Below are positions 1-64,000 of a DNA stretch of 64,000 bases, piece after piece (within the stretch, counting starts at the first letter, position 1; every line of letters begins with the position of its first letter). This DNA is from Bacteroidales bacterium (GTDB lineage Bacteria > Bacteroidota > Bacteroidia > Bacteroidales > UBA932): contig JAGDBO010000009.1 in the NCBI GenBank assembly GCA_017959005.1, forward strand, positions 1 to 64,000, in the 5' to 3' direction. The notes under the pieces were generated by a model. That model searched no databases. It saw nothing but the letters and a program-made list of their open reading frames with translations, and was not told where the DNA came from. The position numbers were made by a program, and so were the translations under genes.

Positions 1-1
1 G

Positions 2-1726
2 CATAAGGATGAAACCATCTTCCTCTTTGGTTTTACCTTCATGATCTGGCAGCACTTCTACAAGAAACTGTTGGAAAGTGGCTACAAGCCTGATCTCTCC
101 AAGGGTGTACTCATCCATGGTGGTGGCTGGAAGAAACTGGTGGCAGAATCTGTTTCTACCGCTCAGTTCAAGCAGTGCCTCAATGATGTCTGTGGCATCA
201 AGGTAGAGAATGTTCACGACTACTATGGTATGGTGGAACAGACCGGTACCATTTATATTGAATGCGAATGCGGTCATCTGCATGCTTCCAACTTCTCTGA
301 TATCATCATCCGTAATCCTAAGGACTTCAGTGTGGCCAAGAATGGCGAGACCGGCATCATTGAGGTAGTGAGTGTCTTGCCTAAGAGTTATCCTGGTCAC
401 GTACTGCTCACAGAAGATGAAGGTGTGGTATTGGGTGAGGATGATTGCCCTTGCGGACGTAAAGGCAAGTATTTCCACATTCACGGTCGTATCAAGAATG
501 CTGAGATCCGTGGTTGCTCCGATACCTATGCTGCCAAATTTGGTAAGTTGAGCGGACTGGAGTATGTGATTGGTGATGACAAGACCATTGAGGAAATGCC
601 TCATGTGCCTGCATTGCCTCCGTTTGCAGAACCTGTGATTTCCTTCTTCAATGACCTGTCTAAACTGGTTATGCAGAAAGGCCGTCAGTATTCTGATGTA
701 ATGACCTTTGGATTCTGGTGCCGTAAAGGCGCTTTGATGCAGGAGAAGGCTAAGTATATTGACCTTGAACGCAGATTGGGTCGTGGTATCGTATTCCATA
801 GCACTCCGAGCAATGTGCCTGTGAACTGTGCATTTAGTTTTGCCGCTGGTTTACTGGCTGGTAATGCTAACATCGTTCGTCTGCCTGCCAAGGACTTCCC
901 GCAGGTACAGATTATCAGTGATTGTGTGCGTGAATTGTTGGAGACTACCCACAAGGATATGGCTCCATATATCTGCTTTGTGAAGTATCCGCCTATCAAA
1001 GAGATTACCGAACTCTTCTCTGGTATGTGCCAAAGCCGTGTAGTCTGGGGAGGTGATGCCACTATTGCTGAAATCCGTCAGTCTCCTCTCCAGCCCAGAG
1101 CCAATGAAGTGAACTTTGCAGACCGCTACAGCTTCTCTGTTCTGAATGCAGACGCATTCCTGGCTGCAGATGATCAGGATAAGGTGGTTCAGAACTTCTA
1201 TAATGACACTTACTTCTCTGACCAAAATGCTTGTACGGCCCCTCGTATTATTGTATGGGTAGGAGAAAAGAAGGCTGAGGCCAAGGATCTGTTCTGGAAG
1301 AAGGTGGTGGCTTACGGCCAGGAGCATTACAACATTGCACCTGTACAGACCATTGGTAAGATTAATGCTTTGTACAAGGCTGCTGCCAATCTCAAGTTGG
1401 GTAAAGTGACGGTTGAACAGCCGTTGCTCACTCGCATTCAGGTGGATAGTTTGAGCCCTGTACTGATGGACTACCGCTTCAATAGTGGTTTCTTCTATGA
1501 GTATGATGCCAAGTCGCTCACCGACCTGCTGCCTATTGCAACTATCAAGAGCCAGACGGTAACTTATTATGGCCTGACCCGTGAGGAGATTATTAAGTTT
1601 GTGAATGAGGACCATCCGCAGGGTGTGGATAGATTTGTTCCACTGGGCAAGTCTATGGACTTTACCCTGGTTTGGGATGGTTATGATTTGATCACGACAT
1701 TAAGTAGAATTGTGAATATCATCTAA
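2..1726 (+). CDS. LuxE-LuxC fusion: acyl-protein synthetase + acyl-CoA reductase (5' partial)
   Basis: The reading frame is open from base 2, so the true start lies before the window; the first internal ATG is at 41. The N-terminal third looks like LuxE (acyl-protein synthetase), with an adenylate-forming-type HDYYGMVEQTG segment and a CxC...CPCG cysteine set. From about residue 190 (counted from the ATG at 41) it looks like LuxC, the NADPH-dependent acyl-CoA/acyl-protein reductase, with the likely catalytic Cys in QNACTAP (about residue 398). In luminous bacteria these are separate subunits that reduce a fatty acid to an aldehyde. In glycan clusters similar pairs may activate and reduce an acyl or sugar-acid substrate, which is inference here. 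It ends 1 nt before the next gene, so they are probably co-transcribed. Confidence 0.8.
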   Translation, partial: HKDETIFLFGFTFMIWQHFYKKLLESGYKPDLSKGVLIHGGGWKKLVAESVSTAQFKQCLNDVCGIKVENVHDYYGMVEQTGTIYIECECGHLHASNFSDIIIRNPKDFSVAKNGETGIIEVVSVLPKSYPGHVLLTEDEGVVLGEDDCPCGRKGKYFHIHGRIKNAEIRGCSDTYAAKFGKLSGLEYVIGDDKTIEEMPHVPALPPFAEPVISFFNDLSKLVMQKGRQYSDVMTFGFWCRKGALMQEKAKYIDLERRLGRGIVFHSTPSNVPVNCAFSFAAGLLAGNANIVRLPAKDFPQVQIISDCVRELLETTHKDMAPYICFVKYPPIKEITELFSGMCQSRVVWGGDATIAEIRQSPLQPRANEVNFADRYSFSVLNADAFLAADDQDKVVQNFYNDTYFSDQNACTAPRIIVWVGEKKAEAKDLFWKKVVAYGQEHYNIAPVQTIGKINALYKAAANLKLGKVTVEQPLLTRIQVDSLSPVLMDYRFNSGFFYEYDAKSLTDLLPIATIKSQTVTYYGLTREEIIKFVNEDHPQGVDRFVPLGKSMDFTLVWDGYDLITTLSRIVNII

Positions 1727-1727
1727 T

Positions 1728-2777
1728 ATGAGCGAGATTAGGGCTATTTTACCTTTGCTACTAAGACTACCATCTTCTTTGAGTGACGAAGAAATGTCTT
1801 TGGTTAGGAAGGTTTATGAAAAATTAGGTAGAGTAGCTGTGGATGAGGTACTAAAGAAAGAGAAACAAACGAGACCATTTGCTTCTGAGATTTTAGCACT
1901 GTGTGATTGTGATAGGGAATATTGGAAAGGAGTTCATGATGAATATGTTCAGAGGAATACAAACATAATAGAGATTCTTCAATCTGTTTTTAAATCATTT
2001 CACGATAAAGGTGGAAGAACACTGAATGTTTATGAGAACTTCGGGGCTGTTCTTTCTAGTGGGTTGACCGTCGGAAATTTTGCTTCAGGAGATGTGGATT
2101 TTACAGTTGAAGACAGCGAAACTCAATTGGCGATTGATGTTATCCATGAAAATGGCTTTTATGAGGAAACTAGAATTGATCATGTTAAACCTGCAAATTG
2201 CTTGGTGACACCGTTCTTTAACCCTCATATGTTAGGGGGTAATGGATACTGGCTAAATATCATGTGGAAACCTGTCGCTCGTGACTTCATGCTAAAACAA
2301 AAAAAGTACAATGAGAGGCTATCTTCATTAAGAAGGAGTGAACTCGATACTTATAAAAATACAGATATAAAACTCTTACCTCCTACGGCAATGGTGTATT
2401 TCAATGCTCTTCATTTTGCGTGTGAACACCATTATTCTGCATCTCCTGGTATGGCTTTATGTTGTGATATGGATAGGGTTATCAGAACGAGAAAGATTGA
2501 TTGGGATGAATTGGTAAGATGGTCGAAGGAAGACAATGCTGGACTCAGGTTGAGGCTTGCTTTGGAAATCTGTCATTATTTCTTAAAAACTGATGTTCCA
2601 TTAGACAAGTTTGGTGAACCTTCAAGGGTTTATAAGAAAATGTGGAATAGGATAGTGGATGAAGAACATAATTATCTGATTTCACAGGACGGAAAGTTGG
2701 CTAGGTTGACCACAGAGTTACTATCTGATGATATGTCTATGGCTAAATCTCTGTTTAACAGATTATGGAGAAAGTGA
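1728..2777 (+). CDS. NTP_transf_5-like nucleotidyltransferase family protein
   Basis: The 349-aa protein resembles the NTP_transf_5 family, a nucleotidyltransferase-fold group common in polysaccharide clusters. The visible signature is GDVDFTV, the Asp-x-Asp metal-binding pair of the polymerase-beta fold, near residue 125. The C-terminal half is helical, with histidines and a conserved-looking LPPTAMVYFNALHF stretch. A related protein lies at 6265-7359, in the same cluster. The substrate is unknown; transfer of a nucleotide or phospho-sugar to a glycan intermediate is a guess. It starts 1 nt after the LuxE-LuxC stop and overlaps the next gene by 13 nt, so it sits in one operon. Confidence 0.65.
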   Translation: MSEIRAILPLLLRLPSSLSDEEMSLVRKVYEKLGRVAVDEVLKKEKQTRPFASEILALCDCDREYWKGVHDEYVQRNTNIIEILQSVFKSFHDKGGRTLNVYENFGAVLSSGLTVGNFASGDVDFTVEDSETQLAIDVIHENGFYEETRIDHVKPANCLVTPFFNPHMLGGNGYWLNIMWKPVARDFMLKQKKYNERLSSLRRSELDTYKNTDIKLLPPTAMVYFNALHFACEHHYSASPGMALCCDMDRVIRTRKIDWDELVRWSKEDNAGLRLRLALEICHYFLKTDVPLDKFGEPSRVYKKMWNRIVDEEHNYLISQDGKLARLTTELLSDDMSMAKSLFNRLWRK

Positions 2778-3817
2778 TCAATAGAATCGTTCTTTATATG
2801 GACTGCAGAAACATGTTGTCCTATAAAAACGGAAAGTTACTATACGATGTTAGTGGGAAAAAGGCTTTTGAGGTGGAGCTTCCTCTGAGTTCTTGGAAGA
2901 AACTTTGCTCGCATTCGCGTCTTGCTGAACGTTTTCTTAGACTCACTCCGAAATGCGTTGAGAAGATAGATGAAATCCATTTTCTGATTTCATATGCAGG
3001 TAGGGTGTTCTGCTTGAATATTGAAACTCAAAAATTGAAAGAAGAGCATCAATATTGCCCAAAGATGAATAATCCCCTCTATTTTACAAAGATTGAAGGG
3101 GTTGAAGGGTTCTCGGACGGAATTTTATATGGCGAATATCCAATCAATATCAATAGGAATCCAATTTCAATTTTCCGAAGATCAACCACAGGGGAATGGA
3201 GTAAGGTTTATACTTTCAATGGTAATATTCTGCACATTCACAATATAATACCTGACAAGAATAGAGGTTGCGTCTATATTTTAACGGGAGATGAAGATTC
3301 TGAATCTGGAATATGGGAAGCACGGAATGATTTTGCTGATGTAAAGCCCGTAGTCATAGGCTCCCAAAAGTACCGTAGTTGTGTAGCATTTCCTTACAAA
3401 GGCGGTTTGATATACGCAACGGATTCACCATTAGAATCCAATTCTCTGTATTTCTTAAATGTTGAAACAAGAAATATATTTCCGTTGTTTGAGCTTTCCG
3501 GGGCTTGTGTTTTTGGAACTGAAAAAGAAGGGATGTATTATTTTGCAGCAGACGTTGAACCTGATGCCAGTTTGCCATTATGGCGATATTGGACTACATA
3601 TAAATTGGGGAAGGGAATAAAAGACAGAACTGTTAGAATTGTTGCTGGAAACCTCGATGAGGGATTTAAAGTGGTTGCAGAGTTTGAGAAAGATAATTTG
3701 CCATATACAGCTTTCCAATTTGGGAATGTTTTATTTCCCCAATGCGATATTGATGGAAAGGTGATGATACAGCCTGTGGCAGTGAAGAAATACGATAATT
3801 GTGCATTGTTCTTATGA
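2765..3817 (+). CDS. Hypothetical protein of the glycan cluster, beta-rich
   Basis: I do not recognise this 350-aa protein. It has no signal peptide or membrane segment. The sequence alternates short hydrophobic strands with turns rich in Gly, Asn and Asp, which suits a beta-propeller or similar all-beta fold (inference from pattern only). The start overlaps the upstream nucleotidyltransferase by 13 nt, and the stop shares an ATGA with the glycosyltransferase that follows, so it is translationally coupled on both sides. The base composition is AT-rich like its neighbours. A role in glycan assembly is suggested only by position. Confidence 0.6.
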   Translation: MEKVINRIVLYMDCRNMLSYKNGKLLYDVSGKKAFEVELPLSSWKKLCSHSRLAERFLRLTPKCVEKIDEIHFLISYAGRVFCLNIETQKLKEEHQYCPKMNNPLYFTKIEGVEGFSDGILYGEYPININRNPISIFRRSTTGEWSKVYTFNGNILHIHNIIPDKNRGCVYILTGDEDSESGIWEARNDFADVKPVVIGSQKYRSCVAFPYKGGLIYATDSPLESNSLYFLNVETRNIFPLFELSGACVFGTEKEGMYYFAADVEPDASLPLWRYWTTYKLGKGIKDRTVRIVAGNLDEGFKVVAEFEKDNLPYTAFQFGNVLFPQCDIDGKVMIQPVAVKKYDNCALFL

Positions 3818-5025
3818 ATATCTTATTCTTGACATTAGGGAAACTTTACAATTTAAAGTCAAGTGATATATACTCTGACTTGATGGAGTGCTTTATACAG
3901 CATGGGCATCAAGTATTTATAGTGACACCTTATGAGAGAAGTATGGGCAAAAGTACGGAGTACTATGAAGAAGATGGTGCTCATTTCTTGGCCGTCAAAA
4001 CACTTAATATTCAGAAAACAAACATCATTGAAAAGGGACTTGGAACTCTTTTAATAGGATGGCAGTACAAACAGGCGATTAAAAAGTATCTTAAGGATAT
4101 CAAGGTAGATTTGGTGACATATTCTACGCCTCCTATTACATTGGCAGGAGTGGTGGATTATGTAAAAGCTAGATATGGTGCCAAAAGTTATCTACAACTG
4201 AAAGATATCTTCCCGCAGAATGCGTTGGATATAGGGCTAATGAGTGAGTCGGGTTTGAAAGGCCTTATATATCGTAACTTCCGTAAAAAGGAAAAGGAAC
4301 TATACGAAGTTTCAGATTTCATTGGTTGTATGTCATCAGCAAATGTGCAATATGTATTGGCGCATAATCCAGAAATTAGTGCTGATAAGGTTGGTGTTTG
4401 TCCTAATTCTATTGCTCTGAGACCACATCCTGAAGTTGACAGAACAGCGATAAGGCAGAAATATGGGTTGCCAACTGACAAACCTGTTTTCTTATACGGT
4501 GGTAACCTGGGAAAACCTCAGGGAATAGATTATTTGATTAGTTGTCTGAAATCTGTTTCTAATAGGCCGGATTGTCATTTCCTGATAGTAGGTAGTGGAA
4601 CCGAAGCTCATAAGGTTGATGAATATTTGCAGCAGGAAAAGCCGGCGAATATATCTATAATTGTTTTTCTTCCCAAGGAGGAGTACTATCGTGTCGTGGC
4701 TTCTTGTGATATTGGATTGATATTCCTAGACCATAGATTTACCATCCCGAATTTTCCGAGCAGGCTGTTGCCATATATGGAGTATAAAATGCCCGTTATT
4801 TGCGCAACGGATGTGAATACTGATATTAAAGACGTTGTTGTGGATAATGGTTTCGGTTTCTGGTGTGAAAGTAGGGATGCAGTTGATTTTGACGTCTGTG
4901 TAAATCGGATGCTAAATTCGGACTATATACAGATGGGCGAAAAAGGATATAAATATCTGAAGTCGCATTATCTGGTAGGTAATGCATATGAATTGATAAT
5001 GAAACAAATAAATATTTCGGAATAA
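3814..5025 (+). CDS. Glycosyltransferase family 4 protein
   Basis: The 403-aa protein has the two-Rossmann layout of GT-B family 4 glycosyltransferases. The N-terminal domain starts MNILFLTLGKLYN and the C-terminal domain contains the donor-site segment FLYGGNLGKPQGI followed by HFLIVGSGTE. The family moves a sugar from a nucleotide-sugar donor, retaining the anomeric configuration, in the cytoplasm during glycan repeat-unit assembly. I chose the ATG at 3814 over an upstream in-frame start because the protein then begins directly with the first Rossmann strand and shares an ATGA with the previous stop. The stop overlaps the next gene's start by one base. Donor and acceptor cannot be told from sequence. 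Confidence 0.88.
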   Translation: MNILFLTLGKLYNLKSSDIYSDLMECFIQHGHQVFIVTPYERSMGKSTEYYEEDGAHFLAVKTLNIQKTNIIEKGLGTLLIGWQYKQAIKKYLKDIKVDLVTYSTPPITLAGVVDYVKARYGAKSYLQLKDIFPQNALDIGLMSESGLKGLIYRNFRKKEKELYEVSDFIGCMSSANVQYVLAHNPEISADKVGVCPNSIALRPHPEVDRTAIRQKYGLPTDKPVFLYGGNLGKPQGIDYLISCLKSVSNRPDCHFLIVGSGTEAHKVDEYLQQEKPANISIIVFLPKEEYYRVVASCDIGLIFLDHRFTIPNFPSRLLPYMEYKMPVICATDVNTDIKDVVVDNGFGFWCESRDAVDFDVCVNRMLNSDYIQMGEKGYKYLKSHYLVGNAYELIMKQINISE

Positions 5026-6281
5026 TGGCAAACAAAAGGATTTATCTTTGCTTGGCTCACATGAGCGAAGCAGGTTTGGAACAAAAATATATCAAAGAGG
5101 CTTTTGACACAAATTGGGTGGTGCCTCTTGGTCCTAATGTCAATGGATTTGAAGCTGACCTTCAAGAATTTGTTGGGCAGAATAAGAGGGTTGTAGCCTT
5201 GTCATCTGGTACTGCTGCTGTACATCTGGCTTTACTGAGTTGTGGAGTAGGCCCTGGTGATGAGGTGTGTGTGCAGAGTTTTACTTTCTGTGCAAGTTCG
5301 CACCCAATCACGTACCTTGGCGCAACACCTGTGTTCATTGATTCTGAGAAGGATACTTGGAATATGGATCCTGAGTTGTTGGAAGAAGCTATCAAGGACC
5401 GTATTGCAAAGACTGGTAAGAAGCCTAAGGCCATTGTGCCGGTGGCTCTCTATGGTATGCCGTACAAGGCAGACCGCATTATGGAGATTGCTAACAAATA
5501 CGGCATTCCTGTAGTGGAGGATGCCGCAGAAGGGTTTGGCTCCAGATTCAATGGCCAGGTGCTGGGTACATTTGGTAAGTATGGCGTGCTCTCGTTCAAC
5601 GGTAATAAGATGATTACCACCTCTGGTGGTGGCGCACTGATTACTGCTAACGAGGATGAGTGGAGAGAAATCATGATGTATGCCACCCAGTATCGCGAGA
5701 GTTATCCTTACTACCAGCACGAGAAGATAGGTTATAACTATCGCATGAGTAACATCTGTGCGGGTATCGGTCGTGGACAGATGACGGTAGCCAATGACCA
5801 TATTGCCCATCACAAGCACGTTCAGAAGTTGTATGAGGAATTGCTGAAGGATGTGCCTGGCGTTCATGTACATGCCCAGCCTGCAACTGGAGAGTATGAC
5901 TCCAACTATTGGCTTTGCACCATTACACTTGACCCGGATTTGAAGATTAAGGGTCAGGAGAATGCCTATAAGACCATCGTTCAGGGTGCTGTTGGAGGTG
6001 CTGCTGGTGTTATCCATGTGGCAGATAGTGCTACTACGGACTGTCAGCCTAATGATAATGTGGAGGCTCTCCGTGTATTCATGGATGCAGCTGGTATTGA
6101 GGCACGTCCCGTATGGAAACCCATGCACAAGCAGCCGGTTTACAAGAACGCCCCTGCGTACGTAAATGGTGTCTCTGAGGCCATCTTCAAAGTAGGTATG
6201 TGCCTGCCTGCAGGTCCGTATGTAAAGGATGAGGATGTGAAGTGTATTGTGGATACGATAAAGAATGCCATCGTCAAATAA
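5025..6281 (+). CDS. DegT/DnrJ/EryC1/StrS-family sugar aminotransferase
   Basis: This is a PLP-dependent aminotransferase of the DegT/DnrJ/EryC1/StrS family, 418 aa. The start has the typical MSEAGLEQKYIKEAF and WVVPLGPNVNGFE segments. SSGTAAVHLAL binds the cofactor phosphate, VEDAAEGFG carries the PLP-contacting Asp, and SFNGNKMITT carries the Schiff-base lysine (K195). Such enzymes transaminate keto-sugars bound to a nucleotide to make amino sugars for surface glycans, or act similarly on other sugar carriers. It overlaps the glycosyltransferase before it by 1 nt and the gene after it by 17 nt. Substrate is unassigned. A 298-aa open frame on the opposite strand is a shadow of this gene. Confidence 0.92.
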   Translation: MANKRIYLCLAHMSEAGLEQKYIKEAFDTNWVVPLGPNVNGFEADLQEFVGQNKRVVALSSGTAAVHLALLSCGVGPGDEVCVQSFTFCASSHPITYLGATPVFIDSEKDTWNMDPELLEEAIKDRIAKTGKKPKAIVPVALYGMPYKADRIMEIANKYGIPVVEDAAEGFGSRFNGQVLGTFGKYGVLSFNGNKMITTSGGGALITANEDEWREIMMYATQYRESYPYYQHEKIGYNYRMSNICAGIGRGQMTVANDHIAHHKHVQKLYEELLKDVPGVHVHAQPATGEYDSNYWLCTITLDPDLKIKGQENAYKTIVQGAVGGAAGVIHVADSATTDCQPNDNVEALRVFMDAAGIEARPVWKPMHKQPVYKNAPAYVNGVSEAIFKVGMCLPAGPYVKDEDVKCIVDTIKNAIVK

Positions 6282-7359
6282 CGCGGATAACTTCCTAACC
6301 TTAATACGGCTTGGTATTGGACATCATTCGGGTGCCCTACCTGAAAGCATCGACTGGGCAGATATGGAGTCAATGGCTGCAAGACATGGACTATCTGCAA
6401 TCCTGATTGATGGCGTAGAAAACTTGCCAGAATCTTTACGCCCTTCTAAGATGATGCTTCTCCAATGGATTGGCGAGGTTCTTCAAAACTATGAGCAGAG
6501 GTATGTGTTATACCATAGGGCTGTTGCTGAGATGGCTGCTTGGTATAATTCGCATGGTTTTAAAATGATGGTTCTGAAAGGATATGCATGTAGTTTGAAT
6601 TGGCCAAGACCCGATCATAGACCATGTGGAGATATTGACATTTGGCAGTTTGGACAGCAAAAGACTGCAGATGCTGTTTTAGCAAAAGAGAGGGGGATTA
6701 AGATAGATTCTTCCCATCATCACCATACGGTGTTCTACTGGCGTGACTTTATGGTAGAGAATCATTATGATTTTGATAATATCTACGCAAGAAAGTCGAA
6801 CAGAGAAATAGAGCCTATTTTAAAGAATCTGGGCAAAGACAACTCTTACTTTGTTGAGATGAGCGATGCTTCAACAAACTCAGAAACCAAAGTGTATCTG
6901 CCTTCGCCAAACCTGCATGCTTTGTTCTTACTTCGACATATGACAGGGCACTTTGTGGGTTCTGAAATCAATTTGAGGCAAGTCCTGGACTGGGGCTTCT
7001 TTGTGGAGAAGCATACCAAAGAGATAGATTGGAATTGGCTGCTAGGGGTGCTTGATGTTTACCATATGAAGGAGTTTTTTAATTGCATAAATGCGATATG
7101 TGTTGAGGATCTTAGTTTCGAAGCGAGGTTTTTTCCATATGTTCAGTTTTCGCCTACACTCAAAGACAAGGTTTTTGCTGATATATTAGGCCCTGTATTT
7201 ACGGCCAAAGAACCTAACGGTTTGATAAAACGGCTGTTATATAAGTATCGTCGATGGAAAGGAAATGCATGGAAACAGGACCTATGCTATGAAGAGAGCC
7301 GATGTTCTAGTTTTTTGACTGGCGTTTGGGCAAAGTTACTAAAGCCTTCTTCTTTTTGA
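6265..7359 (+). CDS. NTP_transf_5-like nucleotidyltransferase family protein (second copy)
   Basis: This 364-aa protein is a second member of the NTP_transf_5-like family in this cluster; the other is at 1728-2777. It carries MVLKGYACSLNWP and HRPCGDIDIW, the latter being the Asp-x-Asp metal motif, then a helical C-terminal half. It starts 17 nt inside the aminotransferase gene, so the two are coupled. The two copies differ widely, which argues for separate substrates rather than a recent duplication. The reaction is unknown; nucleotidyl or phospho-sugar transfer in glycan assembly is inference from fold and context. Confidence 0.65.
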   Translation: MPSSNNADNFLTLIRLGIGHHSGALPESIDWADMESMAARHGLSAILIDGVENLPESLRPSKMMLLQWIGEVLQNYEQRYVLYHRAVAEMAAWYNSHGFKMMVLKGYACSLNWPRPDHRPCGDIDIWQFGQQKTADAVLAKERGIKIDSSHHHHTVFYWRDFMVENHYDFDNIYARKSNREIEPILKNLGKDNSYFVEMSDASTNSETKVYLPSPNLHALFLLRHMTGHFVGSEINLRQVLDWGFFVEKHTKEIDWNWLLGVLDVYHMKEFFNCINAICVEDLSFEARFFPYVQFSPTLKDKVFADILGPVFTAKEPNGLIKRLLYKYRRWKGNAWKQDLCYEESRCSSFLTGVWAKLLKPSSF

Positions 7360-7424
7360 AAAGATGATAAACATGCGATAAGACTCTTTGTGATGAACTA
7401 AGAATTTCATTATGAGTAAAAGCT

Positions 7425-9482
7425 ATGAAGGACAATAATCGGTTTTGGAAGATAGCAGTCTGCACCTTATTTTTATTGTTATCACTTCCTGTAAGGTCGG
7501 ATAATAATTGTTTTGACGAGCGTTCTGATGACTCTTTTTGTGACGTCAATAATGAAGCTGAAGCAACTGCGCAGGAACTAGATAGTCCAGGGTATAGTGC
7601 ATCTAAGACTAAGATTGGAGGTTTAAGTAGAGTTTATCTACGGAAGAATGTCAAGAGAATAAATGGAGTAAAAAAGAATGTACTTACTCAAGCAATGCTT
7701 AATTCTAATAATACGATTTATGTTATTAAAAATGACTACACTATTGGACCTATAGAAACAAAGACAATTACTATTGATTCAAGTAAGTCTACTATAATTA
7801 ATGGAGAAAAGTATTACTATAGCGCAGTAAACATACCGGAAGGTAAAACTTTACGTCTTGTGGATAAAGACAATTGTTTTATTTTAGATGGAATATCAAG
7901 TTTATTGGGTTGTAATAGAGTTATTTGTATTTCTTTTACACAAGTAATTATTGGATCTAAGTCCCCAGGGACTTATTATGATGCATATAGTCTGGAGAGT
8001 ATTATTTCAATACCAGCGAATTGTACATTAATATTCGAAGGTGGAAGCATAAGTGATGGTACTATCATTCTTAACGGAGCAAAGATAGAGAACGTAGGTG
8101 AGATTTTTAACAATGTTTCAATTGGTTGTGAATATGGTTTGGTTGTTCATACTAGTTGGTTTGGATTAACCAATGAAATAGACTGTTCTGATGTTCTGGA
8201 AGATCTGTTCGATGCTATTGGACATAGTTTAAGTCAGAAAACTACCTTAATAATTGATACACCTCTTAGAATTGATAAGCCCATAAAGTATGGTAGATTG
8301 TTACAATATGTAAGAATAATTGGTAAAGATTATGTTAATTTAGCATATCCAACGATTCAATCTAATTATGTGCCCACTTCCTCAAATGATAATGTATTAA
8401 TAAAGCTCTATTCTGAGGGAGTAGAGATAAGTAATATAAACTTTTTATGGTCTCCCTCAGGCACATCTGTCGCAACATATCTACTAGAGCTTAATACAAA
8501 CAACACGTACATAAACGGCCATTTGAGCAGAGGCGGAGAGGGTGATAATCAAATTCATGATTGTAGTTTTTTTATTTCAGAAGGTCATAGCGGATCCCCT
8601 TTGAAACTCCATGGCAGAGGAAATCAAGTTTGTAGATGTCTTTTTAATTATGACTTTTCGGGAGATAACATAGATAAATCAGGAATTACTTTTGTTGGGA
8701 GTACAGACGTTTCTTCAACTAAAACATTTGCTGAATTGCCTGCTTATTTACGACCAATAAACTCACAAAGAGGAACCATAGTTAGTGATTGCGTTTTCCA
8801 TAGTGCGGGTGGGTATATGGCGAGATTTGAACAAGACCCATCTCATAATGATGTTCCTTTTGTAAATGCCGTTTTGACAAATAATTATTCTAATGCCAAT
8901 AGTATTGGTGGCGTCTATAGCAATTCAAAGATAAGAGGAATGATGATTAGCGGTAATACTATTGGGTGTTCAAATGACAACAGTCCTATGATTTTTGAAA
9001 ACGATGTAGATGGTCTTTCAATAATAGGTAACAGTTTTTTGGGAACAGTTAATGCGAATCATGGTAACTCAAGTATTTGTTTTATTGCGCGCGAAAGGAA
9101 TCATACATTTAACAGTATAATAATTTCCAACAATTTAGTTGATAATGTAGAGACAAATACTGGTAGCTTTGTTATAGTAGAAGGCGTGGGGGTGAAGAAT
9201 AGGGCCACAGTTCAAAACATTAATCTTACATATAACAATTTTTCCTCTCGTGCAGGCACAGCGACTTTAGTAGAGGCTCGAAATGCTGATGTCTATGATG
9301 CAAACATTATTGGTAATATCCGATCAAATTCAATACCCACATTTGAGAGAATTATTAGTATTACCGACGGGACTCTACAGCATTTAAGAATCTTGTATAA
9401 TCAAGGATTTACAACAGGGATAAGACTCCCAAGTAAACAAGCAAAGAAGGATGTTATCACGGATGATGATATTATTAAGTGA
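7425..9482 (+). CDS. Secreted right-handed beta-helix protein
   Basis: The 685-aa protein starts with a Sec signal peptide (residues about 1-25, hydrophobic core VCTLFLLLSLPV). The rest is rich in short repeats of the type N-hydrophobic-x-x-N, for example ISGNTIGCS and LSIIGNSFLG, the mark of a right-handed parallel beta-helix as in pectate-lyase-like and tailspike-like proteins. A glycan lyase, hydrolase or epimerase, or a non-enzymatic surface protein, are all possible; no catalytic set is clear. The gene is markedly more AT-rich than the aminotransferase before it, which suggests separate origin. An ATG at 7412 gives only a few codons, so 7425 is chosen. Confidence 0.7.
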   Translation: MKDNNRFWKIAVCTLFLLLSLPVRSDNNCFDERSDDSFCDVNNEAEATAQELDSPGYSASKTKIGGLSRVYLRKNVKRINGVKKNVLTQAMLNSNNTIYVIKNDYTIGPIETKTITIDSSKSTIINGEKYYYSAVNIPEGKTLRLVDKDNCFILDGISSLLGCNRVICISFTQVIIGSKSPGTYYDAYSLESIISIPANCTLIFEGGSISDGTIILNGAKIENVGEIFNNVSIGCEYGLVVHTSWFGLTNEIDCSDVLEDLFDAIGHSLSQKTTLIIDTPLRIDKPIKYGRLLQYVRIIGKDYVNLAYPTIQSNYVPTSSNDNVLIKLYSEGVEISNINFLWSPSGTSVATYLLELNTNNTYINGHLSRGGEGDNQIHDCSFFISEGHSGSPLKLHGRGNQVCRCLFNYDFSGDNIDKSGITFVGSTDVSSTKTFAELPAYLRPINSQRGTIVSDCVFHSAGGYMARFEQDPSHNDVPFVNAVLTNNYSNANSIGGVYSNSKIRGMMISGNTIGCSNDNSPMIFENDVDGLSIIGNSFLGTVNANHGNSSICFIARERNHTFNSIIISNNLVDNVETNTGSFVIVEGVGVKNRATVQNINLTYNNFSSRAGTATLVEARNADVYDANIIGNIRSNSIPTFERIISITDGTLQHLRILYNQGFTTGIRLPSKQAKKDVITDDDIIK

Positions 9483-9484
9483 AT

Positions 9485-9877
9485 ATGATTATTACATTGG
9501 AGACGTTAAATGATCTGAGTGCTAAGGCAAAGGCATCTGAAAGGTTAAGAGCAAATCTTGATTTGAGAAATAGCGCGGATGACCAATCTCAGCGGATGCT
9601 CAATGCCCTGGAGCAGGGTACAATAATGCCTATTCATCGGCATCGTGCCAGCTCGGAGACAGTTGTCGTTATTCGTGGAAAGATCCGTTGGATATTCTAT
9701 GACGATAATGGTAACGAGACAGAGCGTGTTCTGCTTGACGCGAATGGCGAAAACCGCATGCTTGTGGTAGAGAAAGACAGGTGGCATTCTCTGGAGTGCC
9801 TGGAGAGCGGGAGTGTGCTTTTTGAATCGAAGGACGGGGCGTATGAGCCGTTGGGTTCGGCAGATGTGCTGAAATAA
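9485..9877 (+). CDS. wbuC: WbuC-family cupin metalloprotein (intact copy)
   Basis: The 130-aa protein fits the WbuC family of small cupins often found at the end of O-antigen or capsule clusters. The first cupin motif is PIHRHRASSETVVVIRG and the second contains DRWHSLECLESGSV, giving His and Glu metal ligands. The biochemical role is not established. A GTG at 9479 would overlap the previous stop, but the ATG at 9485 gives the usual N-terminus. Parts of two further wbuC genes lie at 24006-24128 (C-terminal end) and 26568-26840 (N-terminal part), so this gene family marks borders inside the defence island that follows. Confidence 0.85.
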   Translation: MIITLETLNDLSAKAKASERLRANLDLRNSADDQSQRMLNALEQGTIMPIHRHRASSETVVVIRGKIRWIFYDDNGNETERVLLDANGENRMLVVEKDRWHSLECLESGSVLFESKDGAYEPLGSADVLK

Positions 9878-9880
9878 AAT

Positions 9881-9932
9881 ATTGAGCCGGAGGGGGTAAG
9901 GATTGACGGTGTAATCTGAGGGTGAAGGGTAC
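9881..9932 (+). repeat. Degenerate intergenic repeat following wbuC
   Basis: Directly after the wbuC stop lies a stretch starting ATTGAGCCGG. By eye it resembles the left part of the longer repeats at 26421 and 36140, with shared words such as attgagccgg and gagggtgaa. It is much more diverged than those copies. It may be the wbuC 3' flank from which the other copies descend. Confidence 0.35.
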
Positions 9933-10031
9933 ATACGATGATAATTGTATTTGTATGATAATGAGATGGAATCTGAAGGCATTATTTAGTATTTTGGGGA
10001 TTATTAGAATACTATAACTGATAATAGTATT

Positions 10032-11411
10032 ATGGATAACATTATTGAATTGTACAAGAAATGGCGGAGTCTTCAGCCTATTAAGGAGGAAGATCGCATG
10101 CGTTTGGAACGCAAATTTATGCTGGAGTTCAACTATAACTCCAATCACCTTGAGGGAAATACGCTAACATATGGACAGACAGAGTTTCTGCTCCTTTTTG
10201 GTCGTGCTGTTGATGGTGCTGATATGAGAGACCTTGAAGAGATGAAAGCATCAAATGTTTGCTTGCAAATGGTCAAAGAAGAAGCGGCAGACAAAGATCA
10301 TCATCTTACGGAATATTTCATTCGTACTCTACATAAAACGCTTCTTCGTGAAGATTATGTAGTAAAAGTGAATAGCTCTGAAGGTGTTGTCTCTTCATAT
10401 ACCGTTCACGCAGGCATTTATAAAACTCGTCCTAATTCTGTTAAGACAAAAACGGGAGAGTTATTTACTTATGCCTCTCCAGAGGAGACTCCTGCACTTA
10501 TGGCTGATTTGCTTCAGTGGTATAATGATGCAGAATTTAACGGTGAATTAAGTCCAATAGAGTTAGCTGCTCTTTTCCATTATCGGTATATTAGGATCCA
10601 TCCTTTTGAAGATGGAAATGGTCGCATTGCAAGATTGATTGTTAATTATATTCTGATTAAGAATGGATATCCTATGTTGATTGTAAAGAGCTCTGACAAA
10701 GATAATTATTTGCAGGCCTTGAATGCCTGCGACCTTGTGGTTGGCTTGATTCCGTCTGAAGGTGCACATGCAGATATCACCGAGATTAATCCTTTTTTAG
10801 AATACTTGAAGAAATGTCTGATACAATCACTTAATATTTCAATCAAGGCGGCTAAAGGTGAGAGCATAGAAGAACCAGATGATTTTGATAAAGAACTTGT
10901 GCTTATTGAGAAAAATGTTCGAAAGACGGAGGCGATTGAGGGCGATGATACTATCATCCAACATAAATTGGATGTTTTTAATAATTTCCATAGGTTACTA
11001 TCCGAACGTCTATCGGAAGCCTTGAAGCCAGTATACCAATTCTTCAATTCTATCCATACTAGCTATTACATTTCACTTAAGGGTGATACGATAGACCTAA
11101 AAGGGTTCATCACCGTGAATTCAAACAAGCCCTTGACAAGGAAATTAGTGGGAAATAAGCTTAACATCATCAAAAATGCAAAAAGTATTTTGTTTTGGCT
11201 CTCCTTTGAAAGCGTGAAAGATATTTATAACATGAAGGACATTTCCATTACGGTAAAAGCAGATGTGTTGTTTGATTTACACGGGTATTCATTCAATGGT
11301 GTAAGCTATAGCTATGGCAAGTATCCTGATATGGATGTGATTAACAGTTTTATCTCTGAAACAAAAGCTTCCATACTGAAGAAAATAAAAGCAGCAGCTA
11401 CTAAAGAATAA
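10032..11411 (+). CDS. Fic-family AMPylase with N-terminal inhibitory helix
   Basis: The 459-aa protein carries the full Fic motif HPFEDGNGR at residues 190-198, including the catalytic His and the phosphate-binding Asn and Arg. An inhibitory motif of the (S/T)xxxE(G/N) type, SNHLEG, lies at residues 37-42, so this is a class II Fic protein that holds itself off until released. Fic enzymes transfer AMP from ATP to Ser, Thr or Tyr hydroxyls of target proteins. The C-terminal 190 residues have no obvious DNA-binding domain. Stand-alone Fic proteins of this kind (SoFic type) are listed among phage-defence genes. It stands alone, with repeats or decayed DNA on both sides, at the start of the island. 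Confidence 0.88.
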   Translation: MDNIIELYKKWRSLQPIKEEDRMRLERKFMLEFNYNSNHLEGNTLTYGQTEFLLLFGRAVDGADMRDLEEMKASNVCLQMVKEEAADKDHHLTEYFIRTLHKTLLREDYVVKVNSSEGVVSSYTVHAGIYKTRPNSVKTKTGELFTYASPEETPALMADLLQWYNDAEFNGELSPIELAALFHYRYIRIHPFEDGNGRIARLIVNYILIKNGYPMLIVKSSDKDNYLQALNACDLVVGLIPSEGAHADITEINPFLEYLKKCLIQSLNISIKAAKGESIEEPDDFDKELVLIEKNVRKTEAIEGDDTIIQHKLDVFNNFHRLLSERLSEALKPVYQFFNSIHTSYYISLKGDTIDLKGFITVNSNKPLTRKLVGNKLNIIKNAKSILFWLSFESVKDIYNMKDISITVKADVLFDLHGYSFNGVSYSYGKYPDMDVINSFISETKASILKKIKAAATKE

Positions 11412-12078
11412 ATTATTTTTGATAACTAGTTTTTGTTAGTGTGTAGAGTTGTTTAAAGCGAGAGGACTATAGGTTAATAGGAGCGATTCGGCGGTGTGAG
11501 AGTGAAAAGGGGAGAGAAGGGAGTGGATGGGGAAACTATCGCGGAGGAAAAGCAAAGATTGATTGTTCGCCGTTTGGACACGGATTCTTGGTTGATGGTG
11601 AATGATTGATATGGGTGAACAAATACTTCAAAGGCGTGCTAGCCGGTTATCTTGGGGCGAACTATGCGAGTGGCCCTTTAACCGAATGGCAGATAGATGT
11701 GATAAAAGAGAATATTTCGCATTATTGTGAAGCGACGATAGACCATTCTCAGCTCTCATATCAAGAGAAAGAAGAACAGAAGTGTTATTGTTAATCGATG
11801 ATAAATTGAAGGTTGGTTTTGTGGTTAAGGGGGCACGGTTCATGGCAATTATAGTTCAGGATTCACGATTATGGGCTATTTGCGGTTAATGGTTTGAGGG
11901 GTTCATGGTTGATGATTAGAAAGCATGGGAGGGAGGAGGCGCCAAATGAAATAAGGCCTGGAAGTGAGTTTCCAAGGTGTGAAGGATGAGATGAGAGGGA
12001 TGGGGAGGATGATGATACAACGTGATAGATTCATGGGATACATTAGGGATTTGATTTAAGGGTAGATTGGGGCGTTTT
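11412..12078. other. Intergenic stretch with a border repeat and no convincing gene
   Basis: These 667 bases hold one copy of the border repeat (11494-11551) and a GC-poor tail with loosely repeated words such as gttcatgg and ggttaatgg around 11835-11920. An open frame at 11606-11794 lacks an ATG start and a ribosome site and matches nothing I know. No -33/-7 promoter was found close to the gene at 12079. Confidence 0.5.
11494..11551 (+). repeat. Border repeat, copy 1
   Basis: Contains the core words gtgagagtgaaaaggggaga and ggaaactatcgcggaggaaa. Nearly the same words recur at 26421-26515, 34391-34444 and 36140-36236, always between gene modules. This copy follows the Fic gene and precedes the Lamassu-type operon. 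Confidence 0.75.
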
Positions 12079-13080
12079 ATGGAAGAAATAATATCATCTA
12101 TAGAAGTTCTGAAGGCATCATACGGTGACTGCCTCTTTGTAACCATACAGAACGAAGGTGCTGTCTATACCATTATGATAGATGGAGGGACTCCCAGTAC
12201 CTACTCTTTCAAGAACAAAAAGCAGAAAACGGAGGCTGGCCCCCTAAAACTCAAACTATCAGAACTTCGAGAAAAAGGTCGCAGTATAGATCTACTTATC
12301 ATCACCCATGTGGATAACGACCATATAGGTGGCATAATCAGATGGTTTGAAGAAGACCTGCCTTCGCCAGACTTCGTTAAACGTATCTGGATGAACGATG
12401 ACGTGGAAATTTACATCGGGCAGGGGCTGGAGAATGCCTCATCACATGCTGCGGCGCTAAAGAAAACGCTGACTGATAAAGGTTTTTCTTTAGAAAATCA
12501 GAAAATAACAGGGGAAGATGAGCAGTTTGATTGGGGACGTATCGTGATTATAGCCCCCACGGCAATACAGCATAACAGAATAGCACGGGATATAGCTGAG
12601 GCTTTGGAAAATACCGTGAACAACCGGTATGATGTTGACATAAATACTATACTCGCTGAAACATATATTTGTGATAATGTGTCGCCCGAGAATGATGCAT
12701 CAATCGCATTCATTCTACAGACAAATGACAAGAAGAACTATCTCTTCTTAGGGGATGCCAATATTGCCACAATTTTGTCTGCAATAAAAGGACTGGATGG
12801 CTTTGAACACCCGATACACTGCGAATGGGTGAAGCTGTCGCATCATGGTAGCAAGAACAATTTCAAACCAGAGCTTCTCCAAGAGATAGAAGCTGAAAAC
12901 TATATCATCAGCACGGATGGAACCCGCTACGGGCATCCGGATAAAGAGCCAATATCATGGATTATAGGCAGGACAAATGCCAAACTGTGGTTCAATTATC
13001 CACAGCGTGCAGAAAAAATATTCACAGCGAAAGACAAAACAGATTATCCAAACTTAGATAAAAGAATCGAATCACTATAG
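12079..13080 (+). CDS. MBL-fold hydrolase, candidate effector of a Lamassu-type system
   Basis: The 333-aa protein is a metallo-beta-lactamase-fold hydrolase close to the ComEC-type subgroup. Motifs are the metal-binding THVDNDHIGG (residues 76-85), LFLGDAN and LSHHGSKNN. It could cleave nucleic acid or another phosphoester. In Lamassu (ABC-3C) systems the first gene is the toxic effector and hydrolases are among known effector types. I start at the ATG at 12079 rather than an upstream TTG. Only 1 nt separates it from the trypsin-like gene, followed by a small middle component and an SMC ATPase, matching the hydrolase + protease Lamassu layout as I recall it. Confidence 0.82.
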   Translation: MEEIISSIEVLKASYGDCLFVTIQNEGAVYTIMIDGGTPSTYSFKNKKQKTEAGPLKLKLSELREKGRSIDLLIITHVDNDHIGGIIRWFEEDLPSPDFVKRIWMNDDVEIYIGQGLENASSHAAALKKTLTDKGFSLENQKITGEDEQFDWGRIVIIAPTAIQHNRIARDIAEALENTVNNRYDVDINTILAETYICDNVSPENDASIAFILQTNDKKNYLFLGDANIATILSAIKGLDGFEHPIHCEWVKLSHHGSKNNFKPELLQEIEAENYIISTDGTRYGHPDKEPISWIIGRTNAKLWFNYPQRAEKIFTAKDKTDYPNLDKRIESL

Positions 13081-13081
13081 A

Positions 13082-14380
13082 ATGGAGTATGTTGATGAAC
13101 TAAGGGCATTGACCGTGAGGGTAGAGAACGGCAGTGGTGTACTTGTAAGACCGCTGTCGGAGGAGTATGATTATGTCCTGACGGCTTATCATGTAATTAA
13201 ACACTTTGACGGGAAGGACGCGAAGGAAATCACTATAGACCATCTAAGCGGAGACATAAGGGTGGAGGCGGTGGATGTGGTAAAAAACATCGATAGCGAC
13301 GCTGCTGTTATTCTGGTTAAGAAGGTTGCCTGCAATTTGCGCTTTGCCTATCCAAAAACCACACTGCCCAATGAGGAAAAGAGATGGCATATGGGGTATC
13401 CGAACAACCAAAACGGCAAAGGAGAGGCAAAAAAATGTGTGGAACATGAAATAAGGAATTGGTTGGGCAGTTATGAGGAGAAATATGTGAAATACCAATG
13501 TCAGCAGACCATCGAAAAGTGCGAGATAGAAGGCATGTCGGGTGGTGGAGTGTTTGACAGCCATTTTCATTTATTGGGCGTGCATAGGGGATTTACTGCT
13601 GATTTGGCGGTTGAGCAGCTGGGTAAGTTTGTTATGATTCCGTGGGAGTGTTTTGAGGAAATTATCAGTTACAACAAGCTTCCGGAAGTTTTACCTTTTG
13701 ACCTTTCATCACTGAAAACATTCAAAGAGCAGATATTCTGCTTTGGTGACAATCTAGGCGCAAGAATGAAACTAAAACAGCTGATGGCGCAGTTGGCTAT
13801 ACTGAAAGCTTCAATGGAAGACTGGTCGCCCAAGACCTGTTATGAAGCTTTCCAACAGTATAGACAGGCACGGCAATATGTGAAGAGCGCGGAACTTGAG
13901 GAGAATGACTGGGTATTGTTTGGCGAGTTTTTAGTAGCTATGAAAATATTGCTGAAAGAAAAAGGAATCAGTAACTGTGATGACATTTTTCCACATTTCC
14001 AATATGTGCAGTCGGAAAGGGATTTTGACATCTTTGAAGTGGACGACCATTTGGATCCCGATGTTCTAGGCAAGGTGAAGGACGATGACGTGGTGTTTGT
14101 AATAGGAGGTATCAGCGGCAAGGGGTATAAGCAAGATGTGAGATCAGGTGGAGTGATAAGAATCAATGACTCAAGGGAACCTGGCGGTATGTTCGACATT
14201 GCAAGGATGGGAAAGGATGTGTTTGGGGCATTCACCTTTGTCAATGGCAACCTTTTCAAAGAGGCAATGCAGGAGAACACAGATGAGATACAAGATGCGC
14301 AGGATTGCATAGAATTCTACCAGGAACTATTAAGCAAGAAGATATGGTCCAAAAAGAAAGATACAGAACGGAAAGCATAA
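13082..14380 (+). CDS. Trypsin-like serine protease, second candidate effector of the Lamassu-type system
   Basis: The 432-aa protein has a chymotrypsin-fold protease domain in residues about 1-200. The triad is visible: His in LTAYHVI (H37), Asp in DSDAAVI (D73) and Ser in GMSGGGVF (S153). The C-terminal half, about residues 210-432, has no domain I recognise and may bind the partner ATPase complex. Trypsin-like proteases occur as effectors in ABC-3C/Lamassu systems and would act by cleaving host proteins once the SMC sensor fires. No signal peptide is seen, so action in the cytoplasm is likely. The gene overlaps the middle component by 37 nt. Confidence 0.82.
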   Translation: MEYVDELRALTVRVENGSGVLVRPLSEEYDYVLTAYHVIKHFDGKDAKEITIDHLSGDIRVEAVDVVKNIDSDAAVILVKKVACNLRFAYPKTTLPNEEKRWHMGYPNNQNGKGEAKKCVEHEIRNWLGSYEEKYVKYQCQQTIEKCEIEGMSGGGVFDSHFHLLGVHRGFTADLAVEQLGKFVMIPWECFEEIISYNKLPEVLPFDLSSLKTFKEQIFCFGDNLGARMKLKQLMAQLAILKASMEDWSPKTCYEAFQQYRQARQYVKSAELEENDWVLFGEFLVAMKILLKEKGISNCDDIFPHFQYVQSERDFDIFEVDDHLDPDVLGKVKDDDVVFVIGGISGKGYKQDVRSGGVIRINDSREPGGMFDIARMGKDVFGAFTFVNGNLFKEAMQENTDEIQDAQDCIEFYQELLSKKIWSKKKDTERKA

Positions 14381-14763
14381 CCGTGTTTGGAGAGAACCAG
14401 AAAGTGGTTATCTTCATCACCCATCCGCTGGATTATGATAGTTTAAAGGCGGAATGGGAAACCATACGGAACGAAGTAGCTAACAGCCAGAGTAAGATTG
14501 ATGACGAGTTTGAGCGATGGAATCACTATCTGTTCTTTTTGGTGGATGAGAAGTCCATGCGCGACATCAACCTGAAATACAAAATAGAGCATGACACCAT
14601 CTCTTCACGTAAAATACTTGTCTCGCAGAAGGAGTATGCTGAGGATGGGTTTGAGGCTGTGGTGAAGAAGTATATACAGTATGCATTTGAACCCCACTAC
14701 TTCGAGGAGTTGGATGAGTTTGAGAAGAACAGTGAAGTGGTTGCATTATTGAAAGACAGATAG
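14344..14763 (+). CDS. Small middle component of the Lamassu-type (ABC-3C) system
   Basis: This 139-aa protein sits between the protease and the SMC gene. In size and position it matches the ABC-3C middle component (LmuC-like), which bridges effector and ATPase. The sequence is a mix of strand and helix, with an ERWNHYLFFLVDE segment and an acidic C-terminus; no catalytic motif is visible. The ATG at 14344 is chosen because an upstream in-frame ATG at 14305 would overlap the protease gene even further. The stop is 3 nt from the SMC start. The assignment rests mainly on gene order. Confidence 0.65.
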   Translation: MVQKERYRTESITVFGENQKVVIFITHPLDYDSLKAEWETIRNEVANSQSKIDDEFERWNHYLFFLVDEKSMRDINLKYKIEHDTISSRKILVSQKEYAEDGFEAVVKKYIQYAFEPHYFEELDEFEKNSEVVALLKDR

Positions 14764-14766
14764 TGT

Positions 14767-17700
14767 ATGAAGCTAAAGACAATAGACATAAGAGCGTTCA
14801 GATTGTTTGGTGAAGAACACCTTGATTTTACCAACGAGCAGCAAGGTGGGGAAGGCAGTTGTGCCAACTTTGTTTCCATTTATGCGCCTAACGGTTTTGG
14901 CAAGACCTCGCTGTTTGATGCCATTGAGTTTGGCATGACGGGTAATATCCATCGCTTGAAACTGGGCAATTTCGATGAGCAGGTGAAGTATGATGGTAAA
15001 ATATCAGACTTCAGCAGTTTTATTCATAACAAAAAAATGCCCGACGACAAAGTGAGTATCAAACTTGGTGTAGAAGACTTTGGGGACGGTGTTGTGGAAC
15101 AAGTTGTTGAGCCAGACGCTGAGAAAGGAATGCTTATAGGAGATGGTCACAACGCCTTTTTCACTAATACGATATTGTCGCAAGACTGGTTTTCAGAGTT
15201 CCTTTCTGCAACGACAGCAGAAGAACGCTTCCGCTCGTTTATGCGCAATTTCCACCAATCGGACGACCTGTTGGAGTATCATAGTACGCTGAAATCGACT
15301 CTGACGAGCCTAAACCGGGAAAAGGGCAACAAGCAGCGTGCTTTGGACAAATTGAAAGGGCAGCAGACAAATGATGTGGATGAGCATATCATGGAGCGCC
15401 TTGAAGACGCGTTTGAAAAGTTAAAGTCAGATGGTATACAGATAGGTTGTCAGCGAAAAATAGACGAAGACAGCCTGACTAAGCTGAAATTGGAGATTGA
15501 AGTGGCTACTGGTAAACTTGAAGTGGAGAAAAAACGCGATGAGCAGACGTTGGAGAAAATACAGCGGCTGTTGACCGGACAGGGTGAATTGTTGACACCA
15601 GAAAAGATTGATGCTCACCGCAAGGCCATCGTAATACTGAAAACGCGAATAGAGGAGAATGAAAAGGCACTGGCAAAGGTGATAGAGTTAAAATCCCTTT
15701 TAGAGCAGGTAACGAAGTTACGACAAGACAGGAAGGTCTGCAGTGATGAGTTGGCTAGGCTGTCGAAGTTAATAAGCGGTTATGCACAATATAGGCAGAT
15801 GCTCTCAGATGTTGAGAAACTTAACAAAGAGTTAAAAAGATGCGAGGATGAAACTCAAACTCAGAAGAAAGAAAAGGAACATATAGAACCGCTGTTGAAG
15901 GAGACGGAAAAACAGAAGGAAGAACTTGCCCGGCGGGTTACTGTGCTGACAAATAAATTGATGCAGTTAGAAACGGAATATTCTCAATATCGCCAACTCT
16001 TATCTGATATCGAGAACCGTGGTAAGACGGAAGTCAGTATTCAAGCTGGAATCGCAAAGAACAAGGAAGAACGAGCGGAGCTTGAAAAGCGAAAAGCCCG
16101 TCTCTTGGATATTCAAAAGAAGGTTACGGAACGTAGTATTGACAGCGTTGTTGAGGATTATAAGCAGCAGAGTCTGGAGCTGATAGGGATAAATCAGCGC
16201 ATCAAACAAAAAGAATCTGCCATCAAGCAGGAAGAAGAAAGCATTAACAGACAGACCGCCTATCAAGGACAGGTGGAAGACCTGCTTGTGCGTGCCAGAG
16301 GGATGGTGGATGAGCTGAAGAATGGGGTCTGCCCGCTTTGTGGTCATGATTATGGAGCAACGGATGCACTTCTGAAGAGTATCGAGGACAATAATGCTGT
16401 TTCATCCTCCATAGAGGCATCCATGGCAAGAATTGCCAAACTGAAAGAAGAAATTGAGACAGATAAGAAAGGGTCTGATGCAATATACCAAGAAATAAAC
16501 CGTCTTGTGGAGCAAGCGATTGCAAACCTTGGCAACGATATGGTGGCACAGGAGAAAGCTCTTGCAGAATTGAATACTTCGCTTGCTGAAACGCAGCGGA
16601 TTATTGCAGAAGGCAAGAAAGCCCTATCAGAGAGGTTCAAAGATTTTGAGGGCTTACTGCAAGAGCAGATTCAAGCGCAATATGAAAATGCTAAAGCAGA
16701 AGCGCAAAAGGGGGTGGATGCTTGTGATAAAGTGCTGTCAGCATTGAAGGCAAAGTTAGGTGAGATTGCAACTCAGACAGAGAAAAACGATCAGAAGCGC
16801 AGCATAGCACAGTCGGCAATGCAAGCTATACTGAATAGCGAGGACTATCAGGTGTATAGCGGCTTACTTAAAGAAGGAGAAGTAGCAGATGACGAGACGT
16901 TTGCCCTTTGGAAAACAAACACAAAGGAGAAAGAGCAGTCGTTGTCAAGCTTTGATGCTAAATTGGTGGAAATTCAGTCAGCCATTGCCAAGTTGAGAGC
17001 GAATAAGGTAGATTTGGCCCAGAAAGTTGTGATAGTGGGTGAAATCGCAAAGCAGAAAACAGATTTGACAAGAGCGGAAAACTTGCTGACGAAAACCATG
17101 CAGTTTATCAAGAGAGACTGCAAGTTGGCAGATGTGAACGACGACACCCCAGTAGATGAGATACAAGAAAGGTTAAGTGTGTTGAAGAAAACATGTGAGG
17201 TCGGTGCTGCCCTGGCGGATAAGAAGAAAAATTGCCTTGGTGATTTAGAGACACTGATTGCTGCAGCTGGAAAATATAATCAACAGCAGTTGCTGAAGAA
17301 GGATATTGAAAAGGCAGAAGGGGAGTTGGCATACGTGGTCAATGGGCAGGACAATGTGAAGAAAGAAATTGCTAGACTACAAGATTATCTGACCAAGTAT
17401 GTGAAGAATTTCTTCCAGGTTAAACTGATTAATGAACTGTATAATAGGATTGATCCCCATCCTGAATACAAGGAGGTGAAATTTGAATGTGACTTCTCTT
17501 TGACACGTCCTCGTTTGAATGTATATATGGGCAGCAGAGACGAGAAGAACGACCAGATAGTGCCTAACTTGTATTTCAGTACGGCGCAAGTAAACATATT
17601 GTCTTTCTGCATATTCTTGGCAAAGGCCATGTTTGCCAAGACCGATGACGGAAAGGATGTGGGTTGTATCTTTATTGATGACCCGATACAGGCTTTGGAT

Positions 17701-17889
17701 GACATCAATATTCTTTCAATGATTGATTTGCTACGAAATGTGGCTTTCACTATGAACAGACAAATAGTAATTACAACGCATGACCAGAACTTCTTTGGGT
17801 TGCTGCAAAAGAAAATACCTCAGGACAAGTTTAATGCCTGCTATTGGGAGATATATGAGAGAGGAAAATTCAAACGAGTAGAGGCGTAG
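14767..17889 (+). CDS. SMC/Rad50-like ATPase, LmuB-type sensor of the Lamassu-type system
   Basis: The 1040-aa protein has an N-terminal Walker A (PNGFGKTS, residues 41-48) and two long coiled-coil arms around a zinc-hook-like CPLC motif (C522 and C525, in a VCPLCGHDYG context). The C-terminal head has a signature-like STAQVNIL, Walker B CIFIDDP near residue 970 and an H-loop ITTHDQNF. This is the Rad50/SMC plan of LmuB, which in characterised Lamassu systems detects foreign DNA ends or structures and releases the effector. It follows the middle component by 3 nt. The next gene starts 25 nt downstream, so the operon may run on into the Septu-like genes. Confidence 0.88.
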   Translation: MKLKTIDIRAFRLFGEEHLDFTNEQQGGEGSCANFVSIYAPNGFGKTSLFDAIEFGMTGNIHRLKLGNFDEQVKYDGKISDFSSFIHNKKMPDDKVSIKLGVEDFGDGVVEQVVEPDAEKGMLIGDGHNAFFTNTILSQDWFSEFLSATTAEERFRSFMRNFHQSDDLLEYHSTLKSTLTSLNREKGNKQRALDKLKGQQTNDVDEHIMERLEDAFEKLKSDGIQIGCQRKIDEDSLTKLKLEIEVATGKLEVEKKRDEQTLEKIQRLLTGQGELLTPEKIDAHRKAIVILKTRIEENEKALAKVIELKSLLEQVTKLRQDRKVCSDELARLSKLISGYAQYRQMLSDVEKLNKELKRCEDETQTQKKEKEHIEPLLKETEKQKEELARRVTVLTNKLMQLETEYSQYRQLLSDIENRGKTEVSIQAGIAKNKEERAELEKRKARLLDIQKKVTERSIDSVVEDYKQQSLELIGINQRIKQKESAIKQEEESINRQTAYQGQVEDLLVRARGMVDELKNGVCPLCGHDYGATDALLKSIEDNNAVSSSIEASMARIAKLKEEIETDKKGSDAIYQEINRLVEQAIANLGNDMVAQEKALAELNTSLAETQRIIAEGKKALSERFKDFEGLLQEQIQAQYENAKAEAQKGVDACDKVLSALKAKLGEIATQTEKNDQKRSIAQSAMQAILNSEDYQVYSGLLKEGEVADDETFALWKTNTKEKEQSLSSFDAKLVEIQSAIAKLRANKVDLAQKVVIVGEIAKQKTDLTRAENLLTKTMQFIKRDCKLADVNDDTPVDEIQERLSVLKKTCEVGAALADKKKNCLGDLETLIAAAGKYNQQQLLKKDIEKAEGELAYVVNGQDNVKKEIARLQDYLTKYVKNFFQVKLINELYNRIDPHPEYKEVKFECDFSLTRPRLNVYMGSRDEKNDQIVPNLYFSTAQVNILSFCIFLAKAMFAKTDDGKDVGCIFIDDPIQALDDINILSMIDLLRNVAFTMNRQIVITTHDQNFFGLLQKKIPQDKFNACYWEIYERGKFKRVEA

Positions 17890-17914
17890 TAGAATAAACG
17901 AGAAGATTTAGCGA

Positions 17915-20167
17915 ATGGCCAACTTCAAGATAATATCCATCAAGGTACTGAAGCCGCAAGAAGAGTTCCTGAAGTGGAACTATGGGCAATTAATTGAAGC
18001 CTTTGGCGACCCAGTGCCGGAAGATATTGCTCTACGTGTATCGCGGTATAAGAACATTCACAAGATTCTTGAACCCGGAACGGAATATCGCTTTCAAGAG
18101 ATAGATGGTGCCCTGCCGGAAGATTTCTTTCAGGTCAAAAAAGACTATGAAGAAAATGAGCGCGTCATTGACCTAAGTGTGTGTGCCATTGTTGGACAAA
18201 ACGGTTCTGGAAAGAGTACGCTGCTGGAGTTGATGATAAGGTTGTTGAACAATGCGGCCTTTGCATTGAAGAATGCTTACGTGAGCCATCCTTCAATGGA
18301 GCTGCAATTTGTGGAGGACGTCTATGCTGAAATGACTTTCCAAATGCCGGATGGCGTTGTTTATGTATTGCGTCAAGAAGGAACTGTGATAACTTGTGAA
18401 AGTGGTGGTGTTCCTTATTGGAGTTATGACTGTCGAAATGGCGAGCTACTGCCGCAGGCTGATGCTACAAGGAAACTGCAGGATTTCTTTTTCACTATTG
18501 TACTGAATTACTCAGCCTATTCGTTCAATCTCTATAATTTCCGCCCCGAATGGCGGGGCCAAATGCCTAATGACGGTTTGGAATACACAGATGAGGACAG
18601 ATGTTGGCTCGGTGCCATCTTTCATAAGAACGATGCCTACCAAACTCCTATCGTACTGAATCCTTTTCGCTCTTTTGGGGAGATAGACTTCAATAATGAG
18701 GCAGACCTGACACGTGACCGATTGGTGCTGTTGTCTATTCAGAACGTGGATATGATGTCGGTACTGATGGAAGGGGTGAAGACGCACAGTATCGTGTTTG
18801 ATACTAAGATGTCATTGTTGGAACAACCTAAGATTCCTTACAGTTCTCCGTTACTGGTAGATACTTTCATTCAGCTCAGGAACATATCACACCGTTATGA
18901 CGTTAATGATGCTGTTTATAATAGATGCCAGCGGCTTTGTGACATTGTGATTGATGAATGGAGCAAAGTCCTTGACGTTGACTTGAAGGAAGAGGTGGCT
19001 GATACAATGCTGAGACAGGATATTAGAAGAGCGGTAAACTATCTTGTTTACAAAACCATCAAATCAACCAGGAATTATGCCTTGTACAGCAATTACCGTC
19101 AGTGTTTCGTGCTTCCTAGAGAAGTCCCTGACGATGTATTGGAGGAAAGTTTCACCTTAGCGAAAGAAAAGATACCTCAGCTGGTAAAGGAGCTTTGGGA
19201 AGACCCAACTCACGTAACGCTGAAAATACACAAAACGCTGGCATTTTTGAAGTTCAAGCACTATCAATTGGGTATGGGCAATGAGCAAGGATATGGAAGA
19301 CATGAAGTCAGTGCCGGGAGATATAATCAAATTATCGAAGGATTGTACAATCAATTAGGAGGAGATGGGCAAAATACGTGGAAGCGGGAATTTCTGTTAC
19401 CTGCGCCTTGTTTTGATGCTCGTCTGATACTGTCAGAGAAACGACTAGAGGCCGGTGGCGAAAAAGTAGTGCTGACTGAGTTGAACAGCCGCAGTTCGGG
19501 TGAAATGCAATTGCTGTATTCACTTAGCACCGTGCTGTATCATCTGAAGAATATCGATTCCAATATCATCGGTGGCAGAAATGCTGTGAACTACCCCTGT
19601 GTAAATCTGGTGTTTGATGAGATAGAACTGTACTTTCATCCCAACTTTCAGAAAGACTTGCTTTATGACTTGATATACGCTATCAGGAAGATGAGATATG
19701 GAGGCATACGAGCTGTCAATATCATCATTGCCACCCATTCGCCGTACATTTTAAGCGACTTTCCCAAAAGCAATGTGTTGTGTATGGAGAAGGGGAAAGT
19801 GTATCAAGATGCCTTGGAGGGAATGGGTAACACCTTTGGAGCCAACGTATATGACATCCTGAACAGCCGGTTTTTCATGAAGGAGTTTGTGGGGAAGTTT
19901 GCTGTCAGGAAGCTGGAAGAGATTATAGAGACGGTAAAAGAAGGTGGTGAAATAACGTTGGAGGAGTACCGTCAGCGAAAAGTTTTGGTAGATGTAATAG
20001 GGGATGAATTTATCCGGGAGAAATTGACAGAAGAACTGCTTGATAAACTGAACAGGCATGACCGCAGGATGATGGCACGGGAAGAGATTGATAGAATAGA
20101 GCGCAGAAAGCAGTATCTGGAGGATTTGATAAATGCTCCTGCAGAAGAGCGGAGAGTGGAGGAATGA
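17915..20167 (+). CDS. ABC/AAA ATPase of a Septu-like pair (PtuA-like)
   Basis: The 750-aa protein has an ABC-type ATPase split by a long helical insert. Walker A is VGQNGSGKST (residues 93-102), a signature-like RSSGEMQLL lies near residue 527, Walker B VNLVFDEIELYFHP near 567, and the H-loop IIATHSPYIL near 607. It overlaps an HNH nuclease gene by 4 nt, the layout of Septu (PtuA ATPase + PtuB HNH). PtuA proteins I recall are shorter; extra length is at the N-terminus (about 90 residues before Walker A) and in the insert. No reverse transcriptase lies nearby, so it is not a retron-type arrangement. It begins 25 nt after the Lamassu-type SMC gene. Confidence 0.8.
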   Translation: MANFKIISIKVLKPQEEFLKWNYGQLIEAFGDPVPEDIALRVSRYKNIHKILEPGTEYRFQEIDGALPEDFFQVKKDYEENERVIDLSVCAIVGQNGSGKSTLLELMIRLLNNAAFALKNAYVSHPSMELQFVEDVYAEMTFQMPDGVVYVLRQEGTVITCESGGVPYWSYDCRNGELLPQADATRKLQDFFFTIVLNYSAYSFNLYNFRPEWRGQMPNDGLEYTDEDRCWLGAIFHKNDAYQTPIVLNPFRSFGEIDFNNEADLTRDRLVLLSIQNVDMMSVLMEGVKTHSIVFDTKMSLLEQPKIPYSSPLLVDTFIQLRNISHRYDVNDAVYNRCQRLCDIVIDEWSKVLDVDLKEEVADTMLRQDIRRAVNYLVYKTIKSTRNYALYSNYRQCFVLPREVPDDVLEESFTLAKEKIPQLVKELWEDPTHVTLKIHKTLAFLKFKHYQLGMGNEQGYGRHEVSAGRYNQIIEGLYNQLGGDGQNTWKREFLLPAPCFDARLILSEKRLEAGGEKVVLTELNSRSSGEMQLLYSLSTVLYHLKNIDSNIIGGRNAVNYPCVNLVFDEIELYFHPNFQKDLLYDLIYAIRKMRYGGIRAVNIIIATHSPYILSDFPKSNVLCMEKGKVYQDALEGMGNTFGANVYDILNSRFFMKEFVGKFAVRKLEEIIETVKEGGEITLEEYRQRKVLVDVIGDEFIREKLTEELLDKLNRHDRRMMAREEIDRIERRKQYLEDLINAPAEERRVEE

Positions 20168-21159
20168 TAGGAATAAGCTATAATAATGAAACTCCCGTTT
20201 ATGATGCTTACATCTGTAAGATGCGAGACCACGTTCAGTTGGACTTCATTCGCTATAAAGGGCCTGTTGATGGTGATTGCAATCGTTTTGTCAATTCTTA
20301 TTTGAGCGGCGCTCAGTATGAAGCATTTGTGAATACACCTGTCAATCAGTTGCGGTCGCTTGTTGAAGATGTAGAACGTAATTTCCCACAGTTGAAGCGT
20401 TGCCGTGAGGGAACATTGAATAAAGGGAATACGCCGCTATACCTATTTCTAGTATATCACTTTGTGGAGCATGGTTATAAGAACGGGTTTCAGGAAAACA
20501 AGATTCCATATACACTACCCAAAGATGAATTGATAGAATCGGTAGGAATAGATGTTTGCCCTTATTGCAACAGGAACTTTATATATACTCAGAAGTCATT
20601 GAGGAAGGTAAAAGTGGTTCAAGCGGAACTTGATCATTTCTACAGTAAAGAGTTGTTCCCGTATCTGGCAATAGCAAAGTATAACCTTGTTCCAAGTTGT
20701 CCGTGTTGTAATGGGTACGGGGCAAAGTTTACGACGGATGCATATAAAGAGAATATGGTGAATCCATACGAGATAGGAAACGCTGATGACTATATGGGCT
20801 TCAGACTTCGTGTCAGGAATGCCAAAGTAACCTCGCTTGATACGTTGGCCAATGGGCTTTCGTTTAAGATGTTGGCCAAGAAACCAGGTGTACAATCAAA
20901 TATAGATGTGTTGAATCTGGAAGATTTGTACCAGCATCATACAGATTATGCCGCTGAACTATACTTTAAAGGCATTGTTAAGGCCAATCGCTTGTATCGT
21001 ACCAGCCTGAAGGGATTATTGAGACGTAAATGCATCTTGCTCTCGGATGATGACATCAAGAGAATCATCGTGGGTAATTATGTGAGAGAACAAGACTACG
21101 GGAAACGCCCGTTAGCCAAGATGATGCATGATGTGGCAGAGGATTTAGGATTGATTTAG
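20164..21159 (+). CDS. HNH nuclease of the Septu-like pair (PtuB-like)
   Basis: The 331-aa protein has a treble-clef HNH domain in the middle: a CPYC zinc pair at residues 132-135, the catalytic-type ELDHFYSK near residue 155, and NLVPSCPCCN near residue 180 supplying the second zinc pair and the HNH Asn. The N-terminal 130 residues are helical, and the C-terminal part carries basic segments. In Septu the HNH protein cuts nucleic acid when the ATPase senses phage. The ATG overlaps the ATPase stop (ATGA), so expression is coupled. Confidence 0.82.
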   Translation: MIGISYNNETPVYDAYICKMRDHVQLDFIRYKGPVDGDCNRFVNSYLSGAQYEAFVNTPVNQLRSLVEDVERNFPQLKRCREGTLNKGNTPLYLFLVYHFVEHGYKNGFQENKIPYTLPKDELIESVGIDVCPYCNRNFIYTQKSLRKVKVVQAELDHFYSKELFPYLAIAKYNLVPSCPCCNGYGAKFTTDAYKENMVNPYEIGNADDYMGFRLRVRNAKVTSLDTLANGLSFKMLAKKPGVQSNIDVLNLEDLYQHHTDYAAELYFKGIVKANRLYRTSLKGLLRRKCILLSDDDIKRIIVGNYVREQDYGKRPLAKMMHDVAEDLGLI

Positions 21160-21225
21160 GCCTGAAGTATAACGTATGAATCTCGCTGTAACTGAATCTA
21201 TGAAACTTTGTTATGCACACTGGAT

Positions 21226-21822
21226 ATGATAAGGAGTGATGAAGAAAAGAGGACTATTATTGTTCATGAAATACTGATACCATCGCTGAAGAGACTTTAT
21301 GCGGTTGATTATGACAATATTCGCTTTGGAGTTTCAGAAAGGAATATCTGTGCTAGACTAGCTTATCACATGGAGAACCTTATGCGCAGATATGACGAGG
21401 TGAGTGGTGATGGCTTATTTCATGACTACTTCGCTGACGTAGAGTATAACCGTATGGGCAATGGTGATCTGAAGCATTATGAAAACAGCGCTCATAGACC
21501 TGTGTATATGGTGAGCGATTTGCTGATTCAAACGAGAGGCTATGGTAGAAACTATCTGGCTGTTGAAATGAAGAGAAAGGGGAATCGTAGGAACGTTGAT
21601 GAGGATAAAGAAAGACTCATGTCTTTGGTATCATCTCCACCCAATTATGAACAAGCCCATAAATGTGTGTATGATACTTTGGTGGGTGCTTTTATTGAGT
21701 ATTCAAAAAAAGGAGTATGTGTGGAGCTCTTTGAGAATGTTGAAGGTAGAGGCGTAAATACTGAGAATATTGTCTTGACGTACAGACAAGACGATGCTGG
21801 CCAAGGCAGTCTGACATTGTAA
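21226..21822 (+). CDS. PD-(D/E)XK-type nuclease-like protein trailing the Septu-like pair
   Basis: The 198-aa protein has a plausible PD-(D/E)XK core: a helix with SERNICARL (E38), then VSDLLIQ (D98) followed by YLAVEMKRKG (E114, K116), which fits D-x(n)-ExK on adjacent strands. I do not recognise a specific family. The ATG at 21226 is chosen; an earlier in-frame start at 21208 would be TTG. It begins 66 nt after the HNH gene on the same strand, with no terminator seen between, so it may be a third part of that system or an independent nuclease. Confidence 0.6.
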   Translation: MIRSDEEKRTIIVHEILIPSLKRLYAVDYDNIRFGVSERNICARLAYHMENLMRRYDEVSGDGLFHDYFADVEYNRMGNGDLKHYENSAHRPVYMVSDLLIQTRGYGRNYLAVEMKRKGNRRNVDEDKERLMSLVSSPPNYEQAHKCVYDTLVGAFIEYSKKGVCVELFENVEGRGVNTENIVLTYRQDDAGQGSLTL

Positions 21823-21940
21823 TGGATAAACAATGAGGGTGAACAACGCTATACGAATATGAACCATTTACGGTTAATGGTGACGGGTTAAGAAAACATA
21901 ATAATTGCAATCAAAAGTAAAGAGTTTGAGCGAGAATAGT

Positions 21941-21948
21941 TAATTTTG
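21941..21948 (+). promoter_or_regulatory. Bacteroidota -7 element upstream of the PRTase/DprA pair
   Basis: TAATTTTG matches the TAnnTTTG -7 consensus and lies 21 nt before the ATG at 21969. No TTG is at the usual 19-nt distance, so the -33 part is weak. It suggests the pair is transcribed separately from the genes before it. Confidence 0.5.
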
Positions 21949-21968
21949 CAAGGTAAAAATGAATTGTT

Positions 21969-22811
21969 ATGAATATAGGAATCTTCAATTATCTGTTTGG
22001 AACAAAGGCAATCACGGAAGAGGCGATTCGTGATTTTGTGGCTGATACCAACGTCAAGAGAATCTGCTTCTCTCGTATCCAGACCCATGCCCTGTGGAAA
22101 ACGGATGAGGGTGAGGATATGATAACAGTGCCATTCGGAGACTCTATAGGATTGCTTTTGAAGGAACAAACGGGTATTGTCTTGCGAAAATCGAGTAAGG
22201 GCAACTACTACAAGAAGCTTACTCAAGAGGAATACGAACAAGCAAAGAAGTTTGTGGACTCGTATGCGAACGTGGTATTTCTAAGGGATCTGCTAGATGT
22301 CTCAGTCGCTTTATCTTTGAATTTTAAGTCGGATGGTGAGGCTCGTACGCATATTGGCCAGTTGGAGAAAAGTGCCAAATACGACAATGATGAGAAAGCT
22401 GTTGTAGAGCTTGCTTCCATTGTTGATGAGTTTATAGGTAAGAATCCGTTGTATGCCAATGCGGACTATCTGTGTGCGGTGCCTCCATCAAAGACGGGTG
22501 TAAAGAACTTGCCAGTCAGGGTAATTGAAAGATTGAAGAATTTCAAAGGAAAGAATATCTCTGATAGCATTGTATGGACTTCTAAAACCGAAAGCCTTAA
22601 GAATGCTGAAGGGGCAGACAAACTGGAAATACTTAAGCACTCCGGACTGGAAATATCGGAAGGCGTGGATTTTGAAGGTAAAGACATTGTCGTGTTGGAC
22701 GATTTGTATATGTCGGGCATCACGTTGCAATACGTGGCCATGAAGTTGAAAGAGTCCGGCGCAGGGAAAGTGTATGGCCTGTGCCTGGTGAAATCGTTTG
22801 GCAACAAGTAA
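21969..22811 (+). CDS. Phosphoribosyltransferase-fold toxin candidate (ShosT-like)
   Basis: The 280-aa protein ends in a type I PRTase domain with the PRPP-binding loop VVLDDLYMSGIT near residues 240-251, as in ComF. The N-terminal half is helical and lacks the zinc cysteines of ComF. The partner gene starts 12 nt downstream and encodes a DprA-like protein. A PRTase + DprA pair is the layout of ShosTA, a toxin-antitoxin system with phage-defence activity in which, as I recall, ShosT is the PRTase toxin. The substrate of such toxins is not clear. Alternative: a divergent competence operon, unlikely given the setting. Confidence 0.75.
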   Translation: MNIGIFNYLFGTKAITEEAIRDFVADTNVKRICFSRIQTHALWKTDEGEDMITVPFGDSIGLLLKEQTGIVLRKSSKGNYYKKLTQEEYEQAKKFVDSYANVVFLRDLLDVSVALSLNFKSDGEARTHIGQLEKSAKYDNDEKAVVELASIVDEFIGKNPLYANADYLCAVPPSKTGVKNLPVRVIERLKNFKGKNISDSIVWTSKTESLKNAEGADKLEILKHSGLEISEGVDFEGKDIVVLDDLYMSGITLQYVAMKLKESGAGKVYGLCLVKSFGNK

Positions 22812-22823
22812 GATGTAGAGGTT

Positions 22824-23699
22824 ATGTGTGAGATAAAGGATGTACAAGCTATCTATAGCTTTATGAAGATAAGGGGTATTGGTGTGACTCGCACCAATAA
22901 GGAATTGTTGTCCTATACACAGCAACTGGGCTCGATGTGGAAACTTGAGGACTGGTTGTTGTCTGTGCTCACAGCGGAACAGAAAGCGGAGTATTACTCG
23001 CAATATGAAATGGTGGAAGGGCTGAAGATAAAGAGTCTTGAAGTGTTCTTTAACACGGTACTTGACCAGAGTTATCCTTCCATGCTGAAGAATCTTTTGA
23101 AATTGAACACCCCTCCAGTGCTGTCAATGATTGGAAATGTCCAACTTCTGACCAATAGGAAAGTGGGGTTCAGCGGTTCCCGCAAGGTGTCGGAGAAGGG
23201 GATTGCCGTGACACGAGACTGCGTAGAACAATTGTCGAGAGAGAAAGACGTGAGTATCGTCAGTGGATATGCTCAGGGTGTGGATAAGGAAGCTCATTAC
23301 ACAGCTCTTCAAGCTGGTGGCAGTACGATTATCGTATTGCCCAATGGTATAAGCTCGTTCTATGTGAGACAGGAACTGAAGGATGTGTGGGACTGGAACC
23401 GCGTTCTTGTTATCAGTGAGTATCTGCCAAAAGACAAATGGTCGGTGAGCAGAGCGATGAACCGTAACAATACCATTATCGGGCTAAGTGATGCTATGGT
23501 AGTGGTTGAGGCCGGACTGACAGGTGGCAGTCTTGACGCTGGTTTGCGGTCGCTGGAGGACAAGAAGCCGCTGTTTGTTCCTGTCTATTCGGATTATCCT
23601 GAATCAGCTCTTGGTAATAGAATGCTTCTGGAAAAGGGCGCAAAAGGAATTGGACGTAACAGGCAAAGCAATAGAGCCAATGTGATGGCGTTGTTTTGA
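22824..23699 (+). CDS. DprA-like protein (ShosA-like antitoxin candidate)
   Basis: The 291-aa protein has a short helical N-terminal domain and a DprA/SMF Rossmann-like core: VGFSGSRKVSEKG, then VSGYAQGVDKEAH, STIIVLPNGIS and VVEAGLTGGSLDA. DprA proteins bind single-stranded DNA and load RecA during transformation; here the pairing with a PRTase gene points instead to the antitoxin of a ShosTA-like system. It lacks the C-terminal winged helix of many full-length DprA proteins. The stop is followed by two strong hairpins, which probably end the transcript. Confidence 0.78.
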   Translation: MCEIKDVQAIYSFMKIRGIGVTRTNKELLSYTQQLGSMWKLEDWLLSVLTAEQKAEYYSQYEMVEGLKIKSLEVFFNTVLDQSYPSMLKNLLKLNTPPVLSMIGNVQLLTNRKVGFSGSRKVSEKGIAVTRDCVEQLSREKDVSIVSGYAQGVDKEAHYTALQAGGSTIIVLPNGISSFYVRQELKDVWDWNRVLVISEYLPKDKWSVSRAMNRNNTIIGLSDAMVVVEAGLTGGSLDAGLRSLEDKKPLFVPVYSDYPESALGNRMLLEKGAKGIGRNRQSNRANVMALF

Positions 23700-23713
23700 G
23701 AATAAAAATTAGC

Positions 23714-23806
23714 TAGAGGCACCCGCTTGAAAGGGATGCCTCTATGGTTTAAGTTTTAAAGGTTGACTTGGCTTTCCCCTTCGGGCCATCAAGTTAAACC
23801 TTAAAA
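23714..23806 (+). terminator. Two consecutive hairpins after the PRTase/DprA pair
   Basis: First hairpin: TAGAGGCA (23714-23721) pairs with TGCCTCTA (23737-23744). Second: a long imperfect stem from TTTTAAAGGTTGACTTGG (23754) to its near complement ending CCTTAAAA (23806), with a short loop holding ccccttcggg. The second is near-symmetric and could work in both directions. Confidence 0.6.
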
Positions 23807-24005
23807 GTTAAATAGTCAGGATTGGTCGCTAAGTTCACGCCTGGTAGAGTTCATGGCATCACTTGGACAAAGGCGTCCGCCATATACGATTCGTCTGTCA
23901 CTGACCTTAAGTCCCAACTCGGGCTTTTCCAGGATTTTGGCAGAGGGCCACTGCTTAAGGGCGAGTACGAGCACACTGATAAGCTCGGGACGGGCGAGGC
24001 CTGCG

Positions 24006-24128
24006 GCACTGAATATTCCTGCCGGTCAATGGCATACGGTTAAAGCGTTAGAGAGTGGTTCTGTGATTCTGGAGATGAAAGATGGGGCGTATGAGCCGCT
24101 GGGGAAGGCAGATGTATTGGAGTTATAA
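24006..24128 (+). pseudogene. wbuC: wbuC C-terminal fragment
   Basis: The frame reads ALNIPAGQWHTV and then LESGSV, KDGAYEPLGKADVLEL, which aligns with the last 40 or so residues of the intact WbuC at 9485-9877 (DRWHSLECLESGSV, KDGAYEPLGSADVLK). The first cupin motif is missing and the bases before it (23815-24005) match neither WbuC nor anything I know. It lies directly before the AbiJ-like gene. The missing front half corresponds closely to what is left in the fragment at 26568-26840. Confidence 0.75.
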
Positions 24129-24166
24129 TCTATCGCGGAGAAGGGCGGGAAGTGGTTGGGAGAGGT
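24127..24166 (+). repeat. Partial border repeat after the wbuC fragment
   Basis: Begins with aatctatcgcggag, the same word that closes the border repeats at 11494, 26421 and 34391, then a purine-rich stretch. Only the right-hand part of the repeat is present. Confidence 0.35.
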
Positions 24167-24198
24167 TTATTTTTTTGTCAAATTATTATTCAATTAAA

Positions 24199-25098
24199 AT
24201 GGCTGAATTCTTTAAGAATTTATTCTCACGTAGAATGGGACTTATTGATATATCGTCAGTTACAATAACCAATACTATCAATCAAGACATAATCAATGCT
24301 ATTGGTTCTTGTTACGACCTTCTTTGTAAAGATTTATCTTCTGCACGAAATGAACTTTATTATTCAAGAACGGATTTCATTACCCAACAAGATTTAGAAA
24401 GAGAACTTTGGATTCATTTTGCAAATAGACGACTATCTGAATTTGAACAAAATGGGCGTTATTATTTGGTATTTAATGAGTTATTAGCACAAGATGATAT
24501 TCCTTGGAATAAGATATTAGATTTGTTAGAGTATGTATGCAAATGGCTTAGTATTAACATAGAACATTATTCTTATCTTGAAGATATCTTAAATGGGTTT
24601 GAGTCTAATATAAACAAAGAATTCGACAGATTAGATTATGGATATAGAGTTCTAAACCATTGTATTGTGGAAGTGACTTCTGGTTTTGAGATAGAAGCAA
24701 TTAATGAGGCTATTACAAAGTCTAAAGGTAATGTAGCCAATCATTTACAGAGGGCTATTCAACATTTATCTTCACGCCCGAATCCGGATGTTAGGAATTC
24801 TATTAAGGAGTCTATTTCTGCAGTAGAAGCAATTTGCCGAGAGCTAACAGGGGAAGATTCGTTGGGAAAAGCTTTAAAAAGGCTTGAAAATAAAGGTATT
24901 GTAATTCATAAGATGCTTAAAGAAGAATTCACAAAGTTCTATGTTTATACGAATGATTCACAAAGCGGGATTAGACATGCGTTGATGGACAAAGAAGGTA
25001 TTTATGTTCCATCCAAAGACGAGGCCTACTATATGTTGGTGTCATGCAGTGCTTTTGTGAACTATCTTAGAAGGAAGGCGACTGTAGTATACGAATAA
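24199..25098 (+). CDS. AbiJ-like abortive infection protein (AbiJ_NTD4 type)
   Basis: The 299-aa protein starts FFKNLFSRRMGLIDIS and continues with a helical N-terminal domain that resembles AbiJ N-terminal domain 4. The C-terminal part carries DVRNSIKESISAVEAI and SGIRHALMD, typical of the AbiJ-associated HEPN-like C-terminal region; the canonical RX4H is not met here (Asp replaces His). Such proteins are single-gene or toxin-type abortive infection factors. I start at the ATG at 24199 because the open frame upstream runs through the wbuC fragment. The gene is AT-rich compared with its neighbours, which suggests transfer. Confidence 0.68.
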   Translation: MAEFFKNLFSRRMGLIDISSVTITNTINQDIINAIGSCYDLLCKDLSSARNELYYSRTDFITQQDLERELWIHFANRRLSEFEQNGRYYLVFNELLAQDDIPWNKILDLLEYVCKWLSINIEHYSYLEDILNGFESNINKEFDRLDYGYRVLNHCIVEVTSGFEIEAINEAITKSKGNVANHLQRAIQHLSSRPNPDVRNSIKESISAVEAICRELTGEDSLGKALKRLENKGIVIHKMLKEEFTKFYVYTNDSQSGIRHALMDKEGIYVPSKDEAYYMLVSCSAFVNYLRRKATVVYE

Positions 25099-25198
25099 TT
25101 ATTAAATGTTATTTGGTGTATAGTTGACGTAACGTTATAAACAAAACAGGGTCTTGCTCAATTGAGAAATTACGTTTTATAATTACTAATAGTTTGTT

Positions 25199-25360
25199 AT
25201 GGAAGTAAATACTTTAAGTGTTATAATATACATTCTCGTTCCAATTCTTGCAGCTGTGCTAGGAGGATGGATTGGTGCATTTTGGGGCAATAAATATAGA
25301 GAGACCAAGGATTTGCATGAAAAGGGGATGAGGTGCAATCTTTTATTCTATGAAAGTTAA
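25199..25360 (+). CDS. Small single-pass membrane protein (53 aa)
   Basis: MEVNTLSVIIYILVPILA begins a 53-residue frame with one clear membrane segment (residues about 6-29) followed by a basic, charged tail NKYRETKDLHEKG. The frame ends 11 nt inside the start of the HEPN-LprI-like gene, so the two are probably coupled. It could anchor or regulate that protein. No strong ribosome site is visible, so start choice is tentative. Confidence 0.5.
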   Translation: MEVNTLSVIIYILVPILAAVLGGWIGAFWGNKYRETKDLHEKGMRCNLLFYES

Positions 25361-26246
25361 ATTAAAACCAAGTGAGGTAAGACAATCTCTTTCAAGACAG
25401 ATAGATCAACGTCATATTTTAGAGGTGTTCGATAGATTAAAACAAGAAATTAATTCTTTGAAGCCGGATTTTTTGGAATTTATCCCAGTTAAGCTTGTTT
25501 CATGCATTGAAGATTTCTATCGTCAGATTTATGCGAGCATAATTGATAATAAGGCCTTTAAAAAGAATCTAGTTAATGTTAGGAGTTTAAAAGAGTTAAA
25601 GTTTGATTTTGAGATAATTAAGAGCCTAGAAGATGATGAAGTATCTTTAGGAGAGTACATTTCATATTTATTCCCCTGTAATAATCTAAAAGGAATTCTC
25701 TCTAACATATCCGATCTTTTAGGGGTTGATTTTGCAAAAGAGATTAAGGCACTTTTCAAATCCAAGCAGGATTATGATGATTTCTTTGTTACTATAGAAG
25801 AGATATTTACAATTCGTCACAGACTCTGCCATGAGGCTTCTGTAGTTACATCGTTAAAGAAAAAAGATGTGACTAAAATGATAGATTACTCCTATCACTT
25901 CTTACACTCCTCCGGACTCATTGTCCTAGGATTTCTATATCCTAACTCTCCTATGACGACATCAGAAATGAAAGCATCATCAGAGAAGTCGTATAATGAG
26001 GCAGAAAAGGAACTAACCGATCTGATTAAGAGGATTAAAGAAGGGTTGAGTAAAACCGATTTTCCGGAGACGTTTAATTACATTGAAAAATGGAAGGAAT
26101 ACAGAAAGGAGAGAGCTAGAGAAAACGCCGGTAACTTTGCAGAGGGTGGTTCAATGTACCCGATTCTCTACTTGATGGATTTAGAAAAGATTACACGACA
26201 AAAGATAAAGGAGTTAAGGACTGACTATAAATGGTTGTTGCGTTAA
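25350..26246 (+). CDS. HEPN-like RNase domain fused to an LprI-like C-terminal domain
   Basis: The 298-aa protein has two parts. Residues about 1-195 are helical and contain RHRLCH at 156-161, which fits the RX4H active-site motif of HEPN ribonucleases. Residues about 205-298 resemble the LprI N-terminal-type domain (DUF1311): repeated EAEKELTDLIKRI helix, KWKEYRKERA, GGSMYPILYLMDLEKITRQ. LprI-type domains are usually periplasmic and disulphide-bonded; here the expected Cys residues are missing and no signal peptide exists, so a cytoplasmic use is likely. It overlaps a 53-aa membrane protein gene. Activity is inferred, not shown. Confidence 0.62.
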   Translation: MKVKLKPSEVRQSLSRQIDQRHILEVFDRLKQEINSLKPDFLEFIPVKLVSCIEDFYRQIYASIIDNKAFKKNLVNVRSLKELKFDFEIIKSLEDDEVSLGEYISYLFPCNNLKGILSNISDLLGVDFAKEIKALFKSKQDYDDFFVTIEEIFTIRHRLCHEASVVTSLKKKDVTKMIDYSYHFLHSSGLIVLGFLYPNSPMTTSEMKASSEKSYNEAEKELTDLIKRIKEGLSKTDFPETFNYIEKWKEYRKERARENAGNFAEGGSMYPILYLMDLEKITRQKIKELRTDYKWLLR

Positions 26247-26420
26247 ATGTTAGGTTAGTTGGAGCTGTTTTTGGGGTGGATTTGAGGTGGCGTTGAAGGG
26301 TGAAGAGGTTGTGTGGATTGCCGCTTCTGCCGGTGGGCGGTGGGATGAAGGTTTGAGTATGTGATAAAGGTGGGAGAAAAGTGTTTTTTTAGCTCGCTAT
26401 AGGCTGTGCCTGTAGCGAAA

Positions 26421-26515
26421 CAGATTGAGCCGGTGGGTGTTAGGGGTGATGAGGCGTTGTGAGAGTGAAAAGGGGAGAGAAGAGAGTGGATGGGGAAACT
26501 ATCGCGGAGGAAAAA
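26421..26515 (+). repeat. Border repeat, copy 2 (longest form)
   Basis: Runs from cagattgagccggtgggtgt through gtgagagtgaaaaggggaga to ggaaactatcgcggaggaaa. The left third is shared almost exactly with copy 4 at 36140, the middle and right parts also with copies at 11494 and 34391. It lies between the HEPN-LprI gene and the wbuC N-terminal fragment. Confidence 0.8.
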
Positions 26516-26567
26516 GGGGGATTGTGAAGCATGATGGGAGTTCGGTATCGGTTGCGGGGGAGACAAT

Positions 26568-26840
26568 ATGATTATTGATGATAAGATTCTTGATAATCTG
26601 ACGGAACAAGCTAAAGCTAATTCTCGTTTACGAATGGCTTTGGACCTCCGCAACACGCCGGACGACCAAAGTCAACGAATGCTAAACACCCTGGAGCCCG
26701 GCACTGTGATGCCAATCCATCGGCATCGTGCCAGCTCGGAGACGGTTGTCGTTATTCGTGGAAAGATCCGTTGGATATTCTATGATGAGAAGGGTGTAGA
26801 GACGGAGCGAGTGGTGCTTGATGCTGATGGGGAAAAGAAA
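26568..26840 (+). pseudogene. wbuC: wbuC N-terminal fragment
   Basis: The frame (open to 26924) matches the first 90 or so residues of the intact WbuC at 9485: ALDLRNTPDDQSQRMLN, then the cupin motif PIHRHRASSETVVVIRG, up to VVLDADGEK. After that the frame runs into an unrelated hairpin-rich stretch and stops, so the second cupin motif is lost. A 68-bp block (26718-26785) differs from 9635-9702 at a single base, while flanking coding sequence is clearly more diverged. Confidence 0.85.
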
Positions 26841-26912
26841 ATAGGTTGCAGCGCTGGCAACACTGCAACCTATCAAAAGACAAACATTCTGCAATTTGCA
26901 ACTTGCAGAATG
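26841..26912. repeat. Pair of perfect hairpins at the wbuC fragment break
   Basis: ATAGGTTGCAG (26841-26851) pairs with CTGCAACCTAT (26863-26873), and CATTCTGCAA (26885-26894) pairs with TTGCAGAATG (26903-26912). Both arms share the TTGCAG/CTGCAA word. The pair sits between the broken wbuC end and the 3' end of the minus-strand HNH gene. It may be a terminator for that gene or a recombination end. Confidence 0.7.
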
Positions 26913-26920
26913 CAAAACTG

Positions 26921-27211
26921 TTAGAGACGTTTGTTGTGGTCTCCTTCTGAGGTCACAGCGCAGCTAAGTCTTCCGTTTGACTTGGCCATGTTGTTCTCCC
27001 ACTGCAAAGGATGCAGGTTTGACAACGCATCTCTGCCACCTTTGGACTGCGGTGTGATGTGGTCGATTTCCCAGCCATAAATTGATGAGCGATTTCCGTA
27101 CTCGCTGAACCTCATCCAGGCGCCACACTGGTCTTTGCGATACTTGGAACCGTCGTAACCTGGTACGGCTTGTCCCTTGTTCCAAACTTGAAGAATGAGA
27201 TTATCTTCCAT
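26921..27211 (-). CDS. Small HNH endonuclease
   Basis: The 96-aa protein carries a compact HNH core: YGWEIDHITPQSKGG, then SNLHPLQWENNMAKS. The EIDHI supplies the catalytic His, the LSNLHPL the Asn, and the last His is replaced within WENNMAKSN as in many small HNH proteins. It has no partner ATPase on its strand and is the only minus-strand gene in the island. A purine-rich ribosome site (aaaggagg) lies about 30 nt before the start. It may be a mobile or defence nuclease; the target is unknown. Confidence 0.78.
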   Translation of the reverse strand: MEDNLILQVWNKGQAVPGYDGSKYRKDQCGAWMRFSEYGNRSSIYGWEIDHITPQSKGGRDALSNLHPLQWENNMAKSNGRLSCAVTSEGDHNKRL

Positions 27212-27394
27212 ATTTTTTTATTAAGTCCTCTCTGCCTCCTTTAAGCAGGGTTTTAAGTTCGAGGACTCATTTTTTACTATGGCAACTAAGATGCCAGATG
27301 GTCGAAGAATGACATAATGGCGGTTTTTATCTGAAAATTTCGTGAAAATTGAACGAAAATTAAAAATAGATTCATTTAATTTAAATATTTATTG

Positions 27395-27402
27395 TATCTT
27401 TG
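27395..27402 (+). promoter_or_regulatory. Bacteroidota -7 element of the RloA/RloB operon
   Basis: TATCTTTG matches TAnnTTTG and lies 25 nt before the ATG at 27428, inside a very AT-rich stretch. The -33 position reads TTC rather than TTG. Confidence 0.6.
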
Positions 27403-27427
27403 CACCGTTATTTAATACTGATCAATT

Positions 27428-28753
27428 ATGATAGCAGAGTTTAAAATCAGGAATTTCTATTCGTTGCGGGATGAGCAGACATTGAGTTTTATCCCTACTA
27501 ACGATAATACGTTTCGTGATATATACACCGAAGAGGTGGCAGACGATGTCTCGCTTTTGAAAATAGGCTGCATCTATGGCTCCAATGCTTCGGGTAAGAC
27601 AAATATTCTGAAGGCACTTGATTTCTTCTCTAAGTTCATGGTTGATGACAGTTTGAACAAAGGCGATGAGATTGGATTTGTGCCTTTCTTGCTGGATGAA
27701 GTGTCAGAGAAAGAGCGGACTCAGTTTGAAATGACTTTCTATCTGAACCGTGAGAAGTATAAGCTCAGTCTGGTGTTGGACAAGAAGGTTATCCATGAGG
27801 AAACCTTGCAGGTCTATTCATCATTTCAGCCTACTTTATTGTATAAGCGTACTTATAATGCTGAAAGGGATGCTACAGATATCATGTTTGGCGGAAAAGT
27901 GGGCTTGGTCAAGAAAAGCAGGGAGGCCATTGAGGGTAATGCTATCAACAACCGAACTGTTATCGCTTCATTCGGAAAGTCAAATGTGGAGAAGTCCAGG
28001 TTGAATTTGGTTTATGAGTTCTTTTCCCAGAGGATTGCCCCCATCATGTATCCCCAGAGCAGTCTGATGGGCTTTACGAAGCGTAGGATTACTAAAGATA
28101 AGGACGGACGTTTGAAGAAGTTCATCCTACATTTCCTAAAGGCATCAGATTTCAATATCTCGGACATCGCCATTCATGAAGAGGAGGTGAATATTACTCC
28201 GGAAATGGAGCTGATAATTAAGAATACTCCTGGGATGCCCGAGAAGGCAAAAGAGGAAGTCCTGAAAAAGGGGACGCTTCAATCGGACGAGATGTTTTTT
28301 GTGCATCAAACCAGCAATGGAGACAAGGAGCTTTATGAGGAGTTAGAGTCGCGCGGAACCAAGAGATATATGGGATTGGCTGCAATCCTTTATGACTTGT
28401 TAGTTCACGGCGTCATTCTTCCTGTAGATGAAATAGAGACCAGTATCCACTACGAATTGCTTTCATATTTTATCAAAGTATTCCTGGTGAACAGTAAACG
28501 GGGAACTCAGTTAATTGTTTCAACTCATGACATCAACCTGCTGGATGAGGATTATATCCGTAGGGATGTGATTTGGTTCACGGACAAGAACGATGGTGGC
28601 GAGACTCAGCTGATTAGGCTGTCAACCCTTGGTCTGCACAAGACATTGTCGGTTTACAATGCTTACAGGCAGGAGAAGCTTGTGGATCTGCCTTTCCTTG
28701 ACAGTATTTATATGGACATGGATGAATACTATGAGCATCAGACAGAGGAATAG
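27428..28753 (+). CDS. AAA-family ATPase, RloA / AbiLi-like
   Basis: The 441-aa protein is an ABC-like AAA ATPase. It opens with EFKIRNFYSLRDEQTLSF, Walker A is YGSNASGKTN near residue 51, and the end holds LPVDEIETSIHYEL (Walker B) and LIVSTHDINLL (H-loop). The next gene encodes a RloB-like protein and overlaps it by 23 nt. This pair is known as RloA/RloB from restriction-linked ORFs and as AbiL (AbiLi/AbiLii) in abortive infection. The ATPase is thought to sense infection and control RloB. It has its own -7 element. Confidence 0.85.
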   Translation: MIAEFKIRNFYSLRDEQTLSFIPTNDNTFRDIYTEEVADDVSLLKIGCIYGSNASGKTNILKALDFFSKFMVDDSLNKGDEIGFVPFLLDEVSEKERTQFEMTFYLNREKYKLSLVLDKKVIHEETLQVYSSFQPTLLYKRTYNAERDATDIMFGGKVGLVKKSREAIEGNAINNRTVIASFGKSNVEKSRLNLVYEFFSQRIAPIMYPQSSLMGFTKRRITKDKDGRLKKFILHFLKASDFNISDIAIHEEEVNITPEMELIIKNTPGMPEKAKEEVLKKGTLQSDEMFFVHQTSNGDKELYEELESRGTKRYMGLAAILYDLLVHGVILPVDEIETSIHYELLSYFIKVFLVNSKRGTQLIVSTHDINLLDEDYIRRDVIWFTDKNDGGETQLIRLSTLGLHKTLSVYNAYRQEKLVDLPFLDSIYMDMDEYYEHQTEE

Positions 28754-29336
28754 AAGAGAGCGTAAGAGCATAGCCATCATTGGCGAGGGGCTGACGGAGT
28801 ATCGCTACATAGACGACATGCGCACGACTGAACGCTACAGGTTCAGTCTGGTGCCCGGTATCCCCAAGCATTCGGACCTGGATGATATAGTGAATCTTGC
28901 CAATGAGCGTGTGAAGGCAGGGTACGACTATGTGTTGTGTCTGATAGATATGGACGTGATAGAGGGCAACCACGAGAAGATGGAGCTTTACCGCGCACTG
29001 AAGAGGGAGAATCCCAAGATCTTCTTTGTGGAGTCCAGCCCTTGTACAGAATACTGGTTTCTGATGCACTATATGCCCAGGCCATCAAGTAAGGAATATG
29101 CCAATTACGATGCCGTGGCTCAGGAACTAAAGAAGCACATTCCCAACTATGACAAGACTGAGGCATTCTTCAACAAGACCCATATCTACAGGGAGTTGAA
29201 GGAGAAGGGCGATATGGCACGGGCCATTCAGATGTCTCGTGACTTGGATGAATTGCGTGAGAAGGAACCCGAGGTATACAAGTCCTACTCTCAGATGTAT
29301 AAGCTGTTTGATGTTATTGAGGAGATAATGAAGTAG
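28731..29336 (+). CDS. RloB / AbiLii-like protein
   Basis: The 201-aa protein starts MSIRQRNRRERKSIAIIGEG, the usual RloB opening. It contains GEGLTEYRYID, a CLIDMD pair of acidic residues and SSPCTEYWFLMHY, which recall a Toprim-like nuclease arrangement (Glu, then Asp-x-Asp). This would make it the effector of the AbiL-type pair. I start at the ATG at 28731, inside the ATPase gene; an earlier in-frame start at 28629 would lie deep inside it and add unrelated residues. Confidence 0.83.
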   Translation: MSIRQRNRRERKSIAIIGEGLTEYRYIDDMRTTERYRFSLVPGIPKHSDLDDIVNLANERVKAGYDYVLCLIDMDVIEGNHEKMELYRALKRENPKIFFVESSPCTEYWFLMHYMPRPSSKEYANYDAVAQELKKHIPNYDKTEAFFNKTHIYRELKEKGDMARAIQMSRDLDELREKEPEVYKSYSQMYKLFDVIEEIMK

Positions 29337-29435
29337 GGGGTAAAGAGATGAAGCCTGGAAGTATGGAGTAATACATAGAAATGAAGCAAGTATTGACGTG
29401 TATAAACAAAAGAAACGATATAAGTAAATGATGTT

Positions 29436-30644
29436 ATGAAATACCTATACATTGACGCAAATAATAGGGTGTCTTTTGATGAGGACAATTATTTTCTTAA
29501 TGGGAAGCCACAGTCAAACGAGCATAATGAAGATGCCTCGCTTTTGGCTAAACGGTTGGCGTCTTCAGTAGTTGCAGAAACCATTATACGTCTTTCTAAT
29601 GCGTTTAAGAATGTGGCAGTTCTAACTGCTGCCGGCACTTCAATGGACAATGGTGCTAATAGCGGCAAAAGTCGTGAAGGCCTTTGGAAATGTTGTGAAC
29701 AGGAGATTAATGCACTTTATGATGCATTGAAAGATAAAGGCGAAACCCTGAAGGCCAATTTAGACAAAGCAAAATCAGATAATAATATAGAAGATTTCCT
29801 TTCTATCGTTGTTATTTACGAAAAACTAAACGGGGAAATCACAGTTGATGGAGAATCCTTGCGTGGAAAACTACAGCAAAAGATCTCAGATGTCTGCACG
29901 TTAAAACTGGATGCTAGTAACATGCACCATGCAGACTTCTTACGTAAACTGACAGCAAGAAAACCAAGTGATCCAAGAGTACAGCTATATACCACCAATT
30001 ATGACACGCTTTTTGAGCAGGCTGCCATGCAAGCAGGATTAACGGTGATAGATGGTTTTTCTTTCTCTAACCCTCGAAAATTTAATGGGGTGAATTTTGA
30101 TTATGATATAGTATATCGTGAGCGCTCGCGAATAAAACCAGATGAAAGTTTTATTCCCAATGTATTTCAGCTTTTGAAAGTTCACGGCAGTATAGACTGG
30201 TGGAAAAGTGCGGATGGAAATATATATCAAAAAGATGACGTGCAGTCTCCTTGCATCATTTATCCGGCAAGTGATAAATATGAAAGCTCATATGAGCAGC
30301 CCTATATAGAACTTATTGCACATTTTCAACAAACACTAAGAAAAGAAGGGACGCTCCTGATAGTCATCGGATTCGGATTTAAGGATAAGCATTTACAAAG
30401 TATCATTAAAGAAGCAGTTAACCAGAATTCTCATTTCCATCTAATTATAGTTTGTTATGGTACAGAAGATGGAGTCGAAACAGGGATTCAACCAAACTTT
30501 GCATCTGATTTTATCATCGGTGAAGAGATGAAGGTGCCATCTAATGTTTCAGTATTGTTTTCTACTTTCAAAGATTTTGTAGAAGCATATCCTCTTAACC
30601 AATCGTATACAGATAATTCCAAATTACAAAATGCAACCATTTGA
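29436..30644 (+). CDS. SIR2-domain protein of a SIR2-HerA defence pair
   Basis: The 402-aa protein has a SIR2-type NAD-binding domain: VLTAAGTSMDNG (residues 63-73, equivalent of GAGxS), YTTNYDTLFE near 190, KVHGSIDWW with the likely catalytic His near 250, and VIGFGFKDKHLQ near 310. It overlaps a HerA-like ATPase gene by 14 nt. SIR2-HerA complexes deplete NAD+ (and may cut DNA) during phage infection. The 60 residues before the SIR2 core are unassigned. The gene is AT-rich relative to its neighbours. Confidence 0.87.
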   Translation: MKYLYIDANNRVSFDEDNYFLNGKPQSNEHNEDASLLAKRLASSVVAETIIRLSNAFKNVAVLTAAGTSMDNGANSGKSREGLWKCCEQEINALYDALKDKGETLKANLDKAKSDNNIEDFLSIVVIYEKLNGEITVDGESLRGKLQQKISDVCTLKLDASNMHHADFLRKLTARKPSDPRVQLYTTNYDTLFEQAAMQAGLTVIDGFSFSNPRKFNGVNFDYDIVYRERSRIKPDESFIPNVFQLLKVHGSIDWWKSADGNIYQKDDVQSPCIIYPASDKYESSYEQPYIELIAHFQQTLRKEGTLLIVIGFGFKDKHLQSIIKEAVNQNSHFHLIIVCYGTEDGVETGIQPNFASDFIIGEEMKVPSNVSVLFSTFKDFVEAYPLNQSYTDNSKLQNATI

Positions 30645-32370
30645 CCATCATAAGTTTTTGGGCTATGTCGCCGAGGTGACACCTGGATATATAAGAGTCC
30701 AGATGCCATCTGCGTTGCACCTTACCAGCTTCTATCATCAGGGAGAGGTGTACAATGGTGGCAATGTTGGAAGCTTTGTAGTTGTAGAAGGAGCAGAATT
30801 TGGTTTTCTTGGACGATTGTTCGAGTTAACCTTGACCCAAGTTGAACGTCAGGCTATTACAGAGCAAAATCTTCAGCAACCAGAACAGACATTTCATCCT
30901 GTCGCAAAAGTTGAACTCCTTGCATTATTCTCCGTATATGCCCCGGAAAAAATTATCAAGACAGTTTCTCGCTATCCGGTAATCGGGGCAAAAGTTTTTT
31001 CTTGCTCAAATGAGCAAATCGGTCACTATATTGAGACGTTTGGTATAAAACCGGAGAGTATTAAAGGAGCACCATTTGTTCCATTAGGCAAATTGACCTC
31101 TAATGGGCAGGAGTGTCATGTGTCACTTGATTCTCTCTTCGGGCGTCATTGTGCAGTTCTTGGCACAACAGGCGGAGGTAAGAGCTGGACTGTAGCAAAG
31201 TTGATAGAACTCTACACAGAGCATACAAAGAATAAATGTATTCTTATAGACGCCACAGGAGAATATGCGACAGTTGAAGATCAACAGAATAGTATTCAAA
31301 TGGGCACAGGTGATTATATTTTCGATTATAAGAACCTGACAGTAGATGAGATGTTTTATCTTCTTCATCCGTCCGCAAAAACACAAGTCCCCAAACTTAT
31401 GGAGGCTATTCGCTCGTTGAAGATGGTTGAAATTGATAATGGGGGATCTTTAAATGTCTACTATGCAAAAGACCCTAACGACCCTACTAAATTCATCAGA
31501 GGAAATGTCTTTAAAGCGAATAATCCAAAGCGGCCACTTCAAGTATTCTATTATCAGCATATCAATGAGATTGAGGATCGCACTTGCCGCTTTGATTTCA
31601 ATTTACTCGCTGCTCAAATAACACAGGAATGCGTTTGGGATACCGATCAGAGAGCCCCGGCAAATTACGGTGGGAAGGTAGATAATGATATTTCAAACTG
31701 CGTTAGCCTTATTTCACGCGTTAATAATATCTCTTCTACGGGAGAATATAATCAGATATTTGGGTTCAATAAGACCAAGTTGGGTAGAGAGACAAAAGAT
31801 TTAACAGTCGCGATAGATGAATTCTTAGCTGGTGATAATAGTTGCATGCGTATTGATTTCTCGCGAGTTAGCTTTGACTATCAAGTTCGAGAAATACTTG
31901 TCAACGCTATTGGTAAGTATTTGCTCTATAAAGCCAGAGACAATAAATTTAAAGATTCCCCTCTGGTTATTTTTATTGATGAGGCTCACCAGTTCTTGAA
32001 CAAAGCAATAGCAGATGAGTATTTTGCTGCAAAACCATTAGATGCTTTTGAACAGATTTCTAAAGAAGCGCGAAAATATGGTCTTTTCTTGTGCATAGCA
32101 ACACAGATGCCTCGTGATATTCCATTGGGGACACTGAGTCAAATGGGAACATTCATTGTTCACAGGCTTATTAATGAACAAGATAAGAAAGCTGTTGAAA
32201 GTGCTGCATCTGCTGCCAATAGGAATAGTTTAGCTTATTTGCCTATTCTTGGTGAGGGCGAGGCCTTGATGGTTGGTGTTGACTTTCCGATGCCACTGAC
32301 TCTTAAGATTAACGAACCCGTTCATAAGCCTAACTCAAATACCCCCAAGTTCAAGAAGAAAGATGAGTAA
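30631..32370 (+). CDS. HerA-like ATPase of the SIR2-HerA pair
   Basis: The 579-aa protein matches HerA/FtsK-type ATPases (DUF87 group). An N-terminal HAS-barrel-like domain (about residues 1-100) is followed by Walker A GTTGGGKSWT near residue 177, Walker B VIFIDEAHQFL near 447, and CIATQMPRDIPLG and an Arg-containing VHRLINEQDKK in the C-terminal part. In the family it forms hexamers that act on DNA; with SIR2 it forms a large complex that controls NADase activity. It begins inside the SIR2 gene, so the two are coupled. A hairpin with a T-run lies about 165 nt downstream. Confidence 0.88.
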   Translation: MQPFDHHKFLGYVAEVTPGYIRVQMPSALHLTSFYHQGEVYNGGNVGSFVVVEGAEFGFLGRLFELTLTQVERQAITEQNLQQPEQTFHPVAKVELLALFSVYAPEKIIKTVSRYPVIGAKVFSCSNEQIGHYIETFGIKPESIKGAPFVPLGKLTSNGQECHVSLDSLFGRHCAVLGTTGGGKSWTVAKLIELYTEHTKNKCILIDATGEYATVEDQQNSIQMGTGDYIFDYKNLTVDEMFYLLHPSAKTQVPKLMEAIRSLKMVEIDNGGSLNVYYAKDPNDPTKFIRGNVFKANNPKRPLQVFYYQHINEIEDRTCRFDFNLLAAQITQECVWDTDQRAPANYGGKVDNDISNCVSLISRVNNISSTGEYNQIFGFNKTKLGRETKDLTVAIDEFLAGDNSCMRIDFSRVSFDYQVREILVNAIGKYLLYKARDNKFKDSPLVIFIDEAHQFLNKAIADEYFAAKPLDAFEQISKEARKYGLFLCIATQMPRDIPLGTLSQMGTFIVHRLINEQDKKAVESAASAANRNSLAYLPILGEGEALMVGVDFPMPLTLKINEPVHKPNSNTPKFKKKDE

Positions 32371-32534
32371 CATTATTTTAGGGAGAAAAGAATAAAGAGA
32401 CGGGCGACTGATAAGGAGCCGGTCTCTGTGGGAAGTGGAAGGCTCTGTGGCGCGATAGCGACACTGTGCCTGAAGCGGTGGCTATTGACCAGCATCGGCA
32501 TGTTAAGATGTTAAATTGTTAAATGTTAAATATT

Positions 32535-32567
32535 GGGCTTTCGAGGAATCGTGAGCCCTGTTTTTTG
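32535..32567 (+). terminator. Probable terminator after SIR2-HerA
   Basis: GGGCT pairs with AGCCC over a loosely paired centre and is followed by a T-rich tail (tgttttttg). The stem is short, so strength is uncertain. Confidence 0.4.
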
Positions 32568-32974
32568 TCAGCCATCCAGTAGATAGAATTGAGAATTTTG
32601 CGGAGGACTTTTGAGAATTTTGTTTGGCTAATTTGCTGGTTATGAGTTATGAATAGCGGTAATGGTGAATATTAAGAAAACTTCAATAATGGCCAAATAT
32701 TGAAGAAAAAGTAGATAATTGGCGAATATCAGGGAAAAGGCTGATATTTCATAAAAATGCGAGAATTGCAAATAAATGAAATGAGAGCAGGGGGCGAAAA
32801 TTGAAAATCTTGGGAGTTTTTGGATTGAAAATCTTGGGAATTTGGAAAGAGAAAAGAGTCAATAATGGGGATATATTGAAGAAATAGTAGATAAAATAAC
32901 TGCATTTTGCATAGGATTAGATAGCCTTTTGAGCCTATAATTGTTAATTATAGTGTTATTTACCTATATTTTTC

Positions 32975-33004
32975 TTGTCGGATGAAATAAAAGTTGTATT
33001 TTTG
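32975..33004 (+). promoter_or_regulatory. Promoter of satD-DUF3307 (TTG-N19-TATTTTTG)
   Basis: TTG at 32975-32977, a 19-base spacer and TATTTTTG at 32997-33004 match the Bacteroidota sigma-ABfr consensus exactly. The ATG follows 9 nt after the -7 element, so the leader is very short. Confidence 0.75.
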
Positions 33005-33012
33005 CAAGCGAT

Positions 33013-33660
33013 ATGAATAAGGTTTATGCAACATTATCTGCTGATATAGTGGATTCTACGTCACTTTCAGCTGAGGATACAGTCAAATTGAAAGAGTCTC
33101 TTGAAGGCTTTTTCCCCGTGATGAAGTCGTTTTGTGGCGAAGCATGGGGAAGGGTGGTCCGTGGCGACTCTGTGGAGTGTGTGATACCTGAAGTGGCGCA
33201 ATCGTTGCGAATTGCGTTACTCTTGAAATGCTATGTGAAGATGCTGGAACTGGATTCTGCCAGCAGGGCGAAGAAGAAGAAGGGAATAAGGGTTGTGATC
33301 GGTCTTGGCTCGCTGAGGATAAATGACAAAAAGAATGGGATCATCGACGGAGAGGCTATTTACAACTCTGGCCGCGAACTGGATAAGTTATCCGGATCGG
33401 ACGGCATAACGCTGTCGCTTGTTTCAAGCGAGATGAACGTGGGCGGCTATTCTGCCCTGTGTGACATTTTGGGCTTTGTGGTGACACGGGCAACCGGTAA
33501 GCAGTGTCAGGTGTTGTATCACTTGTTGCTGGGTGAGACGCAGATGCAGATTGCCAAGAAATTGGGACTGGAACAGCCTACGGTGAACCAGCATGCGGCT
33601 GCTGTGGGTTGGAGCGCTATCCAGCGGGCATTGTCGAAGTATGAATCTGAAAACATATGA
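33013..33660 (+). CDS. SatD-family protein with nucleotide-cyclase-like core and C-terminal HTH
   Basis: The 215-aa protein matches the SatD family. Its first 150 residues recall the class III nucleotide cyclase fold: SADIVDSTSL (D11, D14), GRVVRGDSVECV (D52), VVIGLGSL and GEAIYNSGRELDKL (N118, R121), in the order expected for metal Asp, metal Asp and the Asn/Arg pair, although the Asn-Arg spacing is one residue short. The end (about 178-215) is a helix-turn-helix: ETQMQIAKKLGLEQPTVNQ. Role is unknown; SatD was named from a streptococcal acid-tolerance locus. It overlaps a membrane protein gene by 4 nt and has an exact consensus promoter. Confidence 0.72.
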   Translation: MNKVYATLSADIVDSTSLSAEDTVKLKESLEGFFPVMKSFCGEAWGRVVRGDSVECVIPEVAQSLRIALLLKCYVKMLELDSASRAKKKKGIRVVIGLGSLRINDKKNGIIDGEAIYNSGRELDKLSGSDGITLSLVSSEMNVGGYSALCDILGFVVTRATGKQCQVLYHLLLGETQMQIAKKLGLEQPTVNQHAAAVGWSAIQRALSKYESENI

Positions 33661-34346
33661 TTATAGAACTATTATTGAGTCTGGTTTTGGCCCATCTTGT
33701 GGCTGACTTTATGCTGCAGACGGGAGAGTCTTGCAAAGATAAGAAGGAGAGGCACTGGAAAAGCCCGCATCACTATGTGCATGCTTTGATTGTGTTTGGA
33801 TTGGCCTGGCTGGTTTCGTGGGATGTCTGCTTTTGGTGGGGTGCGCTGGCTATAGGCGTGGCTCACTTTGTCATTGATATGTGGAAATCGTACCGCGATG
33901 ACAATGTGAAGTGGTTTGCCTTGGATCAGGTCCTTCATCTGCTGGTGATTGCCGGAGTGGCTTATGCCTGGACTAACTGCCATGATTGGAGTTTGCCATT
34001 TGGCATTGAGCTGTGGTATGTGGCTGCGGCCGTTGCCCTGCTCGTTTGCTGGAAACCAGCGAATATCTTTATCAAGCTGATGTTGAAGCACTATAGTGTG
34101 AATATGCCTGCCGAGAAAGAGAGCGGATTTAATGCTGGAGCGTTGATTGGAACTATTGAGCGGTGGCTGATACTGTTATTTGTGTGCTTGGGGCGTTACG
34201 ATGCGCTGGGCTTGTTGATAGCAGCAAAATCAATTATCCGTTTCAGCGAGAAGGATACCGCCAAGACGGAGTATGTGCTGGCCGGAACGCTGCTGAGTAT
34301 CTTTATTGCCGTGCTGGCAGGGATGATGGTGATTGGGGTGAAATAG
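33657..34346 (+). CDS. DUF3307 membrane protein
   Basis: The 229-aa protein has the DUF3307 opening LVLAHLVADFMLQTGESC followed by KSPHHYVHALIVFGLAWLV and FVIDMWK, with about five membrane segments over its length. DUF3307 genes often sit next to satD; the reason is unknown. The His and Asp residues inside the first membrane segments are a family feature and could bind metal or carry protons (inference). The start overlaps the satD stop (ATGA), so the two are coupled. Confidence 0.8.
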   Translation: MIIELLLSLVLAHLVADFMLQTGESCKDKKERHWKSPHHYVHALIVFGLAWLVSWDVCFWWGALAIGVAHFVIDMWKSYRDDNVKWFALDQVLHLLVIAGVAYAWTNCHDWSLPFGIELWYVAAAVALLVCWKPANIFIKLMLKHYSVNMPAEKESGFNAGALIGTIERWLILLFVCLGRYDALGLLIAAKSIIRFSEKDTAKTEYVLAGTLLSIFIAVLAGMMVIGVK

Positions 34347-34390
34347 AATTATAATACAATAGTATGCCGACGAGAATGGTTGATAAGGTG

Positions 34391-34444
34391 TGGTGAGAGT
34401 GAAAAGGGGAGAGAGTGGAAGGGGAACTATCGCGGAGGAAAAGA
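34391..34444 (+). repeat. Border repeat, copy 3
   Basis: Contains ggtgagagtgaaaagggga and ggggaactatcgcggaggaa, a shortened form of the repeat at 26421. It lies between the DUF3307 gene and the protease module. Confidence 0.75.
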
Positions 34445-34451
34445 ATGTTAC

Positions 34452-34482
34452 TTGCATTTTTAATGCTTTTTGAATATTTTTG
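34452..34482 (+). promoter_or_regulatory. Promoter of the small protein + protease pair
   Basis: TTG at 34452-34454, a 20-base spacer and TATTTTTG at 34475-34482 match the Bacteroidota consensus. The ATG of the small gene lies 19 nt downstream. Confidence 0.7.
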
Positions 34483-34501
34483 CTCAAGTTAGTTATTTGT
34501 T

Positions 34502-34675
34502 ATGATTGAAAATGATAACAAAGATTTGGTAGAACAGTATACTTCTATGATGAAGGACCATGAGCCAAATCTCTATACGTCAGGGTCCTGGCCTATGGAA
34601 AATGGAGTTTATAAGCAGTATTCTGCTTATGATAATCAAAACAATTCGGTAGGGGGGACCAGTTATAGCCTTTGA
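34502..34675 (+). CDS. Small protein (57 aa) upstream of the ClpP-fold protease
   Basis: The frame starts MIENDNKDLVEQYTSMMKD and ends GGTSYSL; it is acidic and polar, without a signal peptide or membrane segment. It lies 19 nt after a good promoter and 10 nt before the protease gene, so it is probably translated and co-transcribed. Function unknown; a substrate, adaptor or inhibitor of the protease is possible. I recognise no family. Confidence 0.5.
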   Translation: MIENDNKDLVEQYTSMMKDHEPNLYTSGSWPMENGVYKQYSAYDNQNNSVGGTSYSL

Positions 34676-34685
34676 TTTATTTATT

Positions 34686-35621
34686 ATGCCTACTTGGAGC
34701 TCAATTCTTAATGAGGCGAACAAATTGTGGGAAGTTAATCCCAGTAACGCTGTTAATTACATCGTTGAACAAAAGAATTCTTTTTTAAGGCGGCTTTCTG
34801 AAAAGACGAAAAGGAATACCATTTTGTATTTCTCTGGTTTCCTTCAGAAGCAACCGTCCAATGACTTGGTAATAAACGATTTGGATATTAATGCCTTTAT
34901 GGAAAATGTTCATGGTCTTGATAAGAAGCTTGGGCTTGACTTGATTCTTCATACCCCAGGAGGTGATTTGGCCGCTACTGAGCAAATTATTAAGTATTTG
35001 AAATCTTGTTTCAATAGTGACATACGTGCAATTATTCCTCAGATGGCAATGTCCGCAGGCTCAATGATAGCCGTTTCTTGCAAATCGGTTGTTATGGGAA
35101 AACAGTCTGCACTTGGGCCGTTTGATCCACAATTAAATGGTGTGCCATGTCAGTCAGCGTTACGTGAGTTCTATAAGGCTGTGGATGATGTGTCAAAAAA
35201 TCCAGCGTCGCTTGGCCTTTGGCAGACTATTATATCAAAATTCAATCCGACCTTTCTTACCCTTTGTGCTCAAGCCGATGAACTTGCTGAGGAATTGACG
35301 GAAAAAATTCTTGAGGATAAGAACATAGACAAGTCAACAAAGTCAAAAATCAAAGATGTTTTTGCAAAGAATAAGAATAGCAAGACTCATAGTCGACATA
35401 TTGATAGAGACAAATGTAGAGAAGCTGGTCTTGATGTTATAGATTTGGATGCTGATAATGATTTTCAAGACCTAGTTTTGAGTATACATCACTGCTGTAT
35501 GATATTAACAGAGAAAACTCCGGTAATCAAAATAGTTGAGAATAATATTGGAGGGTGTTACATAAGAAATGCTGGGGTTCCTGCACCTCCACCTAAGTTT
35601 AAAGTCCCAATCCCTCGTTAA
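34686..35621 (+). CDS. ClpP-fold serine protease, serine dehydrogenase proteinase (SDH) type
   Basis: The 311-aa protein fits the SDH-type Clp-fold serine proteinases. LILHTPGGDLAATEQI is the oxyanion-type segment and AMSAGSMIA places the nucleophile at S126; KQSALGPFDPQL follows as in the family. There is no N-terminal signal or strong membrane segment, so it is probably cytoplasmic. The C-terminal 100 residues are basic and contain SKTHSRHIDRDKC. The target is unknown; it lies in a defence island with a 57-aa gene upstream, so a proteolytic defence role is an inference. A clean hairpin follows it. Confidence 0.8.
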   Translation: MPTWSSILNEANKLWEVNPSNAVNYIVEQKNSFLRRLSEKTKRNTILYFSGFLQKQPSNDLVINDLDINAFMENVHGLDKKLGLDLILHTPGGDLAATEQIIKYLKSCFNSDIRAIIPQMAMSAGSMIAVSCKSVVMGKQSALGPFDPQLNGVPCQSALREFYKAVDDVSKNPASLGLWQTIISKFNPTFLTLCAQADELAEELTEKILEDKNIDKSTKSKIKDVFAKNKNSKTHSRHIDRDKCREAGLDVIDLDADNDFQDLVLSIHHCCMILTEKTPVIKIVENNIGGCYIRNAGVPAPPPKFKVPIPR

Positions 35622-35670
35622 TGCGCTATTGGCAGAATAGTTAAGACAAATTGAAAATAGAAGAAGAGCT

Positions 35671-35700
35671 AGTGACCCCGAGCGGGTCACTAATAGTTTT
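35671..35700 (+). terminator. Terminator after the ClpP-fold protease
   Basis: AGTGACCC (35671-35678) pairs with GGGTCACT (35684-35691) around a 5-nt loop and is followed by aatagtttt. The stem is perfect. Confidence 0.7.
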
Positions 35701-35796
35701 GCGACATGGCATAATTTGATAAAGAGCTATTAAAGAAAATTTTGATACTTTTTTGCAATCTCAAGTCAGTTTTTCTAATTTAGCCTCATAAATACA

Positions 35797-36075
35797 ATGA
35801 GAAATATGAAAAAAGAATTGACGAGATACGATAGTCAGAGTAATTGGCTTACTTGGACTAAATTAGCAAACCATACCGTTAGTTCTGCGGTAGATATTGT
35901 GAAGACATATCAGTATGGTTATCAGTTGGGATTGGCGAGATCACTTGGGCCTGAATATGCGACGGCTGAGCAGATTAGAGAGCTACAAGAGAGGCGTTTG
36001 AAGCATCTTCTTTTGGGTATTTTTGGGGCGTTGTTATTACTTCTGTCTGCAGTTGGAGAGTTGAATAGAGATTGA
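35797..36075 (+). CDS. Small membrane protein (92 aa), unknown
   Basis: The 92-aa frame begins MRNMKKELTRYDSQSNW, has an amphipathic middle (VDIVKTYQYGYQLGLA) and a C-terminal membrane segment HLLLGIFGALLLLLSAVG ending in a short charged tail. I recognise no family. It stands alone between the protease terminator and the last border repeat. Start could also be the ATG at 35806. Confidence 0.55.
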   Translation: MRNMKKELTRYDSQSNWLTWTKLANHTVSSAVDIVKTYQYGYQLGLARSLGPEYATAEQIRELQERRLKHLLLGIFGALLLLLSAVGELNRD

Positions 36076-36139
36076 GCCTGCTGTTGGAAGAAGTGTGGCG
36101 GTTGGAGGTTTTAGTGAGGTTGGGAGATGAGTAATTGAA

Positions 36140-36236
36140 CAGATTGAGCCGGTGGGTGTTAGAAGTGATGAGGCGTTGTGAGAGTGAAAATAGGAGAGAG
36201 AAGAGATAGGATGGGGGGCTATCGCAGAGGAAAAAA
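36140..36236 (+). repeat. Border repeat, copy 4
   Basis: Shares agattgagccggtgggtgt and gtgatgaggcgttgtgagag with copy 2 at 26421, then a mutated ggctatcgcagaggaaaa. This copy marks the right end of the defence island. Confidence 0.8.
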
Positions 36237-36251
36237 AGATTAAGTTAAAGT

Positions 36252-36290
36252 AGCCGGTTGCTGGGTGTCCAGCGGCCGGCTTTTGGTTTG
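36252..36290 (+). terminator. Strong terminator at the island's right end
   Basis: AGCCGGTTGCTGG (36252-36264) pairs with CCAGCGGCCGGCT (36269-36281) around a short loop, followed by TTTGGTTTG. Only two G-T pairs break the stem. Confidence 0.75.
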
Positions 36291-36372
36291 TAGTAAAAGG
36301 TTGTAATGTTACAACCATTTCAAAAATAATTGTACCTTTATCCATCGGGGAGACCTAGATAAAAGATTGTAA

Positions 36373-37899
36373 ATGATTATGGGAAACACTGATAACAAGA
36401 CAGAACAACTGAGGAAAATCACGGGGGCCGTGTTGGGTCCGGTGTGTGCTATTCTGCTGTGGATGATGCCCATTGCGGGAATATCTGAGCAGGCTCATCA
36501 CTTGCTTGCGGTAATGTCTCTGGTGGCTATTTGGTGGATTACTGAGCCGGTAGCCATCCCTGTGACTTCATTGCTGGGGCCAACGCTTTGCGTGGTGCTT
36601 GGGATAGCTCCGCTGAAGGATGCGTTTGATCAGTTTGCCAATCCTATGATATTCCTGTTTATGGGAGGTTTTCTTCTGGCTAAGGGAATGATGGTGAACG
36701 GGTTGGATAAGCGCATAGCGTACGGCATCATGTCTATGAAGTGGGTGGGAGATTCGCCAAAACGTATCTTTCTGGCCATCGGTTTGACCTGTATCCTCTG
36801 TTCCGGATGGGTAAGCAATACCGCTACGGCAGCCATGATGTTTCCTATTGCCCTGGGACTGTTGGGTGCGATACGAGAGATGATGGAGCGCAACGGCAAG
36901 ACAATAGACCTGAAGAACTATAAATATGCCACCGGATTGATGCTGATGACGGCTTATGCCTGCAGTATAGGTGGTGTGATGACTCCTATTGGCACCCCTC
37001 CTAACATTATCATGATAGGTTTTGTGGATCAGCTGGCTCCGGATGCTCCTAAGATATCCTTCTTCCAATGGATGATATGGGGAACGGTTGCAATGGTCTG
37101 TTTCTTTATACTTGCATACGCGGTGCTATGGAAGTTTTTCCCGTCAGATGTTAAGCATATTGAGGGAGCCAAAGATTATATCCGCCAAACAGTCAGCTCG
37201 TTGGGCGGGTGGACAAGAGCTCAGAAGAACACCGTCATTGCTTTCTTTGTAGCCGTAGCACTTTGGGTGGCGCCCAGTATTCTGAGCGTAGTTTATGGAA
37301 CAGACTCCGGAGTGATGAAGTTCTATGATGGCCATTTCCCGGAGGCTATAGCGGCGATGGTAGGAGGATTGTTACTGTTCTTCCTGCCTGTGAACCTGAA
37401 GAAAGGTGAGATGACGCTGAGCTGGAAGGATGGAGTAGAGGGTATTGAATGGGGAACGTTGCTGCTCTTTGGAGGTGGATTGGCAATGGGCGCAATGATG
37501 TATACAACGGGCCTCTCCGGCTGGATAGGAAACGGCATAAAGGAGGCCTTGGGAGGCAACCCTTCCGAATGGCTCTTTGTGGGAGTCTTCTGCGTGGTAG
37601 CCCTTGTAATGTCTGAACTTACCTCTCATACGGCCTCTACGAATCTTATTGGTCCTATAGCTATTGGAGCTGCAATATCTCTGGGTTTCAGTCCAATTCC
37701 CGTTGCAGTAGGAATTGCCCTGGCATCTTCTCTGGGATTTATGCTGCCGGTATCTACACCACCTAATGCAATTGTCTATTCATCTGGCTACGTTCCAATT
37801 ACAAAGATGATTAAATCCGGAGCCATCATAGACTTTGTTGGGATCATACTGGTTACCATCCCCGTAGTGATGTTGGTGGTTAAATATGTTATGAGGTAA
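36373..37899 (+). CDS. SLC13/DASS-family Na+-coupled anion (dicarboxylate) transporter
   Basis: The 508-aa inner-membrane protein has about 11-13 membrane segments and the DASS/SLC13 marks: SNTATAAMMFPIALG and the C-terminal SHTASTNLIGPIAIG, plus LPVSTPPNAIVYSSG and IGTPPNIIMIG, the two SNT/TPPN-type substrate and sodium loops. The family imports C4-dicarboxylates, citrate, sulfate or similar anions with Na+. A Na+-pumping NQR is encoded at 60386-64000. A -7-like TACCTTTA is at 36333. Substrate cannot be settled by eye. Confidence 0.9.
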   Translation: MIMGNTDNKTEQLRKITGAVLGPVCAILLWMMPIAGISEQAHHLLAVMSLVAIWWITEPVAIPVTSLLGPTLCVVLGIAPLKDAFDQFANPMIFLFMGGFLLAKGMMVNGLDKRIAYGIMSMKWVGDSPKRIFLAIGLTCILCSGWVSNTATAAMMFPIALGLLGAIREMMERNGKTIDLKNYKYATGLMLMTAYACSIGGVMTPIGTPPNIIMIGFVDQLAPDAPKISFFQWMIWGTVAMVCFFILAYAVLWKFFPSDVKHIEGAKDYIRQTVSSLGGWTRAQKNTVIAFFVAVALWVAPSILSVVYGTDSGVMKFYDGHFPEAIAAMVGGLLLFFLPVNLKKGEMTLSWKDGVEGIEWGTLLLFGGGLAMGAMMYTTGLSGWIGNGIKEALGGNPSEWLFVGVFCVVALVMSELTSHTASTNLIGPIAIGAAISLGFSPIPVAVGIALASSLGFMLPVSTPPNAIVYSSGYVPITKMIKSGAIIDFVGIILVTIPVVMLVVKYVMR

Positions 37900-38103
37900 C
37901 ACGCGGAGTAAAAGTCATATAGACCATATTCTGGTCATACATGTACTTGTAAGTCATGCTTTGGCTTGGGATGTTGCACTCCTGCAGGAAAGTGCCAATA
38001 TGGAAACAGTGTGATGATGGGCGTTACAACGTTGGTGGCGGAGTTGGGTTATGAAGTGAGGGAGATTTGCCAGATAATCCTTATCTTTACAAAAATGAAC
38101 GTT

Positions 38104-39306
38104 ATGAAAAGACTTGCACTTTCAATCCTTTTGATACTCCCGATGGTCTATCAGACCGCTCAGGCTCAGCATACAGCCGGTCAGGCTCCATCCACTAAGT
38201 CCTTTACAATTCTAAAGCAGTTGCCAATCACTTCCATTAAGAACCAGTGGCGCAGTGGAACCTGCTGGGATTATGGAACGCTGGGTTTCCTTGAAGCTGA
38301 GATACTTAGAAAAACCGGCAAGACGTATGATCTCTGTGAGATGTTTGTGGTGAACAAAGATTATATGGACAACGCAACTCACTATGTGAGGATGCACGGT
38401 TACAGCCAGATATCCGAGGGTGGTTCCTGTGATGATGTGGTGGATGTGATCCGCAATCACGGAATATGTCCGGAGGATGCAATGCCTGCACCGGGCTCAT
38501 TAACAGGAGATACGCTGGCCAACTTCAGGGTCTTCTTCCCTGAGTTTGAGCGTGAGGTTATTAGTGCGGTATGGAGTAACGGCCCACGTGAGCTTAACCG
38601 TTTTACCACAGAAGAGCAGGCTCCTCTGCGCAACAAGGAACCTAAGGCGCACTGGAAAGACAGCGTGCAGGCTGTGATTGAAAAGTACGTTGGCCGCTGC
38701 CCGGAAACCTTTGAGTACGAGGGCCGTACCTGGACACCAATGGAGTTTGCTGCGAGCCTTCAGTTGGATATGGATGACTATGTGAGTCTTACCAGCTACA
38801 CGCATCATCCTTTCAATCAGTGGTTTGTAATTGAAGCGCCTTACAAGTGGCGTCTGAAGCCAAGCTATAATATCCCGATAGATGAACTTATGGCTGCCCT
38901 GGATTATGCTCTGGATAAGGGCTTTACAGTTGCCTGGGGCGGAGATGTTTCCGGCAACTTCAATATTCAACCTGCAGTATCAGACCTGCCGGACAGCCTT
39001 ATGAATATCATCACCGGCCAGGCAGCAGCACCTGCAGACCCTCAGGCGCAAACCGCTCGCCTTCAGCAACTCAGGCAGGAGCAGTGGGATGACTGGACCT
39101 TCACATACGACCACGTAATGCTCATCTACGGCAAGGCAGTTGACGAGAACGGCCGCCCGTTCTACCTTGTTAAGAACACCTGGGGCGAGATTGGCCCATA
39201 CAAAGGAACCTGGTATATGTCAAGAGATTACATTGCTCTCAACACCACCTACATCTTCCTCAACCGCCACGCCCTCCCAAAATCATTGCAGAAGGCTGTG
39301 AAATAA
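38104..39306 (+). CDS. Secreted C1B-family cysteine peptidase (aminopeptidase C-like)
   Basis: The 400-aa protein has a signal peptide (residues about 1-21, LALSILLILPMVYQTAQAQ). Catalytic residues of the C1B/bleomycin hydrolase family are visible: Gln in KNQWRSGTCWDYG with Cys, His in TYDHVMLIYGKA, and Asn in LVKNTWGE. A paralogue lies at 55230-56642. Export suggests peptide breakdown in the periplasm. Of the in-frame starts, 38104 gives the best signal peptide; a -7-like TATCTTTA lies at 38082. Confidence 0.88.
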   Translation: MKRLALSILLILPMVYQTAQAQHTAGQAPSTKSFTILKQLPITSIKNQWRSGTCWDYGTLGFLEAEILRKTGKTYDLCEMFVVNKDYMDNATHYVRMHGYSQISEGGSCDDVVDVIRNHGICPEDAMPAPGSLTGDTLANFRVFFPEFEREVISAVWSNGPRELNRFTTEEQAPLRNKEPKAHWKDSVQAVIEKYVGRCPETFEYEGRTWTPMEFAASLQLDMDDYVSLTSYTHHPFNQWFVIEAPYKWRLKPSYNIPIDELMAALDYALDKGFTVAWGGDVSGNFNIQPAVSDLPDSLMNIITGQAAAPADPQAQTARLQQLRQEQWDDWTFTYDHVMLIYGKAVDENGRPFYLVKNTWGEIGPYKGTWYMSRDYIALNTTYIFLNRHALPKSLQKAVK

Positions 39307-39309
39307 TTT

Positions 39310-41259
39310 TTGAAAACAATAGATATGAAAAAGCACAATCCGCACCATTCAAAAGAGTGCAATAAGTCTAGAGGAGAGTACACTCCCCCAATTGCAGAGA
39401 TTTTAAAGATTCAATCAGAGAGTGTTATAGCATCCTCTAATGGAAGCGGAGATATTCCGGGCATGCCTTGGGTAAAACAAACTCTTTTTGCATTAGTTTT
39501 AGTCTTCAGTCTCATTGCATGTACAAAACACTCTTCACAAGGCCTTGAGCCAGACGTAATTATACCAGATGCCGGGGATAAACCTGCAACTGTCACAATG
39601 GTTGCTCCACCTGTCAAATTTGTTGGAGAATCTAAATCCGCGATGGTTGTCAATGAATCTACCGGCCTCTCCTTTGTTTGGAGCGCCGGAGACCAGACAG
39701 GAGTCTACCCGGCTTCCGTAACAGGCCTGGCTCTCTTTACTTTAACCGGTGGAACGGGAACAAGCAGCGCAACTTTTAATGGCGGAGGGTTTAATCTAAT
39801 ATCTGGAGATACATATTATTCCTTCTTCCCATACTCAATGTCTGCCACTGATAAGACTGCTGTACCAGTAAGTTACTCATCTCAAACACTTACCACAGAT
39901 AATGATATGGTTTCCCCGATGGCTAAAGATTATATGTACGCCTCTGCAGTTGCAACCGCTTCCGGCGCAAACTTCAGTTTTAAGCACATAGGTTCTTTTG
40001 TGAGGATGAAGATGGGCGGACTCACTGAGGGATTATCAGTTAGTAGCGTAGATATTATCCCTATGTATAACGAGGTTATTCAGACTGCAGCTGTAGATGT
40101 CACAAAGGCAACAAAACCTCTGACCTCAACAGCCACTTCACCAAAGTTAACCTTAACCACAACAGGAGTAACGGTTCCATCGGGAGACATCTTAACTCTC
40201 TGGGCAGCAATGGCTCCGCAGAATTTCTCCACAGATTCCTGGGCAATAGTTTCTCACATCGGAGATGATATTTACTCAGTTAGAGTAGATGGAAAAAATA
40301 TTGAGGCCGGAAACGCATATCGTTACGATGCAACTCAAATACCTCCAACTGGTTACAGCCACGGTTTTTCAGAGGTAAGTGTAAAAACGGCAAAGAACTA
40401 TGGAATAGGCTTAGGTCAATATTCTGCCATTACTTGGCTCGGAGACAACCACTATGCTGTGGTTCACGATAAGGAAAAGGGTGGCGGTATAGTTTTGTTT
40501 GACTTTGACATAGCAGCAGACGGAACAATTGGCGATGTCACAAGAACCACACCTGCAGGCACTTCCGGTTCAGCAGTTACTGATATGGATAACGAAGGTA
40601 TAGCACTTTTCAATAGCAAACTCTATGTTACAGCTGAAGCAGATCAAAGCATCCGAGAGTATACAACAGATGGAACGGCTACAGGTAATACCTTTACGGT
40701 TCCTGCAGATATGGCCGTTGGAAAGATTACATCAAACGCCGGCTTTGAGGCCTTTACGTATAATGCTACAACTCATAAGTTTTGGACAACAACAGAGGCT
40801 CCGCTACAGAAAGACAACTTCATTCCACGCCTTCACAGACTCCAGAGTTTTGGAGAAGATTTCCAACCTGTAATGACATCCTCCGGCCGTTATCTGTATC
40901 AGATGGATGCACCACAGTATAGTAGTGAGGGAGCCACCCAATATGTTTTTGGTATTTCTGCAATGGCAGCCCTTGATGACGGCCGTTTGATTATCTTGGA
41001 ACGTGAGGTATACGCCAATACTTCTACTTACACAGCTCACGGAGTTGCAAAACTATATGTAGTTGACCCTGTTAACGATACCGCCGGCATTCTGCGTAAG
41101 AGCCTTCTTACTACCATTACAACCGGTGTGATGAATCTTGCCAACTATGAGGGAATGTGTTTAGGCCCAACACTTTCAGATGGTAGCCGTTGTATCATCC
41201 TAATCTCAGACTCTCAGGGAACCGCAATGGAATACCTTCAGGTAGTGACAATCAAATAA
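39310..41259 (+). CDS. Lipoprotein with fimbrillin-like N-terminal domain and phytase-like esterase domain
   Basis: The 649-aa frame has three parts. Residues 1-51 look like a leader peptide of the Bacteroidales type (YTPPIAEILKIQSESVIASS). Residues 52-70 form a lipoprotein signal, FALVLVFSLIAC, with lipobox Cys at 70. Residues about 90-340 resemble a fimbrillin-type domain, and about 365-649 the esterase-like/phytase-like propeller (DNEGIALFNSKLYVTAEADQ, IILEREVY, NYEGMCLG). The true start may be the ATG at 39463, which gives a normal signal. A second protein with the same propeller is encoded next (41435). Location: outer membrane surface or periplasm. Confidence 0.75.
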   Translation: MKTIDMKKHNPHHSKECNKSRGEYTPPIAEILKIQSESVIASSNGSGDIPGMPWVKQTLFALVLVFSLIACTKHSSQGLEPDVIIPDAGDKPATVTMVAPPVKFVGESKSAMVVNESTGLSFVWSAGDQTGVYPASVTGLALFTLTGGTGTSSATFNGGGFNLISGDTYYSFFPYSMSATDKTAVPVSYSSQTLTTDNDMVSPMAKDYMYASAVATASGANFSFKHIGSFVRMKMGGLTEGLSVSSVDIIPMYNEVIQTAAVDVTKATKPLTSTATSPKLTLTTTGVTVPSGDILTLWAAMAPQNFSTDSWAIVSHIGDDIYSVRVDGKNIEAGNAYRYDATQIPPTGYSHGFSEVSVKTAKNYGIGLGQYSAITWLGDNHYAVVHDKEKGGGIVLFDFDIAADGTIGDVTRTTPAGTSGSAVTDMDNEGIALFNSKLYVTAEADQSIREYTTDGTATGNTFTVPADMAVGKITSNAGFEAFTYNATTHKFWTTTEAPLQKDNFIPRLHRLQSFGEDFQPVMTSSGRYLYQMDAPQYSSEGATQYVFGISAMAALDDGRLIILEREVYANTSTYTAHGVAKLYVVDPVNDTAGILRKSLLTTITTGVMNLANYEGMCLGPTLSDGSRCIILISDSQGTAMEYLQVVTIK

Positions 41260-41285
41260 CGGGAGGCCATAATCAAATTAAGACA

Positions 41286-41320
41286 AGCCGGCAACTGAAC
41301 CACCAGTTGCCGGCTAATTA
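41286..41320 (+). terminator. Perfect 12-bp hairpin after the lipoprotein gene
   Basis: AGCCGGCAACTG (41286-41297) pairs fully with CAGTTGCCGGCT (41304-41315) around AACCAC. The tail aattaatt is only partly T-rich. Confidence 0.75.
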
Positions 41321-41419
41321 ATTAGAAATCAGTATAATGCGTTGCGCGGACAATATAATTGGATAGATTTTTTAAAAGATTTTTAGGGATTCATACTGTA
41401 TAGTTAATCAAGATTTTGG

Positions 41420-41427
41420 TACTTTTG
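41420..41427 (+). promoter_or_regulatory. Bacteroidota -7 element before the second phytase-like gene
   Basis: TACTTTTG matches TAnnTTTG and ends 7 nt before the ATG at 41435. The -33 region is not a clear TTG. Confidence 0.55.
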
Positions 41428-41434
41428 TTATTGT

Positions 41435-42916
41435 ATGAAAAGTAAGTTATTGGTTTTGGGGTTGTGCTTGTTGATTGCGGCAGGGGCTTATAGTGAGCCG
41501 GTTGCAAGGGGTGCTGGTGTGATTGGTGCCGGTGTGAGTGGTGCTCAGACGGATAGTTTGGAAACGGGGGCGTTTGTGCTGGTGAGGGCAGTGGTGCCTA
41601 ACGGGATGAGTGTGAGCGATGTGAGATTGCTGCCAACAATGGGGGAGATAAGATTTTTTGATGGTGCTACTCGTTATTTAGTAATAGACAAAGAGAATCT
41701 GACTATTGACGGGGAACCAATGGATAATGCTGAAAATAAGGATGCTACTAATGGGGAGATTAAGAGTGCAGAAGGCAAGACTGTGGAGGTGATGTTGGTT
41801 CTGCCGGAGCAAAATCTTAAGGGCAGTGATGTTGCCGTTCTGGTTGTTGGAACTGAGCCGTTTGTAAATCAGTACGGTACGTGGATGGAGAGCCAGGCTG
41901 TCTATACCGCCATGGTTGCAGGAGAGAAGTTGGAGTCCGGTGGGGTTTATATTTGGGAGACTCAGCCGGTGAAGTGGGAGTATATAAATAATAATCTGAA
42001 TGTAAGCGCTTTATATCAAACCAATATCACATCACAAGTTGGAAGCGGGGAGTATTCCGGCATCACATATATCTCAGGAAATCAGTACGCAGTAGTTCAC
42101 GATAAACTCAACGGCGGTGGCCTAACTCTCTTTGATATACCGCTTTATCCCGATGGCTCGGTGGGCCGTATAAGCAAGAGTGTGCCTGCAGGAACCTCAG
42201 AATCAGCGGTTTCCTCCAGAGATAATGAGGGAGTCGCATACGTGAACGGCAAGCTCTTTATCTCTGCGGAGGCAGACCAGTCCATAAGGGAGTACACCCT
42301 TCAGGGCAAAGAGACCGGCAGAGCGCTTGCTGTTCCCTCTGATCTTTCTCCCGATAAAATTCAGGGCAATGCAGGCTTTGAGGCTCTCACCTATAATGCT
42401 AAAACTGAGCGCTTTTGGACGGTGACAGAGAAGCCGTTGCTGGCAGATGAAAATTTTCAGTATTTGCTCCGTCTGCAGAGTTTTGGTAAGAACCTTAAGC
42501 CTGCGGGAAGGGCTCTTTATTTGATGATGAACCCCAATAAGTCTGAAGATGAGGTATCTGGGGCGTATGCATACGTTCACGGAGTTCCTGCGTTGGCAGA
42601 GTTGGATGATGGCCGGCTGATTGTTCTTGAGCGTGAGGTCTATGTGCCAAACGGGAACGTTCTTGTGAAGGCGTTGGGAGCCAGAACCTGGACAAAGCTC
42701 TATCTTGTTGACCCTGTGAACGATAAATCCGGCATTCTGCGTAAGAGCCTGCTTACTTCCTTTATAACCAGCTCTTTGAATCTTGCAAACTTTGAAGGAA
42801 TGTGCCTTGGCCCTAAGCTGGAAGATGGCAGCCAGGTCCTGATTCTGATTGCAGATTCCCAAAACGGCTCAGGCGGCCTCACCAAAGAGTATATTAAGGT
42901 GCTGCTAATTAGATAA
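41435..42916 (+). CDS. Secreted phytase-like esterase-domain protein (second copy)
   Basis: The 493-aa protein has a signal peptide (LLVLGLCLLIAAGAYS) and, after a 170-residue N-terminal part, the same phytase-like propeller as the neighbour at 39310: YSGITYISGNQYAVVHDK, DNEGVAYVNGKLFISAEAD, LIVLEREVY, NFEGMCLGPKL. It has no lipobox, unlike its paralogue. The two C-terminal halves are clearly related by duplication while the N-terminal parts differ. The family includes esterase-like domains that may act on phosphate esters; substrate unknown. Confidence 0.8.
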   Translation: MKSKLLVLGLCLLIAAGAYSEPVARGAGVIGAGVSGAQTDSLETGAFVLVRAVVPNGMSVSDVRLLPTMGEIRFFDGATRYLVIDKENLTIDGEPMDNAENKDATNGEIKSAEGKTVEVMLVLPEQNLKGSDVAVLVVGTEPFVNQYGTWMESQAVYTAMVAGEKLESGGVYIWETQPVKWEYINNNLNVSALYQTNITSQVGSGEYSGITYISGNQYAVVHDKLNGGGLTLFDIPLYPDGSVGRISKSVPAGTSESAVSSRDNEGVAYVNGKLFISAEADQSIREYTLQGKETGRALAVPSDLSPDKIQGNAGFEALTYNAKTERFWTVTEKPLLADENFQYLLRLQSFGKNLKPAGRALYLMMNPNKSEDEVSGAYAYVHGVPALAELDDGRLIVLEREVYVPNGNVLVKALGARTWTKLYLVDPVNDKSGILRKSLLTSFITSSLNLANFEGMCLGPKLEDGSQVLILIADSQNGSGGLTKEYIKVLLIR

Positions 42917-42992
42917 GGGGGCTTTTCATTTTGGAGCATATTTGTTAAATTTGTTGGTTAATGGTAATAACCAACACAAAGACTTTGACAAT

Positions 42993-44339
42993 ATGCAGTT
43001 AATTCTTTTATCGGGAGGATCTGGAAAGAGGTTGTGGCCCCTTTCAAATAATGCCCGCAGCAAGCAGTTTTTGCCGGTTCTTGCCTCTCCGAATGGGGGG
43101 ATGGAATCAATGATTCAGAGGCTTGTAAGGCAGATTAACGCATCCTCTCTGAATGCAGAGATAACCGTTGCAACCAACACCGGGCAGCGAGACAGCATCA
43201 TCTCCCAGTTGGGAGAGAAGGTGAAGATTGTGCTGGAACCGGAGAGAAGAGACACTTTCCCGGCCATTGCTCTTTCTGTCAGCTACCTTGCACTTGAGAA
43301 GAAGTGCCCTGAGGATGAGGTTGTTGTAGTAATGCCTTGTGATGCATACACAGAGAGCGGCTATTTTGAGGTGATTGGTAAAATGGCGGAGGCTGTTAGG
43401 CAAAAGGCTGCAGATCTAGTGCTTATGGGAATTGCCCCAACTGTTCCTAGTGAGAAATATGGTTACATTGTGCCTGAGACTTCTGTTTCCAACAACGGGG
43501 AATGGATTGCTGTTAAGCGTTTTGCGGAGAAGCCTAACGCAGAGAAGGCTGCAGAACTGATAAAGGAACACGCTATGTGGAACGGCGGAGTCTTTGCCTT
43601 CCGTCTTGGATATCTGAAAGAGGTTGTTGGCAAGTACATCACAACAAATACCTTTGAGGATATGGTTACCCGCTTTGCAGAACTGCCAAAGATAAGCTTT
43701 GATTATGAAGTGGTTGAGAAGGCTAAGTCTGTGACGGTTGTACGCTATGACGGCCTTTGGAAAGATCTCGGAACCTGGAACACTCTCTGCGAGGAACTGC
43801 CTGAGTCCTACTTTGGAAAAGTTGTGGCCGGAGATGGCAACGTTAACGTTCACGCAATTAACGAGTTGAACATCCCGATGTTTGTATCCGGTCTTAAAGA
43901 TACCGTTGTAGCAGCCTCTGCAGACGGCATAATGGTTAGCGGAAAGGAGGAGAGCGAGAAGATAAAGGACTACGCAGACCAGCTGATTACCAGACCAATG
44001 TACGAGGAGCGCCGCTGGGGAACCTACAAGGTTCTGGACGCGGTTACCTACAAAGACGGTCGCGAGTCACTGACCAAGACAATCACCCTAAATCCCGGAA
44101 AACACATAAGTTACCAGGTTCACCACCACCGCAAAGAGGTGTGGACGGTTGTTGAGGGTGAGGGCGAGTTTGTGCTGGACGGAGAGCGCAAAACTGTCCA
44201 TCCGGATGATGTTCTTGTGATTCCGGTCGGTCACAGTCATGCCATAAAGGCCGGCCCTAAAGGACTGACATTCATAGAAGTGCAGATAGGCTCCCCGCTA
44301 ATAGAGGAAGACATTGAGCGCTTTGACTACCAGTGGTAA
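42993..44339 (+). CDS. manC: Mannose-1-phosphate guanylyltransferase with C-terminal cupin
   Basis: The 448-aa protein makes GDP-mannose from mannose-1-phosphate and GTP, a precursor of surface glycans. The nucleotidyltransferase motif LSGGSGKRLWPLS opens the protein, FAEKP and WNGGVFAF follow, and the C-terminal cupin (HISYQVHHHRKEVW, IPVGHSH) is that of bifunctional ManC/type II phosphomannose isomerases. I start at the ATG at 42993, since the extra 17 residues upstream do not fit the family. A -7-like TAAATTTG is at 42946. It is followed after 1 nt by a large two-TM protein. Confidence 0.9.
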   Translation: MQLILLSGGSGKRLWPLSNNARSKQFLPVLASPNGGMESMIQRLVRQINASSLNAEITVATNTGQRDSIISQLGEKVKIVLEPERRDTFPAIALSVSYLALEKKCPEDEVVVVMPCDAYTESGYFEVIGKMAEAVRQKAADLVLMGIAPTVPSEKYGYIVPETSVSNNGEWIAVKRFAEKPNAEKAAELIKEHAMWNGGVFAFRLGYLKEVVGKYITTNTFEDMVTRFAELPKISFDYEVVEKAKSVTVVRYDGLWKDLGTWNTLCEELPESYFGKVVAGDGNVNVHAINELNIPMFVSGLKDTVVAASADGIMVSGKEESEKIKDYADQLITRPMYEERRWGTYKVLDAVTYKDGRESLTKTITLNPGKHISYQVHHHRKEVWTVVEGEGEFVLDGERKTVHPDDVLVIPVGHSHAIKAGPKGLTFIEVQIGSPLIEEDIERFDYQW

Positions 44340-44340
44340 A

Positions 44341-46335
44341 ATGAGTAGACGTAAGAAGGCATCCAAGATTTTTTACAAGCGGGTGGGAACAATATTCCTT
44401 GCCCTCTTCATCATTTTGGGTGTTGTGCTCTGCCTCACCGTGAGGGAGTACACTGCAAACGCCTACCTCTCCTTCTACCCGGAAGCCCCTAAACCTCTTA
44501 GTTTCCCGATAGATACGCTCACTAAAGACTCTACAGCAATCTCCTCCGCAGACTCTTTGAAAGCGCGTCCTGCTGCCGCAGTTGCAGCCTCGACATCTGT
44601 GGGTGCGGTGAAAGAGATATCAAAAGAGAGGGAGGTGGAGTTGGTGGATTCCTGTAAGGCGGATGCTGTTAAGTTCTTGAGGCAGAAGCATATAATTAAG
44701 GGTGCTGCAATCAGTGCAATGAAGGGGGACTTTGACAGCCTGCTGCTGGAGTCCATCTCAAATCCTGCATCCCCTGTGCATAAACGTCTTAGGAGCTGGC
44801 ATCACTCCAAGAGTACCCGTGCAATGATTAAGCTGATGGTAATCAGGCAGGAAGACGGCCTTAGACTCCACTATTTCACATATGATTCTCTCTCCACGGT
44901 CTCTACGGTCAACTACCTGGTTAGTATGCTTAAAGAGAAGAGCCTTGAATATGAGGCTGTTGGCGTGAAGATGAAACTCTCTGCCACAAAATTCAAGGCC
45001 ACAGTTCCTTGGAGACTTGTGATAGTTGTGAGGATAGTGCTCTTTATTTTGCTCTTCCTTATTTTTCTATTGTCTAAGATTGTATTCAGATTTATCTATA
45101 AGCAGAGGGGATTTGTAACTAGGAAGAAGGCAGAGAAGGTGCTGGGCTTCAGCCTGTTTGGTGCAATAGGGGAGCCGTCCACCTTTAATGACAAATACCA
45201 TAATGCAGAACGCTGGTCTTCTCAGAATGCATTCATTGCAGAGAAGATTGCAAAAGCGCTGAATACAAACGCACAACAGCAAGTGAATGAAGCCAAGATT
45301 GAGTCTAAGCACAATGGGGATGCGTGCAAGAAGTTTATCAATGTGTTCAGTTTGTATGAGGGAACCTTGGAGAAACTGCTGGAGAGCGGGTTCCTGAGGG
45401 AGCTGCGTAAACGGTTTAAGTTCAACGTTCTGGGAGGGCTGGGCTCTGAAGCGCTGAATCCGGACTCCCCGTCATACAAGTTCCCGGATGTTGATCGTTT
45501 GATTAAAGAGAGCGGAGACAGACCTATGGTGGTCATTCATCCGGCTCTCTCTTCCAGCAGTTTGCCTTCACCATTCCTGGAGAATGCGGCCTTCAACCTA
45601 ATGGTTACGGATGCCAAGGATGGCTGGGATGAAAGTGCCTCTGCAATCCACTCATACGTACCGGGTTGCGAGGTTGTGATGACAGGCCTTCCAATGAGTG
45701 AATGCCCACCTGTGAAGCGCTCCAAGAGGAAAGCTCTGAAGAAATACCCTAAGGCTACAGAACGTTACTCCTTCCTTGTCCTCCTCACTGAGTGCTACAC
45801 TAAACTGCTAACAGAGAGAACAGTACGCTCTCTCTATGAATCTTCAACCAATAGTTCTGCAACAGAAGTTCCTATAGAAGAATTGATGAACGTTGAACTG
45901 GATGGGTTTAGCTACAGTGTGCAGCCTTTCAGGCAGCGGACAGCCAACGTGATTGGGCACTTGCTTCCGAAAACCGGAGCTGCAGGAAGTGTTGCTGCAC
46001 AGTTTGGCGGTGCAGACTTTTTGGTGGTGATGAAGGCAGGGTGCAAGGTCTCTAGTGGGTTCTTTGAGAATCTAGCTGGCGCGGCTGCATCCGGAGTAAA
46101 ATGTATGCAGTGCAGGCTGGTTAAGGGAGAACCAAAGAAAGGCAGGCGCCCAAAGAGCTATAAGAGCGTAAGGATGAGAGGATTGTGGGCTCGCTACGGA
46201 CTATCGGCAGAGCTACAGGAAAGCGGTTTTGTTGTTGCAACAAAATTGGCTCCTCAGCTGACTCTTCCAAAGGAGAGCAGAGGGGAGAACTTTTTCATAG
46301 ACTATCTAAACAATACATACGTTTTCTTTTTGTAA
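44341..46335 (+). CDS. Large two-TM protein, possibly a degenerate polysaccharide co-polymerase
   Basis: I do not recognise this 664-aa protein with certainty. It has membrane segments near residues 17-34 and 225-250 with a Ser/Ala-rich, extracytoplasmic part between, then a large cytoplasmic part. Directly after TM2 it reads KVLGFSLFGAIGEP, like the segment following TM2 in Wzc/Wzz proteins. No Walker A or Tyr cluster is seen, so it would not be an active BY-kinase. The end (ADFLVVMKAGCKVSSG) also recalls glycosyltransferases. It lies 1 nt after manC, which fits a glycan role. Start at 44341 gives the shortest overlap. Confidence 0.5.
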   Translation: MSRRKKASKIFYKRVGTIFLALFIILGVVLCLTVREYTANAYLSFYPEAPKPLSFPIDTLTKDSTAISSADSLKARPAAAVAASTSVGAVKEISKEREVELVDSCKADAVKFLRQKHIIKGAAISAMKGDFDSLLLESISNPASPVHKRLRSWHHSKSTRAMIKLMVIRQEDGLRLHYFTYDSLSTVSTVNYLVSMLKEKSLEYEAVGVKMKLSATKFKATVPWRLVIVVRIVLFILLFLIFLLSKIVFRFIYKQRGFVTRKKAEKVLGFSLFGAIGEPSTFNDKYHNAERWSSQNAFIAEKIAKALNTNAQQQVNEAKIESKHNGDACKKFINVFSLYEGTLEKLLESGFLRELRKRFKFNVLGGLGSEALNPDSPSYKFPDVDRLIKESGDRPMVVIHPALSSSSLPSPFLENAAFNLMVTDAKDGWDESASAIHSYVPGCEVVMTGLPMSECPPVKRSKRKALKKYPKATERYSFLVLLTECYTKLLTERTVRSLYESSTNSSATEVPIEELMNVELDGFSYSVQPFRQRTANVIGHLLPKTGAAGSVAAQFGGADFLVVMKAGCKVSSGFFENLAGAAASGVKCMQCRLVKGEPKKGRRPKSYKSVRMRGLWARYGLSAELQESGFVVATKLAPQLTLPKESRGENFFIDYLNNTYVFFL

Positions 46336-46347
46336 ATTCGCAAGGTT

Positions 46348-47040
46348 ATGGAGAAGAAAGATTACAATACAACGAGAGAAAAACTCATTATGCCTGAGTA
46401 CGGTAGGCATGTTCAGGATATGATTGACTATGTTGTCAGCATTCCGGATAAAGAGAAGCGTAACGAGCAGATTCAGGCGGTGGTGGCTGTTATGGGAACG
46501 TTGAATCCGCAGCTGAGAGATGTTGTGGATTTTAGACATAAACTGTGGGATCATATTCAGATAATCTCTGATTTTAAGATAGATATAGACTCCCCGTATC
46601 CGCTGCCTACGCGTGAGAGCACTAAGGTTAAGCCGGATCCTATTCCGCTGGAGACTGAGCCCATAAGGGCTACTTGCTACGGTCGTAACATCCAGAATAT
46701 GATAGACTTGATTGCAGACCGTCCGGACGATGAGGTTAAAAAGCACATGATTAAGGTGATTGCTTCCTATATGAAGCAGCAGTACCTTATCTGGAACAAG
46801 GATTCTGTGGCGGAAGAGACTATATTTGAGGATATTAAGCGTCTTAGCGGTGGTCGTCTGGTTGTGCCTGAGGATGTTCATATTGGTGGCGGTATTGCAG
46901 ATGCCACTACTCGTAAGCCTCACATGATGCAGGTACAGCCAAGCGGAACGAGCGGAGTGAATCAGCAACGCAATCAGCAGTTTAACAACAAGAAGAAGCA
47001 GAACCACAACAAGTGGAAGAACAATAACAAACAGCAGTAA
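46348..47040 (+). CDS. DUF4290-domain protein
   Basis: The 230-aa protein matches DUF4290, found throughout Bacteroidota: LIMPEYGRHVQDMIDYV near the start, then RATCYGRNIQNMIDLI in a second half that repeats the pattern, so the domain may be a tandem duplication. The last 40 residues are Gln/Asn/Lys-rich and probably disordered. Function unknown. The gene overlaps the ftsK start by 1 nt; the neighbourhood suggests a conserved cell-division or chromosome-linked setting. Confidence 0.85.
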   Translation: MEKKDYNTTREKLIMPEYGRHVQDMIDYVVSIPDKEKRNEQIQAVVAVMGTLNPQLRDVVDFRHKLWDHIQIISDFKIDIDSPYPLPTRESTKVKPDPIPLETEPIRATCYGRNIQNMIDLIADRPDDEVKKHMIKVIASYMKQQYLIWNKDSVAEETIFEDIKRLSGGRLVVPEDVHIGGGIADATTRKPHMMQVQPSGTSGVNQQRNQQFNNKKKQNHNKWKNNNKQQ

Positions 47041-49544
47041 TGGCAAAAAGTAAGAAGAAACAAAAAGAAGAAGATCAGATAATTGCGGAGCAGGAGATGG
47101 CGGCTCCGGAGAAGCGTGAGGGGCTCTACCTTATCTGCGGATTGGTGGCGCTTGCCATTGCGGTCTACACCTTAATTGCGCTAATCTCCTATGTCTTCAC
47201 TTGGGCTCATGACCAGAGCAGTTTTGCCGGCAACGAGATTTTCAACTCCATCACCACTGTAGAAAACGGCGGTGGAAAGATTGGTCTCTGGTGGGCAAAC
47301 CTTCTCATTTCCAAGTTGTTTGGCTTGGGTGCATTTATCATTCCATTCTTCTTCTTTGGCGTGGCTTTGGTCTGCCTTAAGATTAAAAAGGTAAGGCTGC
47401 TACGTCTTTTCTTCATCACCGTTTTCGGTTGCATACTGATTTCCGTATTCTTCTCATTTATATTCTCTTTCACCCGTTTTGACCGTTGGTTCGGAAGCGG
47501 AGCGGGCGGCTCATACGGCTACTATGTGAACCAGTTTTTGAAGACTATGATTGGTTCCGCCGGCACGGGGGCCATTCTTATCATCGCGATAATTGGCTGG
47601 TGCATAATCATTAACAAGAGCCTTATCCGCAAGATAAGTGGCGGTATCACTGCCGTTGGTAACAAGGTTATGGAGGTTGGAAAGGGGAGCGAGCTTGAGG
47701 GAGATCTTGAGGGTGAGGAGTTTGACGGTGACTTGGATGAGAACGGAGATCTTGACCCGGATGAAGAGCCGGAAGATTTGAACTTTGATGACGAGCCTAA
47801 CCCTCCGTTGGAGCCTGCTATATCCGTTGTAGATGAGAACTCTCCTGAGGTACCTGCAGAAGAGCTTGATGCTGAGGTTGCTGCGGCGGGTGCAGATGTG
47901 GCTCTGGAGGTTAAGGATGTTGAGGGAGAGGGGAATGAACTCCTTGGAGAATATACTGAGGAGGAGCTTCAGAAGACCTTTGATCCTCGTCTGGAACTCT
48001 CTCATTACGAGGCACCTACACTGGATCTTTTGGAGTCCTACAAAGATAAGTGGTACGAGGTTTCTAGAGATGAGATGGAGCGTAACAAGAACAAGATTGT
48101 TCATACGCTTGGAAACTATAAGATTGGTGTAACAAAGGTATCTGCCGTAAAGGGCCCAACTGTAACGCTTTACGAGGTTGTTCCTGCTCCGGGAATCCGC
48201 GTTTCTCAGATCAAACGCCTGGAGGAGGACATTCAACTTTCACTGGCCGCAAAGGGCGTGAGAGTGGTTACGCTTCCTGGTACCAATTCCGTTGGTATTG
48301 AGGTGGCTAACGACCGTCCGAGCGTGGTTTCTATGCAGTCTTGCCTTGAATATCTGCAGACCAAGATGAAAGAGCCGGGCTCAAAGGAGAGCGGGTACGC
48401 ACTTCCTATCGCGATAGGAAAAACCATATCAAATGAGGTCTTCACATTTGACCTTGCTAAGACTCCTCACCTTCTGATAGCTGGTGCTACCGGCCAGGGT
48501 AAGTCTGTGGGTTTGAATGCGTTAGTATCCTCTATCCTTTACACCAAGCACCCTTCTGAGGTGAAGTTTGTACTGGTAGACCCTAAGAGGGTTGAGCTGA
48601 GTCTGTACTCCCGTCTGAGCAAGCATTTTCTGGCCTGCCTGCCTGATACTGAGGACAAAGAGACGCCTGTGATTACAGATACGGGCAAGGTTGTCAGGAC
48701 ACTTAAGTCTCTCTGCGTGGAGATGGATAACCGTTACAAACTCCTTGAGAGTGCGCGTGTTAGAAACATCAAAGAGTACAATGAGAAGTTCCTGGAGCGT
48801 AGATTGAACCCGGCCAAGGGTCACCGCTTTTTGCCTTACATTGTTCTGATTATAGACGAGTATGCAGACCTTATGATTACCGCGGGCAAGGATGCTGAGA
48901 TTCCAATCACGCGTCTTGCTCAGCTGGCCAGAGCCATTGGTATTCACCTGGTTATAGCAACTCAGAGACCTACAACCACGGTCATCACCGGTAACATCAA
49001 GGCCAACTTCCCTGCAAGAATTGCCTTCTACGTCCGCTCATCCATTGACTCCCGCACCATACTTGATGAAAGCGGTGCAAATCAGCTGATAGGACGCGGA
49101 GATATGCTCTACGCAACGGGCAGCGAGGTAACCAGAGTTCAGTGTGCACTCATAGAAACCAAAGAGATAGATAGAATTGTTGAGTTCATTTCAAGCCAGG
49201 TGGGTTACTCTACGGCACTATATTTGCCGGAACCACCTGAGGAGGATGAAGGCTCGGCGGACGTACCGTTTAAGGTAGCCATTGGTGAGACAAATCTTGC
49301 CAGACGAGATGAGTTCTTTGACGATGCAGCCCGCCTGATTGTTGCAGCCGGCAGCGGCTCTGCTTCCTTCATACAGAGGAAGATGAACCTGGGTTACAAC
49401 AGGGCCTCCAAACTCATAGACCAGTTGGAGAAGGCGGGAATTGTCGGGCCTGCAGATGGTGCAAAGCCGCGCCAAGCCCTTATACCGGACCTCCTCTCTC
49501 TGGACGATAAACTTGAAGAGATTAAACAGCAATTCGGGAAGTGA
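47040..49544 (+). CDS. ftsK: DNA translocase FtsK/SpoIIIE
   Basis: The 834-aa protein has about four N-terminal membrane segments (residues about 30-205), an acidic linker of about 120 residues and the RecA-like motor. Walker A is GATGQGKSVG near residue 482, Walker B VLIIDEYADLM near 605, and the C-terminal gamma winged helix reads ASFIQRKMNLGYNRASKL. FtsK pumps DNA through the division septum and activates dimer resolution. Length and layout are normal for the phylum. It overlaps the lolA-like gene by 4 nt. Confidence 0.95.
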   Translation: MAKSKKKQKEEDQIIAEQEMAAPEKREGLYLICGLVALAIAVYTLIALISYVFTWAHDQSSFAGNEIFNSITTVENGGGKIGLWWANLLISKLFGLGAFIIPFFFFGVALVCLKIKKVRLLRLFFITVFGCILISVFFSFIFSFTRFDRWFGSGAGGSYGYYVNQFLKTMIGSAGTGAILIIAIIGWCIIINKSLIRKISGGITAVGNKVMEVGKGSELEGDLEGEEFDGDLDENGDLDPDEEPEDLNFDDEPNPPLEPAISVVDENSPEVPAEELDAEVAAAGADVALEVKDVEGEGNELLGEYTEEELQKTFDPRLELSHYEAPTLDLLESYKDKWYEVSRDEMERNKNKIVHTLGNYKIGVTKVSAVKGPTVTLYEVVPAPGIRVSQIKRLEEDIQLSLAAKGVRVVTLPGTNSVGIEVANDRPSVVSMQSCLEYLQTKMKEPGSKESGYALPIAIGKTISNEVFTFDLAKTPHLLIAGATGQGKSVGLNALVSSILYTKHPSEVKFVLVDPKRVELSLYSRLSKHFLACLPDTEDKETPVITDTGKVVRTLKSLCVEMDNRYKLLESARVRNIKEYNEKFLERRLNPAKGHRFLPYIVLIIDEYADLMITAGKDAEIPITRLAQLARAIGIHLVIATQRPTTTVITGNIKANFPARIAFYVRSSIDSRTILDESGANQLIGRGDMLYATGSEVTRVQCALIETKEIDRIVEFISSQVGYSTALYLPEPPEEDEGSADVPFKVAIGETNLARRDEFFDDAARLIVAAGSGSASFIQRKMNLGYNRASKLIDQLEKAGIVGPADGAKPRQALIPDLLSLDDKLEEIKQQFGK

Positions 49545-50191
49545 AACGCGTTAGTTTAATAGGATTGATTCTTTTTTGCTCTCTTTACTCCGCGATGGGT
49601 CAAGGGGGTGATCAACTTTTTCAGCAGGCATCAGATTATGTTTTTTCTGCGCGTAAAATCTCTTTTGTTATGACCGGCCGCTTCAAGGGCAAGGAGTACC
49701 AAAACAGGGGCTTTATTGTGGCTCTGCCGGAGAGGGGATACCTTAAGATTGAGGGCGTTTCAGAGTTTCAGTACACCCCGTCTCTCATTTCCTATTATGA
49801 TCAGAGAAACAATGAGATTGTGATTCAGCCACGCAAGAGCACATCCGCTTCGCTTTCCGAGAACCCGTTCTCAATTCTCTCACGCTCAGACAAAGGGGTG
49901 AACGTTACCGCTCCCGTGGAGAAGAAACTCGGCGGCAAAGCGTTCAGCGTTATCACTGTAACACCCAAAGGCAAAGCCTATTACAAGACCGCAGATATTT
50001 ATGTTGTGAAGGCCTCTGATGCCGGGGCTGCTGGGAACGTAAAGGTTGAACGTATAGAGGTAACCCTCAAGAACGGCGGCACATACACAATTCACATCAC
50101 CTCAGCCGGCTCTCCGGAACCGGAGAAAGTATCAGACTACCAGCTCCTTCCATCCAATTACCCCACCGCCCAACTCACAGACCTCAGATAA
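49541..50191 (+). CDS. LolA-like outer-membrane lipoprotein carrier
   Basis: The 216-aa protein has a signal peptide (SLIGLILFCSLYSAMGQ) and a LolA-like all-beta body: ARKISFVMTGRFKGKEYQNRG, FIVALPERGYLKIEG, NEIVIQPRKS. In Bacteroidota this gene usually follows ftsK. LolA carries lipoproteins across the periplasm to the outer membrane. The start is a GTG at 49541, overlapping the ftsK stop, which suggests coupling. Its end overlaps by 8 nt the convergent antitoxin gene. Confidence 0.8.
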   Translation: MKRVSLIGLILFCSLYSAMGQGGDQLFQQASDYVFSARKISFVMTGRFKGKEYQNRGFIVALPERGYLKIEGVSEFQYTPSLISYYDQRNNEIVIQPRKSTSASLSENPFSILSRSDKGVNVTAPVEKKLGGKAFSVITVTPKGKAYYKTADIYVVKASDAGAAGNVKVERIEVTLKNGGTYTIHITSAGSPEPEKVSDYQLLPSNYPTAQLTDLR

Positions 50192-50492
50192 CTGAACGGT
50201 GTCTTTTTCTGTGTTTTGCAAGAAGGTAGATGATATCTTCATCTATTACAGATGATATCTTTGCTAATGTTTTGAGTGTGAATGGATGAACTCCGCTCAA
50301 CCATTTTGAGATTTCTGATTCTTTCTTACCGAGTTTGTTGGCAAACTCAACTTGTGACCACTTTCTTTTGTCAAGTACATCTTTCAAAACCTTTGCTATG
50401 TCAAACGAGTAACTGACTTCATAAGCGATTTCTTTTGGAACTTTCTCCAAAACTTCTCTATACAAAGGATCTATGTACTCTTCTTTTTTCAT
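50184..50492 (-). CDS. HTH antitoxin (HigA/XRE-like)
   Basis: The 102-aa protein has an XRE-type helix-turn-helix: RKWSQVEFANKLGKKESEISKWLSG, followed by HPFTLKTLAKISSV. It is the second gene of a minus-strand pair, overlapping the toxin gene by 4 nt. In HigBA systems the toxin comes first, as here. The antitoxin would bind and neutralise the toxin and repress the promoter at 50991-51020. Confidence 0.82.
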   Translation of the reverse strand: MKKEEYIDPLYREVLEKVPKEIAYEVSYSFDIAKVLKDVLDKRKWSQVEFANKLGKKESEISKWLSGVHPFTLKTLAKISSVIDEDIIYLLAKHRKRHRSVI

Positions 50493-50977
50493 ACATCTAG
50501 TATTATGTTAAGAATCTCATCTTCAATTACTAACTGATTCTTCTCTAAATCCATCAATCCCTTATCTATTCTCTGTAGCATTTTAACATACTGATACAGA
50601 GTCTGATTTTCTTGGTATGTTTTAGTCTTCTTAATACCTCCGTTACCAATTATTAGTAGTCTGTCTGAGATTCTTAAACAATAAAGCCTAAGTGTTTCTC
50701 TCGGGCGACTATTCTGGCGAACTTCCAGAGGTATTGCAACTACTCTATCTGAAATCTTTCCTTCATACCTAAAATAATTCTCCAAAATTCCGTTTTCAGA
50801 CATCTTCCTCACTGCCAGGACAATTCGATTAAAGTCATCTAATAGCAATGGGTCCTCAACATCTTTAAACATAATTAAGAACTTCTCAAACTCACTGAAC
50901 TTATCATCATTTATCCTAAAGGAATAGATATTTGCTTCATTCATCAACAGGTACGGAGCAAATTCAATTTTTGCCAT
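50489..50977 (-). CDS. HigB/RelE-like toxin (phage Gp49-like)
   Basis: The 162-aa protein resembles the HigB/Gp49-like branch of RelE-fold toxins by its C-terminal half: RLYCLRISDRLLIIGNGGIKK, then a helix around YQYVKMLQRIDKGL. The family cuts mRNA at the ribosome. The N-terminal 70 residues (FSEFEKFLIMFKDV) are less typical and longer than in small HigB proteins. The gene is first in a two-gene operon with an HTH antitoxin and has its own promoter. Confidence 0.65.
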   Translation of the reverse strand: MAKIEFAPYLLMNEANIYSFRINDDKFSEFEKFLIMFKDVEDPLLLDDFNRIVLAVRKMSENGILENYFRYEGKISDRVVAIPLEVRQNSRPRETLRLYCLRISDRLLIIGNGGIKKTKTYQENQTLYQYVKMLQRIDKGLMDLEKNQLVIEDEILNIILDV

Positions 50978-50990
50978 TGTCTTTATGGTA

Positions 50991-51020
50991 CAAATATATT
51001 AAACAATAAGGTTTTACCAA
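50991..51020 (-). promoter_or_regulatory. Promoter of the toxin-antitoxin pair (TTG-N19-TATATTTG)
   Basis: Read on the minus strand: TTG at 51020-51018, a 19-base spacer and TATATTTG at 50998-50991. This is an exact match to the Bacteroidota consensus, 13 nt before the toxin start. Confidence 0.8.
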
Positions 51021-51025
51021 AAAAT

Positions 51026-51047
51026 AACTTAACTATTTAATTAAGTT
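51026..51047. promoter_or_regulatory. Inverted repeat near the toxin-antitoxin promoter, possible operator
   Basis: AACTTAA (51026-51032) and TTAAGTT (51041-51047) form a 7-bp inverted repeat with an 8-nt spacer, just upstream of the -33 element of the pair. It is a natural candidate for antitoxin binding. AT-richness makes chance occurrence possible. Confidence 0.45.
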
Positions 51048-51136
51048 TTTCTTTTTGCCAAGGCAAGATAGTAGGAGTTTAGAGAAGCTCCAAACATTTG
51101 CGTAAAATTGACCCTGTATTAGTGAAACTTTTTACT

Positions 51137-51745
51137 TTACTTTTTTGTAAAGACTTCTATGATGGAGCCGTAGGTGTTGGCCAGACGGTAGTCCAGGTCA
51201 TCGGGAGTAACCCACTCGCACTTCTCAATTCCCTCCTCGGTTTGCGGGGTGGCTTGCGGCCGGCCCGCAACCTTCATGAGATACCAGGAGGTGCTCTTTA
51301 CAAATGGCTCATCTTCAAGACGGTAGGTGTGGTGTGTGGTGCAGATGAACTTCATCGGCTCGGCATCTACGCCCACCTCTTCCAGCACCTCTCTGTGTGC
51401 GGTAACAATGATTTCTTCTCCTGGCTCCTGCTTTCCTTTAGGCAAATCCCATACGCCGTTGCGGTAGATCATCAGGCTCTCTCCCAAGTTGTTGGTTATA
51501 AGCCCTCCGCCGGCGTTAATCTGGTGTACCTTTGCAAATATCTGGTTGAAGAGTTCCTGCTCCGGAGTATCCTCCGCCACAATTACAAGGTTACGGATGG
51601 AGAGGTTCTTCTCCATCATAAATGGAATCTCTGAAAGTTCGTATCCTTCAGAGGGATGCAGCAGCATCATATCTTGTGGAAGAGTGTTGAGTTCCTCTTC
51701 CGTGCATATCGTGAGAGTTCTGTTTCTGAAATATATCCTCTGCAT
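51137..51745 (-). CDS. Nudix hydrolase
   Basis: The 202-aa protein carries a full Nudix box, GKQEPGEEIIVTAHREVLEEVG by pattern (G-x5-E-x7-RE-x2-EE-x-G), preceded by WDLPKG. Nudix enzymes cleave nucleoside diphosphates linked to another group. The N-terminal 80 residues are an extra domain usual for this group in Bacteroidota; substrate unknown. I start at MQRIYFRN (51745) rather than six residues earlier. It is divergent from pyrE. Confidence 0.9.
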   Translation of the reverse strand: MQRIYFRNRTLTICTEEELNTLPQDMMLLHPSEGYELSEIPFMMEKNLSIRNLVIVAEDTPEQELFNQIFAKVHQINAGGGLITNNLGESLMIYRNGVWDLPKGKQEPGEEIIVTAHREVLEEVGVDAEPMKFICTTHHTYRLEDEPFVKSTSWYLMKVAGRPQATPQTEEGIEKCEWVTPDDLDYRLANTYGSIIEVFTKK

Positions 51746-51835
51746 AACGTTCAAAATTAACATCCATCGTGAAGAAGAAAGAGTCTGAAATCTTCACAAT
51801 TCCTGATGTACAAACACAAAGTTAATGAAAATTCT

Positions 51836-51843
51836 TATCTTTG
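51836..51843 (+). promoter_or_regulatory. -7 element of pyrE
   Basis: TATCTTTG matches TAnnTTTG and lies 50 nt before the pyrE ATG. No TTG is at the expected -33 distance. Confidence 0.6.
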
Positions 51844-51893
51844 CGAGGATTGATAGTTAGAAAGAAAGTTAAGACGTTAGAATAGTGGGAATT

Positions 51894-52535
51894 ATGGAAA
51901 ACGTAGAAAAGACTATAGCTCAACAGCTGCTAAGTGTAAAGGCTGTTAAACTGGATGCTGAGAACCCTTTTACATGGGCATCCGGATGGAAATCTCCAAT
52001 ATATTGTGACAACCGCAAACTGCTCACATATCCTGCTGAGCGTAAGCGCGTTACTGAGGCTTTTGTGGAGGTTGTTAAGAATAATTTCAAGGATGTTGAT
52101 ATGATTGCCGGCGTTGCTACCGGTGCTATTGCCTGGGGAGTAATGGTGGCTGAGGCTCTTGGTAAACCGTTCGTTTATGTAAGACCAAAACCAAAAGATC
52201 ATGGAACTCAGTCTCAGGTTGAGGGAACCATTGAGCGCAACACTCGCGTAGTGGTTGTTGAGGACCTTATCTCAACCGGTGCAAGTTCTCTCTCCTGCTG
52301 CAGCGCACTGCGTAAGGCAGAGGCCGTTATCCTGGGAATGGTTGCAATCTTCTCATACAACTTCCCTCTTTCAAGAAGAGAGTTTGAGTATGCAAACATA
52401 GAACTCCACACTCTCTGCCAGTATGATAGCTTGCTGGAAGAGGCTGTCAGTGAGAACTACATAGATAAGAAATATTTAGAGGTCCTTAAGGAGTGGAGGA
52501 TGAATCCTTCTACCTGGAAGGGCGTTGGCGTATAA
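51894..52535 (+). CDS. pyrE: Orotate phosphoribosyltransferase
   Basis: The 213-aa enzyme joins orotate and PRPP to form OMP in pyrimidine synthesis. The PRPP loop is VVVVEDLISTGAS, and FTWASGWKSPIYCDNRK is the usual OPRT N-terminal motif, with VYVRPKPKDHGTQ as the flexible catalytic loop (Lys, His). The ATG at 51894 is chosen over a GTG three codons upstream. It is followed by an SRPBCC gene and an AraC gene, probably in one transcript. Confidence 0.95.
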   Translation: MENVEKTIAQQLLSVKAVKLDAENPFTWASGWKSPIYCDNRKLLTYPAERKRVTEAFVEVVKNNFKDVDMIAGVATGAIAWGVMVAEALGKPFVYVRPKPKDHGTQSQVEGTIERNTRVVVVEDLISTGASSLSCCSALRKAEAVILGMVAIFSYNFPLSRREFEYANIELHTLCQYDSLLEEAVSENYIDKKYLEVLKEWRMNPSTWKGVGV

Positions 52536-52536
52536 T

Positions 52537-52935
52537 ATGTTAGAGACATTTGAAGGCAAAGAAGTAGAGTTTCAGGCGCCCGCATACGCGCTCTTTAACA
52601 ACTTCTCAGATCTGACTCTCTTCAAAGAGAGAATCCCTGCGGAGTACAGAGACAAAGTTGTACTTACCAAGGACAGCGTTTCCGGTGAGTACAACGGTAT
52701 GAATCTGACTCTTAAGGTGGTGGAGCGCATCCCTTACTCCAGGGTGGTGATGAAACCGGAGGGATTCCCTATGGATTTCTCTCTTGTTTTCAACCTTGCA
52801 GATAACGGAGTTAATGCAAGCAAGATGAAGATTGCTGTTCAGGCTCAAATGAACTTCTTAACTAAACAGCTGATGGGGCGTAAGATACAGGAATTGGTAG
52901 ATAAGATTTCTGATAATCTGGCATCCTATGTATAA
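52537..52935 (+). CDS. SRPBCC-fold small protein
   Basis: The 132-aa protein has a START/SRPBCC-like pattern: an N-terminal strand and helix (AYALFNNFSDLTLFKERIP), strands such as LTLKVVERIPYSRVVMK and a long C-terminal helix (LMGRKIQELVDKISDNL). Such proteins bind hydrophobic ligands. In Bacteroidota this gene commonly follows pyrE. The ATG at 52537 lies 1 nt after the pyrE stop. Function unknown. Confidence 0.75.
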   Translation: MLETFEGKEVEFQAPAYALFNNFSDLTLFKERIPAEYRDKVVLTKDSVSGEYNGMNLTLKVVERIPYSRVVMKPEGFPMDFSLVFNLADNGVNASKMKIAVQAQMNFLTKQLMGRKIQELVDKISDNLASYV

Positions 52936-53803
52936 AAATCAGATTCCAAGACTTGAGCTGAAAGATGTATCCGGCTCTGCCGGTATCTCCTTTGTGGAGA
53001 AGGACTTTGCCATTGGCAATGAGATAGCCATACTCAAAACCGAACATGGAAAGCCCTTCCACTGCGGAGCGGGTGTTGTGGTTGTCTGCCTCTCCGGAGT
53101 CTTGGAAATCTCCATAGATTTAACCCTTTACAAGATATCTCGTAATCAGGTTCTTGTGATAATGCCGGACCAGATATTTACCGTGCACAACGTGAGTGAG
53201 GATTACAGGGCGCTCTACATATTGGCCTCCAAAGGCTTTGCAAATGAGATGCTTCCTCAGATAAGCCATATCTCTTTCCTCCTCTATCTGAAGGGCAACC
53301 CGGTACTCAACCTTACTGAGAGCAACTTAACGGTTCTGCAGGAGTACATAGATATTCTCAGCCGCAAGGCGGAGATGAAGGAGAGCCCTTACCGCAGAGA
53401 GATTATCCGCCATATTGCAATGGCTGTAGTCTTTGAAGCTTACAGGATGCTGGATGAGAACCACATACCGGAAATGACCCTTAACGGAAAGGAGCGCATC
53501 TTTAGAGATTTTCTGGCACTGGTCAAAGAGAACTATAAGACAGACAAGACCATAGCGCCGTACGCCAAGCGTCTTTGCATTTCCACCAAGTACCTCTCTA
53601 TGCTAACCAAAGAGTTAAGCGGAAAGAGCGCCTCATACTGGATAGATCAGCAGATAATGCTGGAGGCTAAATCTATGCTCTCATCTTCTAATCTTACAAT
53701 CAAGCAGATAGCCTTTGAGCTGGGTTTCTCCAGCCAATCTTTCTTTGGAAAGTACTTCAGCAGATTGGAGGGAGTCTCTCCTAAAAAATACCGCAGCAGA
53801 TGA
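52928..53803 (+). CDS. AraC-family transcriptional regulator
   Basis: The 291-aa protein has an N-terminal cupin-like sensing domain (PFHCGAGVVVVCLSG) and a C-terminal AraC double helix-turn-helix: YAKRLCISTKYLSMLTKEL and IKQIAFELGFSSQSFFGKYF. It overlaps the SRPBCC gene by 8 nt and the methyltransferase by 4 nt. The signal and target genes are unknown. Confidence 0.93.
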   Translation: MYKNQIPRLELKDVSGSAGISFVEKDFAIGNEIAILKTEHGKPFHCGAGVVVVCLSGVLEISIDLTLYKISRNQVLVIMPDQIFTVHNVSEDYRALYILASKGFANEMLPQISHISFLLYLKGNPVLNLTESNLTVLQEYIDILSRKAEMKESPYRREIIRHIAMAVVFEAYRMLDENHIPEMTLNGKERIFRDFLALVKENYKTDKTIAPYAKRLCISTKYLSMLTKELSGKSASYWIDQQIMLEAKSMLSSSNLTIKQIAFELGFSSQSFFGKYFSRLEGVSPKKYRSR

Positions 53804-55233
53804 ATGCGGATTTCTGCAATCTTTTAAAGGAGTCTTTGCCTCACGATGCGGTTGAGCGCCTTCTTTGTGCGTTGAGTGGCACGGAGCTCTCTCCAACCAT
53901 AAGGCTTAATCCATTTAAAACAAAGGGAGATGTTTCTGAGAATCAGTGTGTTCTTGAGGTTTTGAAGGGTGCTGAAGAGTTGTGGTGTAAGGGGGCCTTC
54001 AAACTTGCTGAGCGTCCGGACTTTACATTGGATCCTGCCTTCCATGCAGGGGCCTACTACGTGCAGGACTCTTCAAGTATGTTCCCGTACCTGATTGCAG
54101 ATGAGATTGATTCCGCGTTGGGTGCAAACGGAGTGCTGTTGGATTTATGTGCATCCCCGGGGGGAAAGAGCACGCACCTTATATCTCTCTTTGCAAAGGA
54201 AGGGCGCATATTTTTGTCAAATGAGGCTCTGCCTAAGCGCACTCCCGCTCTTACGGATAACCTTGCAAAATGGGGCGTTTCCCGCCTTATTGCAACCAAC
54301 AGAGATCCTAAGAACCTGGGCAGTTTGGAGGGACTCTTTGATGTGATTCTTGCAGATGTTCCTTGCTCCGGTGAGGGAATGTTTATGCGCAGTTCTGATG
54401 CTCTGAATGACTGGAGTTTACGTACAGTGGAGGAGTGTGCTGTAAGGCAGCGTTCCATTATCTCAGATATCTGGCCTGCACTCAAAGAGGGCGGTCTGCT
54501 GGTCTACTCAACCTGCACCTACAACCACAAGGAAAACTCAGACAACGTCCGTTACATCATTGATGAACTGGGCGCAGAGTACGTACCTGTAGATAAGGCT
54601 CTTGCAATAGTTCCCGGGCTACTCAAACTGGATTACGGTTACCAGTTTGCACTTGGCAGCGTTATGGGTGAAGGTCAGTTCTTTGCGGTGCTTAGAAAAC
54701 GCTCTGATGTTCACGGTTCAAACTCCTTGCGGTCTGGGGGAAAGATATTTAAGAAACTAGCTAGCTCTTTTTATTTCAACAAGATAGATAATTCCATTTA
54801 TTATGCTCCCTCTGATGTTGCAGAGAATATGTGTTCAATAGCAGAGGCAATTGAAGGTGGGCCTTCCTCCGGAAAGCGCAGTGACACAGCTTCTTCTGCG
54901 TTAAGGTATGTGAAGATGTTCGGTTGCCGTGTGGGTTCTTTAAAGGGGAGCAAAGTTGTTCCGGATGCTGATTTTGCCCTGGAGGCACACAAGGAGCTCT
55001 TTTTATTTAGATTCAAGGAGCTTGGTGCGGAGTTGCAATTCACTAAAGAGGAGGTAGATAGGGAGACTGCACTGAGGTTTCTTGCCAGAGAAAACATAAC
55101 CCCACTTCCGGAATGGAAGCAGGGCTATGTTTTATTGTGTTACAACAGTCTTGGCCTGGGATTTATCAACAACCTGGGTAACCGTTGCAACAATCTTTAC
55201 CCTCAGGAGCGCAGAATCAGAAAGCGTCTTTAG
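53800..55233 (+). CDS. RsmB/RsmF-type rRNA cytosine-C5 methyltransferase
   Basis: The 477-aa protein matches RsmF/YebU-type m5C methyltransferases. AdoMet binding is at LLDLCASPGGKSTHL, and the two catalytic Cys are in LADVPCSGEGMF and VYSTCTYNHKEN. The C-terminal half has the RsmF-type RNA-binding extension (YGYQFALGS, then MFGCRVGSL). The enzyme would methylate 16S rRNA. Its end overlaps by 4 nt the convergent aminopeptidase gene. Confidence 0.9.
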   Translation: MNADFCNLLKESLPHDAVERLLCALSGTELSPTIRLNPFKTKGDVSENQCVLEVLKGAEELWCKGAFKLAERPDFTLDPAFHAGAYYVQDSSSMFPYLIADEIDSALGANGVLLDLCASPGGKSTHLISLFAKEGRIFLSNEALPKRTPALTDNLAKWGVSRLIATNRDPKNLGSLEGLFDVILADVPCSGEGMFMRSSDALNDWSLRTVEECAVRQRSIISDIWPALKEGGLLVYSTCTYNHKENSDNVRYIIDELGAEYVPVDKALAIVPGLLKLDYGYQFALGSVMGEGQFFAVLRKRSDVHGSNSLRSGGKIFKKLASSFYFNKIDNSIYYAPSDVAENMCSIAEAIEGGPSSGKRSDTASSALRYVKMFGCRVGSLKGSKVVPDADFALEAHKELFLFRFKELGAELQFTKEEVDRETALRFLARENITPLPEWKQGYVLLCYNSLGLGFINNLGNRCNNLYPQERRIRKRL

Positions 55234-56642
55234 AACATGTAGTCCCAGGCAGGGAGCATTACAGGTTTCTGACCGAGGGCTTTGAGGGCCTTCTTTCCCA
55301 GGTACTTGCGGTTGATGACCATACGGAACATATACTCGTCAAACCACTTGTCTGTGAAGATGAGGTAGCCTCCTTTGCCGGCCTGTGGTCCCCAACTGTT
55401 CTCAAACTTCCACTTGGTTGGAACATCGTTATCATCTGTATCACAGGCAACTATAAGCATTGCATGAGATGAGCCGCTCTGGCGGGTGAGGATTCTGGCC
55501 TTTTTATCCATGCTAAGATCTACGCCAAAGAGTTGTCCAAGATTGTACATTCCAGGGTCCAGATATCCTACGCCGGAGGCTGTATTTGACTGTTTTCCAA
55601 CATCACAGGAGGCGTACATAGGCTCTCCGTTCTTGATGGATGCGAGTGCTGCCTCTTTAATATCCTCGTTAGGAAGGTTGAGGTACTTCCAGTTAACTCC
55701 CTCATAGGTATTGCGGTACATGTCAATCTCATAGATCTTATAGTACTCGCGGGTAGGGTCGTTCATTATCATTACATAATCATCCGCATTGTAATCTGTA
55801 GGGATTATACCTTTGTAAAACTCTATAGGAGTGGTCTTTACGGTCTGTATCTTGCCGTCTGCATCTCTGAACTTCCAGGTGAACTCTACAGGTGGTTCTC
55901 CAAGGCAGATTGCAAGAACTCTGTAAACGTCCTTGAGGGTGCTCATCTTTATCTTCTCCGCTCTCATGTGGAAGTCTCCCATCTCTCCGCTGTACATGGT
56001 AGTCATCAGACTCTCATGGAGTTGACGGATCTCATAGCCGCCCTTTCTAAGTATCTCTTTCAGAAGGGCGTTCATCTGTGAGGTGTTGTTGGAGTGCTCT
56101 GTCTCAGGCGTAACTTCTGCCGGAACAACGCCGTATTTGTCTCCAATGTTTAAGAAGAGGTTCCAAACTCCGCCGTCTCCTATAGGGCTCTGGAAGAGGT
56201 TGTCTACTGCTCTGTCTCCAAACGGTTTAGAGGCGGTGTTGATTACTCCCTCCAGGAAGAGGTTGCTCTTTTCCAGCATATCCCAGAAGAAGCTGTAGTT
56301 GTGTGAGAAATCAAACTCCTTGATGTTATACTTTTTCATAACGGCTGGGCGGAGGAAGTTCATTGAGGTGAACATCCAGCAGCGGCCGGAGCTCTTCTGG
56401 TCTGTAATTCCCTTAACGTCTGTGTTGTACTTGAAGAAATCGTCTGCATTCTGAGCTACGGAAGCATCGTATGCCAAGCCTTTGAGCCCTTTGTTTGCAA
56501 CTACGATGTTGTGAATGGTTTTAGCGTAGCCGTCATTTACAAAGCTGCTTTTGAGCTCTTTAAGTTCGTTCTCTCCGAGTGTCTGAGCAGTGATTGCAGA
56601 AACTGAGAGGAGTGCCATTGATAAAAGGATAAGTTTCTTCAT
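55230..56642 (-). CDS. Aminopeptidase C (C1B/bleomycin hydrolase family), exported
   Basis: The 470-aa protein starts with a signal peptide (LILLSMALLSVSAITAQ). Catalytic residues are in KSSGRCWMFTSMNF (Cys), SSHAMLIVACDTD (His) and KFENSWG (Asn). A shorter paralogue is at 38104-39306. It probably trims peptides in the periplasm. The start is set at the ATG at 56642, since the upstream extension would precede the signal peptide; the exact promoter at 56672-56701 supports this. Confidence 0.92.
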   Translation of the reverse strand: MKKLILLSMALLSVSAITAQTLGENELKELKSSFVNDGYAKTIHNIVVANKGLKGLAYDASVAQNADDFFKYNTDVKGITDQKSSGRCWMFTSMNFLRPAVMKKYNIKEFDFSHNYSFFWDMLEKSNLFLEGVINTASKPFGDRAVDNLFQSPIGDGGVWNLFLNIGDKYGVVPAEVTPETEHSNNTSQMNALLKEILRKGGYEIRQLHESLMTTMYSGEMGDFHMRAEKIKMSTLKDVYRVLAICLGEPPVEFTWKFRDADGKIQTVKTTPIEFYKGIIPTDYNADDYVMIMNDPTREYYKIYEIDMYRNTYEGVNWKYLNLPNEDIKEAALASIKNGEPMYASCDVGKQSNTASGVGYLDPGMYNLGQLFGVDLSMDKKARILTRQSGSSHAMLIVACDTDDNDVPTKWKFENSWGPQAGKGGYLIFTDKWFDEYMFRMVINRKYLGKKALKALGQKPVMLPAWDYMF

Positions 56643-56671
56643 ATTGATTGTTATTTCTTTCTGCCTGTCTT

Positions 56672-56701
56672 CAAAGTTAAGCAATTATGGGTTAATGGCA
56701 A
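56672..56701 (-). promoter_or_regulatory. Promoter of the aminopeptidase C gene (TTG-N19-TAACTTTG)
   Basis: On the minus strand TTG (56701-56699), a 19-base spacer and TAACTTTG (56679-56672) give an exact consensus match, 29 nt before the ATG. It lies between this gene and the end of the glutamine synthetase gene. Confidence 0.8.
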
Positions 56702-56704
56702 GCG

Positions 56705-58210
56705 TTAGCCGCAGTGGAAGTAACGTTTAACCATCTGAAGCATCTCCTGAGGGCGGTTCTCAATCTCTCTGCGGAGTGAACCGTCTCTGTAAGATTTTAA
56801 CTGACTGATGATTCCGTCTATCATGTTTGGAGAGAAGACTCCTTCTCTCTCATAGTACTCTCTCTGCTTTGCAAGGCACTCTGCACTGGCCTGGCAGCTG
56901 TCTGGAAGTTGCTCAAGGTGAGCTACTTTGTCTGCGTGTTCTGCATCGTGAATATTGACGTTAACGTACTTATCTTCTGCAATCTTCAGTGCCTCGTCTC
57001 CCATCTCTATTCCAATTCTGCAGGCTACGCAAAGTGCTGCTATTAACTGATATACGTCTGCGCTGCCGTCCGGTGAACGCATCTCCACGGTCTGCTTCTG
57101 GGTGGTGTCAATGCCGGAAGGTTTTTCCAGAGGATTAGCAATGCAGGACATATCTCCTCCTGCTGTCCATCCCAGAGGAACTCTTACCAATACTGAACGG
57201 TTGCGGTCTCCCCAGCAAACGTTTGTAGGTGCCTCCTGGTGAGGAACTAAGCGGAAGTATGATGTAGGAACTTTGTTGCCGAATGCTGTAATGGAAGGGG
57301 CAAGCACCATCATTCCGGCGATGGCTTTTCTTGCGGTCTGGCTCAGCACTCCGTTCTCTATCATTTGGCTCTTGCCATCCTTGTTTATCTTCATATGGAT
57401 GTGCAATCCGCTGCCTGCCTTGCCGGATGTAATCTTTGGTGCAAAGGTTACGTCATAACCTAATTTATGGCCCAGGTTGCGGATAATCCACTTGGCCAGA
57501 GTTAGCTGATCTGCAGCATCTTCCGCGTTTGTAGGGAGAAATTCAATCTCGTTCTGCTCGTAGATTTTTCCGTTAAGAGTGAAGTTGCCAACCTCTGAGT
57601 GGCCGTACTTTATCTGGCCTCCTGCCTGTGCAATGTAGTGCATGCACTGGGTGCGGAACTGGTTGAACTTTGCAAACGGGCCGCTCTCATGGTAACCTCT
57701 CTGGTCGGTTGCAGGGAAGAGTTTCTCATCCTCTGCAATTACGTAGTACTCAAGCTCTCCCATTGCCAGGAACTCGCAGCCGGTCTTCTCTTTGAAACTC
57801 TTGCAGGCTTTGCGCAAGGTCTGGTCCGGTGCAGACTCCAGCGGTTGCCCATCCTTGTTGAAATAGGAGCACAACATGGTAACGGTAGGGATTTCTGCAA
57901 AAGGATCTACAAATGCGGTACTGAATCTTGGTATTACGTAAAGGTCTGAGCTGGAAGCCTCTATAAATCTGAAAAGGGAGGAACCGTCCACTCTTTCTCC
58001 GCAGGAGAGAATGGTGTTGAGGTACTCCTCATCGCTGATTACAAAGTTCAAAGTCTTCAGTCTTCCGTCTCCGGCAGGGTACATAAAGTTCACCATCTGA
58101 ATATTCTCAGCCTTAATGAACTCTATTATATCTTTCTTTGTAAAATCGGACGGTTTCTTCTGTAGGAAAGCAACTATCCGGTTTGGGTTCATACTTATGA
58201 CATTATTCAT
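56705..58210 (-). CDS. Glutamine synthetase family protein (type I-like)
   Basis: The 501-aa protein carries glutamine synthetase motifs: MGELEYYVI (metal Glu), NFTLNGKIYEQNEIEF, GSGLHIHMKI and NRSVLVRVP, plus VEMRSPDGSAD near the end. It would make glutamine from glutamate, ammonia and ATP. The usual adenylylation segment of enterobacterial GSI is not seen. The ATG at 58210 is kept; a second at 58192 is possible. An exact promoter is at 58289-58318, leaving a leader of about 75 nt. Confidence 0.88.
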   Translation of the reverse strand: MNNVISMNPNRIVAFLQKKPSDFTKKDIIEFIKAENIQMVNFMYPAGDGRLKTLNFVISDEEYLNTILSCGERVDGSSLFRFIEASSSDLYVIPRFSTAFVDPFAEIPTVTMLCSYFNKDGQPLESAPDQTLRKACKSFKEKTGCEFLAMGELEYYVIAEDEKLFPATDQRGYHESGPFAKFNQFRTQCMHYIAQAGGQIKYGHSEVGNFTLNGKIYEQNEIEFLPTNAEDAADQLTLAKWIIRNLGHKLGYDVTFAPKITSGKAGSGLHIHMKINKDGKSQMIENGVLSQTARKAIAGMMVLAPSITAFGNKVPTSYFRLVPHQEAPTNVCWGDRNRSVLVRVPLGWTAGGDMSCIANPLEKPSGIDTTQKQTVEMRSPDGSADVYQLIAALCVACRIGIEMGDEALKIAEDKYVNVNIHDAEHADKVAHLEQLPDSCQASAECLAKQREYYEREGVFSPNMIDGIISQLKSYRDGSLRREIENRPQEMLQMVKRYFHCG

Positions 58211-58288
58211 AACACTTCTTTGTTAAATGATTAAAGTAAAAGGTTGCTTGCCGTTTAAATCTTTAACAAGATTCTGCAAACAACCTTT

Positions 58289-58318
58289 CAAAGATAAGGA
58301 ATTTTTCTTTCAAATCAA
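58289..58318 (-). promoter_or_regulatory. Promoter of the glutamine synthetase gene (TTG-N19-TATCTTTG)
   Basis: On the minus strand TTG (58318-58316), 19 bases, then TATCTTTG (58296-58289). Exact consensus match; transcription would start about 75 nt before the ATG, leaving room for leader control. Confidence 0.8.
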
Positions 58319-58333
58319 ACAGTTTGAAATCCT

Positions 58334-60202
58334 TTACGGACGTCCGCCTGGAGGATTGCCTCCAGGAACGCCTCCTCCACCCATTCCGCCGTTGTAGTTG
58401 ACCGTTGTCACCTGGCTGGATAGTGAGACGGATGCAACTGTACTTCCGTTACTTACGGTGCCGTCAGAGTTGAGTCCCATAAAGTCTGTTCCTCCGGATA
58501 TAGTTACCGCAGACTTGAGGGAGTAGGTGCTGCCCTTGGTCATACCCGGAGCGGAGATTAGCATGCAACCGCTTGAGTATGAACGTGGAACCTTGAATGA
58601 AATTACATTGGCTCCGCTTGCATTGGTGAGTGCAATGAAGGTGTTTGCAGTAAGGTTTGCGCTTCCGTAGATGATTGACGCCTGGCTGCTGGTAGATGAT
58701 GGCATTGAGGTTCCGCCTCCCAATCCAATAAGGACTCCGCCGTTGATTGTGAATGTGTTCTGGTCACAGTCAAATCCGTCTTCCGGAGCGTTGGTTCCGG
58801 ATGAGATGACATTACCGCCGGTTATTGTGATAGATCCGTTGGAGTCTATACCGTCATTATTGGTAGCGTATGCGTAAACATTGCCGCCTGATATAACTAT
58901 CTGATTCTTAGCGTTAAATGCATCATCATAGCAGTAGGATAGCACATTGCCTCCGGATATGGTCATTACAGCTTTGCTCTCAATACCCTCACTTCCTTCT
59001 CCGCCTGTTGCTCTGACCATTACGGTTCCGCCGCTTATGGTAAGGTTGCCGTCTGCCTTAATACCCTTTGGTGAGGAGTCGTAACTTCCATACTGATACT
59101 TCTTTCCGGTGGTTATAATCTTTATGGTTCCGCCGGAAATTGTTGCGTCCAAATCTGTACTGATACCCTTTCCTCCCACTCCGGTACTCTTAATAAGGAG
59201 TTCACCACCAGTCATCTTAAAGATATCATCTGCCTTAATACCCGCAGCTGCGGTAACGTCATTTTCACTTGAATCCCACTCTCCTCCGCCGCTTGTCAGG
59301 ATAGTTGTACGTCCGCCGTTAACCACTACAAGTGAGTCACTTGAGATACCCTTCTTTGCCGTGCCACTAACGCTTACGTTGAGGACTCCTCCCTCAATGT
59401 AAACTCCGTCATTGGCCTTAAGACCGTTGCCCTTGGCAGTTGTAACGTTGATTACGTTTCCCGGACGGAATCTCAGATAATCATCCGAGCAGATACCGTG
59501 CTTGTAATTACCTGTTACGGTGAGCGTTCCGCTGCCGCTGAATATCATCTGTCCTTCACTGAAGAGGCAGGCCTTCTGGTCTTCTCCGGTTGGAGTAGTA
59601 TATGAAGAACCGTCTGTAAGAGTGTTGGTTCCTGAGAGAACAACAAAGGCGCGCTTACCGCTCTGGATGTTGATTGGAGCGCCGTCTGTGTTGCTCAAAG
59701 TCAGTGAGTTAAGAGAGAGTTTGAACTTCTTTTCACTGTAAATCTTAAACTGTCCGTCTGTGGATGTGCCACTTAGAACGTATGCTACTTTTTTTGCAGT
59801 TGAGTTGACTGTAACCTTTGCTCCGTTTTGAGTTATTTCAACACCAGATGCTGAGCCGGTTACTGTTGCACTGTTGCCTGAGAAGGCAATCTCAATAGTA
59901 TTGGAGAACTCAGAATTCTCCACATAATCCTCATCATCCGTAGGAACGGTCTCCGTCTCGGAAAGTGCTGATGTGTTGAGCGCTACGTCAAATGAGGTAA
60001 GTGCGTTGGATGCAAAAAGAAGAGTGGTAGGAGAAGATGAACCTCCGCTTGTAAAGCCTGATGTGCCTGAGCCACTGCCGCTTCCTGGAACGGTGCCGCC
60101 ATCGGGATCACCCATATCGCTGAGACCTCCGCCACCTCCCGAGCAGGCTACCGCCAGTGAAAGAATCACTGCAGCCCAAATTAAATTGATTTTCCTTTTC
60201 AT
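58334..60202 (-). CDS. Cthe_2159-like carbohydrate-binding lipoprotein
   Basis: The 622-aa protein begins with a lipoprotein signal (LAVACSGGGGG, lipobox Cys near 20). The body is a long run of beta-helix-like repeats such as ISGGTIKI, ISGGTVMV, ISGGNVLS and ITGGNVISSG, the mark of Cthe_2159-type proteins that bind acidic polysaccharides. A Gly/Ser-rich linker follows the lipobox and the C-terminus is Gly/Pro-rich. It would sit on the outer membrane. It could also be structural, with no catalytic residues visible. Confidence 0.85.
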   Translation of the reverse strand: MKRKINLIWAAVILSLAVACSGGGGGLSDMGDPDGGTVPGSGSGSGTSGFTSGGSSSPTTLLFASNALTSFDVALNTSALSETETVPTDDEDYVENSEFSNTIEIAFSGNSATVTGSASGVEITQNGAKVTVNSTAKKVAYVLSGTSTDGQFKIYSEKKFKLSLNSLTLSNTDGAPINIQSGKRAFVVLSGTNTLTDGSSYTTPTGEDQKACLFSEGQMIFSGSGTLTVTGNYKHGICSDDYLRFRPGNVINVTTAKGNGLKANDGVYIEGGVLNVSVSGTAKKGISSDSLVVVNGGRTTILTSGGGEWDSSENDVTAAAGIKADDIFKMTGGELLIKSTGVGGKGISTDLDATISGGTIKIITTGKKYQYGSYDSSPKGIKADGNLTISGGTVMVRATGGEGSEGIESKAVMTISGGNVLSYCYDDAFNAKNQIVISGGNVYAYATNNDGIDSNGSITITGGNVISSGTNAPEDGFDCDQNTFTINGGVLIGLGGGTSMPSSTSSQASIIYGSANLTANTFIALTNASGANVISFKVPRSYSSGCMLISAPGMTKGSTYSLKSAVTISGGTDFMGLNSDGTVSNGSTVASVSLSSQVTTVNYNGGMGGGGVPGGNPPGGRP

Positions 60203-60321
60203 AACAACTAGAGTCTTACCTTTTGTAAGGCAAATTTTTTGCCATTATCCATCGCGATAGGAGATTACCTCCCAATAGTCTTTTTTTACCCATGAAAAGG
60301 GGAGGCCGGTGGAGAGGGATG

Positions 60322-60352
60322 AAAAAAAGAGATGACCTGTGTGGCCATCTCT
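60322..60352 (-). terminator. Terminator of the nqr operon
   Basis: On the minus strand AGAGATG and CATCTCT pair with an inner GCC...GGT and a short loop, followed by TTTTTT. It lies 34 nt after the nqrF stop. Confidence 0.8.
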
Positions 60353-60385
60353 CTTTTGTAATACGCTATTCTGTAGGGCTTATGG

Positions 60386-61627
60386 TTAAGCACCAAAGTT
60401 ATCGTACATAATGTTCTCAGGCTGAACGCCCAGGTTATCAAGCATATTGACTGCTGCGTTGGTCATCATTGGAGGACCGCAGAGGTAGTACTCAATATCC
60501 TCAGGAGCAGGGTGATTCTTCAGGTAGTTGTCAAAGAGTACCTGGTGGATGAAGCCCTTAGGACCTGTCCAGTTGTCCTCAGGCAGTGCGTCTGAGAGTG
60601 CAACGTTGTAAGAGAAGTTAGGGTTCTCTCTTGCAATCTCTGCAAAGTCCTCATCATAGAACATCTCTCTCTTAGAACGTGCTCCGTACCAGAAGCTTAC
60701 CTTTCTCTTGGTGTGGAGTGTCTTAAAGAGGTGGAAGATGTGGCTTCTCATTGGAGCCATACCGGCACCACCGCCTATGAATACAATCTCGTTGTCTGTA
60801 TCCTTAATGAAGAACTCACCGTAAGGGCCTGATATTGTGATCTTATCACCCGGTTTGAGTGAGTAGATGTAAGAGGAGCAGATACCAGGATTTACAGGTA
60901 CCCAATCCTTCTTGGCACGGTCAAACGGAGGTGTTGCAATACGTACGTTGAGCATAATGATGTTGCCCTCTGCAGGGTGGTTGGCCATAGAATATGCTCT
61001 GAATGTTGGAGTTGGGTTAACCATCTTGAGGTTGAAGATTCCCATCTTCTCCCAGTCTCCTCTGTACTCAGGCTCTACATCTATGTTCTTGTAATCCACC
61101 TCGCAAGCAGGTACATCTATCTGGATGTAACCGCCGCTGCGGAAGTTAACGTTCTCACCCTCAGGAAGTTTAACAACAAACTCCTTGATGAATGTAGCAA
61201 CGTTGTGGTTGCTTACAACGGTGCACTCCCACTTCTTAACTCCCAATACCTCAGGAGGAAGCAGAATGCCCAGATTCTCCTTTACCTTAACCTGGCAACC
61301 CAGTCTCCAGTTGGAGAGCTGCTCCTTGCGTGTGAAGAAGCCGGTCTCAGTAGGGAGGATAGAGCCGCCGCCACTGATTACCTGGCACTTACACATACCG
61401 CAGTTACCCTTACCACCGCAAGCGGAAGGGAGGTAAATCTTCTGCTCTGCAAGTGCGGAAAGAAGTGTTCCGCCGGTTGCAACCTCAAGTTGTTTTTCTC
61501 CGTTGTTTATATCAATGGTAACGTTTCCGCTAGGAAGCAGTTTTGCCTTGGCAAAGAGCAGTAAAATAACCAGCAGCAGAGTGATGATTAAGAATACTAC
61601 TATTGAAACTAATATTACTGTTGTCAT
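60386..61627 (-). CDS. nqrF: Na+-NQR subunit F, FAD and 2Fe-2S NADH-oxidising subunit
   Basis: The 413-aa protein takes electrons from NADH into the Na+-pumping complex. It has one N-terminal membrane segment ([19 protein letters not shown]), a 2Fe-2S domain with Cys at 70, 76, 79 and 111 ([13 protein letters not shown]...RLGCQ), the FAD motif FRAYSMAN and the NADH site [11 protein letters not shown]. It is the last gene of nqrB-C-D-E-F in this window (nqrA and most of nqrB lie beyond the end) and is followed by a terminator. Confidence 0.95.
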
Positions 61628-61638
61628 ACTCCGTCCTC

Positions 61639-62253
61639 CTAGAAATTAATGCCCATAAATCCCATAAACGCAATTGCCATAAGGCCTGCAATTATGAATG
61701 TAATGCCAAGTCCCTGAAGCGGTTTAGGGATGTTGGAGTAGGTAATCTTCTCTCTGATTGCAGCAATGCTCACAATGGCAAGGAACCAGCCCACGCCGCT
61801 TCCCAGTCCGTAACATGTTGCAAGTCCCAGAGTTGCAAATGCCTTCTGCTGCATAAAGAGTGAAGCACCAAGGATGGCGCAGTTCACTGCAATAAGCGGA
61901 AGGAATATACCCAGGGATGAATAGAGTGAAGGTGAGAACTTCTCAACAACCATCTCTACCAGTTGCACGAATGATGCAATTACGGCAATGAAGATGATGA
62001 AACTCAAGAAGCTGAGGTCTACGTTTGCAAGCTCCGGAGAGATCCAGGTAAGTGAACCAGGGGAGAGCAAGTATTTGTTAAGCAGGTAGTTGATAGGAAG
62101 GGTAACTCCGAGAACGAAGATTACCGCAACTCCCAAACCTGCTGCCGTCTTTACATTTTTGGATACTGCCAGGAATGAACACATTCCAAGGAAGTATGCA
62201 AAAATCATATTGTCTACAAAGATGGACTTTACGAATAAATTCAATGATTCCAT
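61639..62253 (-). CDS. nqrE: Na+-NQR subunit E
   Basis: The 204-aa integral membrane protein has six hydrophobic segments and the NqrE marks [14 protein letters not shown] and [14 protein letters not shown], each with a Cys used to hold the membrane 2Fe-2S site shared with NqrD. It lies 11 nt upstream of nqrF and 9 nt downstream of nqrD, in the standard order. Confidence 0.94.
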
Positions 62254-62262
62254 AGTAATGTG

Positions 62263-62877
62263 TTATTTATCTTCCTTTTGTATGCTTCTCTGAATCCAGA
62301 TAAGGCATCCTATAAGTATCAACGCCATAGGCGGCATAATAAAGAGTCCGTTGTTCAGGTAAGCTCCTCCGTTTGCTACATACCAGCTTTGCGGAATTAT
62401 CTGAGCGCCAAAGAGTGTGCCGCTTCCAATGAGCTCTCTGAAGAAGGCAACTACAATCAGAATGAGTCCGTAACCCAGACCGTTTGCCAGACCGTCTACC
62501 AGTGAAGGGAGAGGTTTTTCAGTAAGACCGAAGGCCTCAATTCTTCCCATGATAATACAGTTGGTGATGATAAGTCCTACGTAAACGGAGAGCTGTTTGC
62601 TCACATCGTAAACGTATGCCTTAAGTATCTGTTCTATAAGGATTACGAACATTGCAACAACTACAAGCTGTACAATGATTCTGATTCTGTTAGGTATGGT
62701 CTTTCTGATGAGTGAAATCAGAAAACTTGAGAGTCCCGTTACCAGTGTAACGGAAATTGCCATAACTATTGCGGGTTCCAGTTTAACAGTTACCGCAAGG
62801 GCAGAGCAAATACCAAGCACAAGAACCGTAATAGGGTTCTGCTTGAGGATTGGTGTTGTAAATACTTTCTTATCCAT
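62263..62877 (-). CDS. nqrD: Na+-NQR subunit D
   Basis: The 204-aa membrane protein has six hydrophobic segments, with [12 protein letters not shown] and [11 protein letters not shown] carrying the two Cys that pair with those of NqrE. It is encoded 12 nt after nqrC. Length and motifs are normal for the family. Confidence 0.94.
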
Positions 62878-62889
62878 TGCAATAACTTT

Positions 62890-63753
62890 TTAGAGTTCAA
62901 TAACTTGAGGATCCTGCTCAAAGTCCTTAACCTCAATGGTTTGCTCAGGGGCGTTAGAGCCCTTTGATATATTCATAAGGTAAGGCTTGTAGTAGTTTGC
63001 CCACTGAGTCAGCATCTTTTGAACAGAGGTTGAGGTGATGGTTGCACCGCTGATTGCGTCAACTTCATGGAGCGGATCATCTGCTCCGTCCTTAACAACT
63101 CTAATCTCGGAAACCTCTCCGTTTTCAATTATAACCTTGTTTACAAACTGATTACGGAATTTCTCCGTTACAATCTCTCCACCAAGGCCGGGGGTCTCAC
63201 TGCTGTGATCAAAGATTGCTCCTGCAAGTGAAGTGGCATTCTGCTTAACTGCAATGTATGCCCAAATAGGACCCCAAAGTCCTGCTCCATAAGCAGATAG
63301 AATGTAGTACTGAGCTCCCTCCGGAGTGTTGCACACAAATACAGGGAGACGCAACTGACTGAGGATACTCTCTTTAGTGGCATCATCTTTTGCTGCATCT
63401 ATATCTCTCATCTTTGCATACTCATCCGCAATAGAGATTTTGAATGCATCGCTCTTTACTATATCCTCTGTGTAAGACTCTACTACCTCGCCTTTTGCGT
63501 TAACCACAAGTGCCTCTGTGATGTACTTTGCAAACTCGCCCTGTACATAGGAGTTCTTGTCACTTGCACTCTTTGCATCCTTTGCCAGGTTTGCACTTGA
63601 GAGGATGCTGAGCTGCTTCTCTACCTCAATATTGGTCTGCTGTTTTTGTTTCAATCCCATAGAAACCAGAGCCAGTATGGTAGCCACAATTGCCACAAGG
63701 ACAATGGTGTATATGACAGTGTAAGAATTTTTATTTGTATTCATACTCTTCAT
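62890..63753 (-). CDS. nqrC: Na+-NQR subunit C, FMN-bearing
   Basis: The 287-aa protein has one N-terminal membrane segment (TIVLVAIVATILALVSMGL) and the flavinylation motif SGATITS (residues 235-241), where a Thr carries covalent FMN. The start overlaps the nqrB stop by one base (TAATG). A second in-frame ATG three codons in is also possible. This motif distinguishes the complex as NQR rather than RNF together with NqrF. Confidence 0.92.
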   Translation of the reverse strand: MKSMNTNKNSYTVIYTIVLVAIVATILALVSMGLKQKQQTNIEVEKQLSILSSANLAKDAKSASDKNSYVQGEFAKYITEALVVNAKGEVVESYTEDIVKSDAFKISIADEYAKMRDIDAAKDDATKESILSQLRLPVFVCNTPEGAQYYILSAYGAGLWGPIWAYIAVKQNATSLAGAIFDHSSETPGLGGEIVTEKFRNQFVNKVIIENGEVSEIRVVKDGADDPLHEVDAISGATITSTSVQKMLTQWANYYKPYLMNISKGSNAPEQTIEVKDFEQDPQVIEL

Positions 63754-64000
63754 TATTTTGCGGTTACAGCTCTCTTTTCCCTTCTGCGGATGTTACGTCT
63801 TACAACGCACCAGTCAATGAGTGGTGCCATTGTGTTCATCAGCAGAATGGCGAGCATCATTCCTTCTCTGTATCCAGGGTTAAACAATCTGAGTATTACG
63901 CATATAGCTCCAATGAGGAAGCCGTAGATCCACTTGCCCACCTCTGTCTGAGATGAGGAGACAGGGTCTGTTGCCATATATACCGCACCAAATGCAAAAC
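63753..64000 (-). CDS. nqrB: Na+-NQR subunit B, C-terminal part (5' end beyond window)
   Basis: The open frame runs to the window end and encodes the last 80 or so residues of Nqr[19 protein letters not shown], then [33 protein letters not shown] and the basic tail. The covalent FMN site lies outside the window. The stop overlaps the nqrC start by one base. Confidence 0.93.

Follow-up and report, generated by a model that had tools for sequence, protein, structure and literature searches.

The gene run and its surroundings

Within the window (the whole 64,000-nucleotide stretch of DNA analysed), seven genes follow each other on the + strand with gaps of 1, −37, 3, 25, −4, and 66 nt. Order, strand, and spacings had been claimed in a first-pass annotation and were reproduced from the ORF listing of the window using the in-frame ATGs at 12079, 14344, and 21226; the first starts in that listing are 12067, 14305, and 21208. 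The functional calls of the annotation held for six genes: PADLOC and Pfam identified genes 1-4 as a Lamassu set of the hydrolase and protease type, and the best PADLOC models for genes 5-6, PDC-M62A and PDC-M62B, made this pair Septu-like. The call for the seventh gene, a nuclease, is only suggestive.

Gene 1 (12079..13080, +; possible TTG start at 12067) encodes an MBL-fold hydrolase, a probable pro-nuclease that matched the PADLOC LmuA model (1.7e-79) and Pfam Lactamase_B above its cut-off. Directly downstream, after 1 nt, gene 2 (13082..14380, +) encodes a trypsin-like protease (PADLOC LmuA-protease, 5.4e-52), with Trypsin_2 (1.2e-10) and the ABC-3C C-terminal domain 4, CTD4 (7.1e-7), both past the Pfam cut-offs; the effector protease thus carries a C-terminal docking domain. 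Between the effector and LmuB lies the middle component LmuC (14344..14763, +; possible TTG start at 14305), which matched PADLOC at 6.1e-18 and Pfam MComp1 (PF20289) at 4.2e-11, above its cut-off. LmuB itself (14767..17889, +), an SMC/Rad50-like ATPase, matched PADLOC at 2.5e-178 across residues 1-1038, with motifs at positions 42, 522, 968, and 1003 that we take to be Walker A, the zinc-hook CPLC, Walker B, and an H-loop-like motif.

The motifs of all four genes are intact. The MBL residues D35, H77, D79, D81, H82, D226, H255, and H256 –presumably the active site– were identical in 6/6 homologues, and His37, Asp73, and Ser153 of the protease were unchanged in 6/6. Compared with five plasmid homologues, the MBL protein is 27-33% identical and the protease 16-21%. 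The set shares its four genes, their order, their domains, and the tested catalytic residues with hydrolase and protease Lamassu, an ABC-three component system with MComp1 and CTD4. It differs from the nuclease-protease pairs of AVAST type 1, Hachiman, and DRT, as described in passages of PMC12799240, in that the fusion partner of the protease is ABC-3C CTD4 and the ATPase is LmuB. The NCBIfam Avs1a model reached 178.4 of the 420 bits that its cut-off demands. Some PADLOC models of systems linked to reverse transcriptases also matched genes 1 and 2; as we read them, these matches come through the MBL and protease parts.

Gene 5 (17915..20167, +) encodes a PtuA-like ABC ATPase of the PDC-M62A family. 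It contains all of the Walker A and B, signature, and H motifs (GQNGSGKS at 94, SSGE at 527, FDEIELYFHP at 567, and THSP at 607). Among the ATPases of the run, Pfam AAA_15/AAA_21 passed their cut-offs. PADLOC favored PDC-M62A (5.8e-50) over the best PtuA model (3.1e-15). As in Septu (PtuAB), this ATPase is followed by an HNH protein, and a 12-sequence ATPase profile found solved PtuA (8ee4) at 3.7e-11; however, the ATPase is 750 aa long, whereas the solved chains named PtuA or retron ATPase have 456-551 aa. The PtuB-like HNH gene of the PDC-M62B family (20164..21159, +) overlaps gene 5 by 4 nt. Its product matched PDC-M62B at 3.2e-50, compared with 3.8e-10 for the best PtuB model, and gave no match in the Pfam scan; C132, C135, D157, H158, N174, C179, C182, and N183 were invariant among 15 sequences.

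The pair fell short of the NCBIfam equivalog thresholds of PtuA (40.5 vs. 500 bits) and PtuB (16.4 vs. 150 bits), so it is not of the retron Ec78 subtype and we filed it as Septu-like PDC-M62. A retron-type Septu was also discarded on the Pfam matches of the scanned island genes, which include no reverse transcriptase domain. A survey of the Bacillus cereus group reports that PDC-M62 duplicated Septu calls in 203 cases (PMC11811056), and passages on studied Septu relatives name DNA or tRNA as the PtuAB target (PMC13096335, PMC11555353).

The run sits in a crowded defence island of about 22 kb on the chromosome that also holds Fic, PsyrTA/ShosTA-like, AbiJ-like, AbiL-like, and SIR2-HerA genes. 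The next defence unit, outside the run, is the PsyrTA/ShosTA-like pair, a ComF/phosphoribosyltransferase-like and a DprA-like gene (21969..23699, +), which is preceded by a candidate Bacteroidota −7 element (21941-21948).

Transcription signals

The first-pass annotation had placed both halves on a shared transcript, and the spacing is compatible with this, though compatibility is as far as it goes. No promoter or terminator match was found in the 25-nt gap between LmuB and M62A (17890-17914), which fits one operon and makes co-regulation possible. The sole terminator-like site on the + strand within the run (18343-18358) falls within the coding sequence of the ATPase, and sites of this kind occur at chance level, 11 in the region against a mean of 10.3 in shuffles. 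Co-transcription of the two halves is plausible from their spacing.

The halves could be functionally separate and yet expressed from one operon, under a common promoter upstream of 12079 that would turn on the two at once, a reading to which we give somewhat less than an even chance. The spacings of 25 nt and −4 nt speak for it, and so does the absence of exact TANNTTTG from the 200 nt upstream of 17915, whereas one copy starts 28 nt ahead of the PsyrT-like gene and another 33 nt ahead of the AbiL-like gene. However, exact TANNTTTG is also missing near 12079 –the closest upstream on the + strand is at 11414– so its absence upstream of 17915 means little. Moreover, the window holds the two-part promoter motif at close to chance frequency (five occurrences vs. 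a mean of 2.36, with 7/100 shuffles reaching five). Co-expression can be reconciled with two separate systems.

The seventh gene

Gene 7 (21226..21822, +; possible TTG start at 21208) matched no Pfam or NCBIfam family. One weak PADLOC match (PD-Lambda-3_A, 1.5e-4) and a D-x(n)-ExK string seen by eye (SDLL at 103, VEMKRK at 119) suggest that its product is possibly PD-(D/E)XK-like; the search of PDB sequences returned nothing credible (best E 1.7). No relatives were found in viral contigs, 60 relatives, plasmids, or phages, and 385 genomes of the phylum, our own included, gave two marginal matches (E 0.0015 and 0.00997).

A role of gene 7 as an extra nuclease and third component of the Septu-like pair would fit its place on the same strand, 66 nt downstream. 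In two M62 loci (L069, and L144 with a 334-aa ORF), a gene nearby downstream also carries a possible nuclease motif by eye. Against this, no homologue of gene 7 turned up in 28/28 M62 loci (tblastn at 1e-3, phmmer at 1e-2), and none of the 36 loci in the co-location count has gene 7 beside it. The gene after M62B varies between loci: 19 of the 25 M62B loci have a following gene, with a single related pair among those 19, under a rule that takes one gene per locus and may skip another, as in L144. On these grounds we rejected the idea that Septu has gene 7 as a constant third member, and we consider the third-component reading quite unlikely. The comparison suggests no tie of gene 7 to either system.

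The two halves in other genomes

That the genes of defence systems lie close together in an island is, alone, no evidence of a combined system, and comparing where the halves occur tells the combined and separate readings apart. None of the 25 M62A+M62B loci fetched outside the window –not fully independent, since L051 and L066 share a genome and L125 has two M62 pairs– carried LmuB or LmuC, and none of the eight LmuB loci fetched outside the window carried M62A or M62B. Of the 28 M62 loci examined, 25 had both M62 genes. Nineteen M62A regions were opened from 46 matches, our own included (18 with the pair), and three further ones (two with the pair), together with plasmid records for M62A (4/26) and for LmuB (6/19). 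We left out of the count L068 and L070 (weak M62A, without M62B), L145 (its contig ends 269 nt past the match), and L117 (without a match). Among the M62A matches, G279:C217 (E 2.1e-82, on a 3,140-base contig), G273:C14, and those with E of 1.4e-5 or weaker were not fetched, nor were G753, G877, G809, and a second place in G814.

The Lamassu set occurs without M62 on plasmids of Enterococcus, Enterobacter, Providencia, Shewanella, and Priestia, and five of the six LmuB plasmid regions opened had the MBL, protease/ABC-3C, middle component, and ATPase genes without M62. On the Enterococcus plasmid, the annotation splits the Lamassu ATPase into two coding sequences. Locus L067 holds an LmuB relative of 28% identity. 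The PADLOC LmuB family search matched 363/395 genomes of the phylum and 12/14 control genomes; as it is non-specific, we drew no count from it, and most of its matches are taken as other SMC-like proteins. Twenty regions of the phylum sample, those with its best matches outside the window, included one MBL and protease set (L152), a ninth and weaker Lamassu-type locus without M62B; no region had the M62A+M62B pair, weak M62A-profile matches appeared in L150, L152, and L153 only, and the LmuB protein query found no match in these regions at E 0.01.

LmuB had no match in the 38 other genomes of the genus, many of them incomplete (of all 39 in the genus, 12 are ≥ 90% complete and ≤ 5% contaminated). 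M62A matches in these 38 genomes were partial, weak ATPase matches, the best at 2.5e-12 compared with 1.0e-205 for the window; searching the genus with M62A alignment A1 matched 38/39 genomes, mostly as short ATPase matches. With its generic patterns, A1 gave at least two loci in the genome-contig scan, and two alignment-based viral scans gave at least one locus each. Megablast of 10032-24000 against plasmids and phages found no near-identical copies. Of the 25 M62 loci, one from the same family (L144) has an MBL and trypsin-like pair about 4 kb downstream; the protease there runs on into an apparent P-loop region (by eye), and LmuB was not found at that locus.

The first-pass annotation had proposed that the linked whole acts as one layered system, a single transcript carrying two SMC/ABC-type sensors and as many as four candidate effectors, and had named halves found mostly apart in other genomes as evidence to the contrary. 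Despite the single strand, the tight spacing, and the empty gap at 17890-17914, this proposal is highly improbable: a single layered system was rejected on the co-location counts in the loci examined (0/25 and 0/8), the recurrence of both halves together expected of one conserved seven-gene system did not appear, gene 7 lies beside none of those loci, and further defence units continue on the same strand. We see only a slim chance that the Lamassu set has merged here with the Septu-like pair and gene 7 into one co-transcribed unit with cross-talk, specific to this lineage; gene 7 might then, for example, serve the Septu-like pair as an additional effector or a safety component, fired when the Lamassu DNase damages DNA. 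If the halves did act together, they would be the first joint Lamassu-Septu system to our knowledge.

Since the examined relatives of the two halves are found apart, the region looks more like an ordinary island of defence genes than like a combined system of a new kind. The run very probably consists of two self-contained anti-phage systems, neighbours in the island, followed by an unrelated orphan gene. Both systems are of already known kinds; they may share a transcript, and nothing in the sequence evidence here shows that either half needs the other.

By analogy with published relatives, the SMC-like LmuB, with LmuC, would sense foreign DNA and activate the protease-LmuA, probably via clustering. 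The protease would then cut inhibitory insertions of the MBL protein, which would thereby become an indiscriminate DNase and halt infection. In the Septu-like pair, the PtuA-like ABC ATPase would control the HNH nuclease, which would cut nucleic acid on infection.

The mechanism of the MBL-trypsin pair has been published for Hachiman and AVAST, and the same paper names Lamassu among its four hosts and describes cleavage of HamM after Ile in two insertions (PMC12799240). In the MBL protein, residue 111 is Ile in five of six sequences and Leu in one, and residue 188 is Ile in four of six, with Val and Phe in the others; both are in or beside a variable stretch. Ile111 and Ile188 may recall the HamM cut sites, HamM being compared through that published description, outside the alignment. 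The MBL protein of the run has a first insertion 15-18 residues shorter than those of the five aligned relatives, so gating could differ, and this addition to the hydrolase and protease Lamassu sets gives the published gating model a natural test case.

Composition of the seven-gene run

The seven open reading frames at 12079-21822 on the forward strand, with the order, strand, and spacings described in the first-pass annotation, were reproduced by our ORF listing, including the gaps of 1, -37, 3, 25, -4, and 66 nt with starts at 12079, 14344, and 21226. The parts of the run are members of already known kinds.

PADLOC called genes 1-4 Lamassu: an MBL-type LmuA (12079-13080; 1.7e-79), a protease-type LmuA (13082-14380; 5.4e-52), LmuC (14344-14763; 6.1e-18), and LmuB (14767-17889; 2.5e-178). 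Pfam was in agreement (Lactamase_B, Trypsin_2 plus CTD4 of ABC-3C systems, MComp1, and AAA_23, each over cut-off); an SMC_N match fell under the cut-off. When the protease and the MBL protein were aligned with those of five plasmid-borne sets (n = 6), His37, Asp73, and Ser153 of the protease were kept, and so were D35, H77, D79, D81, H82, D226, H255, and H256 of the MBL protein in all six. LmuB carries Walker A, zinc-hook (CPLC), Walker B, and TTHD motifs.

For genes 5 and 6, the best PADLOC models were those of the Septu-like candidate family PDC-M62: M62A, a PtuA-like ATPase (17915-20167; 5.8e-50 vs. 3.1e-15 for PtuA), and M62B, a PtuB-like HNH protein (20164-21159; 3.2e-50 vs. 3.8e-10 for PtuB). 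A profile of 12 M62A proteins matched solved PtuA chains (Retron Ec83, 2.9e-12; PtuA 8ee4, 3.7e-11), the M62B profile matched weakly a TIGR02646-family chain (0.0042), and the motifs of both proteins were intact. Thus, both halves proposed earlier stood: the Lamassu hydrolase and protease half on PADLOC, Pfam, and the kept catalytic residues, and the Septu-like half on the PADLOC models, the profile match to PtuA chains, and the intact motifs. In the relevant passage of a Bacillus cereus group survey, PDC-M62 calls were duplicates of Septu calls in 203 cases (PMC11811056), and excerpts of two further papers report DNA or tRNA-Tyr as the target of studied PtuAB proteins, depending on the system (PMC11555353, PMC13096335). 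A 22-kb stretch of the Segatella copri plasmid NZ_CP085933.1 carries both a Qat set (qatC annotated) and two ATPase/HNH pairs of the M62 type.

Occurrence of the two halves in other genomes

Searches for M62A and LmuB covered 344 order-level genomes, 169 of the family, and 39 of the genus (the last with the M62A profile in the case of M62A), as well as plasmid records. Regions were fetched for part of the stronger matches (19 M62A and one LmuB, then three further M62A) and for some of the plasmid records with M62A (4 of 26) or LmuB (6 of 19); extra loci came from alignment-based scans of genome contigs and viral contigs. All seven genes were looked for in every fetched region counted, and three M62A-only loci, L068, L070, and L145, were dropped from the count. 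Flanking sequence was short in some loci: on the downstream side, L054 ends 0.9 kb past its M62A match, and on the upstream side there are 39 nt in L058 and 1.3 kb in L067.

Among the fetched regions, M62A and M62B occurred together in 25 loci, none of which contained LmuB or LmuC, and neither M62A nor M62B was found in any of the eight loci with an LmuB relative (L067 and L118-L124). The search for the same gene set in other genomes, suggested as a check in the first-pass annotation, found the halves apart in the loci examined, contradicting its proposal that both halves and gene 7 may act as one layered system. Judged from these sequences, two separate horizontal acquisitions would give such a distribution.

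The four-gene Lamassu set was annotated as such on plasmids of Enterococcus faecium (with two coding sequences for the ATPase), Providencia rettgeri, Shewanella baltica, and Priestia aryabhattai; on an Enterobacter cloacae plasmid, its products were labelled hypothetical proteins. The gene table of an Acinetobacter ursingii plasmid region listed the middle component and the ATPase only, and in L118 relatives were seen for LmuB and LmuC alone. Within the 38 other genomes of the genus, nothing matched LmuB, and the matches to M62A were all weak, partial ones to ATPases.

A further 20 regions, among the best PADLOC LmuB matches of the phylum sample, were opened. One of them, L152, contained relatives of the MBL protein (3e-28) and of the protease and thus counts as one more locus of the Lamassu type; it matched the M62A profile weakly (8e-5) and lacked M62B. 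In the remaining 19, relatives of the MBL protein, the protease, LmuC, and LmuB were all absent at E 0.01, as was M62B. L152 comes from another family of the class, and close to its MBL and trypsin-like pair is a frame of 707 residues that matches PADLOC's LmuB model (7.8e-21).

One result leaned towards a joint system: in L144 (8863-18436), from another genus of the same family as the window genome, an MBL gene and, after it, a trypsin-like gene lie about 4 kb downstream of M62AB. However, LmuB was not found in L144, and the protease there continues, as read by eye, into an apparent P-loop ATPase region, an arrangement that presumably resembles AVAST-like pairs. Thus, M62AB and nuclease-protease modules can be neighbours in islands and yet be different systems.

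Gene 7 (21226-21822) matched no Pfam or NCBIfam family, and none of its matches to PDB sequences was credible; its best PHROGs match was 0.037 and its PADLOC match was PD-Lambda-3_A (1.5e-4). No homologues were found in 60 relatives, plasmids, phages, or viral contigs, and two marginal matches appeared among 385 phylum genomes. Counting the next gene at ≤1.5 kb, 19 of the 25 M62B loci had a following gene; these were related to each other in one pair only, and thus we saw no fixed third gene beside M62AB.

Proposed working and transcription

By analogy, genes 1-4 probably work like the MBL pro-nuclease and trypsin-like protease pairs of Hachiman and AVAST. According to passages of Tuck et al. 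2025 (PMC12799240), the Hachiman MBL protein is a pro-nuclease and AVAST follows the same principle; two insertions block the HamM active site, and cleavage of both by the trypsin-like partner, each time behind an isoleucine, frees an indiscriminate DNase. The same passages list Lamassu as one of four hosts of the MBL-protease pair and describe fused effectors activated by oligomerisation in Lamassu too. In an excerpt of a review, sensing is probably the task of LmuB, LmuC is the middle component, and LmuA acts as the effector (PMC10586767).

The protease of gene 2 would then cut the insertions of the MBL protein, possibly at Ile111 and Ile188, and render the DNase active. These residues lie in two variable stretches (Ile in 5/6 sequences at residue 111 and in 4/6 at residue 188) and are candidate cut sites only, since HamM is outside the alignment. 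Compared with the five relatives, the window protein has a first insertion that is shorter by 15-18 residues.

Exact TANNTTTG was found at 21941-21948, ahead of the PsyrT-like start, and at 27395-27402, ahead of the AbiL-like start, but near neither 17915 nor 12079. The count of this single element was above all 100 shuffles (68 vs. a mean of 50.6), whereas that of the two-part promoter motif was near chance. Genes 1-6 could thus plausibly share a single transcript.

Island setting

The source genome, 86.5% complete, is a draft of 22 contigs that total 1,797,565 bases. The island is flanked upstream by a polysaccharide-type locus with genes for a glycosyltransferase, a DegT aminotransferase, and nucleotidyltransferases, and downstream by a symporter, peptidases, and FtsK, among others. 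Further members of the island are a Fic protein, a PsyrTA/ShosTA-like pair, an AbiJ-NTD4 protein (PDC-S32), an AbiL-like ATPase and RloB pair, and SIR2 and HerA. The protein at 25350-26246, which adjoins the AbiJ-NTD4 protein, oddly combines a C-terminal LprI match (2.1e-10) with a weak match to HEPN (0.0094).

An intergenic 74-nt repeat recurs across the island at 11478-11551, 26441-26514, and 34378-34443; two copies are 92% identical and the third place consists of shorter matches. A DUF6016 cupin gene is also repeated among the defence units, with two copies and a 3' fragment (9479-9877, 24012-24128, and 26568-26924). These direct repeats, with 83% and 75% identity to the first copy, suggest that cassettes were inserted or duplicated around the cupin gene. 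Cupin genes were present in 10 of the 39 genus genomes (own counted), and a DegT-type gene with 77-93% identity to that of the window was near the cupin in 4 of 9 other fetched regions. A relative of the AbiL-like ATPase (27% identity), in a fetched region of another species of the genus (L109, 17982-19199), lies directly after a DegT aminotransferase gene that shares 77% identity with that of the window, hinting at the end of the polysaccharide locus as a recurrent defence site.
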